Positions 1-33,220 of a stretch of 33,220 bases of DNA are shown one piece after another. This stretch comes from Candidatus Thiodiazotropha sp. (ex Epidulcina cf. delphinae) (GTDB lineage: Bacteria; Pseudomonadota; Gammaproteobacteria; Chromatiales; Chromatiaceae), in assembly GCA_025656505.1 (NCBI GenBank), contig JAHXHR010000029.1, positions 1 to 33,220 on the forward strand, read 5' to 3'. Both the position numbers and the translations under genes were made by a program. Positions within the stretch are counted from its first letter, which is position 1, and every line of letters begins with the position of its first letter. Below the pieces are notes generated by a model, which saw nothing but the letters and a program-made list of their open reading frames with translations, made no database searches and was not told the origin of the DNA.

Positions 1-78
1 CAGAAACAGTAAAAAGAAAAACGCTGTGCCGCCGTAGAATATGTTGCGCGACATCTCCTTTGTGAACGCCTGTGCCAT
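1..78 (-). CDS. norC: NorC N-terminus (partial), cytochrome c subunit of nitric oxide reductase
   Basis: Only the first 26 codons are inside the window, and the gene runs off the left edge. The reading starts MAQAFTKEMSRNIFYGG and continues into a hydrophobic stretch. This matches the N-terminal membrane anchor of NorC, the membrane-bound monoheme cytochrome c that feeds electrons to NorB for NO reduction to N2O. The ATG at 78 has a strong ribosome binding site (GGGAGGAG, about 83-90) and an FNR/Dnr-type box plus a -10-like TCTAAT upstream. The heme motif would lie outside the window, so the call rests on the anchor sequence and the denitrification context. norB is expected to follow to the left. 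Confidence 0.85.
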   Translation of the reverse strand, partial: MAQAFTKEMSRNIFYGGTAFFFLLFL

Positions 79-142
79 CACTCTCCTCCCGGATCAACCA
101 TGGTTGTTCGAAATGATTAGAAAGGACTCCGCCATCGGAACC

Positions 143-156
143 TTGACATTGATCAA
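143..156 (-). promoter_or_regulatory. FNR/Dnr-type box of the norC promoter
   Basis: Read on the minus strand this is TTGATCAATGTCAA, a perfect TTGAY-N4-GTCAA palindrome of the FNR/Dnr class. A -10-like hexamer TCTAAT (116-121, minus strand) is centred 31 bp downstream, giving the class II (-41.5) geometry with a start near 108 and a short leader to norC at 78. The box overlaps the last codon of the upstream DUF2189-type gene. Which regulator binds (Dnr, NnrR or FNR) is not visible here. Confidence 0.8.
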
Positions 157-959
157 ATCGGCCGAATTTCTGCTGATGCGCCCCCGGCCGGATTTGGGAG
201 AAGCTGTGGAAAAACGCAGCGGTAGAGGGCAAAACTTGCATACGCCATAACGGGCAACACCAGCAGCAGCAAAGGCATAAGCAGAACGGCAATCGAAATC
301 GAGAGGGTGAGCGCCGATCCCCACAACACGGCAACGAAAAAATTTTTGAATACCGCCCGAACACTGGCGTGAACCGCTTGCACGAGGGTCGCTCTTCCCT
401 CGAAGAGTAGGGGAACTGAAAACGCCGAGACGCAGAAAACAGCAAAGGCCAGTACCGATCCCATCAGCCCGGTCCAAAACCAGAAACTGACGATCTTTTC
501 ATCCACCCTCAACATCCAAGGGGGTTGATAGGGCAGATGACGCTCTCCGACGACGAAGCCATACACCACCCCGGCGTCGGTAATCCAGATAAGAAATATA
601 AAAGCGCAGAAAACCGCAATCACCCAAGTCTGGGTAGGAGTGCGGAAAAAGGCGAGGAATGGGGTCGCCAGGGTGGGTTTTATCCCTGTCGGCGTAAAGA
701 GAGATAGCTGAAAAAAACCGCTTAGCATGGCCGGAGCAATCAGCATGAAGCCGCCGACTAAGGGTGGTGACATGGGTGAGATGCCAAGCTTGCCGACACC
801 GAATAGCAACACCGACCCTATCAAGGCTGCAACGGAGGCATAGGCAACCCCCGACATTGGAATCAGTCGAAACAGATTCCAACCCGCGCCTATGGCGGCG
901 AATAGGTCTGAGATGCCGATTTTACGGGGATCCAGTTTGGCTGTGTTCAATTGCTCCAC
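153..959 (-). CDS. DUF2189-type integral membrane protein
   Basis: The product is 268 residues with about six hydrophobic segments (roughly residues 32-55, 67-85, 112-133, 158-182, 205-228 and 228-250). The later ones are a long hydrophobic pair ending in VMAYASFALYR. This matches the DUF2189 family of predicted inner-membrane proteins; no biochemical role is established to my knowledge, and I see no catalytic motif. The start is a GTG at 959, preceded by GGGAGA at short spacing; no ATG lies nearby in frame. It sits directly behind norC on the same strand, between norC and the zinc-ribbon and hemerythrin genes, which suggests a link to nitric oxide or respiratory metabolism. That link is inference from position only. 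Confidence 0.75.
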   Translation of the reverse strand: MEQLNTAKLDPRKIGISDLFAAIGAGWNLFRLIPMSGVAYASVAALIGSVLLFGVGKLGISPMSPPLVGGFMLIAPAMLSGFFQLSLFTPTGIKPTLATPFLAFFRTPTQTWVIAVFCAFIFLIWITDAGVVYGFVVGERHLPYQPPWMLRVDEKIVSFWFWTGLMGSVLAFAVFCVSAFSVPLLFEGRATLVQAVHASVRAVFKNFFVAVLWGSALTLSISIAVLLMPLLLLVLPVMAYASFALYRCVFPQLLPNPAGGASAEIRPI

Positions 960-1116
960 CTATCTCCCGGGCGTACCCGGCACGGGTCATTTTCCAGCGA
1001 TTTTCCTGATCCGAATACGTCCCGCCATTCCCGGCGAAGCATGCCTTGCGGATAACCCCTTTTCCGGCCCGCTGCATGTTACAGCATCTATGACGAAGCG
1101 CGCGAACTCGCTTGAA

Positions 1117-1305
1117 TCATCGTGGCAACCAGATCGCGATGATCAAGGATGCAACGGATACAATCATAAATAAAAGCATCAACCTTGCCCTGGCGCCCAA
1201 CCTGAATCCGCGTTTCTGATAGTGGGATGGGGCGCCGCACTTGGGGCAGCGTTGCATGTCGTCCGCTATGGATTCGCCACAATAGAGACAGTTCACCATT
1301 CCCAT
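1117..1305 (-). CDS. small zinc-ribbon membrane protein (DnrP-like)
   Basis: The product is 62 residues. The N-terminal half carries two CxxC knuckles (CLYCGE near residue 7 and CPKCGA near residue 19), forming a zinc ribbon. A basic linker follows (KRGFRLGARAR), then one transmembrane helix ending in WLPR at the C-terminus. The size and plan resemble the short DnrP-type proteins found in denitrification loci of pseudomonads; I make that comparison from memory and cannot confirm it here. Its function is unknown. It lies between the hemerythrin and DUF2189-type genes on the same strand. The start could be M1 or M3. Confidence 0.65.
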   Translation of the reverse strand: MGMVNCLYCGESIADDMQRCPKCGAPSHYQKRGFRLGARARLMLLFMIVSVASLIIAIWLPR

Positions 1306-1349
1306 TCAGGGCGCCTCTCGGTCATTGCGAAATCGTTAAATACCGCCTC

Positions 1350-1916
1350 TCAACGAACTCCCTTATCCCGGAGGAACTTACTGTATTTCCGGTCAGTGTC
1401 TGCAATATGGTCGGTCAGCCAGGTCTTGAGAAAAGCCGTCAAGTCATCGATAGCGCCTTCACGATCTTTTTCGTAGGAAGCCAAAAAAACGGAAACCTTC
1501 TCGATCATCTCTTTATGTTCGCGCTTGTGCAGTTCATACTCAGGATAGCCGTTCTCCTGCATCAGTTGCTCTTCACGCTGAAAATGGTGCTTGGTGTATT
1601 CCACCAGTTCATTCAGTGCCTGGCGCTCGAATGACTCGCCTGTCGGATAGAGCACCGCGGTCTGTAGATTGTTGATCAACGACAGCAACTTCTGATGATC
1701 GTCATCGATCGCCTGAATACCGACACCCAGGCTGTCATCCCAGGAGACGAATCGGCGTGACGTTATCTTCTTATGAATGATGGGCAAGACAGCCAGAACG
1801 GCAATCATTATCCAGGGAACCGGATTGTCCATGCCAAACAAAAAGCCGATCCCGATGACCAAAAAGGCCAGCACGATAAACAGCGAGAGACCGAATGTCT
1901 GTAAGCTCTTGCGCAT
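1350..1916 (-). CDS. membrane-anchored bacteriohemerythrin
   Basis: The product is 188 residues from the ATG at 1916; a TTG ten codons upstream (1946) lacks a ribosome binding site. Residues about 7-48 form two transmembrane helices, followed by a hemerythrin four-helix domain. The di-iron ligand set looks complete: H74 (in DDDHQKL), H111 and E115 (HFQRE), H130 and H134 (HKREH), H170 and D175 (HIADTD). Such proteins bind O2 and, in some cases, NO at a non-heme di-iron site. The gene is divergent from nirS and shares an intergenic region with an FNR-type palindrome. A role in O2 or NO sensing, delivery or detoxification at the membrane is plausible but inferred. The membrane anchor distinguishes it from the usual soluble single-domain form. 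Confidence 0.88.
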   Translation of the reverse strand: MRKSLQTFGLSLFIVLAFLVIGIGFLFGMDNPVPWIMIAVLAVLPIIHKKITSRRFVSWDDSLGVGIQAIDDDHQKLLSLINNLQTAVLYPTGESFERQALNELVEYTKHHFQREEQLMQENGYPEYELHKREHKEMIEKVSVFLASYEKDREGAIDDLTAFLKTWLTDHIADTDRKYSKFLRDKGVR

Positions 1917-2019
1917 GGCTGATATTCCCAGAGGCTTGTCGAACAAAAAAGCACTGCACGGCGTTCCGGCGGATGCACATGCCGAACTGAATCATCTCTC
2001 ATGTAAATCACGGTAGACC

Positions 2020-2033
2020 TTGATCCGCATCAA
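2020..2033. promoter_or_regulatory. FNR-type box, distal to nirS and proximal to the hemerythrin gene
   Basis: TTGATCCGCATCAA is a perfect TTGAT-N4-ATCAA palindrome. It lies 110 bp upstream of the divergent hemerythrin start and about 150 bp upstream of nirS. A weak -10-like GATGAT is present on the minus strand near 1991-1996. It may serve the hemerythrin gene, or act as a second site for nirS. Confidence 0.7.
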
Positions 2034-2095
2034 GTTCGAATCGACATGGCATGCGCCCCGATTTCAGACTATCGAAGAACCGCCTGTTTTTTGAT

Positions 2096-2109
2096 TTGAC
2101 ATTTGTCAA
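2096..2109 (+). promoter_or_regulatory. Dnr/FNR-type box of the nirS promoter
   Basis: TTGACATTTGTCAA is a perfect TTGAC-N4-GTCAA palindrome centred 75 bp before the nirS ATG. CCTAAT (2132-2137), about 32 bp from the box centre, can serve as the -10, which gives a class II arrangement and a leader of roughly 30 nt. Confidence 0.78.
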
Positions 2110-2177
2110 GGTCAGTGCGTCCGACCGGGAGCCTAATTCCATCGTGCGAAATCGACAAGTAGGGAGGAGTTCTCACC

Positions 2178-3827
2178 ATGATCAAACGTTCCCGGCCAAG
2201 CGCGCATTCTATTCTACACGCAAGTGCGCTTTCAATGACAATCGGTATATCCATCAGTGGCCTGGGGTTTTCCGCCCAAGCCGCTACACCCACTCTCAGT
2301 GAAGCAGACTTCGAGGCATCCAAGACCATTTACTTCCAACGTTGCGCTGGTTGCCACGGCACCCTGCGGAAAGGCGCAACCGGAAAGAACCTGGAACCGA
2401 AGAATACCCGGAAACTGGGGCAACAGCGCCTCGAGAAAATCATCAGTTTCGGTACTGAAGGCGGCATGAACAACTTCGACGATATCATGAGCAAGGATGA
2501 AATCAAGATGATCGCCAAGTACATTCAGATGGAGCCGCCGATTCCGCCTGAGATGTCTCTGGCCCTGATGAAAGAGCGTCACAAGGTCTTTGTAGCGCCG
2601 AAAGATTACCCCACTAAACCCCTGCACGGCCGTAACTGGGAGAACTTCTTCCTGGTTATCGAACGCGATGTAGGCAAGGTGGCCATCATCGACGGCGACA
2701 CGAAGGAGATAGTGGCTCACGTTCCAACCGGCTATGCAGTACACGTGCTGAAGGCGGTAGAGCACCACGACACCCTGCGCGCTAAAGATCCAGGGCGTTT
2801 CTGGTACATCATGGGCCGCGACGGCATGATGACCAAGGTTGATCTGTGGCAGAACCCGGATAAGATGAAGGTAGCCCAGGTTCAGGTCGCTTATGATGCG
2901 CGTGACGTTGCGGTATCCGGCGACGGCAAATACGTCATTGGCGGCGGTTACTGGCCACCTCACTTTGTCATTGCGGACGCCGAGACGATGGAGCCGCTGA
3001 AAGTGGTTTCCGCGCGTGGCGTCAATATTGATGGCGAGTACGTCAACGAGTCCCGAGTAGCCGCTGTGTATGACACTCCCATGGCGACGAGCTGGCTGGT
3101 CTCCATGAAGGAGCTGGGGCAGATGTGGCAGGTGGACTACAGTGATCTCGACAATCTGAAGGTCACCAAAATCGATTCAGCCAAGTACCTGCATGACGGT
3201 TTCTACGATCCGACCGGGCGTTACTTCCAGATTGCCGCCAACGCCTCAGACAAGATGGTTGTGATAGACAGCAAGACCCAAAAACTGGAAGCGATGATCG
3301 ACACCGACAAGAAACCACATCCCGGTCCCGGTGCAAACTGGATCGATTCCAAGTGTGGACCTGTCGGCGGCACCACCCATCTGGGTGTCGGCAAGGTGAC
3401 TGTCTGGGGCAACGATCCCAAGGGTCATAAGGGGCAGGCCTGGAAGATCTGCTACGAAGTCGAAACCGACGGCCCTGGCGTGTTCATTCGCACCCATCCG
3501 AAGAGCGACTACATTTGGGCGGATCAGACCAAGCATCCTGAGCCGGAAATCCAGCAGTCTCTTCAGGTCATTTCCAAGCAGACCCGCGAGATCGTCAAGA
3601 CTATCCGTCTGACCGAGAAAACCGGCTATGCCGCCGTACACATCGAGTTCAACAACGATGGTTCTGAGGTGTGGACCTCTGTCTGGAATCGTAAGGACAG
3701 TAAGGAGCCCAACGGTGAAATCATCATCTTCGACGCCAAGACCCTGAAAGAGAAGGCGCGCATCAAAGGTCTCTACGCACCGACCGGTAAGTTCAACGTG
3801 CATAATCGCGTCAATCACGTTACCTGA
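2178..3827 (+). CDS. nirS: cytochrome cd1 nitrite reductase NirS
   Basis: This is the periplasmic enzyme that reduces nitrite to nitric oxide. The 549-residue product has a signal peptide (cleavage near FSAQA-AT, residue 35). An N-terminal cytochrome c domain carries CAGCH (C56, C59, H60). It is followed by the eight-bladed beta-propeller that holds heme d1. The expected d1 residues are present: proximal His in YAVHV (H189) and the two active-site histidines in YLHDG (H339) and KPHPGPG (H381). The length is normal and the start is supported by a strong GGGAGGAG. nirS stands alone with its own promoter and is followed by a palindromic hairpin. Its cofactor genes lie in a separate operon facing it at 10.8-18.5 kb. 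No nirM (cytochrome c551) follows; the cupredoxin downstream could be an alternative donor. Confidence 0.98.
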   Translation: MIKRSRPSAHSILHASALSMTIGISISGLGFSAQAATPTLSEADFEASKTIYFQRCAGCHGTLRKGATGKNLEPKNTRKLGQQRLEKIISFGTEGGMNNFDDIMSKDEIKMIAKYIQMEPPIPPEMSLALMKERHKVFVAPKDYPTKPLHGRNWENFFLVIERDVGKVAIIDGDTKEIVAHVPTGYAVHVLKAVEHHDTLRAKDPGRFWYIMGRDGMMTKVDLWQNPDKMKVAQVQVAYDARDVAVSGDGKYVIGGGYWPPHFVIADAETMEPLKVVSARGVNIDGEYVNESRVAAVYDTPMATSWLVSMKELGQMWQVDYSDLDNLKVTKIDSAKYLHDGFYDPTGRYFQIAANASDKMVVIDSKTQKLEAMIDTDKKPHPGPGANWIDSKCGPVGGTTHLGVGKVTVWGNDPKGHKGQAWKICYEVETDGPGVFIRTHPKSDYIWADQTKHPEPEIQQSLQVISKQTREIVKTIRLTEKTGYAAVHIEFNNDGSEVWTSVWNRKDSKEPNGEIIIFDAKTLKEKARIKGLYAPTGKFNVHNRVNHVT

Positions 3828-3863
3828 TGGTGTTTCAGGCATACGCAGCTAGTTGATGACAGG

Positions 3864-3890
3864 GCGATAGGGGGCTAGCCCCCTATCCGC
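3864..3890 (+). terminator. palindromic hairpin after nirS
   Basis: A 22-bp perfect palindrome with G5/C5 arms around a central GCTAGC (3866-3887) is extended by GGC/GCC flanks. It lies 40 bp after the nirS stop and is followed only by CTTGTT, so intrinsic termination would be weak. It may instead protect the nirS mRNA 3' end or attenuate read-through into the next gene. Confidence 0.5.
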
Positions 3891-3968
3891 CTTGTTGATC
3901 AACGTTCACACCATCCGCAATTCCACGGCGGCGTAGCACCTGACCGTTGTGACCTGACGGGGAAAGCG

Positions 3969-5747
3969 ATGCATCAGCAGTCTTCATTCAAAAGCCTACT
4001 TTCACGCAAAGTCGCCTTCGGTGCGACCCTGGGTGGCGCTGTCCTGTTCATGGTCATCGGCGTCTTACTCTGGGGTGGCTTTAATACGCTGATGGAAGCC
4101 ACCAATACCGTGGAGTTCTGCATCTCCTGCCATGAGATGGAGGAGAACGTCTATCAGGAGTTCGAAGGCACGGTCCACGACGGCAACCGAAGCGGCGTGG
4201 GCGCGGGATGCCCTGACTGCCATGTGCCCCGCCCTTGGGTGCATAAGATCGTGCGCAAGATCAGAGCCAGCAACGAAATCTGGCACAAGATCATGGGCAC
4301 CGTTGACACCCCGGAAAAATTCGAACAACACAGACTCACCATGGCCCGCCGGGTTTGGCAGGCCATGAAAGAGACCGATTCCCGAGAATGCCGTAACTGT
4401 CACGACTGGAGCACCATGAACCCAGAGAGACAGAAGCCGCGGGCGCGCAACCAACACGTCTTCGCCATGGAGCATGGCAATACCTGTATCGACTGTCATA
4501 AAGGCATCGCTCATAAACCGGTTCACACTGATATCAGTGAAGAGGAATTGGAAGCGTTGGCGACCCCCTTTGAAGCCTACAAGACCGAAATGCCGGCCTC
4601 CTTTAAGCTTGGGCTCGCTAAAGCTGCGGCCACTGAGGCCGAGGCCGAAGCAGCCCGCCGGGAAGAGAGCAGGAAGGAACGCGAACGACGCCGGGCACAG
4701 GCCCTTGCTCAACAGCAAAAGATCGATGCCGCCGTTGCTCAGGCCCTGGCGGCGGCTGGAAAAAAACCGCTCCCTGCCGGCGATACCGTCACCGCCAAGC
4801 AAGGCTTTGATGTGGATTGGAGCCGTTCGCCGGAGCGCCAAGTCACGCTCTTCTACCCTGGCCAGACCTCCATGGAGTGGACCCTGGTGGGCAAATATCA
4901 TGGCGGCGCCCGTCCCTTCCGCGCCGGTGATCGATGCACCATATGCCACGATAATGAGACCGCCGATATGGGGCAAAAAATGGTGACCGGACAGAAGGCC
5001 GAACCAACCCCGCCGGAAGGCAAGCGCGCCTCCATACCGGTGACGGTGCAGGCCGCCCACGACGGCGATAGTCTCTATTTCCGCTTCCAGTGGGAGGATA
5101 CCGAACATGTCCCGGTGCCATTCGTCGACGGTGGAAAGATGGACCCGGATAATCAGGTCAAGCTGGCGCTGATGTTGGCCACCGATGAGGTCGAGTACGC
5201 TTCACAAGCCGGTTGCTGGGGAACCTGTCACGAAGACCTGCGCACCATGCCCGGCCATCCTGAAGACCCGGCGGCCTCGGGCCTGAAACTCAACTTATCC
5301 AACGGCGTCACCAAATACATCAAGGAATCGCGCACCAAGGTTGAGGAGAAGGGAAGACGCGGCAAGAAACTGGGTGGCTGGGATAAACTCAAGGATGATG
5401 CAGGCATACAGGCGGAACGCAGTGCCCACCGCTATATGGATCTACTGCGTTGGAGCAGCAGCGGCAAGGCCGAGAACGGGCATGTGCTGGAACAGCGCAT
5501 CATGAGTGACGGCGACAACATCGAGGCGCAGGGACGGCTGGAGGCCGGGCTATGGACCGTTGAGATCAAGCGCTCGCTGAAATCCGATACGGCAGGCGAT
5601 GTGTCGATCGAACCCGGCATCCTTTACAACTTCGGTTTCGCTATTCATGATGACTACACCAGCGCCCGCTTCCACCATGTATCCCTGGGTTACAAGCTGG
5701 CGCTCGACAACGCCGATGCTGAAATCAATGCCATGGGACAAAAATAA
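3969..5747 (+). CDS. NapC/NirT-type tetraheme domain fused to an ethylbenzene-dehydrogenase-like heme-binding domain
   Basis: The product is 592 residues. Residues about 16-38 form one membrane anchor. A NapC/NirT-type quinol dehydrogenase domain follows with four c-heme motifs: CISCH (C51), CPDCH (C81), CRNCH (C141) and CIDCH (C173). Residues about 215-265 are an Ala/Glu/Arg-rich charged helix or coiled-coil linker. The C-terminal half has CTICH (C323) and an expanded CWGTCH motif (C416-H421), and reads like the periplasmic heme-binding domain of ethylbenzene dehydrogenase gamma / cytochrome c-552 proteins (signature regions around SLYFRFQWED and GILYNFGFAIHDD). The likely role is carrying electrons from the quinol pool to NirS, combining in one chain what Pseudomonas stutzeri splits between NirT and a separate soluble cytochrome. 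It lies 141 bp after nirS. The function is inferred from domains and position. Confidence 0.88.
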   Translation: MHQQSSFKSLLSRKVAFGATLGGAVLFMVIGVLLWGGFNTLMEATNTVEFCISCHEMEENVYQEFEGTVHDGNRSGVGAGCPDCHVPRPWVHKIVRKIRASNEIWHKIMGTVDTPEKFEQHRLTMARRVWQAMKETDSRECRNCHDWSTMNPERQKPRARNQHVFAMEHGNTCIDCHKGIAHKPVHTDISEEELEALATPFEAYKTEMPASFKLGLAKAAATEAEAEAARREESRKERERRRAQALAQQQKIDAAVAQALAAAGKKPLPAGDTVTAKQGFDVDWSRSPERQVTLFYPGQTSMEWTLVGKYHGGARPFRAGDRCTICHDNETADMGQKMVTGQKAEPTPPEGKRASIPVTVQAAHDGDSLYFRFQWEDTEHVPVPFVDGGKMDPDNQVKLALMLATDEVEYASQAGCWGTCHEDLRTMPGHPEDPAASGLKLNLSNGVTKYIKESRTKVEEKGRRGKKLGGWDKLKDDAGIQAERSAHRYMDLLRWSSSGKAENGHVLEQRIMSDGDNIEAQGRLEAGLWTVEIKRSLKSDTAGDVSIEPGILYNFGFAIHDDYTSARFHHVSLGYKLALDNADAEINAMGQK

Positions 5748-5891
5748 CCCGGCAACGGAATAATACACCTCGTGTTCTACACTAGTGTGATGTAACGTAG
5801 CTGCGCAACGTGACCTAGGGGTTTCTAAACAGACATCGACTCGCTGAACCCGGCAATATCACCTTGAAAGAGCACTAGGAGGAATATCGAT

Positions 5892-6227
5892 ATGTCCCGC
5901 CATTCCCTCATCGTCGCTATCCTAGCTTATCTGTTCATTGCCCCGGCTATGGCGGGTGAGGAACCCGTAACCATCATTGCCAAAGACTATGAATTTCAAC
6001 CACACGAGATTACCGTCAAGGTGGGCACAACGGTACGCTGGGAGAATCGGGAAAAACGTCAGTATCACAGCGCCTGGTTTGAAATCCTCGGAGATGAACA
6101 GGGGGACTACTTTTTCCCTGGGGATATCAGGGAGCGCACTTTCACCAAACCGGGCACCTATCACTATATCTGTGAGCCTCATCACCAGAGCCATAATATG
6201 AAAGGGGTTATTCACGTTGTGGAGTGA
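5892..6227 (+). CDS. periplasmic cupredoxin (plastocyanin/pseudoazurin-like)
   Basis: The product is 111 residues with a signal peptide (cleavage at AMA-GEE, near residue 21) and a single cupredoxin domain. Type 1 copper ligands are visible: H59 in QYHSAWF, C94 in YICEPHH, H97 or H98, and M103. A strong AGGAGG precedes the ATG. Such small blue-copper proteins shuttle electrons in the periplasm and can donate to nitrite reductase. Here it lies between the hexaheme cytochrome and a triheme cytochrome in the nirS arm, so it is a candidate donor to NirS in place of cytochrome c551. The Cys-to-Met spacing (one residue longer than classic plastocyanin if H97 is the ligand) is slightly unusual. Confidence 0.88.
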   Translation: MSRHSLIVAILAYLFIAPAMAGEEPVTIIAKDYEFQPHEITVKVGTTVRWENREKRQYHSAWFEILGDEQGDYFFPGDIRERTFTKPGTYHYICEPHHQSHNMKGVIHVVE

Positions 6228-6293
6228 GCCCTGGTTTATTTTTCGCTCCCCTCTCCCGGAGGGCTGACTATTACCCACACCGGAGACCGTCAT

Positions 6294-7166
6294 TTGTATG
6301 AACTACCGCCATCACCGTTACAACCTCGTCATTCCGGCGGATGGCTGCTATTCACCCTGTTTACACTCTTGACAAGCATCGTTACGCCGGTCGTTGTAGC
6401 TGAGGGAAAGGTCATCGCTCAGCTTCCCGATTCACTGGCGCAATGGTACAAACCGGTAAATAAACGACAAGTGTGGCTGCATACCATGTTTGCACTTCGC
6501 CGCGAACGGCAAGCCATCGAAGAGTATGTCGACCTGAAGGATAAGGTACGGGTTCGGAAATGGAGCGAAAAATTCGTCAAACACTTCCGCCGGCTTCCCG
6601 AAATGGCCCCCGAATGGGAGGATGAGGTGGAATTGACCGAGGCGTCACGACTGGAGAGAGCGGCGATGAGCGGCGATCTGGAAACCGTTTCCAGCGCAAT
6701 AGCAAGGATCTCCCGTAACTGTCGAGGCTGTCATCGGGAATACCGCGCACTCGCGGCGATGCGATTCCGTTCACCCGATTTTTCTCAAATGTCTCGTTCA
6801 GACGGCCCGGGGGGAGAGATCAGTTATTCGCAACAGATGAGCGATCTTTCCCTCACGATCAACCGCATCAAGATAGCCAGCGAGGATAAGCGTTGGGAGC
6901 GTGCGAAACAGGCATCCGCAAGACTGAGAATGTTGTTGCAGCGACTGGGAGAGGGCTGTATCGAATGCCACAAGGACGAGCCACCCCGTGAGAGGATCCT
7001 CGGCGCTGCCAGCCGGGGCATCCTCGACGAACTGGATGAAGCATTACAAAAGCAACAGGCCGGACTCAGCGGGAGAAAGCTTGGCGAAGCCGCTGTTAAT
7101 ATCTGTGCCCGCTGTCATGGCGTGCATCGTACCCTGAATGACGTGCGCCACCTGCTTGCGCCTTGA
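6294..7166 (+). CDS. triheme c'-like periplasmic cytochrome
   Basis: The product is 290 residues from a TTG start at 6294, preceded by GGAGA at good spacing. The next in-frame ATG is about 65 codons in and would remove the signal peptide. Residues 16-36 look like a signal peptide ending VVVA-EG. Three heme c motifs follow: CRGCH (C143), CIECH (C222) and CARCH (C271). Each comes at the end of a predicted helical segment, and the first has the CxxCHxxYR ending typical of cytochrome c' / c556 four-helix bundles. The chain therefore looks like a tandem arrangement of c'-like units. Its role is unknown; c'-type cytochromes often bind NO, which would fit the locus. It is 66 bp downstream of the cupredoxin. 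Confidence 0.78.
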   Translation: MYELPPSPLQPRHSGGWLLFTLFTLLTSIVTPVVVAEGKVIAQLPDSLAQWYKPVNKRQVWLHTMFALRRERQAIEEYVDLKDKVRVRKWSEKFVKHFRRLPEMAPEWEDEVELTEASRLERAAMSGDLETVSSAIARISRNCRGCHREYRALAAMRFRSPDFSQMSRSDGPGGEISYSQQMSDLSLTINRIKIASEDKRWERAKQASARLRMLLQRLGEGCIECHKDEPPRERILGAASRGILDELDEALQKQQAGLSGRKLGEAAVNICARCHGVHRTLNDVRHLLAP

Positions 7167-7178
7167 AGCAGTCATTCA

Positions 7179-7198
7179 CGGCATGGCCACTCATGCCG
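7179..7198 (+). terminator. short hairpin after the triheme cytochrome gene
   Basis: CGGCATG-GCCACT-CATGCCG is a perfect 7-bp stem beginning 12 bp after the stop codon. There is no T-run, so it is either a factor-assisted terminator or an RNA stabiliser. Confidence 0.3.
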
Positions 7199-7306
7199 CG
7201 ACCCCCACCTCCCATCTTCGTCCTGTCAGGAAAGAGATTTGATGCCGACTGGCGTGGTGTATCATATTGACTGCCGATTTCAGCGAAACACTGAGTTCGA
7301 GGGAAT

Positions 7307-9313
7307 ATGCCCACCAATCATGACATAAGGCGCCTCTTAAACGGTTTGCCCGCGACTGTTCTCCGTCTAGGCAGAGATATCAAGGAAAAATACCCGGCAA
7401 GGTTCCGTAATCGACAATCAGCAGAGAATACAGACACTTTCAGGTCACTCTGGTGGGGGTACTTTCCTGTTGCGTTGGTCGCCTTGATAGGCGCTTCGAT
7501 ATCGATCGCCATCTTCGTACAATCGCTGAACTGGGAGAAACGCCAGATTGAAATCGCCTTCCAAGAGGCATCCCAGGACCGGATATCGGCCATCCAACGA
7601 GAGATCAAGCACTTCCTCGGGATAGTCCAGGATATCGCCAGCTTTTTTGAGGCATCTGAGATCGTGGGCCGCCGGGAGTTTCGAAAATTCGTCGGCCCGG
7701 CGCTGAAAAATCAGGCCGGCATCAAGGCCCTGGAGTGGGTGCCGGTGGTGTCCACCGATGATCGTTCAGCCTTTCTCGAACAGGCCCGGCAGAGTTTCCC
7801 GCCTTTCCGAATTACCGAGATCGACCCTTCCGGGGAACTGATCGAGAGCCCTGCCCGACCTGTCTACTATCCTGTCCTCTATATCCAGCCCTATCAGAGA
7901 AATAAAGCGGCGCTGGGCCTCAACATGGGCGCCAACCCGATCGTCTTGACCCTGTTGAAAGAGGCGCAACTCACCCAAAATCTGCAGGTCTCTCCCGGGA
8001 TCTCCATCATCGACGAAACCGATGAGAAAACAGCGATACTGGTGGCTGTTCCCGTCTTCTTCAAACACCCCGAGCCGGAACAGAATTCAGCTCAGCCGGC
8101 CCCGAAGATCAGGGGGTTTGCAATCGGCATCTTCTATGTCGGCGATATCATCGAGCGAGCCCTAGAGAACCTGCGACCCGGAGGGATCAATATCGACTTC
8201 CACCAAGCTTATCCGAGCGAAGGCGAGCGGTTGCTTTATACTCACCACACCAGGCTGAAAGCGGGTCAGGCGCCCTACACCGAAGATCGTGCTTCAGCGA
8301 TAACCTACAGTCAACGGATTGCACTCGGAACCCAACTGTGGGAGATAGTTTGCCATCCGGCCTCAGAAAAATTTGAAACCGAGACCCGCAATAGCTGGAT
8401 CAGCTTCTTCGTAGGCATCGCTTTTACCATACTACTCACCGTCTACGTGGCGACGCTCGTCGGTCGGGCACGACAGGTGCGTCTGGAGGTCGAAGAGAGA
8501 ACCTCACAACTGTGGGAGGTCGTACAGGCCCTGAACCTGGAGGTGGTTGAGCGAAAATCGGCCGAACAGGAATTGCAACGATTGAATGAGACCTTGGAGC
8601 ATCATATCGCCTACCGTACCGCCGAAGCGGAACGAAGGGCCCAGTACTTGGAACAATTCGCCTACGTGACCTCTCACGACCTGAAGGCCCCCTTACGGGC
8701 GGTGGCCAACCTCGCCCAGTGGATCGAGGAAGACCTCTCTAACAAACTGGATGATACTTCACGCGAGCAGCTCGCCCTGCTCCGGGACCGTGTCCGGCGG
8801 ATGCACGATCTGATCGAAGGGCTGCTGGAATATTCTCGGGTCGGGAGAACCGGCGACTCCGAAATTCAGGTCGACACCCAAGAACTGATTAATGAAATCA
8901 TCGATTCGCTCTCCCCTCCCGAAGGATTCACGATTAAAATCAAGGGTAAACTGCCAGCCTTGTATGTTGATCGGCTACAACTCGGTCAGGTGTTCTCCAA
9001 CCTGATCAGTAACAGCCTGAAGCACCATGGCGGAGACAAGGGAAAGATACGTATCAAGGGCGAAAGTTTCGGCGAGATCTACCAATTTTCCGTCTGTGAC
9101 GACGGCCAGGGAATAGCCCCGGAATATCACAATAAAGTCTTCATGATGTTTCAGACCCTGGAGCCGGGTGATTTTGAAAACAGCACCGGTATCGGTCTGG
9201 CGCTGGTGAAAAAGATTGTGGAAGAGCATGGCGGCACAATAAGATTGAAGTCTGCGGTCGGGGAAGGCGCGTGTTTCTTCTTCACCTGGCCGAAAAAGCG
9301 CTCATCCGAATAA
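7307..9313 (+). CDS. CHASE-domain membrane histidine kinase
   Basis: The product is 668 residues. Transmembrane helix 1 is near 53-74. A periplasmic CHASE-type sensory domain spans about 90-300 (including the signature around ALEWVPVV), and transmembrane helix 2 is near 364-386. A coiled-coil linker follows, then a HisKA domain with phospho-accepting H457 in SHDLKAPLR and a HATPase domain (DDGQGIAPE, TGIGLALVKK). The kinase core resembles the phytochrome-like subgroup whose partners are small single-domain regulators, and such a regulator is encoded immediately downstream. The CHASE ligand is unknown. GAGGG precedes the ATG at 7307. Its place inside the denitrification island suggests a respiratory or redox cue, which is inference only. 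Confidence 0.92.
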   Translation: MPTNHDIRRLLNGLPATVLRLGRDIKEKYPARFRNRQSAENTDTFRSLWWGYFPVALVALIGASISIAIFVQSLNWEKRQIEIAFQEASQDRISAIQREIKHFLGIVQDIASFFEASEIVGRREFRKFVGPALKNQAGIKALEWVPVVSTDDRSAFLEQARQSFPPFRITEIDPSGELIESPARPVYYPVLYIQPYQRNKAALGLNMGANPIVLTLLKEAQLTQNLQVSPGISIIDETDEKTAILVAVPVFFKHPEPEQNSAQPAPKIRGFAIGIFYVGDIIERALENLRPGGINIDFHQAYPSEGERLLYTHHTRLKAGQAPYTEDRASAITYSQRIALGTQLWEIVCHPASEKFETETRNSWISFFVGIAFTILLTVYVATLVGRARQVRLEVEERTSQLWEVVQALNLEVVERKSAEQELQRLNETLEHHIAYRTAEAERRAQYLEQFAYVTSHDLKAPLRAVANLAQWIEEDLSNKLDDTSREQLALLRDRVRRMHDLIEGLLEYSRVGRTGDSEIQVDTQELINEIIDSLSPPEGFTIKIKGKLPALYVDRLQLGQVFSNLISNSLKHHGGDKGKIRIKGESFGEIYQFSVCDDGQGIAPEYHNKVFMMFQTLEPGDFENSTGIGLALVKKIVEEHGGTIRLKSAVGEGACFFFTWPKKRSSE

Positions 9314-9354
9314 TATTAGGTCGCCGGGTTAAATTAAGACAGGAACTATCGGTT

Positions 9355-9768
9355 ATGCTGAACAGAGACGAGACAATACTGCTGGTCGAGGACGACAGAG
9401 TCGATATCATGACCGTCCAGCGCGCCCTGAAGAAGAACAAAATCAGCAATCCGCTGCGTATTGCCAGGACCGGCCTGGAGGCGCTCAACATACTGCGCGG
9501 CAAGGCCGGACAGGAAAAGCTCTCGCCACCGCCGGCGCTCATCCTTCTGGATCTCAACCTGCCGAAGATGAGCGGTATCGAATTTTTGCAGGAACTGCGC
9601 AAGGATCCCAAGCTCCAAGCATTGCGCATCATCGTACTGACCTCGTCAAACGAACCGAAAGACCGGGCCGCCGCGTTTGAGTACGAGGTTGATGATTACA
9701 TCGTAAAACCTCACTCCTTCGACGAGTTCACCCGTGCGATGGCCACGATTCTGGCGCTTTGGGATTAG
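9355..9768 (+). CDS. single-domain response regulator (Rcp1-like)
   Basis: The product is 137 residues consisting of a receiver domain only: acidic pair in VEDDR (D13, D14), phospho-acceptor D66 in LLDLNLPKMSG, the conserved Ser/Thr in LTSS and Lys in IVKP. The ATG at 9355 has AGGAA upstream and follows the kinase gene by about 40 bp, so the two are probably cotranscribed and form a pair. With no output domain it must act through a partner protein or a phosphorelay. Its stop codon directly abuts the 135-bp inverted-repeat element. Confidence 0.92.
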   Translation: MLNRDETILLVEDDRVDIMTVQRALKKNKISNPLRIARTGLEALNILRGKAGQEKLSPPPALILLDLNLPKMSGIEFLQELRKDPKLQALRIIVLTSSNEPKDRAAAFEYEVDDYIVKPHSFDEFTRAMATILALWD

Positions 9769-9903
9769 GGGGTGTTCTCAATTACCTGTTCGTGCCGGCA
9801 AGGCGCGATGAGGCATAATAGTCATTCTATTGCAACGAACCGTAACGCCGCCAGCGCGGAAAAGGGTCGGAATCACGCCGCGAACGATGATTGAGAACAC
9901 CCC
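9769..9903. mobile_element. 135-bp MITE-like inverted-repeat element between convergent genes
   Basis: The ends are perfect 14-bp inverted repeats, GGGGTGTTCTCAAT at 9769-9782 and its complement at 9890-9903, with imperfect pairing extending further inward. The interior contains AATAG-TCATT-CTATT followed by CAACG...CGTAACG, similar to the core of the other repeat family in this window. It starts on the base after the response-regulator stop and ends one base before the stop codon (9905) of the convergent nuclease gene, so it may also act as a bidirectional terminator. No coding capacity was recognised. Confidence 0.7.
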
Positions 9904-9904
9904 T

Positions 9905-10444
9905 CTAGTGCTGAAGGAGTCCGCCCGCCCAGCGTCGCGCAGGCATCGCCGGCAATCCCCATAGCCCTCTCTTTTGCTTTACGGATTGCTGTTGCAGTTC
10001 CCTCCATAGAGGGCTTTTTTTATCGCTCCCGTCCAGGGTCACGACAGCAAAACCATCGGCAATCATGGCTCGATTGAGCGATGTGTCACTCAGTCCATAC
10101 AGCTCTCCCTGAAGTCTGCCGTAACGATCAACAGCGCCCGGCTGAAAATGCAGATCCAACATCTCTTCCTGCTTGACCAGGTCACGCAGGTGGTTGGACG
10201 CCATGATCCCCAATAAGAGCAGGATCTCCTGGTCAAGAGCCGTGCGTTTCAGATCCATCTTGAACTTGGGATTCTCCACATCCTCCGGCGCATCGATACC
10301 GAGCAGTTGAACCCGTTTTGTCTCACCATGCATGGTCACCAACAAGGTGTCGCCATCCTCAACCTTCAGCTCACCCGGCTGAATCTGTAACGTTTCACTC
10401 CGAACGAGTTGTGGTATGAGAAGAATGAATAGTAAGTATTTCAA
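9905..10444 (-). CDS. secreted staphylococcal-nuclease-like (thermonuclease) protein
   Basis: The product is 179 residues from a TTG at 10444, starting with an N-terminal signal sequence (KYLLFILLIPQLV) and followed by an SNase-like OB fold. The calcium/active-site region is recognisable: DGDT (D30, D32), GIDAPE (D51, E54) and DRYGR (R110). However, the position of the first catalytic Arg in staphylococcal nuclease (R35, in the strand before LLVDTPE) is Gln46 here (RVQLLGIDAPE), so activity may be reduced or different. The open frame continues upstream into an inserted repeat element, so longer gene models are artefacts. The TTG lies within the apparent target duplication of that element, and the Shine-Dalgarno GAGGA comes from the element's terminal repeat. 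Confidence 0.75.
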   Translation of the reverse strand: MKYLLFILLIPQLVRSETLQIQPGELKVEDGDTLLVTMHGETKRVQLLGIDAPEDVENPKFKMDLKRTALDQEILLLLGIMASNHLRDLVKQEEMLDLHFQPGAVDRYGRLQGELYGLSDTSLNRAMIADGFAVVTLDGSDKKSPLWRELQQQSVKQKRGLWGLPAMPARRWAGGLLQH

Positions 10445-10733
10445 CCTGGAATCCTCAGTTGAACGCCGTGAAGAGTGCGTTTGTGGTGGTGCAGGGCAAG
10501 GGTCGCTCCTGCACATCCCTGTGCTTGCGACACTTGTGCATCCCTGCACGGCGCGCAACGACGCGGAATAGTTGTTCTATTCCAAGGCGTTGTAACGCAA
10601 CCATGCGCCGCCACAAGCGTGCTATTCACGGCGTAACGCTGCTCACCCACCAGGTGAGTATTCCTAATACGGAGAAAACCCATGTTTTCAAAATGATGAG
10701 TCGTGTGCATAGTGATCAACTGAGGATTCTAGG
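10445..10733 (-). mobile_element. MITE-like repeat, copy 1 (complete, 289 bp)
   Basis: The ends are inverted repeats of 18 bp: CCTGGAATCCTCAGTTGA at 10445-10462 and the complement of CCTAGAATCCTCAGTTGA at 10716-10733, with one mismatch. TTCAA is directly repeated immediately outside both ends (10440-10444 and 10734-10738), consistent with a 5-bp target duplication. The interior contains the hairpin GGAATAG-N5-CTATTCC and a GTGCAGG/CCTGCAC stem. It shares its core with copies at about 20948-21105 and 32376-32615. It is non-autonomous: there is no transposase. It separates nirN from the nuclease gene. Confidence 0.8.
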
Positions 10734-10774
10734 TTCAAGCTTGATGACACCACGGTTATCTCTTATTCCGATCC

Positions 10775-10797
10775 AGCCCGGATGTTTCACCCGGGCT
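10775..10797 (-). terminator. hairpin at the 3' end of nirN
   Basis: AGCCCGG and CCGGGCT form a 7-bp stem around a 9-nt loop, and the hairpin overlaps the last bases of the nirN stop region. There is no T-run on the minus strand, so it is a weak or factor-dependent terminator for the heme d1 operon, or an RNA 3' stabiliser. Confidence 0.4.
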
Positions 10798-12454
10798 AAT
10801 GACTTGTACCTGACGAACGTGTCAATTTATTGTAGACATTGTATTTGCCTGAGGGTTTTTTCATCGGCAATCGCTTGATCTCCTCAAGACTCCGGGCGTC
10901 GTAGATCACCAGCGCACCCTCTTTATCCCAGATGCTGACCAGAGCATAACGTCCGTCTTTGGTAAACTCCACATGGGCCGATGTCTTGCCGGGCGCCGGT
11001 CGCAGGGTCTTCACCACTTCCAGACGCTGTTTATCAATCACGTGCATGGCGTCGCTATCCTTACCGAAAAAGACATCCACCCAGGCATAGGGTGTGTTTT
11101 CATGACTGCGCATAAAGAAACCGGGACCAAGGGTCGGTATCTCCTTGATCACTTTCCAACTGTCGGTGTCGATCACGCTGACCTTGCCGGCTTTGATGTT
11201 CGGCGTCGCCAACACTGTCCTGTCACCGGCTTGCCAGGTGATGCCGGAACTGAGATGGGGCATGCCGGGAAGCTCCAACACGCCTACCGCCCTGCCCAGG
11301 TCCAGATCGACTACTTGACCCTTGCCGTCACGTGCTGTACCGGCAATCTGCGTGTAGTCCTGGCTGATAAAGAAATCGTCGAGATAATCCCTGACCTTGA
11401 TACGACGCACCGGAAACGGATCTGTGACACCACCTTCCCCCGAGTCTTCCCGGTAGTCATGTATCCAGCTACCGAAACCGATGGGCGGCGGAATCTGATA
11501 ACTGACTTCCCACACCTCGGGAATATCCTTCAAAGCAACCACGAAGCTAGAACGAGGATCGGCCGTGTAGACAGCGCTGACACGCGAACTCTTGCCCTTA
11601 TCATCCACCACGGGAATCACTTTCAGCGGCTTGAGATCCTCAGCATCCAATACCACTAGAGAGTGCGGCAGATAGTTGGCTACCATGACGAAGCGCCCAT
11701 CGTGGGAGACCGCGAGGTTGCGGGTATTGATACCCGCCCTCACCTCGGCCGTATAGGTCAGGTTGTAGATGTCGAACTTACTGATCCAGCCGTCTCTTGA
11801 GGCAAAGTAGACATAGCGTCCACCCTGGGCGTATTTAGGGCCGCCATGCAGCGCAAAGCGGGTGGGAAAGCGATGAATGGGTTCAAAACTGTCACCATTC
11901 AACAGGGTCGCGTGATGGTCGCCCAGTTCCACCACCACGAAGAGATTGTCGATATCGGCATCAAATCCGGGCTTATCCGCCAGACTGCCCGGTTTATGGA
12001 TTTCGATACGGCTAGCTTGAATCTGTTCGAATCCCCACTCAGGCATCTTCTCCAACGGCGTATAGATATAGTCAGCCAGTGATTGAATCCGGCCGCTGCT
12101 CAACACATCTTTGAATGGCGGCATCTGGGTGGCGGGTCGTCCCTCTGCAATGGTTGTTAGCGCACTTTTGGGTCTAAGCCGATGCAGGTTTTGCGGCAGT
12201 AAGGCCGGCCCTTGCCCTCCTAGCCGATCCTGCCCATGGCATTCGGCGCAGTGCTTCAGATAGAGGGTATTAATCCCGGAGATATCAGCCGGTACCACGC
12301 CACTGAATATGAGAGAGTGAAACAGCAGCAGCATGCCGCCAGATCGAAACCTGCCGGCATACTTATCCCGCCGGCCGCTGTTCTGTCCGGACACCCTGTA
12401 GTTCATCCGGGCAAGCACCGGGTTAGCGGCGCCACGGCCACGGTATGAAGCCAT
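10796..12454 (-). CDS. nirN: NirN, NirS-like c-type cytochrome / heme d1 maturation dehydrogenase
   Basis: NirN is a periplasmic paralogue of NirS that oxidises dihydro-heme d1 in the last step of heme d1 formation and helps transfer it to NirS. The product is up to 552 residues: an N-terminal hydrophobic segment (about 41-52), a cytochrome c domain with CAECHG (C69, C72, H73), and a d1-binding beta-propeller similar to NirS. The start is uncertain. The ATG at 12454 gives a long basic leader without a clear ribosome binding site; the ATG at 12406 is an alternative that keeps the export signal. It is the last gene of the minus-strand operon that begins at nirE, 36 bp behind the cytochrome c' gene. 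Confidence 0.9.
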   Translation of the reverse strand: MASYRGRGAANPVLARMNYRVSGQNSGRRDKYAGRFRSGGMLLLFHSLIFSGVVPADISGINTLYLKHCAECHGQDRLGGQGPALLPQNLHRLRPKSALTTIAEGRPATQMPPFKDVLSSGRIQSLADYIYTPLEKMPEWGFEQIQASRIEIHKPGSLADKPGFDADIDNLFVVVELGDHHATLLNGDSFEPIHRFPTRFALHGGPKYAQGGRYVYFASRDGWISKFDIYNLTYTAEVRAGINTRNLAVSHDGRFVMVANYLPHSLVVLDAEDLKPLKVIPVVDDKGKSSRVSAVYTADPRSSFVVALKDIPEVWEVSYQIPPPIGFGSWIHDYREDSGEGGVTDPFPVRRIKVRDYLDDFFISQDYTQIAGTARDGKGQVVDLDLGRAVGVLELPGMPHLSSGITWQAGDRTVLATPNIKAGKVSVIDTDSWKVIKEIPTLGPGFFMRSHENTPYAWVDVFFGKDSDAMHVIDKQRLEVVKTLRPAPGKTSAHVEFTKDGRYALVSIWDKEGALVIYDARSLEEIKRLPMKKPSGKYNVYNKLTRSSGTSH

Positions 12455-12490
12455 TCGCGGCTAATTTGCGTTCATTTCTGCACACTGCCG

Positions 12491-12958
12491 TCACTCTTCT
12501 AGTAGATCGATCCTGTAGGCCGCATGACAGGCAACACAATTCGCCATCAGCTCAGCCAATTGTTGCTGACTATGTTGTGGATCGCCGAGCTGTTCGGCAT
12601 CCAGGGCCAAATTGTCGAAGCGCCTATGGGTATCGAAACCCAGCTTCTTGAAACCGGCGGGCAATCGCCCGACCAGGCTGCCCGGCATCCCCTCTCGCGC
12701 CACCATCCCCGCCTGACGAGCGGATTCGACGACCTGCTGCATCGCCTCCTCATGAGTTGCCGTGAGGATTGACTGTGCCGCCTGCAGGAAACCCCGCATC
12801 TCTTTAAGCACCAGATCCCGTTCACTCGCCGGCATCAAAATAGCGATACGACCGTCGCCGGCCGGCGCCACCTCACCCTGCCAAAGAAACTTGTAGGCCA
12901 TGGCAAGAGAGAGCAGTAGCAACAGCATCGTGGCGATACAACAGAACTTCGATCGCAT
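12491..12958 (-). CDS. monoheme cytochrome c'-like protein
   Basis: The product is 155 residues. An N-terminal hydrophobic segment (about 8-22) serves as signal or anchor, followed by a helical domain ending in CVACHAAYR (C141, C144, H145). A C-terminal heme motif at the end of the last helix of a four-helix bundle is the hallmark of class II (c'/c556) cytochromes. GAGGGA precedes the ATG at 12958. It lies between nirJ and nirN in the heme d1 operon, a position not occupied in the classic Pseudomonas operon. Possible roles are NO binding or electron acceptance from NirN during d1 maturation; both are inference. Confidence 0.82.
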   Translation of the reverse strand: MRSKFCCIATMLLLLLSLAMAYKFLWQGEVAPAGDGRIAILMPASERDLVLKEMRGFLQAAQSILTATHEEAMQQVVESARQAGMVAREGMPGSLVGRLPAGFKKLGFDTHRRFDNLALDAEQLGDPQHSQQQLAELMANCVACHAAYRIDLLEE

Positions 12959-13034
12959 AAGTCATATTCCCTCTGGTTTAGTCCGCATTACCCACCAACG
13001 CGCGTAGCATCAAATCAACGAATGAAACGCACTA

Positions 13035-14207
13035 TCACCCTGTCGCCGTCAGTCGTTCCGAGGCTGCTGATGCAATCTCCTCATCCGTCAGATAGCAACC
13101 CGGATCTTCCGCCCAGGGATTGCCGGTCAGGCGCCAGGCTCGGGTGCGACTGTTACCGCCGCAAATGGAGCGGTGGCAACAATCTGCGCAGCGTCCTTCC
13201 AGCGGTCGATGTGTCAGCTTCAGACCCGCCATCAGCGGGTCGGATGTGTCCCGCCATATCTCAGAAAAGGGACGTTCTTTCACGCTGCCCAAGGTGTAGT
13301 CCCACCACATGGTATCGGGATGCACGCGACCCTCGTTATCGATATTGGCGATATTCACTCCACTGGCATTACCACTCCAGCGTTTCAGCATTTGTTGCAG
13401 CGGCGCGTAGTGCTGCGGCAGATGCCGCTCCACCCAATGCAGCATGTAGGCGCCGTCAGCATCGTTATTGCCGGTAACGAACTCCCGATGGCGTCCCTGT
13501 TGTACATCGTCCCAACAGGTGGAAAAGAGTAGATCCATCGCTTCCCGAGTGAGGCGGTGGTGCACATCGTCGCTACGATTCTTGTAGCCTCGACCGGCAT
13601 AGTTCAGATGTGAGAGATAGAACTTGTCCACTCCCTCTTCATCCATCAGCCGCAGCAGGTCGGGCAGTTCCGGCGCGTTCTCCTGGGTCAGGGTGAATCG
13701 CAATCCCACCTTGAGACCGGCATCACGGCAGAGGCGGATACCGCGTAGCGACGCCTCAAAGGCGCCTTGCTTACGACGAAATCGATCATGGGTCTCGCGC
13801 ATACCATCGATACTGATCCCCACATAGTCGTAACCCACCGCCGCGATATCGGCAATCGTCTCCCGGGTGATCAGGGTGCCGTTACTGGAGAGCCCCACAT
13901 AGAAGCCCGCTGCCTTGGCGCGACGGGAGATGTCGAAGATATCCGCGTGCAGCAGCGGTTCGCCCCCTGAGAGAATCAACACCGGCACGGCAAATGCCTT
14001 TAAATCATCCATCACGGTATAGATCTGCCGAGTATCCAGTTCGCCGGAGAAATCCTTGTCCGCCGAAGTAGCGTAGCAGTGGCGGCAGGTCAGGTTACAG
14101 CGCCTCAGCAGATTCCAGATCACCACCGGACCTGTAGGCTTGGTCGGTCGGGAAATGCCGGTGACCGGTTTATTCAATGTATTTAGATAACGGCTGATTC
14201 TAAACAT
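13035..14207 (-). CDS. nirJ: NirJ, radical SAM heme d1 biosynthesis protein
   Basis: This cytoplasmic radical SAM enzyme acts on the didecarboxysiroheme intermediate to remove the propionates that become the d1 keto groups. The product is 390 residues with the cluster motif C37-x3-C41-x2-C44 (CNLTCRHC), the GGEP SAM-binding motif (SGGEPLL) and a C-terminal SPASM-type cysteine region (CADCCHRSICGG plus a later Cys) for auxiliary Fe-S binding. The start is an ATG at 14207 with a modest purine-rich site upstream, 10 bp behind the nirGH fusion. Length and motifs are normal. Confidence 0.95.
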   Translation of the reverse strand: MFRISRYLNTLNKPVTGISRPTKPTGPVVIWNLLRRCNLTCRHCYATSADKDFSGELDTRQIYTVMDDLKAFAVPVLILSGGEPLLHADIFDISRRAKAAGFYVGLSSNGTLITRETIADIAAVGYDYVGISIDGMRETHDRFRRKQGAFEASLRGIRLCRDAGLKVGLRFTLTQENAPELPDLLRLMDEEGVDKFYLSHLNYAGRGYKNRSDDVHHRLTREAMDLLFSTCWDDVQQGRHREFVTGNNDADGAYMLHWVERHLPQHYAPLQQMLKRWSGNASGVNIANIDNEGRVHPDTMWWDYTLGSVKERPFSEIWRDTSDPLMAGLKLTHRPLEGRCADCCHRSICGGNSRTRAWRLTGNPWAEDPGCYLTDEEIASAASERLTATG

Positions 14208-14217
14208 AATTGCCTAC

Positions 14218-15216
14218 CTATACGGCAAGCCGCATGCCGGTCTTTTTCAGCACAGCCGTACTGAACAGTACCTCGTGGCCCTCGCTGAACGGTTGTAACA
14301 AACGGCCCATCTCGCTGACCTTCTCCATCACTTCGTTCCGGTTACGCCGATGCACCATGGCAAATAGATTGTAGGGCCAGTCCGGCAAACGGCGGGGCCT
14401 GGCGTAGCAGTGGCTGACGTAGTCCATAGCCCCGAGGCGGGAACCGGCCTTCTGCAACCGCTCGTCAGGGATGTTCCATACGGTCATGCCGTTACCTTTG
14501 AATCCCAGTCGGTAGTGATTGGGCACCACGCCCAAACGCCTGATGACACCGCTAGCATGCATCGCATCCATACGCCTGACAACATCACTGGGCCAACAAC
14601 CGATTTGCTCCGCCACCGCCTCACAAGGCTCATGAGTCAAGGGCAAACCACGCTGGGTCTCAGCGATGATACGGCGATCCAACCCATCCAATGGCGCACT
14701 TTGGGAAACTTCGGCGGCGGGGAGTGAGCGGGTGTCGCAACTGCCATCGTCCTTGATCTCAAACCAAAGCCCCAAGTAGAACTCCTGCTCCTTGGGAAAA
14801 GCAAGAACCTGGAGACCTGTCTCATCCTCAATCCGGTCAATGGCCGCTGCGGTGGCGGTCGGTGCGTCGGTAGCCAGCACAAACCACATGTTCAACCAAT
14901 GGTCACGCCGGTAGTTGTGGGCCACCTCCGGCAGGGCATTGACCGATTCGGTCACTTGTCGAAAGCGATCTTCCGGCACCGCCATGGCGGCCAAAACCAG
15001 CTCGCCGCCCAGACGTTCAGCGTTATAGAGCGGACCAAAGCGCGACAGCCAGCCCTTATCCAGGAGACGTCGGATGGCCGCCATCACCTGCTCTTCATCG
15101 GCATCCAGTTCCTCTGCCATCTGGCGGAAGGGGCGCTGCGCCACCGGCACTCCACCCTGGAAACGGTTGATCAGATGACGTTCGAGAGATGAGAGGCGCA
15201 TTGGGTTACCCCGCAT
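14218..15216 (-). CDS. fused siroheme decarboxylase subunits, NirG-NirH type
   Basis: The product is 332 residues made of two AsnC/Lrp-like units in tandem. Residues about 8-160 are NirD/G-like, with an N-terminal winged helix and motifs RFGPLYN and NYRRDHWLNMWFV. Residues about 175-332 are NirL/H-like, with RRLGVVPNH and YNLFAMVH. Together such pairs form the decarboxylase that converts siroheme to didecarboxysiroheme. In the usual order F-D-L-G-H-J this gene fills the G-H slot, because separate D-like and L-like genes precede it. The start may be the ATG at 15216, which overlaps the upstream gene by 11 bp, or the ATG at 15201, which has GGGG at good spacing and no overlap. Confidence 0.88.
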   Translation of the reverse strand: MRGNPMRLSSLERHLINRFQGGVPVAQRPFRQMAEELDADEEQVMAAIRRLLDKGWLSRFGPLYNAERLGGELVLAAMAVPEDRFRQVTESVNALPEVAHNYRRDHWLNMWFVLATDAPTATAAAIDRIEDETGLQVLAFPKEQEFYLGLWFEIKDDGSCDTRSLPAAEVSQSAPLDGLDRRIIAETQRGLPLTHEPCEAVAEQIGCWPSDVVRRMDAMHASGVIRRLGVVPNHYRLGFKGNGMTVWNIPDERLQKAGSRLGAMDYVSHCYARPRRLPDWPYNLFAMVHRRNRNEVMEKVSEMGRLLQPFSEGHEVLFSTAVLKKTGMRLAV

Positions 15217-15763
15217 CCTGAAGGACTCGGTCTACCGTTCTGCGGGGTGGCTCCCGGTCAACATCATAACGGGCGCCGCACTGTTTGAAGCGCCGCAGGC
15301 TGAATAAAACCTCGCGCTCGATCCACGCTAGGCCGCATGCCTCGACCATCTTTTCAAGGTTGCGCAGCACCCCCTCCCGACTGCGGCCGTGAATCATGCA
15401 GAAGAGATTGTAGCGCCAGCGATCCGGACGGCGCGGGCGCCGGTAGCAGAGGGTGACGCAAGTCTGTCGTCCGATCAGACGCCCTATCTCGCCGATCCGC
15501 TCATCAGGCACATCCCAGACCACCATGGCATTGGCCCGGTATCCGAGTTCCCGATGGCGCACAACCACACCGAACCGACGAATATCCCCACGTTCCAATA
15601 GATGCTTGAGTCGCGCTATCACCCTACTTTCAGTCATGCCCAGAGCCGCCGCGATGACGGCATAGGGGCGAGGCGTAAGGTGCAGGCCGCCCGGTATCGC
15701 ACGAATCAACCTGAGATCGATTGCATCTCGGTTGAGTGTGCCGCTGGGCGTATTTAGCTCCAT
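15206..15763 (-). CDS. nirL: NirL-type siroheme decarboxylase subunit
   Basis: The product is 185 residues, AsnC/Lrp-like, with an N-terminal helix-turn-helix fold (PRPYAVIAAALGM), the motif RRFGVVVRHRELGYRANAM and the C-terminal YNLFCMIHGRSR segment typical of the NirL/NirH branch. It presumably pairs with the product of the upstream gene to form a NirDL heterodimer decarboxylating siroheme. The ATG overlaps the end of the upstream nirD gene by 10 bp, indicating translational coupling. Assignment as L rather than H rests on gene order, because the two are hard to tell apart by eye. Confidence 0.85.
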   Translation of the reverse strand: MELNTPSGTLNRDAIDLRLIRAIPGGLHLTPRPYAVIAAALGMTESRVIARLKHLLERGDIRRFGVVVRHRELGYRANAMVVWDVPDERIGEIGRLIGRQTCVTLCYRRPRRPDRWRYNLFCMIHGRSREGVLRNLEKMVEACGLAWIEREVLFSLRRFKQCGARYDVDREPPRRTVDRVLQDAG

Positions 15764-16239
15764 TGCAGTGGAAAAGCCAGGTTGATGTGGAAATCCTCAA
15801 TCATGGGCAGGTCGATGATCTCCAACCCGGTGTGTGATTCAATCTCCCTGAGCAGGTGATTCAGCAGCTCCCGATCCACCGCCGTGGCGACGAACCAGAG
15901 GTTCAGTTCATGCTCGCGCTGATAGTTGTGGTTGACCTCGGCGAAGCCGCTTACCCACTCAGCCACCGACTCCAATCGCTCCGTCGGCACCGCCATCGCA
16001 GCCAGGGTGCTGACGCCGACCCGGTTGGGACGAAATACCGGCCCCACCCGGCTGATCAATCCATGGTTTTGAAGCCGTTGCAGGGTATCCATCACCGCCT
16101 CCTCACTGCTGCCCAGTTGCTCGGCAATGGTGCGGAACGGACGCGATGTCAGCGGAAAGCCGTGCTGAAAATCATTCAGTAACCGCCGCTCCAGGTCGTT
16201 CAACGGCCGTTTGATGATCGGCGCCTTTTGTGCGGTCAT
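15754..16239 (-). CDS. nirD: NirD-type siroheme decarboxylase subunit
   Basis: The product is 161 residues, AsnC/Lrp-like, with SRPFRTIAEQLGS in the winged-helix part, then SRVGPVFRPNRVG and NHNYQREHELNLWFV, which place it in the NirD/NirG branch. It is the partner of the NirL-type gene that follows with an overlap. It starts one base after the nirF stop, so translation is probably coupled. The D rather than G label comes from its position directly after nirF. Confidence 0.85.
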   Translation of the reverse strand: MTAQKAPIIKRPLNDLERRLLNDFQHGFPLTSRPFRTIAEQLGSSEEAVMDTLQRLQNHGLISRVGPVFRPNRVGVSTLAAMAVPTERLESVAEWVSGFAEVNHNYQREHELNLWFVATAVDRELLNHLLREIESHTGLEIIDLPMIEDFHINLAFPLQWS

Positions 16240-16240
16240 T

Positions 16241-17410
16241 TCAGAGTCCTATGCGATGCGCCCGGGAAGTCAGAAAGATCCCGGAGGGTTTCATGGCCGG
16301 CCATTCGGCCACCCGCTCGAAGCTGTCAGTGTCGTAGACCTGCAGGCGGTCGATGTCACGCACCGAGACCCACACCTCTTCACCCCTGGGTTCGAACTCC
16401 ATGTGCAATACTCCTTTGCCCGGCTGCAACGTCTTTATCAGTTTCCGGCTCTGGGTATCGATGACCTGAATCGTGTCGTTATCGGGAAAGGCGAAGTTGA
16501 CCCAAACCTGGCGCCCGTCGGGACGTGACATGACAAAAACCGGTTGACCGTGCATATCCAACCGGCCCACCTCACGCCAAGTCTCGGTATCGACCACCAG
16601 TACCTGATGCCTTCCCACGGCGGGGATGAACAGCTGCCTGCCGGCGACCGCCCAGCCCTCCAGGTGAGGCATCTTGTAGACCGGCAACTTCTGCTGGCCC
16701 TTGCCGTAGTCCCCGAGGATACGTCTGGGTCCCTTATCCAGGTTCCATAAATCGAGGAGGGCCAAACCATCCTCGCCATAGAGACCGGCAATATAGTAAC
16801 GGCCATCCGGTGTGATCAGGGCGTCGTAGGGCTGCATACCCACCCCCTTATACTTGTGGATCACCGGTTTGGCGGGATCGTTCATCTCCGCCACCCAGAT
16901 CTCACCCGCATCCCACAGACTGAAGACGAAACGGTTGCCGGGAGCATCCACCAGGCCGACCACTTTCGACGGCTTGCCACCACCGTATTCGGCAGGGATT
17001 TCGGCGACCGGGGCCAGTGTTGCGGCGTTGAAAATACGTACCCCGCCCGGTTGGTAGTTGGATACCGCCACCAGCGTGCCGTCCTGGGAGATGGCGCCGC
17101 CGATGCTGTTGCCGGACTGGATGGTGCGGGCAACGACCTTGCGTTGCAGAATATCCACCTTGGTCAGACCACCGTCACGCCCGAACAGATAGGCGAATCG
17201 CTCATCGCGGGAGAAGACGGCGGAGGCGTGGGAGAGGTCGCCCAATCCTTCGATGCGTCCCAGCAAGGTGTTGCCGCTGCTCTCGATCACTTGCAGACTG
17301 CCGTTGGCCCGCTCCACCACGATGCCGAGATCGCCGGTACCCCTGTTTTCGTCGGCCGATAAGGGTGCGTAACAGGCCATGAGGAGGAAACCGAGGAACA
17401 GCGACTTCAT
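16241..17410 (-). CDS. nirF: NirF, heme d1 biosynthesis beta-propeller lipoprotein
   Basis: The product is 389 residues from the ATG at 17410, chosen because it gives a proper signal sequence and a 4-bp ATGA overlap with the nirC stop. The N-terminus ends in a lipobox-like LMAC (C13), so the mature protein is probably a periplasmic membrane-anchored lipoprotein, as reported for Pseudomonas NirF. The remainder is a NirS-d1-like propeller without a cytochrome c domain. NirF acts in a late step of heme d1 synthesis after NirJ. Gene order nirC-nirF-nirD is the standard one. Confidence 0.94.
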   Translation of the reverse strand: MKSLFLGFLLMACYAPLSADENRGTGDLGIVVERANGSLQVIESSGNTLLGRIEGLGDLSHASAVFSRDERFAYLFGRDGGLTKVDILQRKVVARTIQSGNSIGGAISQDGTLVAVSNYQPGGVRIFNAATLAPVAEIPAEYGGGKPSKVVGLVDAPGNRFVFSLWDAGEIWVAEMNDPAKPVIHKYKGVGMQPYDALITPDGRYYIAGLYGEDGLALLDLWNLDKGPRRILGDYGKGQQKLPVYKMPHLEGWAVAGRQLFIPAVGRHQVLVVDTETWREVGRLDMHGQPVFVMSRPDGRQVWVNFAFPDNDTIQVIDTQSRKLIKTLQPGKGVLHMEFEPRGEEVWVSVRDIDRLQVYDTDSFERVAEWPAMKPSGIFLTSRAHRIGL

Positions 17411-17724
17411 CGGACACCCTCTTTGATCCGCTCCGCCAGCCAAGTCGCTTCCAGGTCGCTGAGAAAAGGTCGCCAGGGCGGCATCGGGGTGCCCGCGCGG
17501 CCGTAGAGAATGGTCGCGGCAAGAAAATCGACGGGCTTGCCCATCAAGGCGTCGGGTGTCAGCGCCGGTCCCAGGCCGCCTTTCAGTGAGAGTCCGTGAC
17601 AGGAGCCGCAGTCGTGCTTGAGCAGATTAAAGAGTTCGGCCCGGCGCGGCGCGGCGATCTCCGCAGCCCAGCCGCTTTGCGTCAACAGGGCAAGACTAAC
17701 GGCGATCAGCACAGGGGATTTCAT
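17407..17724 (-). CDS. nirC: NirC, periplasmic c-type cytochrome of the nir operon
   Basis: The product is 105 residues with a signal peptide (ending GWAA, near residue 21), one heme motif CGSCHG (C39, C42, H43) and the likely axial Met in TPMPPW (M81). NirC is a small class I cytochrome that can donate electrons to NirS or act in heme d1 maturation. The ATG at 17724 lies inside the end of nirE (29-bp overlap), and the stop overlaps the nirF start as ATGA, so the three genes are translationally coupled. Confidence 0.92.
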   Translation of the reverse strand: MKSPVLIAVSLALLTQSGWAAEIAAPRRAELFNLLKHDCGSCHGLSLKGGLGPALTPDALMGKPVDFLAATILYGRAGTPMPPWRPFLSDLEATWLAERIKEGVR

Positions 17725-18484
17725 CGCAGGCCTCCTCAGGCTCGAACCAGGCGAGTCGGTCGGCCAGGGCCACCGTCTCGCCCACGATGATCATCACCGG
17801 CGAACGGAGCGCGGCCGCCTCCACCCGCTGATCCAGCGATGAGAGCCTGGCCCGCACCATACGCTGGCGTGGCGTGGTGCCCTCCTGAATAACCGCAGCC
17901 GGCGTCTCCGGCGAACGGCCGGCATCGATCAACTGCCGCACGATGCAGCCCAGATTGGACAGTCCCATATAGACCACCAGGGTAATCGTGGGGTCAGCGA
18001 GTTTTTCCCAATCAAGCTCCAGCGCCTCGCCTTCACGAAAATGGCCGGTAACCAGCCGGACTCCCCGGCTCATGGAACGATGGGTCAGCGGAATCCCCGC
18101 ATAGGCGCTGACCGCTGAAGCGGCAGTGATGCCGGGAACGACTTCGAAGTGGATGGCATGCCGCCGCAGATGGAGCGCCTCTTCGCTACCGCGCCCGAAG
18201 ACAAAGGGATCTCCGCCTTTGAGGCGTACAATCGTGCGCGCCTTCTTTGCCAGGCTGGTCAGCAGCGAATTGATCTCATGCTGCGGCACGCAGTGCATGC
18301 CGGGCGCCTTGCCCACGGCAATTCGGGAAACGCCGGGAGGCACCATGGCCATGATCTCCGCCGAGACCAAGCGATCATAGACCACTACATCGGCGGACTG
18401 CATCAGCCTCAGCGCCTTAACGGTCAGTAGATCGGGATCTCCGGGTCCCGAGCCCACCAGATAGACAACCCCTTTCGTTTTCAT
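17696..18484 (-). CDS. nirE: NirE, uroporphyrinogen-III C-methyltransferase
   Basis: The product is 262 residues from the ATG at 18484; an in-frame start about 30 codons upstream adds an unconserved leader. It is an SAM-dependent methyltransferase converting uroporphyrinogen III to precorrin-2, the first committed step towards siroheme and heme d1. Family motifs are present in order: the glycine-rich VGSGPGDPDLLT at the N-terminus, VYDRLV, RLKGGDPFVFGRG and VVPGITAASA. It is the first gene of the minus-strand heme d1 operon and carries an FNR/Dnr-type promoter box. Assignment as NirE rather than CobA or the CysG C-domain is based on operon position. Confidence 0.92.
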   Translation of the reverse strand: MKTKGVVYLVGSGPGDPDLLTVKALRLMQSADVVVYDRLVSAEIMAMVPPGVSRIAVGKAPGMHCVPQHEINSLLTSLAKKARTIVRLKGGDPFVFGRGSEEALHLRRHAIHFEVVPGITAASAVSAYAGIPLTHRSMSRGVRLVTGHFREGEALELDWEKLADPTITLVVYMGLSNLGCIVRQLIDAGRSPETPAAVIQEGTTPRQRMVRARLSSLDQRVEAAALRSPVMIIVGETVALADRLAWFEPEEACDEIPCADRR

Positions 18485-18648
18485 AGCTGTGGTCCGCCAT
18501 TGGGTGGGACGAAACACGCCGGCCGGCCGAAAGATGGCAGGCCCGGCTCCGAACCCCTGATAGAAAGCAAATATCAAATAGCCCGAAATTCCATCTCGAC
18601 TGTTGTTCCATTCTAAAAGCTACTGTAATTTGCTCCGCTTCGCTATCC

Positions 18649-18662
18649 TTGACTAAGGTCAA
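18649..18662 (-). promoter_or_regulatory. Dnr/FNR-type box of the nirE operon promoter
   Basis: TTGACTAAGGTCAA is a perfect TTGAC-N4-GTCAA palindrome. On the minus strand a -10-like TACAGT (18622-18627) is centred 31 bp from the box centre, which is class II spacing. The predicted start is near 18614, leaving a leader of about 130 nt before nirE. Confidence 0.8.
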
Positions 18663-18750
18663 AGTCAAACAACGGCACGGGAATTACAGCGGGCTCTTCC
18701 CCTGATCGAGCCGGTGGAAAAAAGCAAAGAACAACCTTCTCCCTCATGAA

Positions 18751-18764
18751 TTGTTATAGATCAA
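18751..18764 (+). promoter_or_regulatory. degenerate FNR/Dnr-type box upstream of the pentapeptide gene
   Basis: TTGTTATAGATCAA matches TTGAT-N4-ATCAA at nine of ten half-site positions. A -10-like TAACAT (18786-18791) is centred exactly 31 bp downstream, giving class II geometry and a leader of about 93 nt. This makes the pentapeptide gene a candidate member of the denitrification regulon. Confidence 0.55.
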
Positions 18765-18891
18765 CGAAACTGACTGAATTTCTTGTAACATGGAATTCCA
18801 GCCTATCATCAACAATACTTGATGCAGACCACAACTATCGCGGCCCTGCAGTAGATACGCGATATCTGATTTTACAACAGGGAGCGAAGAG

Positions 18892-19419
18892 ATGAGTAAA
18901 TCAAAATACACGAGTATTTTCCTGGGCGCCGCCTTCACTTTGAGCAGCGGGTTTTTCATACAGGCTATGGCCTGGACCGATCACATCACCGAAGGCGCTT
19001 ATGTGAATACCGTCTGTAAACTACAGCCCGAAGCACAGTGTTCATGGGCGATCCTGATCGATATGAAGGCGCCTGGTGTTGACATGCACGAATCCTCACT
19101 GGCCTCCGCCCGACTCGACAGATCGAATTTTGCACGGGCTAACTTCTCCCGCTCGATCTTTCAACTGGCCAATCTCAAAGATACCAACCTGATGCTGAGC
19201 AATCTGGAGTACGCCCATATGCATGGCGTCAATCTTCAGAACGCCAACCTGATGCTGGCTAATCTGACCGGCGCCAGTCTGTTTGACGCCGATCTCAGCG
19301 GCGCGAATCTGCGTGGCGCCAATCTGTTGGGGGCCATTCTGATAAAGGCCAAGCTCGACAACGCCACCTGGACCGATGGTCGGGTCTGCGCAAAGGGCTC
19401 CATCGGGGAGTGCAGATAG
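18892..19419 (+). CDS. secreted pentapeptide-repeat protein
   Basis: The product is 175 residues. A signal peptide ends near AMA-WTD (residue 27), so the protein is exported. Residues about 68-155 are pentapeptide repeats of the A(N/D)LxX type (SNFARANFSR, ANLMLSNLEY, GANLRGANLL), which fold as a right-handed quadrilateral beta-helix. Four cysteines flank the helix (C42, C50 before it and C166, C174 after it) and could form capping disulfides in the periplasm. The function is unknown. It is divergent from the nirE operon and has its own apparent FNR/Dnr-type promoter, which suggests a role under denitrifying conditions. GGGAG lies upstream of the ATG. Confidence 0.88.
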   Translation: MSKSKYTSIFLGAAFTLSSGFFIQAMAWTDHITEGAYVNTVCKLQPEAQCSWAILIDMKAPGVDMHESSLASARLDRSNFARANFSRSIFQLANLKDTNLMLSNLEYAHMHGVNLQNANLMLANLTGASLFDADLSGANLRGANLLGAILIKAKLDNATWTDGRVCAKGSIGECR

Positions 19420-19523
19420 GCTGCATCCACGAGAGAATCGCCCATGTCTAAGCTTGGTTGTAAGGTATGTCACTGCCGGCTTTGGCTTCCTGGGCACAGA
19501 GACAGACGTACAGGCGGGAGGTT

Positions 19524-19841
19524 ATGAAACCGAGAACCATTCGTTATTCGTCATGTTTGGCATGGCTCCTGTTGATCACGATTTTCTTTGCCGAACCCCT
19601 CCTGGCCAATAAGTTTGAAACCATCGGCGGGGGCGTTCAGGGTTCGACAAAGATCAAGATCGAATATCTGCAGATCATTGCCTATGTGGCCGGGGGCATC
19701 TTCCTTATTTCCGGCATCCTTGCAATCGTGCTGCACGACAAAAATGCCCTGACCTTGAATTACACGATGTGGAAGTCCTCATCCGCGATGTTCTTTATTC
19801 TCAGCGTCGGGGCCTTCGCCATAGCCGTTTTCATGAACTAA
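19524..19841 (+). CDS. small exported protein with two transmembrane helices, function unknown
   Basis: The product is 105 residues from the ATG at 19524, chosen because of the strong GGGAGG just upstream; an ATG at 19467 lacks this. A signal-like segment ends near LLA-NKF (residue 29). A short soluble stretch follows (FETIGGGVQG), then two hydrophobic helices (about 46-68 and 85-105), the second ending at the C-terminus. Size and plan recall VirB2/TrbC-type pilin-like proteins, but no secretion genes are nearby and I do not claim that identity. It follows the pentapeptide gene by about 100 bp on the same strand. Confidence 0.65.
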   Translation: MKPRTIRYSSCLAWLLLITIFFAEPLLANKFETIGGGVQGSTKIKIEYLQIIAYVAGGIFLISGILAIVLHDKNALTLNYTMWKSSSAMFFILSVGAFAIAVFMN

Positions 19842-20036
19842 CCACTGATCGAGTGGATAGAAAAAAGGCATAACGCATTTGTAGTCAGCCTCATCTTTCC
19901 AGTGGTTAACCGTTTTTCCATGCGCCTTTTCCCGACAGGACACGCACATGCGCCATGAATAATCACGAGTTTCCCATGCGAAAACAGCAAACATTATCAA
20001 AGCACTTTCATTATCATCTGTTCAGGAGGCAGTGAT

Positions 20037-20918
20037 ATGAAACAGACAACAAGGCAAAATTACCGACACCGAATAACCAAAGTTATTGATTATATTCACA
20101 ATAATATTGGCGGTGATTTGAGTGTCAATGTATTGGCCGATATTGCGGTCATGTCCCCCTATCATTTCCATCGCATCTATCGTGAACTTGCCCGGGAGAC
20201 GCTGAATGCCACGATTAGACGTTTGCGCCTCCAACGCGCGGCGGTTGAGTTGATTCGCTCGACGCAGCCGATTTCCCGCATTGCAAAGAGCGTTTCCTAT
20301 GGTAGTCAGGAAGCCTTTAGCCGGGCGTTTACCCAACAGTTCGGTGAAACGCCGAGTGAGTACCGGGAAGCCGGAAAGGCGCAGGAAAACCTTGATACCG
20401 AGCCTTTTATTGCAATGTTACCCAATGAAACACAGGTGTATAAAGAAATGTATCAAGTAGACATCATCGATTCACAACCCATCCAGTTGTTTGGCTACAA
20501 GCATCAAGGCGACTATATGGAAATAGGTGCAACCTTTGAAAAGCTGTTTATCTATGGCGCGAGCAATAATTTGTTAAATGAAAATACCCGCTCTATCGGT
20601 TTGTATTACGATGACCCCAAGACAATGGCGAAAGACGAACTGCGCTCGATGGCTTGTATTACAACCGCTGTGGATACGCAGATGCCCGGTGATGACACAC
20701 CGGAAGAGACACGGATTCCGGCAGGAAAATGCGCAACGCTATTATTTAAAGGCTCATACGCCGAACTGGAAAAACCTTATGACTGGCTTTTCGGACACTG
20801 GCTGCCCCAGAGCGGTTATGAGGCTGCAGATTTCCCGGCATTTGAGGAATATTTAAACGATCCAAAGGAAACGCCCCCCAGTGAATTGCTCACACGCATT
20901 CATTGTTTACTGGTATAA
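20037..20918 (+). CDS. AraC-family regulator with a GyrI-like effector domain
   Basis: The product is 293 residues. Residues about 10-115 contain the two AraC helix-turn-helix motifs (VNVLADIAVMSPYHFHRIYR and PISRIAKSVSYGSQEAFSRAF). Residues about 140-290 form a GyrI-like/SOUL-type ligand-binding domain, as in Rob-like regulators that sense small hydrophobic compounds. The start has AGGAGG upstream. The gene looks AT-richer than its neighbours and lies beside a truncated repeat element, so it may have been acquired. Its targets are not evident; the preceding 195 bp hold no recognisable operator. Confidence 0.9.
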   Translation: MKQTTRQNYRHRITKVIDYIHNNIGGDLSVNVLADIAVMSPYHFHRIYRELARETLNATIRRLRLQRAAVELIRSTQPISRIAKSVSYGSQEAFSRAFTQQFGETPSEYREAGKAQENLDTEPFIAMLPNETQVYKEMYQVDIIDSQPIQLFGYKHQGDYMEIGATFEKLFIYGASNNLLNENTRSIGLYYDDPKTMAKDELRSMACITTAVDTQMPGDDTPEETRIPAGKCATLLFKGSYAELEKPYDWLFGHWLPQSGYEAADFPAFEEYLNDPKETPPSELLTRIHCLLV

Positions 20919-20947
20919 ATAGCGACCCTTCAGCATGTTTATTGGAT

Positions 20948-21105
20948 TGGCTGCGTTGCAACGCCTTGGAACAGCATGATGATTCCGCGTCGTTGCGCGC
21001 CGTGCAGGGATGCACCAGTGTCACAAGCACAGGGATGTGCAGGAGCGACCCTTGCCCTGCACCCCGCAAGCGCACACTTCACCCCGTCCAACTGCGGTTT
21101 TTAGG
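20948..21105 (+). mobile_element. MITE-like repeat, copy 2 (truncated)
   Basis: The segment from TGGCTGCGTTGCAACGCC to the right terminal repeat CAACTGCGGTTTTTAGG (21089-21105) matches the core and right end of the complete copies. The left arm and left terminal repeat are missing. It retains the GTGCAGG/CCTGCAC stem that copy 3 lacks. It starts about 30 bp after the AraC-type gene stop. Confidence 0.75.
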
Positions 21106-21140
21106 ATGATCCGCCCCACCTTGTGAATGAGTAAAAGCCA

Positions 21141-21166
21141 TTGCACTTTCGCAAATCGATTCGCAA
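21141..21166 (+). promoter_or_regulatory. candidate upstream activator sites for the STAS operon
   Basis: TTGCACTTTCGCAA (21141-21154) is an inverted TTGC/GCAA pair, and TTCGCAA is repeated at 21148-21154 and 21160-21166. The cluster lies about 95-120 bp upstream of the -24 GG of the sigma-54-type promoter, a normal distance for enhancer binding. It resembles LuxO-type TTGCA-N3-TGCAA sites only loosely. Confidence 0.4.
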
Positions 21167-21259
21167 TCTGCAGCCTTTTCCGGCGCGACTGATCCATCGG
21201 CTTGCCGGATCAGCCAATAACTCATTGATTTAATTATTATTAATCCTGTTACTGACAAT

Positions 21260-21275
21260 TGGCATAGGCCCTGCA
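21260..21275 (+). promoter_or_regulatory. sigma-54-type promoter of the STAS/PhnD/kinase operon
   Basis: TGGCATAGGCCCTGCA has the invariant GG (21261-21262) and GC (21273-21274) separated by exactly 10 bp, and differs from TGGCAC-N5-TTGCA at two positions. Transcription would start near 21286, 27 bp before the STAS ATG. A sigma-54 activator is encoded in the same cluster. Confidence 0.7.
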
Positions 21276-21312
21276 ATATCTCCATCAATCTTGTAACCGA
21301 CTGGAGACCGAC

Positions 21313-21633
21313 ATGGATTTTGAATGCGTTGAGACGCCCAAGGGCAAGCTGATTATTAAATTAAACGGTGAGATGAACGTTGTCGGCTGTGCTCGGATAC
21401 ATGCTTCATTGGAGCAAATCATTGACACGACGCACAACAACCATCTGCTCTTCGACTTAAGCCAAGTCAGCTTTATCGATTCCACCGGAATCGGCGTAAT
21501 CGTCTTTCTTTACAAACGACTGAGGGCCGAAGGCCGGATGTTGGAAATGATTAATGTGCAGCGCCAGCCAATGGAGATGATGGAGTTGCTGCGCATCGGC
21601 AGTGTCATCCCTGTCAGAACGGAATTGCGATAG
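21313..21633 (+). CDS. STAS-domain protein (anti-sigma-factor-antagonist fold, SypA-like)
   Basis: The product is 106 residues, a single STAS domain with the conserved phosphorylatable serine in FIDSTGIGV (S57). Such proteins switch a partner by cycling between phosphorylated and unphosphorylated states. In Vibrio fischeri the comparable protein SypA controls biofilm formation and is regulated by SypE at the equivalent serine. No SypE- or RsbW-like kinase is present in the window, so the partner is missing or elsewhere. GGAGA precedes the ATG, and a sigma-54-type promoter lies just upstream. It is the first gene before the PhnD-like gene, with a hairpin between them. Confidence 0.9.
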   Translation: MDFECVETPKGKLIIKLNGEMNVVGCARIHASLEQIIDTTHNNHLLFDLSQVSFIDSTGIGVIVFLYKRLRAEGRMLEMINVQRQPMEMMELLRIGSVIPVRTELR

Positions 21634-21650
21634 TCAGTTTATCGACTACT

Positions 21651-21686
21651 ATTAACCCGGCAACCTACATATGTCGCCGGGTTAAT
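21651..21686 (+). terminator. strong hairpin between the STAS and PhnD-like genes
   Basis: ATTAACCCGGC (21651-21661) and GCCGGGTTAAT (21676-21686) form an 11-bp perfect stem around a 14-nt loop. There is no T-run, so partial termination or differential RNA stability between the STAS gene and the downstream genes is more likely than full termination. Confidence 0.45.
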
Positions 21687-21722
21687 ATAAGCAGATCAGG
21701 ATTTGAGGTGCGAGACAGCAAT

Positions 21723-22565
21723 ATGAAAAACATCCTTGCCCCGGTAATGATACCGATCATCCTCGCCGGCAGCCCTCTCTCTGCTGATGTAACACTCAAT
21801 TTCGGCGTCTATACATCTGACAAACCCACCGCCATGGTGAAAATGTTCCGGCCGCTGCTCAACGTCCTGGAAACCAGACTTACAGCGAAACTGGGCGAAT
21901 CCACCCGCATCACGCTGCAGGTAGCCAACACCTATGATCGCGGTATCGACGATCTCATTACCGGAGAAGTCGATTTTGCACGGATGGGGCCGGCCTCCTA
22001 CATCATCGCTAAAGGCCTCAACCCCGATCTCCTGCTCCTCGCCATGGAGAGCAACAAGGACAGCAAGACCTTTTACGGTATCATCTGCGTGCAGGAGCAA
22101 AGCCCGATCCAGGACCTCGGCCAACTCAAAGGACGAACATTTGCGTTTGGCAACGAAAATTCGACCATTGGCCGCTATCTTTCACAATATCTGCTGGTAA
22201 AACAGGGTGTGCATGCCGGCGATCTGTCCGGATACCAATATCTTGAGCGGCACGACAGGGTCGGTGCAGCGGTAGCCGCCGGCCAGTTTGATGCCGGCGC
22301 ACTCAAGGAGAGTACATTTAAAAAGCTGAAGTCAAAAGGGATGAAGATTCGTGAACTGGCCCGCTTTCCCAATGTCACCAAGCCGTGGATCGCCGCCAGC
22401 GACATGCGTGCGGAGATGGTCGCTGCGCTCAGAGAGTCCCTGCTCGACCTCAAAGACCCCGCAGCGCTGAAATCGCTAAAGAAGGACGGATTCCTTCCCG
22501 CCGAGGATAGCGACTACGTCTCTATCCGGGAGTCGATGCGGAACAACGGTGACTTTTTCCGCTAA
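21723..22565 (+). CDS. PhnD-like periplasmic substrate-binding protein
   Basis: The product is 280 residues with a signal peptide (ending SPLSA-DV) and the PhnD/phosphonate-binding-protein fold. The signature DFARMGPASYIIAKG corresponds to the D-x-G-P-A-Y region of the family, and a second lobe follows (GRTFAFGNENSTIGRY, VAAGQFDAGAL). No transporter permease or ATPase is present. The next gene, about 30 bp downstream, is a membrane histidine kinase, so the protein probably presents a ligand to that sensor, as TorT does for TorS. The ligand is unknown and need not be a phosphonate. A GTG at 21708 is an alternative start with AGGA at good spacing. Confidence 0.85.
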   Translation: MKNILAPVMIPIILAGSPLSADVTLNFGVYTSDKPTAMVKMFRPLLNVLETRLTAKLGESTRITLQVANTYDRGIDDLITGEVDFARMGPASYIIAKGLNPDLLLLAMESNKDSKTFYGIICVQEQSPIQDLGQLKGRTFAFGNENSTIGRYLSQYLLVKQGVHAGDLSGYQYLERHDRVGAAVAAGQFDAGALKESTFKKLKSKGMKIRELARFPNVTKPWIAASDMRAEMVAALRESLLDLKDPAALKSLKKDGFLPAEDSDYVSIRESMRNNGDFFR

Positions 22566-22597
22566 GCGATCATCGACAGGCCGGTGTAACAGCCCTG

Positions 22598-24907
22598 ATG
22601 ACTCACCCTCCCCCTTCACTTTTCAAACGCTGGCCCCTGTGGCTGCAGGTGACGTTCGCTTTGCTAGCCGCCCTGCTGGCGGTCAACCTGCTGACCGCAT
22701 CCCTGGTCCGGCATGTAGTGAGGAATTTCGAATTCAAGCTGATCGAAAAGCAGAGCCGCAGCTCCTCTGCACTGCTGGCCGCAACGACCATCGATGCCGT
22801 GATCAGCGAGGATATCCCACTGCTTGACACCATCGCGGCACAGTCATTGGAGCAGTCGCCCAACATGCTTGAGTTCTCGATAAAGAACGAGCGGGATGAG
22901 TTATTGGTCCGGCGCTCACGCCCCGATAGCGCTGTCCGCGACATGATACGCGACTACCGCTATGCCATGGAGTTCGAAGGAGAGCGCTTTGGCTCCATCA
23001 GCATCAAGTGGGATATAGAACCGGTTCAACGCGAGATAAGCCGGCATGTGGCCAAGGTTCAGTTATTCATCTCCACGATGCTCGTGCTCCTGACCGGTCT
23101 GACCATCATGTTGATCCATTGGCTGGTCATTCGCCCGATTCGCAACATCAACCATCATCTGGTCTCCCTGTCGGACGGCAGACCATCCTCGCCACTGCGT
23201 CTTTCTCTACCGATAAGCCGGGAACTGGCGTTCCTGGCGGCATCGGCGAACGATCTCTCGAAGGCCATGCAGCAGCGGGACGAGCGTGAGTCCGAACTGT
23301 TACACACCCGTGGACAACTGCAGCTCGCCCATGACGAAGCCCTCAGTGCGAGCCGGGCCAAGTCCGGTTTTCTCGCCGCCATGAGCCATGAGATCCGCAC
23401 CCCGATGAATGCGTTGCTTGGCATTCTCGGCCTGCTCAGGGATACCCCGCTGAACCCTAAGCAGCAACGGCTTGTACAGACCGGCCGCGACTCCGGCGAG
23501 CTGTTGCTGTCGATCATCAACGATATCCTCGATTTCTCCAAGATGGAAGCGGACAAGTTGCAACTGGAACACTCCGGCTTCGACCTGCACCGCCTCCTGG
23601 CCTACACCGTCGAACTGCTCAAACCCCAAACCGATCGCAAAAACCTGGCCCTGATCCTCTTCTTGGATCCAGACCTGCCCCGCTATGCCAAGGGCGATCC
23701 GGACCGCCTGCGTCAGATCCTGCTCAACCTGATCAACAATGCCGTTAAATTCACTCCCAGCGGCAGTATCACTATTCATGCTGCTGCGGAATCGCCGACA
23801 AGCGATGCCTTTACCCTACACTGCACCGTGAAGGACACAGGGATCGGCATATCGGAAAAGCAGCGTGCCCACCTGTTCGAGGAGTTCACCATGGCCGATC
23901 AGAGCCATTCCAGAACCCATGAGGGCACAGGTCTGGGGCTGGCCATCTGCAAACGCCTGGTCTCTTTGATGGGAGGCAATATCGGCTTTCGCAGTGAGCC
24001 CGGAGACGGCAGCACTTTCTTTTTCAGCGTCGAGCTGGAAGCCGCGAATCAGCGCGACTGCAACATTGAACCGACCTCGGACGAACCGAGGCTGATGCCG
24101 ACCCGAAACACACGCATCCTGCTGGCGGAGGACAATCCGGCCAACCAAATGGTGATCAAGAGCATCCTGGAATACGCCGGTCTACAGGTGGATATCGTCG
24201 CCAACGGCCGAGAGGCGGTCGAAACCGTGCGCAATCTACCCTATGATATCGTACTGATGGATATCTCCATGCCGGAGATGGACGGCATGGCGGCCACCCG
24301 CGAGATTCGCCGAATCACGGGAGAGGGCGGCAGACTCCCGATCGTGGCCCTCACCGCCCACGCCCTGTCGGGGGACAAAGAGCACTTCCTTGAGGCGGGC
24401 ATGGATGATTACCTGACCAAGCCGATAGACCGGCCCACCATGCTCCACTGCATTGCCCGTTGGACCGGCGCCGCTGAGGCCACCGGACCGGACACCGACT
24501 CAATGCCGTCTCAAGCCGGCACAGATCCCGCCGATACCGGGGAGTACGTGGATGAATCGGTGCTGCAACAACTGGCGAAGGATACCTCGGCGGAGGTTGT
24601 GCCCGGGTTGGTCACTTTCTACATAGAAGACTCCCGCAACCGGGTAGAACAGATTCAGGAAGCGATCAAAGAGAGCGATATCAAGACCCTGGAATTCGAA
24701 AGCCATACCCTGGGCAGCAGCGCCGCCGCCCATGGCAATCCAAAACTTCACACCCTGGCGCGAAAGATCGAGGAGCTTTGCCGACAGGATGACAGTCAGC
24801 AGGCGTTGGCTCAGGCCGCCTCTCTGTCTCAGGTAGCCGATGAATCTTTTCAGCGGCTCATGCAACGCATCGAGCAGGGAATGGAAATCAATGAGGATAG
24901 GGCATGA
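22598..24907 (+). CDS. hybrid histidine kinase (sensor-HAMP-HisKA-HATPase-REC-Hpt)
   Basis: The product is 769 residues. Transmembrane helices lie near 16-38 and 156-178, enclosing a periplasmic domain of about 115 residues. A HAMP-like linker with coiled coil (about 178-255) follows. The HisKA domain has phospho-acceptor H264 (MSHEIRTPMN), and the HATPase domain has N380 (NLINNAVKF) with DTGIGI and GTGLGL motifs. The receiver has D555 (LMDISMPEMDG). The C-terminal Hpt has H703 (ESHTLGSSA). This is a complete His-Asp-His phosphorelay. The final phosphate acceptor is most likely the sigma-54 regulator encoded next, whose ATG overlaps this stop (ATGA). The upstream PhnD-like protein is the probable periplasmic ligand partner. 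Confidence 0.94.
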   Translation: MTHPPPSLFKRWPLWLQVTFALLAALLAVNLLTASLVRHVVRNFEFKLIEKQSRSSSALLAATTIDAVISEDIPLLDTIAAQSLEQSPNMLEFSIKNERDELLVRRSRPDSAVRDMIRDYRYAMEFEGERFGSISIKWDIEPVQREISRHVAKVQLFISTMLVLLTGLTIMLIHWLVIRPIRNINHHLVSLSDGRPSSPLRLSLPISRELAFLAASANDLSKAMQQRDERESELLHTRGQLQLAHDEALSASRAKSGFLAAMSHEIRTPMNALLGILGLLRDTPLNPKQQRLVQTGRDSGELLLSIINDILDFSKMEADKLQLEHSGFDLHRLLAYTVELLKPQTDRKNLALILFLDPDLPRYAKGDPDRLRQILLNLINNAVKFTPSGSITIHAAAESPTSDAFTLHCTVKDTGIGISEKQRAHLFEEFTMADQSHSRTHEGTGLGLAICKRLVSLMGGNIGFRSEPGDGSTFFFSVELEAANQRDCNIEPTSDEPRLMPTRNTRILLAEDNPANQMVIKSILEYAGLQVDIVANGREAVETVRNLPYDIVLMDISMPEMDGMAATREIRRITGEGGRLPIVALTAHALSGDKEHFLEAGMDDYLTKPIDRPTMLHCIARWTGAAEATGPDTDSMPSQAGTDPADTGEYVDESVLQQLAKDTSAEVVPGLVTFYIEDSRNRVEQIQEAIKESDIKTLEFESHTLGSSAAAHGNPKLHTLARKIEELCRQDDSQQALAQAASLSQVADESFQRLMQRIEQGMEINEDRA

Positions 24908-26304
24908 GGGACAAACCCAGTGTGTTGCTCGTGGAGGATGCCGCCCCCATGGCAGCACTTTTCCAACAATACCTGAAGGACGAGCCGATCGAACTCTCCC
25001 ATGTGGATCGAGGAAAAGCGGCAAAGACATTCATTGCCCAACGCCCGCCGGATCTGCTATTGCTCGATCTTAAACTGCCCGATATATCAGGCCAGGAAAT
25101 CCTCCAGTGGATCAGACGACAAGGCATCCCCATGTCCGTGGTCGTCATAACCTCCCACAGCTCGGTGGATGTCGCGGTAGAGGTGATGCGCATCGGCGCC
25201 GAGGATTTTCTGGAAAAACCGGTCACAGCCGATCGGCTGAAGACCACGGTCAGGAATCTGTTGGACAAGACCCGCTTGCAGCATTTGGTGAATGATATTC
25301 AAAGCACCTTCGAACGGAAGCGGTATCATGGCTTCATCGGTTCCAGTCTGCCGATGCAGGCGGTCTACCGAATCATAGACGCCGCCGCCCCCAGCAAGGC
25401 CAGTGTCTTCATCACCGGCGAGAGCGGCACCGGTAAGGAGGTTTGCGCCGAAGCAATCCACAAACAAGGGCCTCGCGCCGGCCGGCCGTTCATTGCACTG
25501 AACTGCGGCGCCGTCCCGCGCGACCTGATGGAGAGCGAAATCTTCGGTCATATCAAGGGGGCCTTCACCGGCGCCTCCGCAGAACGTAAGGGCGCCGCCT
25601 CACTCGCTGACAGCGGCACCCTGTTTCTCGATGAAATCGGCGAAATGGATATGGAGCTGCAGACGAAACTGCTACGCTTCATCCAGACCGGCAGTTTTCA
25701 AAAAGTCGGCAGCGGCAAAGTCGAGCAGGTTGATGTACGCTTCATCTGCGCGACCAACCGCGATCCCCTTGAGGCCGTGGCCGAAAAACGCCTCAGGGAG
25801 GATCTCTACTACAGGCTGCACGTCGTGCCGCTACACTTGCCGCCGTTACGCGATCGCAGCGAAGATATCATCGCCATCGCCTCCTACTTCCTGGTCACCT
25901 ATGCGAAAGAAGAGGGTAAGCACTTCGCCGGCCTGGCTCCCGAGGTAGAAGTAATCCTGTGTCACTACGGCTGGCCGGGCAATGTCAGGCAACTGCAGAA
26001 CGTGATCCGTAATATCGTTGTGCTTCACGAAGGCAAAAGCGTTAAGGCGCACCATCTCCCCCCCCCGCTGAATACGGCACTGAATGAACAAGAGATAAAG
26101 CAACTGGCGCAACCTCATCCACAGTCAGCGGGTGGCGCCCATCCCGAAAACACAGCGATAAAACCATTGGCGCAGGTCGAACGCGAAACGATCGAATGGG
26201 CTATCGAATCCTGTAACGGCAACATTCCAAGGGCTGCCGCCCTGCTCGAAGTGAGTCCATCCACGATTTACCGGAAAAAACAGGCCTGGGAGTCGGATTA
26301 TTAA
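24904..26304 (+). CDS. sigma-54-dependent response regulator (LuxO/SypG/NtrC-type)
   Basis: The product is 466 residues. The receiver domain has phospho-acceptor D55 (LLLDLKLPD). The central AAA+ domain has Walker A GESGTGKE, the GAFTGA loop that contacts sigma-54, and the Walker B region LFLDEIGEMD. The C-terminal Fis-type helix-turn-helix ends RAAALLEVSPSTIYRKKQAW, a sequence typical of LuxO/SypG-like regulators. All parts needed for sigma-54 activation are present. The start overlaps the kinase stop by 4 bp. Sigma-54-type promoter sequences lie before the STAS gene, the GGDEF gene and the polysaccharide export operon, so these are its likely targets, including its own operon. Confidence 0.95.
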   Translation: MRDKPSVLLVEDAAPMAALFQQYLKDEPIELSHVDRGKAAKTFIAQRPPDLLLLDLKLPDISGQEILQWIRRQGIPMSVVVITSHSSVDVAVEVMRIGAEDFLEKPVTADRLKTTVRNLLDKTRLQHLVNDIQSTFERKRYHGFIGSSLPMQAVYRIIDAAAPSKASVFITGESGTGKEVCAEAIHKQGPRAGRPFIALNCGAVPRDLMESEIFGHIKGAFTGASAERKGAASLADSGTLFLDEIGEMDMELQTKLLRFIQTGSFQKVGSGKVEQVDVRFICATNRDPLEAVAEKRLREDLYYRLHVVPLHLPPLRDRSEDIIAIASYFLVTYAKEEGKHFAGLAPEVEVILCHYGWPGNVRQLQNVIRNIVVLHEGKSVKAHHLPPPLNTALNEQEIKQLAQPHPQSAGGAHPENTAIKPLAQVERETIEWAIESCNGNIPRAAALLEVSPSTIYRKKQAWESDY

Positions 26305-26345
26305 CCCGGCTATATGATCCGGCGCAGCATCGCAATAACGATCTT

Positions 26346-26361
26346 CGGCACCATTCTTGCA
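26346..26361 (+). promoter_or_regulatory. sigma-54-type promoter of the REC-GGDEF gene
   Basis: CGGCACCATTCTTGCA matches TGGCAC-N5-TTGCA at all but the first base, with GG (26347-26348) and GC (26359-26360) 10 bp apart. The predicted start is near 26372, about 30 bp before the ATG. Confidence 0.75.
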
Positions 26362-26401
26362 ACATCCAGCATGAGACCCTTTCAAGGAGTTGAATGACGC
26401 A

Positions 26402-27463
26402 ATGAATACAACGATGCACAAGATCCGGCCCTGGCGCGACAACGATGATCCGGTGGGAGCCTACCCGCCACACGCCCGCCCGAACCTATCGAGAAGCCGT
26501 ATGAGGCAGGCCGTATCACGTCCCCTGTCAATCCTCCTCATAGACGATTCCCCAAGCGAACGCGCCCTGCTGCGGGCACGGCTTAAACAAATAGGGCACA
26601 AAGTGACCGAGGCGCCCGACGGCATCCGGGCACTAAGTCACCTCGAAAAATTCCGGCGGCACAGCGACCTGATCCTCCTTGACATCTGCATGCCCGGACT
26701 GGACGGCTTCGAGACTGCGACCCGCATCCGGGCACTGGAGAAGGAACAGGCAGAGGGATGGCTTCCGATCATCTTTCTCAGTGGCAAGAGCAATCCGCAC
26801 GACATTGCAAGAGGCATCATGGCCGGCGGTGACGACTACCTGACAAAACCGGTCAACACTACCGTCCTGAAGGCGAAGATCTTTGCCATGCAGCGTATCG
26901 CCGAGATGCGGCAGCAACTGCTTGATATGAAACGGCGACTTGAGATACAGGCGCATACGGACGAACTGACCCGGTTACCCAATCGGCGGCATTTTCTTGC
27001 GATACTCGATTCGGAGATCGCCCGAGCCAGGCGTCACGGGACACCACTCTCGATCGCCTATCTGGACCTGGATCATTTCAAACGGATCAACGACAGCTAC
27101 GGCCACGATACGGGAGACGCCGTATTGCGCAAGGTATCCGCGACGCTTGACGGCGGGATGCGCACTGAAGACAGTATCGGTCGCCTCGGTGGTGAAGAAT
27201 TCTGTATCTGTCTGCCGGGAAGCAATGCCGAACAGGGTATGGAGCCTTGCGAGCGCTATCGGTCACTGCTCGAAAGCCTGGTTATCGATAACGGCACGGC
27301 ACAGGGTCTGAAGCTAACGGCCAGCTTCGGCCTGACCGGTTTCAACCGTATATCAGATAACCGTTCCACCTTACTGGCGCGGGCCGACAAGGCCCTCTAT
27401 CAGGCAAAGCAAGCCGGACGTAACCGTGTTGGCGTAGTACTGCCTGATAAGCCATCCCCATAA
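26402..27463 (+). CDS. response regulator with GGDEF diguanylate cyclase domain
   Basis: The product is 353 residues. An N-terminal tail of about 40 residues precedes a receiver with D94 (LLDICMPGLDG), a short helical linker and a GGDEF domain with an intact GGEEF active site (264-268). The inhibitory I-site RxxD (RTED, 255-258) is five residues before it. It should therefore be an active, feedback-inhibited c-di-GMP synthase controlled by phosphorylation. The ATG at 26402 follows AAGGAG at 12 bp; an in-frame TTG at 26390 is too close to that site. Just upstream is a sigma-54-type promoter and the sigma-54 regulator gene; downstream is the polysaccharide export operon, the likely c-di-GMP-related output. 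Confidence 0.93.
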   Translation: MNTTMHKIRPWRDNDDPVGAYPPHARPNLSRSRMRQAVSRPLSILLIDDSPSERALLRARLKQIGHKVTEAPDGIRALSHLEKFRRHSDLILLDICMPGLDGFETATRIRALEKEQAEGWLPIIFLSGKSNPHDIARGIMAGGDDYLTKPVNTTVLKAKIFAMQRIAEMRQQLLDMKRRLEIQAHTDELTRLPNRRHFLAILDSEIARARRHGTPLSIAYLDLDHFKRINDSYGHDTGDAVLRKVSATLDGGMRTEDSIGRLGGEEFCICLPGSNAEQGMEPCERYRSLLESLVIDNGTAQGLKLTASFGLTGFNRISDNRSTLLARADKALYQAKQAGRNRVGVVLPDKPSP

Positions 27464-27500
27464 GGAAGTTCGTCGCTACATCGCTGCAATATCCGCTTAC

Positions 27501-27521
27501 GCAATCCGCAAATTGCATTGC
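27501..27521 (+). promoter_or_regulatory. candidate upstream activator sites for the polysaccharide export operon
   Basis: The 21 bp contain two GCAA (27501, 27508) and two TTGC (27513, 27518) half-sites arranged as a nested palindrome. They lie about 75-95 bp upstream of the sigma-54-type -24 element. The same GCAA/TTGC words occur upstream of the STAS operon promoter. Confidence 0.4.
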
Positions 27522-27594
27522 AGTCTGGCGCCGGGCGGGATGCAGCATGAGACTGCACTGTTTAATATATTGATATTAATAATAATTAAACCAC

Positions 27595-27610
27595 TGGCAA
27601 GGTTATTGCT
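27595..27610 (+). promoter_or_regulatory. sigma-54-type promoter of the polysaccharide export operon
   Basis: TGGCAAGGTTATTGCT differs from TGGCAC-N5-TTGCT at one position, with GG (27596-27597) and GC (27608-27609) 10 bp apart. An AT-rich inverted-repeat tract (27560-27591) lies directly upstream. The predicted start near 27621 leaves a leader of about 150 nt. Confidence 0.75.
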
Positions 27611-27769
27611 CCAATCTGCAACAAAGGCGCAAGCACAGGAATATCCACGCTGAAACCGGAGCGGTTCATCAACCGGCATGACTCGATCAGGTCTATTGCA
27701 TCGTTAAGGATCGTCCGAAGGCCACGCGGGCCGCGCTAATTGAAAGCACTTATTGCGGAGCACAGTCAG

Positions 27770-28975
27770 TTGTCTGAATATACTTACATAGCGAGGGGGT
27801 TGCTGATTATCTCGGTGATCGTTCTGAGCGGCTGCGGCAGCATGCCAGGCAAACCGGCTGATCCATTCAGCGACGGAGGCCAAGGCCAAGCGCCAAACCA
27901 TGAACTGACTGCCCTTATCAGCCAATTGCAGACCGCACGAAACACCGCTGCGACCACCGTTCCCGAACCGATCACGAGGGTGGACGCCCATCAGCTCCCC
28001 CTCTCTCGGGGCGACCGGTTGAGAATTCTTGTCTTCGAGGGGGAGCATTTCAGCGGTGTCTTTGAAGTCGATATCGACGGCCGTCTGCACATCCCGTTCA
28101 TAAAGCCTGTCCCGGCAGTAGGCGCAACGCCGTCCGAAGTGCAGCAACGCCTGGAAAAGGCGCTGGTGAAGGAGCGCATTTTCAGAGCTGATTTCGTTCA
28201 GGTCAGTGTGCGCATCCAGCAATGGTCAGGGGTGCATGTATCCGTGGCCGGAGCGGTTTTTTCACCGGGCCGGGTGTTGATTAATGATCGCAGTGTCGAG
28301 GTAAAGTCACACCAACTCACTCAGGCCGCAGGCGACTATCCCTTGGAACGCTTTCTGACCACTGCCGTTCGTAGCGCCGGAGGGGTGCGCCCGGATGCCG
28401 ATCTGAAAAATATTCGTCTAATCAGAAACGGAGAGACAAGCATCCACGATATGTCTGGAATCCTCGCCGGAAACCCGGTGCAGGACACGGCATTGATCGC
28501 CGGTGATCACATCATCGTGCCCTCCGTCGGCTTTCGACAGGACGCCCTGATGCGACCGTCCCTGATTACGCCGCCCGGATTTGAGATATTCATATCCAAT
28601 CTCTCCAGCCCCGCAGACAGTAATTCAGATGCAGCCATCGGTAAGGAATCTCGCAGTATTCCCTACGGCACACGCTTGCTAAGAGGCCTGATATCGGCGA
28701 ACTGCATCGGCGGCACGCAGGCCACCAATGCGTCACGCATGGCCGTCCATGTTACGACAGACGCTGTCTCAGGCGAGACCCAGGTCGTTCACCGATCCGT
28801 CGAACAACTGGTGCATCGGCATGATCGTGATGAATTGAATCCCTATCTGATGCCGAATGACGGCATCGCCTGTTACGACTCAGGCGTAACCAATGCCCGT
28901 GATCTGGCAAAGACCCTCAGTGATATCTTTAATCCATTAATCATGTTGCGTATTTTGACGGGATTCGGCGTGTGA
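27770..28975 (+). CDS. polysaccharide export lipoprotein (Wza/SypC-type)
   Basis: The product is 401 residues from a TTG at 27770, chosen because GGAG lies 9 bp upstream and a compact lipoprotein signal results; a TTG at 27740 has no ribosome binding site. The lipobox is LSGC (C22), giving an outer-membrane lipoprotein. A Poly_export domain follows (about 85-165; LSRGDRLRILVFEGE, DGRLHIPF), then SLBB-like segments (HVSVAGAVFSPGRVLI; GGVRPDADLKNIRLIRNG). Such proteins form the outer-membrane channel for capsule or exopolysaccharide. It overlaps the downstream Wzz-like gene and is preceded by a sigma-54-type promoter. Confidence 0.9.
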   Translation: MSEYTYIARGLLIISVIVLSGCGSMPGKPADPFSDGGQGQAPNHELTALISQLQTARNTAATTVPEPITRVDAHQLPLSRGDRLRILVFEGEHFSGVFEVDIDGRLHIPFIKPVPAVGATPSEVQQRLEKALVKERIFRADFVQVSVRIQQWSGVHVSVAGAVFSPGRVLINDRSVEVKSHQLTQAAGDYPLERFLTTAVRSAGGVRPDADLKNIRLIRNGETSIHDMSGILAGNPVQDTALIAGDHIIVPSVGFRQDALMRPSLITPPGFEIFISNLSSPADSNSDAAIGKESRSIPYGTRLLRGLISANCIGGTQATNASRMAVHVTTDAVSGETQVVHRSVEQLVHRHDRDELNPYLMPNDGIACYDSGVTNARDLAKTLSDIFNPLIMLRILTGFGV

Positions 28976-30384
28976 GCAAAGTATCAGGCAAGGATTCGCT
29001 GATACCTGACGGTGTGCGAAAGCTGTTACTCTGGACCCATGGCGATGAGCGTCGCCGGCCGCGTTACGTCTACACGATAGTCATTGTCTTGGGGCTTATC
29101 TGGGGTATGGCGACCGCCTATCTAGGGTTGACCCCGCCGATCTACAGCAGTAAATGGACATTAATTCTTCCCGGTAAAGGCGCCAGCGCCAACTTCAACC
29201 TGGTTGATATCGGCCAGGCGTCGACAGGATCGGCCTCACCCTATTCCAACTCCGTGACCAACCCAAGAGCAAACTATAAAGAACTGATTACCAGCAATAC
29301 CGTTCTCAGGATGGCGGCCGAAAAGCACGGTATGGCGATACACAGGTTCGGCGCGCCGCGGGTCAAGCTGGTGGACCAGACTTCATTGATGCACCTCAGC
29401 ATCACGGGAGAGAGTCCTGAGCAGGCGCAATCCAAGGCGGTCGCCCTGCATGAGGCATTCTCGGAACTGCTGGACAGGCTGCGCCGAGATGAACTCGAAC
29501 AGCAGGAAATGGGGGGCAACAGCATACTTATCGGCTTTCAGAGAAAACTCCGGGAAGCAAGCGGCAATCTTCTCAAGTACCAGTCCGATTCGAATATCGT
29601 ATCCATGGAACAGTTCAATCAATTGGTTCTGACGGTCGAGCAGCTCCGGCGCGAGATGATACAAACCCGTGCCGAACTGGAAGATGTTCAAGGCCGCTCA
29701 AAGCAACTTGTTTCGAATCTCGGCGTTACCCCGCAACAAGCAAGCGATGCCCTGATCCTGCAAAACGACAAGCTGTTCACAACCGCCTTGAGGGAATATA
29801 CGGATGCCCGACAGCGCCTTAACACAAATGCCTCAAAGTGGGACAGGAATCACCCGGAGGTTCGCAAAGAGCATGCACGTGAGTCGGCCGCAAAACAGGC
29901 CATGAATAAGCGTGTTAAAATCTTGCTTAAAGGTCGCAACGGCGAGTTGATCGATTTGCTGTCTCTTGCCGGTGACAATACCAGGAACGCATTGCTGCAG
30001 GAGCTTATCGCCATGGATGCGAAATACAACGGACTACAGAAGAGACGGGATAAAATCTCCGTTCTTATCGCCGAAATGGAGCATGAGCGCAGTTCCCTGA
30101 CCCGACCGGCAGCCATGCTGGATGACTTGAAGCGCAACCACCAGGTTGCGGAAGCGGTATTCATCTCGGCTTTGGCTCGCACGGACATTGCGAAATCCGA
30201 CATTTATGTCTCTTTTCCCTTGGTTCAACTGCTTGACGAGCCACTATTGCCGACAAAGGTCTCTTCGCCGAATAAAATGCTGACCATTACCGGCGCGTTT
30301 GTTGCCTCGATTTTCACTGTAACCGGATTGGTGTTGATGTGGATACGCAGACCGTTTCTCCGCAGAATTTTGAAGAGCGAATAA
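28972..30384 (+). CDS. Wzz/GNVR-type polysaccharide chain-length/export protein
   Basis: The product is 470 residues from a GTG that overlaps the preceding stop. A transmembrane helix lies near 33-55 and a second near 440-460. Between them is a long periplasmic helical coiled-coil region (about 150-400), followed by the GNVR-like region before the second helix. This is the polysaccharide co-polymerase plan. No cytoplasmic tyrosine-kinase domain is attached, as in SypO-like or EpsF-like members. It partners with the export lipoprotein upstream. The end overlaps the start of the ligase-like gene by 46 bp. Confidence 0.88.
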   Translation: MSKVSGKDSLIPDGVRKLLLWTHGDERRRPRYVYTIVIVLGLIWGMATAYLGLTPPIYSSKWTLILPGKGASANFNLVDIGQASTGSASPYSNSVTNPRANYKELITSNTVLRMAAEKHGMAIHRFGAPRVKLVDQTSLMHLSITGESPEQAQSKAVALHEAFSELLDRLRRDELEQQEMGGNSILIGFQRKLREASGNLLKYQSDSNIVSMEQFNQLVLTVEQLRREMIQTRAELEDVQGRSKQLVSNLGVTPQQASDALILQNDKLFTTALREYTDARQRLNTNASKWDRNHPEVRKEHARESAAKQAMNKRVKILLKGRNGELIDLLSLAGDNTRNALLQELIAMDAKYNGLQKRRDKISVLIAEMEHERSSLTRPAAMLDDLKRNHQVAEAVFISALARTDIAKSDIYVSFPLVQLLDEPLLPTKVSSPNKMLTITGAFVASIFTVTGLVLMWIRRPFLRRILKSE

Positions 30385-31613
30385 TCTGGTATTCGATCAC
30401 CTTCACCTACGGGTTCTACCTGATCGGGGGGCTTTACGTTCTGGCGCCGGTTGTGGGATGGGTGCTCCTGGGCTATTTAGGCCGGCGACTTTGGTCTCAG
30501 GATGACGATACGCCGGAACGGCTACGGGTTCGCATACCCGCCGGGGTCTGGATTTGGGTGATCGCCATGCTGGTGATGTTGGTTGCCTTGATCATAGGGC
30601 ATATCGACTGGGAACTCGGCTTGGGAAAAACCGTCAAGTCCACCATCGGTTGGGCCAAAGGCTGGGCGCTGATGGCAGTGTTCCCGCTGATCGGATGCCT
30701 GAATATCCGTCCCGAGATCATCTATCGGGCGGCAAGCATCGTCTGTCTGCACACCTTGATCCTGATGCCGTTTCTGTATGCCGCCTATCTGCTCGGGCTG
30801 CCGCAGGATCTGTATATATCCCCAATCCAACATGTGGGCGGTCCCGGACCTGAGTTCTTCATGGTATCGCTCTACAACGTAGATTATGAAGGTGTTGCGC
30901 GCTGGTTTCTGTTCGCCCCCTGGGCGCCGGCGCTCGGTTTTGTCGCCAATGTCTACTTACTGTTTGCTTTACAGGAGAAGGAGAGGAAGTGGTTCTGGAT
31001 CGGCATCCTGGGATGCATCGTCATGGTGTTGATTTGCAAATCAAGGCTGGCCTTGGTGGTGATGGCGCTCATCCCTTTGGCCGGTTGGGCGCTAAGCCGG
31101 TTGACGCAAACACGCATCCTGCTGATGGCAGGCGCCGGCTCCTTAATCGCCGGTATGGCAGCGCCCTTCCTGATCCGGTTGCTCGATGATTTGGCAGCCG
31201 GATTTCGCGCCGCCAGGGTGGATTCGAGCCGGGTGCGCGAAACGCTCGGACGCATTGCCCTGGACCGCTGGCAGGGAGAGGCCCCGGTATGGGGGCACGG
31301 CATTGTAGAGCGGGGGCCGCATTTGGTTGAGTATATGCCTATCGGTTCTCATCATACCTGGTATGGACTGCTGTTTGTCAAAGGCGCCGTCGGTTTCGTC
31401 GCCTTGGCCGTACCGTTGTTATGGAGTTTCGTTGAACTGTTGCTCAAGGCCCAGACCAGTCAGACGGCAAAGACCGGACTGGGTATGGTGATGCTGCTGT
31501 TTCTCTATACCTTCGGAGAAAACCTGGAGATTCTCGCCTACCTGTTCTGGCCGGGCCTGGTGCTCATCGGCATCGCCCATAGGGAAGCACTCAAAAATCC
31601 CTTACCCAGGTGA
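30339..31613 (+). CDS. O-antigen ligase/polymerase-like membrane protein
   Basis: The product is 424 residues with about ten to twelve hydrophobic segments and a larger periplasmic loop (around residues 285-345) containing SRVRETLGRIALDRW, GHGIVERGPH and IGSHHTWYG. The Gly-His and HHTWY motifs in the last large loop are typical of the Wzy_C/WaaL family (O-antigen ligases and polymerases, SypL-like proteins). It probably polymerises or ligates the polysaccharide exported by the two upstream products. The ATG lies within the Wzz-like gene, indicating translational coupling. No glycosyltransferase is visible in the window, so the rest of the pathway is elsewhere. Confidence 0.87.
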   Translation: MDTQTVSPQNFEERIIWYSITFTYGFYLIGGLYVLAPVVGWVLLGYLGRRLWSQDDDTPERLRVRIPAGVWIWVIAMLVMLVALIIGHIDWELGLGKTVKSTIGWAKGWALMAVFPLIGCLNIRPEIIYRAASIVCLHTLILMPFLYAAYLLGLPQDLYISPIQHVGGPGPEFFMVSLYNVDYEGVARWFLFAPWAPALGFVANVYLLFALQEKERKWFWIGILGCIVMVLICKSRLALVVMALIPLAGWALSRLTQTRILLMAGAGSLIAGMAAPFLIRLLDDLAAGFRAARVDSSRVRETLGRIALDRWQGEAPVWGHGIVERGPHLVEYMPIGSHHTWYGLLFVKGAVGFVALAVPLLWSFVELLLKAQTSQTAKTGLGMVMLLFLYTFGENLEILAYLFWPGLVLIGIAHREALKNPLPR

Positions 31614-31645
31614 AACATCCAGGCTATGGCGTGGCGGACGGCATG

Positions 31646-32107
31646 TTACGAAGTCGTCGAGATTGACCGCTTGACCAAGTGGTTGACGATAAAACTCGAC
31701 ACGGTCTCGCCATGCTGATTGATGGCCGCATATTTGAGCCGTAAAATCCCCCGGTCGGGTCGTTTGGATGAGGGTTTGACCTCGATGACCTCAACCTTGC
31801 TGTGCAATGTGTCGCCGGGTCTGACAGGGACGAGCCAACGCATTTCGTCGATGCCGGGCGAGCCCATGCTGCATTTCGCCAGCAGGCCGCCCTGAATAAA
31901 CAGCCTGAAACAGACGGAAACCGTATGCAGTCCGCTGGCGATGAGTCCACCGTAGAGGGAGTGTGCCGCAGCCTCCGTATCCAGATGAAACGGCTGGGGA
32001 TCGAAATTCATGGCAAAATCGATGATGTCGCTCTCTGTGAAGGTGATGCCACCGCTGATGAAGGTTTCGCCGACTGCGAAGTCGTCAAGATAACGATGTT
32101 GATTCAT
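31646..32107 (-). CDS. MaoC-family hot-dog-fold hydratase
   Basis: The product is 153 residues, a single hot-dog domain of the (R)-specific enoyl-CoA hydratase / MaoC type. The hydratase motif with catalytic D36 and H41 is present (FDPQPFHLD), followed by GGLIASGLHT. It may act on acyl-CoA in fatty acid or polyhydroxyalkanoate metabolism; the exact substrate cannot be read from sequence. It is convergent with the ligase-like gene and unrelated to the neighbouring clusters by function. The upstream region has no strong ribosome binding site. Confidence 0.9.
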   Translation of the reverse strand: MNQHRYLDDFAVGETFISGGITFTESDIIDFAMNFDPQPFHLDTEAAAHSLYGGLIASGLHTVSVCFRLFIQGGLLAKCSMGSPGIDEMRWLVPVRPGDTLHSKVEVIEVKPSSKRPDRGILRLKYAAINQHGETVSSFIVNHLVKRSISTTS

Positions 32108-32375
32108 GGTGGTTTACCCTTACGGATTATTTTGCATTGGAATCAGTGGATTATCTGAAGTTTCCCGGTTTTCCCTGAGCGGGCGTCTCGATGGCCTGCT
32201 CGAACTTGGTAGGGAAGGGCATTGCTTTCCCGTTCTTTTTATCGGTTTTTAGGATTATGCTGATGACATTGCCGGGTAGAGAAATGCCATCACTACCGCC
32301 TGAAATTCCCCAGCTTGAAATACCTCAGGCCCCTCTCTCCGGTAATGGGTGGCGAGGGGCCCGAATGATGCATCA
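32108..32375. other. intergenic stretch, no gene recognised
   Basis: About 270 bp between the MaoC-like gene and repeat copy 3. One short open frame exists, but it has no recognisable domain, a proline-rich tail and no good ribosome binding site, and it runs into the repeat. Presumably it contains the minus-strand promoter of the MaoC-like gene. Confidence 0.4.
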
Positions 32376-32615
32376 TCCTAAAAACCGCAGTTGACCGCTC
32401 CATTCTGATACTAAACTACTGATATGCAAATCATTGACTTCGATTTGCCTATTCACCGGTTGGGTGAACCACGCTACGGGGTGAATTGCACGCTTGCGGG
32501 GGTGCATGGCTGCGTTGCAACGCCTTGGAATAGCATGACTATTCCGCGTTGTTGCGCCTTGCCCTGCACCCCCCGCAAGCGCACACTTCACCCCGTCCAA
32601 CTGCGGTTTTTAGGA
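32376..32615 (+). mobile_element. MITE-like repeat, copy 3 (complete, 240 bp)
   Basis: The ends are perfect 18-bp inverted repeats, TCCTAAAAACCGCAGTTG (32376-32393) and its complement (32598-32615). Flanking 5-mers outside CCT...AGG are ATCAT and ACCAT, four of five alike, compatible with an old target duplication. The interior holds the GGAATAG-CATGA-CTATTCC hairpin and lacks about 50 bp present in copies 1 and 2. It ends 9 bp before the stop codon of the convergent small gene. Confidence 0.8.
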
Positions 32616-32624
32616 CCATCCGTG

Positions 32625-32867
32625 CTACCGGCGAACCTTGATCTCCGGGCGGATTCTGAGTACGCCGTCCTCACCCAATATGCCGATGCCTCGCTCATGA
32701 CTGTGTTTCAGGAGCGTGGACACGCCTCCGATCCGAGGTCTTCTGATACACACCAACCTCCAACCGAATTTTTTCAGAATGGACATGCCATCGACCTGTT
32801 TTTCGTTGATGTACATTTCAGGTGAAGTTGGAATCGGACCCATTCCCAAACGTTTTTCCGCTGACAT
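32625..32867 (-). CDS. small conserved-looking protein of unknown function
   Basis: The product is 80 residues from the ATG at 32867, supported by GGGGGA about 7 bp upstream; longer in-frame starts lack this. No signal peptide or membrane segment is present. The sequence has a block EMYINEKQV, then FGWRLVCIRRP, and ends GILGEDGVLRIRPEIKVR. This pattern reminds me of short uncharacterised proteobacterial proteins with the same kind of ending, recalled from memory and not verified. No function can be given. Its stop lies next to repeat copy 3. Confidence 0.6.
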   Translation of the reverse strand: MSAEKRLGMGPIPTSPEMYINEKQVDGMSILKKFGWRLVCIRRPRIGGVSTLLKHSHERGIGILGEDGVLRIRPEIKVRR

Positions 32868-33220
32868 GGATGTTCCCCCATTTTGTTCTTCGTACTGTGT
32901 TTCGAGCTGGGGTCTCAAAGATATCTTTGAACTTACCGCTGTCCCAAAAAACCTGCTCCCACACTGAGGGTAGGGTGAGTTCATGATCGGCTCACATGTC
33001 AGGCTCGGCCATCGTCCATAAAAGCCCGCCTTGACAATCAGTTACACAGATGCCGAACAGCCATAACGGGACGGCGCCGATTCGAACCCATGGATTCCGG
33101 TCGGATGCTGATGCCGCGTATGGTTTATGTAACTTTGTTCCCCAAGTGAATATCCTGGTCCCCACCTAAAATAATAGTCCAAACGGTTCATCTTGGTATC
33201 CATGGAAAGAATGGAGGAAA
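32868..33220. other. right-end intergenic region, no gene recognised
   Basis: About 350 bp. The last bases include ATGGAAAGAATGGAGGAAA, which could be the start of a gene continuing outside the window or a ribosome binding site for one. A tRNA-T-arm-like string is present near 33080-33090 on the minus strand, but the rest of a tRNA is not. Nothing else is supported. Confidence 0.35.

Follow-up and report, generated by a model that had tools for sequence, protein, structure and literature searches.

Related Regulatory Systems

Published work on Vibrio fischeri (PMC10804989) describes four syp operons that are driven by SypG from sigma-54 promoters, with sypF and sypG transcripts that appear to be partly independent of the sypA promoter. 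The Syp system governs biofilm formation in vibrios that are squid symbionts. ScvE of V. parahaemolyticus and RbdG of V. vulnificus are grouped with this system in the present comparison. In the LuxO/qrr system of Vibrio the enhancers lie approximately 74–95 nt upstream. In the LuxP-LuxQ and TorT-TorS sensors a periplasmic binding protein is encoded next to a hybrid kinase.

The window, which is the whole 33,220-nt stretch of DNA that was analyzed, contains a locus that resembles the V. fischeri syp locus and SypG regulon. Shared features are a STAS gene, a hybrid kinase with an Hpt domain, an orthologous sigma-54 regulator, several operons with a sigma-54 promoter and an enhancer, a polysaccharide output, and a regulator gene located within the locus that the regulator is predicted to activate. 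The predicted logic is that known for syp, in which a sigma-54 activator drives its own operon and the polysaccharide operons. The locus differs from syp in its condensed gene order (STAS-SBP-HK-RR), in export genes that are not recognizably syp, and in a diguanylate cyclase gene that adjoins the regulator gene. Its enhancers carry GCA-N3-TGC, whereas those of the Vibrionaceae loci examined are mostly TTCTCA-N3-TGAGAA. The regulator family, the GFIGSS linker, the NIP helix, and the enhancer core are shared with LuxO/qrr, but the regulator tree places the window protein with SypG. An RNA element in the leaders was also considered; a search of the window against Rfam returned one sub-threshold match only, to a snoRNA family.

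The Syp/Scv-Type Operon and Its Regulator

The first gene of the operon (21313..21633, + strand) encodes a SypA-like STAS-domain protein (Pfam STAS, 1e-17) with a DSTGIG motif at residue 56, and it matches open reading frames in 44 of 80 related loci. It is followed on the same strand by genes for a PhnD-type periplasmic substrate-binding protein (21708..22565; Pfam Phosphonate-bd, 3e-50), a hybrid histidine kinase with the domain order HisKA-HATPase-REC-Hpt (22598..24907; domain search and phospho-site motifs), and a REC-AAA-HTH sigma-54 response regulator (24904..26304). A STAS gene and an Hpt-bearing hybrid kinase gene thus stand beside the regulator gene, as in syp and scv loci. The placement of a binding protein next to the kinase is that of LuxP-LuxQ and TorT-TorS, from which the window differs in that its binding protein is PhnD-type. 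No SypE-type serine kinase/phosphatase was found among the 20 window proteins scanned, and one SpoIIE-family match occurs elsewhere in the genome.

The regulator contains a REC domain, an AAA domain with GAFTGA at residue 219, the LuxO-type linker glycine (GFIGSS at residue 143), and a Fis-type HTH. By sequence, the activator is a SypG/ScvE-type member of the LuxO superfamily. A tree built by a quick method, for which the program warns of long branches, places the window regulator together with Vibrionaceae SypG in a clade of 57 rows (SH-aLRT 99) and leaves five LuxO proteins outside. A PEP-CTERM/PrsR identity, prompted by the combination of sigma-54 and polysaccharide export, was rejected at 341 bits, below the cut-off of 502.6; the score as LuxO type is 648 bits. 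The initial annotation had called this protein the only sigma-54 activator in view, which holds among the 20 window proteins scanned but not across the genome, where at least 13 matches at E ≤ 1e-60 occur (the regulator itself included, with 29 of the 76 first-look candidates scored). The sole activator in view is therefore not by that fact the proven user of the promoters. These matches, together with a PEP-CTERM-like gene, marked by a strong sigma-54 site, that flanks an operon on contig C124, would suit an account in which the sigma-54 promoters are real but respond to a different activator, such as a PrsR of the PEP-CTERM type or an Ntr-family regulator. This alternative is considered unlikely, given the bit scores of the adjacent regulator and a GCA-N3-TGC enhancer of the LuxO-family type, which is present at all five of the over-cut-off LuxO loci examined.

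Predicted Sigma-54 Promoters and Enhancer Palindromes

Three sigma-54-type sites had been reported for this locus, and all three are present on the + strand with exact GG-N10-GC spacing. P1 (TGGCATAGGCCCTGC, 21260..21274) precedes the STAS-SBP-HK-RR operon, P2 (CGGCACCATTCTTGC, 26346..26360) is a weakly supported sigma-54-like site that precedes the REC-GGDEF gene, and P3 (TGGCAAGGTTATTGC, 27595..27609) precedes the export operon and is one mismatch from TGGCACGNNNNTTGC. An A/T tract (27569..27590, + strand), 19/22 identical in the genus relative G007, lies directly upstream of P3; an inverted lookalike was seen by eye near P1 (~21229–21245).

Counting of consensus matches in the window is at chance level (99 sites with three or fewer mismatches vs 109.8 expected). 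The 91 promoters used to train a 19-bp matrix, 75 of them with Vibrio-type TCA enhancers, came from 39 of the 80 related loci, with the window and G007 left out. When every position of the window is scored on both strands, P1 (17.7), P2 (12.8), and P3 (12.3) rank first, third, and fourth. Among 799,280 positions sampled from 400 kb of this genome, their scores are equaled or exceeded by 0, 11, and 18, respectively. In this sample P1 is thus exceptional, and P2 and P3 are not so by score alone. The genome contains one match to rpoN.

The initial annotation missed the Syp/Scv-type identity of the module and the putative enhancers. A predicted enhancer palindrome, U1 (TTCGCAATCTGCAGC, 21160..21174), is located 100 nt upstream of P1, and a second, U3 (TCCGCAAATTGCATT, 27505..27519), is located 90 nt upstream of P3. 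Each agrees at 11/12 half-site positions, and the form common to both is YCGCA-N3-TGC. When an enhancer of at least 11/12 was paired with a promoter score of at least 10 at a distance of 55–150 nt, three pairs were obtained in the window; those of P1 and P3 are the two in which the GCA-N3-TGC core is complete. Applied to 400 kb of the genome, the test yielded two pairs, both with an incomplete core. The enhancer–promoter distances in the training set, which is mostly of the Vibrio type, peak at approximately 63, 74, 85, and 96 nt. The window distances of 90 and 100 nt fall between these peaks, so the phasing differs if the helix face matters.

The locus was found in one of 21 same-genus relatives (G007). 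The U1 region (21149–21174) is 22/26 identical in that genome, compared with 52/80 for the spacer, and the P1 core (21259–21276) is 17/18 identical. The corresponding values for the U3 region (27503–27519), its spacer, and the P3 core (27594–27610) are 16/17, 28/49, and 15/17. The conservation of core plus enhancer exceeds that of the spacer in permutation tests (0.006 for P1 and 0.0004 for P3). The G007 counterpart of P3 scores only 9.0, a value reached by 91 sampled positions, and its enhancer is 10/12.

Exact –24/–12 spacing, a genomic rpoN, and an upstream enhancer are found together for P1 and P3, and P2 is without an enhancer. P1 and P3 are the two well-supported sites of the three, P3 despite its ordinary score because of its enhancer and its conservation. 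A locus transcribed by sigma-70 in the ordinary way, with P1, P2, and P3 all arising by chance, would agree with the chance-level number of consensus-like sites, but this reading is highly improbable when P1 scores above all 799,280 sampled positions and the enhancer pairing and conservation are considered. In 20900–28000 there are six sigma-70-like matches (3.5 expected), four of them on the + strand, where none directly precedes the STAS, REC-GGDEF, or export gene.

Proposed Circuit and the Diguanylate Cyclase Gene

The locus probably encodes a phosphorelay module of the Syp/Scv type that activates its own expression and drives polysaccharide export. The gene identities, sites, spacing, and conservation can be read from the sequence, and the ligand, direction of phosphotransfer, binding, and expression are inferred. 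The PhnD-type binding protein and the Hpt-bearing hybrid kinase, as putative partners, would set the phosphorylation state of the SypG-like regulator. This regulator would bind the GCA-N3-TGC palindromes that lie 90–100 nt ahead of P1 and P3, and it would activate sigma-54 polymerase at both. Activation of P1 would raise the STAS protein, binding protein, kinase, and regulator, and activation of P3 would raise the export operon. A glycosyltransferase/flippase operon on contig C124 of the same genome would probably be raised too. The REC-GGDEF gene is probably coexpressed by read-through from P1, possibly also from P2. Autoregulation at P1 could be weak, since in V. fischeri the transcripts of sypF and sypG appear to follow the sypA promoter only in part (PMC10804989). 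The closed circuit proposed earlier, in which one phosphorelay drives its own operon, c-di-GMP synthesis, and polysaccharide export, is supported in its first and last arms by the enhancers, the conservation, the relatives, and the V. fischeri work.

The c-di-GMP arm is less certain. The REC-GGDEF diguanylate cyclase gene (26390..27463, + strand; GGEEF and RxxD) has an uncertain start (TTG 26390, ATG 26402, and ATG 26501 among others), and P2 lies 44–56 nt ahead of two possible start codons and 155 nt ahead of the third. No enhancer of at least 10/12 was found in 26000–26340, where the best match is 9/12; a 10/12 match at 25992 is without the TGC half. An absence of P2 from G007, suggested by a global alignment, was rejected after an ungapped comparison revealed a homologous block of 62 nt from P2 (36/62 identical, the best of 520 offsets; next best, 30). 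The counterpart of P2 in this block scores 4.2, as high as which 756 sampled positions score, and P2 is unproven because of this low score. No blastn alignment with G007 was obtained over 26300–26516.

It is nearly an even matter whether P1 and P3 alone form the circuit; P2 would then be a chance site, and the cyclase gene would be no separate arm, since only read-through or a different promoter would express it. The missing enhancer, the G007 score and alignment, and the lack of any + strand terminator-like site between the regulator and cyclase genes in one pattern scan would fit this account. The third rank of P2 in the window, its distance from two possible starts, and the ungapped G007 block argue for a functional P2. 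In L063, a more distant relative, the orthologous cyclase gene (63% identical) is preceded by a 12/12 enhancer and a –24/–12 site with one mismatch. With these L063 sites and the absent terminator-like site, a c-di-GMP arm via P2 is plausible.

Regulator Helix and Enhancer Type

The V. fischeri-form enhancer, TTCTCANNNTGMDWN, was not found upstream of the predicted targets, where the sites are GCA-N3-TGC; the 15-bp architecture is the same and the core letter is different. In the 80 related loci the reversed pattern occurs 32 times and the promoter pattern TGGCA-N7-TGC 203 times; word counts for the stretches upstream of the latter assemble to TTCTCA-N3-TGAGAA. NIP-helix regulators (LuxO and that of the window) pair with GCA-N3-TGC, and NVL Vibrionaceae SypG proteins mostly with TCA-N3-TGA. 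Under a strict test, a GCA enhancer precedes a promoter-like site in only 7 of 39 NIP loci, a TCA enhancer is found in 30 of 39 NVL loci, and GCA enhancers accompany 5 of 139 NVL sites, compared with ~0.7% at random places. The Fisher value of 6.7e-7 for this correlation overstates the evidence because the tree, judged by eye, shows one main change, which takes in 39 Vibrionaceae rows. Sites in the Aliivibrio loci are mixed. In a published study (PMC10162802), a G-to-T change that made the qrr1 site more SypG-like reduced activation by SypG, which disfavors a simple helix–enhancer code.

A tentative reading, somewhat doubtful on present evidence, is that the window retains an older code shared with LuxO (NIP, GCA-N3-TGC), that Vibrionaceae SypG moved to NVL or NVI with TCA-N3-TGA and so separated from LuxO in cells with both, and that the regulator of the window lineage also commands c-di-GMP synthesis. 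If so, the family would illustrate how the specificity of an enhancer-binding protein can switch in nature. The suggested helix-to-DNA correspondence could explain LuxO/SypG separation, or cross-talk, within one cell. The window regulator lies outside the Vibrionaceae clade, and its predicted enhancer sites are exact and testable.

Export Operon and Additional Candidate Sites

The export operon (+ strand) encodes an outer-membrane polysaccharide export protein (Poly_export, 27740..28975; the TTG start is supported by an ATG in the matching position of G007), a chain-length-determinant-like protein (28972..30384; sub-cutoff matches to pepcterm_ChnLen, GNVR, and Wzz), and a hydrophobic protein that is polymerase-like by context only (30339..31613; no Pfam match). 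Structural biosynthesis and export genes in common with syp/scv loci were not found. In flanks of at most 10 kb, the export protein has weak matches in 3 of the 80 related loci (34–49 bits, E ≤ 1e-8), and the chain-length and polymerase-like proteins have none at E ≤ 1e-8. The locus presents the Syp-type control module as a portable unit, coupled in this genome to a polysaccharide cluster of another kind and to a diguanylate cyclase gene.

A fourth candidate promoter (contig C124, position 1385; score 18.5), which lay outside the view of the initial annotation, precedes the glycosyltransferase/flippase operon, and its enhancers are only 10/12. The PEP-CTERM-like gene mentioned above, which has a strong sigma-54 site, adjoins this operon. 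The bare enhancer-plus-promoter pattern gives 18 matches in the genome and one in the control. Fourteen of the 18 were scored, with four on contigs C64, C74, C78, and C129 left out, and an enhancer of at least 10/12 together with a promoter score of at least 10 occurs only at P1, at P3, at the C124 site, and at one site on C144. The bare-pattern matches are thus mostly not members of this regulon. The C144 site lies antisense within an open reading frame. In G007, 25 of the 46 bare-pattern matches are one repeated element.

Gene content and regulator identity

The window makes up the whole of contig C29, one of 159 in a draft genome of 3.43 Mb. The order of genes on the forward strand from 21313 is a STAS protein (motif DSTGIG), a PhnD-type binding protein, a hybrid kinase (HisKA-HATPase-REC-Hpt), a sigma-54 response regulator (24904-26304) and a REC-GGDEF protein, followed by a polysaccharide export protein, a chain-length-like protein and a hydrophobic protein. 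The catalytic and phospho-site motifs are present in the kinase (MSHEIRTP, LMDISMPEMDG and ESHTLGSS) and the regulator (GAFTGA and LDLKLP), and the cyclase carries GGEEF and RxxD. A denitrification-type region adjoins the polysaccharide locus. It contains two oppositely oriented, nirS-like cytochrome d1/cytochrome c proteins (2178-3827 and 10796-12454), and close to these are NirDL-like and radical SAM genes.

Against the NCBIfam LuxO model the regulator scores 648 bits, below the cut-off of 800, and against the PEP-CTERM regulator model it scores 341 bits. In a 90-row tree, made by a quick method and having long branches, it shares a 57-row clade with Vibrionaceae SypG (SH-aLRT 99), and LuxO falls outside. 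The V. fischeri syp locus comprises four operons, all of which have SypG sites as well as a sigma-54 promoter (PMC10804989), and syp/scv loci controlled by regulators of this type have been described in 28 genera (PMC8941931); this kind of circuit is therefore already known.

At least 80 related loci were found among the named genomes scanned, and all counts below refer to the 80 listed. STAS-like and PhnD-type ORFs occur in 44 and 12 of these, respectively. The export protein has weak matches in 3, and the chain-length-like and hydrophobic proteins have matches in none of the 80. The window's export genes are not recognisably syp, and thus the window holds a Syp-type regulatory module rather than a syp locus.

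Candidate promoters and enhancers

The three GG-N10-GC sites of the initial annotation, P1 (21260, STAS operon), P2 (26346, REC-GGDEF gene) and P3 (27595, export operon), are positioned exactly as it described. The number of consensus matches in the window (99 versus 109.8 expected) is uninformative. A promoter matrix was trained on 91 promoters from 39 of the 80 loci; 75 of these promoters have enhancers of the Vibrio type. The window and G007, a same-genus relative having the locus, were excluded. P1, P2 and P3 score 17.7, 12.8 and 12.3 (ranks 1, 3 and 4 within the window), and equally high or higher scores were obtained at 0, 11 and 18 positions, respectively, of the 799,280 in a 400 kb sample of the same genome. 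In this matrix scan P1 is an outstanding sigma-54 site; the scores of P2 and P3 are not decisive, and further support is needed for both.

In the regulator's family the target palindromes consist of a half-site, 3 bases and a half-site, the published SypG form being TTCTCANNNTGMDWN and the published LuxO form TTGCAWWWTGCAA (PMC10162802). Palindromes of the form YCGCA-N3-TGC appear at 21160 and 27505, 100 nt upstream of P1 and 90 nt upstream of P3. Matches of at least 11 of the 12 half-site positions were detected at 38 of 399,700 sampled positions. When the core letters CA and TG are required, five matches appear across the window, including 21160 and 27505. In the window, an enhancer (≥11/12) and a promoter (score ≥10) are separated by 55-150 nt in three pairs, namely those of P1 and P3 and a further one at 1206 that lacks the TGC half. 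Two pairs were obtained from the 400 kb sample, neither with the full GCA-N3-TGC core. No enhancer above 9/12 was found for P2 within the 340 nt searched.

Enhancer-promoter distances in the training pairs, mostly from Vibrio-type loci, peak at about 63, 74, 85 and 96 nt. Successive peaks differ by one helical turn, which suggests that the helix face may be relevant for this family. The window's distances of 90 and 100 nt fall between these peaks, which counts against the pairing. Ten of the training pairs have a complete GCA-N3-TGC enhancer; their distances are scattered (40-151 nt) and too few to define a phase of their own.

An A/T-rich word was seen by eye directly upstream of P3 (27569-27590), where it is kept in G007, and a similar one, inverted, near P1 (about 21229-21245). 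These are possibly bend or factor sites.

Conservation and the cyclase arm

An orthologous regulator was found in 1 of 21 same-genus relatives searched, G007 (86% identical), whose locus is collinear with the window over 21146-31604 except for the regulator-cyclase interval. For P1, the promoter block is identical at 17/18 positions, the enhancer region at 22/26 and the spacer at 52/80 (permutation 0.006). The corresponding values for P3 are 15/17, 16/17 and 28/49 (permutation 0.0004); its promoter score (9.0) and enhancer (10/12) in G007 are both below those of the window. The P2 block aligns ungapped at 36/62, the best of 520 offsets, and its counterpart has a matrix score of just 4.2.

A close cyclase ortholog (>400 bits; next best 107) is present in 1 of the 80 loci, L063, from a more distant relative. 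The kinase-regulator operon of L063 is preceded by a 12/12 enhancer with TGGCATGATCATTGC, and its cyclase (196/313 identical to that of the window) by a 12/12 enhancer at 102 nt with TGGCTCGTCTCTTGC. The strongest indication that the cyclase may be a regulon member in the window's lineage comes from this one locus. A pattern scan of the window's regulator-cyclase interval found no terminator-like site on the forward strand, so transcription from P1 could read through into the cyclase gene. The closed circuit of the initial annotation, one phosphorelay driving its own operon, c-di-GMP synthesis and polysaccharide export, is as a prediction from sequence well supported at P1 and P3; the cyclase arm via P2 is a plausible candidate.

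Enhancer type and regulator helix 2

The loci were grouped by helix 2 residues into 39 GNIP and 39 GNVL/GNVI loci, with two GNVP loci excluded. The GNIP group contains 62 promoter-like sites, with nine GCA-type enhancers in seven loci and one TCA-type enhancer in one (random-place rates 1.7% and 1.1%). The GNVL/GNVI group contains 139, with five GCA enhancers in five loci and 49 TCA enhancers in 30 (0.7% and 3.2%). De novo word counts are consistent with these numbers: GCA-3-TGC ranks top in the GNIP group (18 versus 4.5 expected, by a narrow margin over the next word), and TTC/TCA/TGA words lead in the other. The NIP helix and TTGCA-N3-TGCAA sites occur together in 5/5 of the over-cut-off LuxO loci examined. 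We hypothesize that enhancer type tracks helix 2 type. The correspondence rests on essentially one tree change, under the strict test most NIP loci yield no GCA enhancer, sites in Aliivibrio are of mixed type, and one published mutation runs counter to it (PMC10162802). No statement of this correspondence was found in the literature searched, which was covered in part.

A fourth candidate promoter

A further site, TGGCATATATTCTGC (score 18.5), lies on contig C124 of this genome and precedes genes for a glycosyltransferase, a flippase and another glycosyltransferase. Two palindromes matching at 10/12 positions stand 78 and 91 nt upstream of the site. In G007 the counterpart of this operon shares a contig with the remainder of the locus. 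Divergent from the operon in the C124 stretch (L160), a strong sigma-54-like site (932-946, reverse strand, score 15.9) lies upstream of a reverse-strand gene (75-761) with a PEP-CTERM-like sorting tail at its end (Pfam 14.1 bits, below cut-off). On contig C35 of G007 (8652-8859; L061, about 4653-4860), two divergent sigma-54-like sites flank one enhancer cluster, preceding a glycosyltransferase and, on the opposite strand, a NUDIX-like gene (by eye). A repeated near-palindromic element starting GCAGTGTGCC appears on several G007 contigs, at 13 places among the matches listed.
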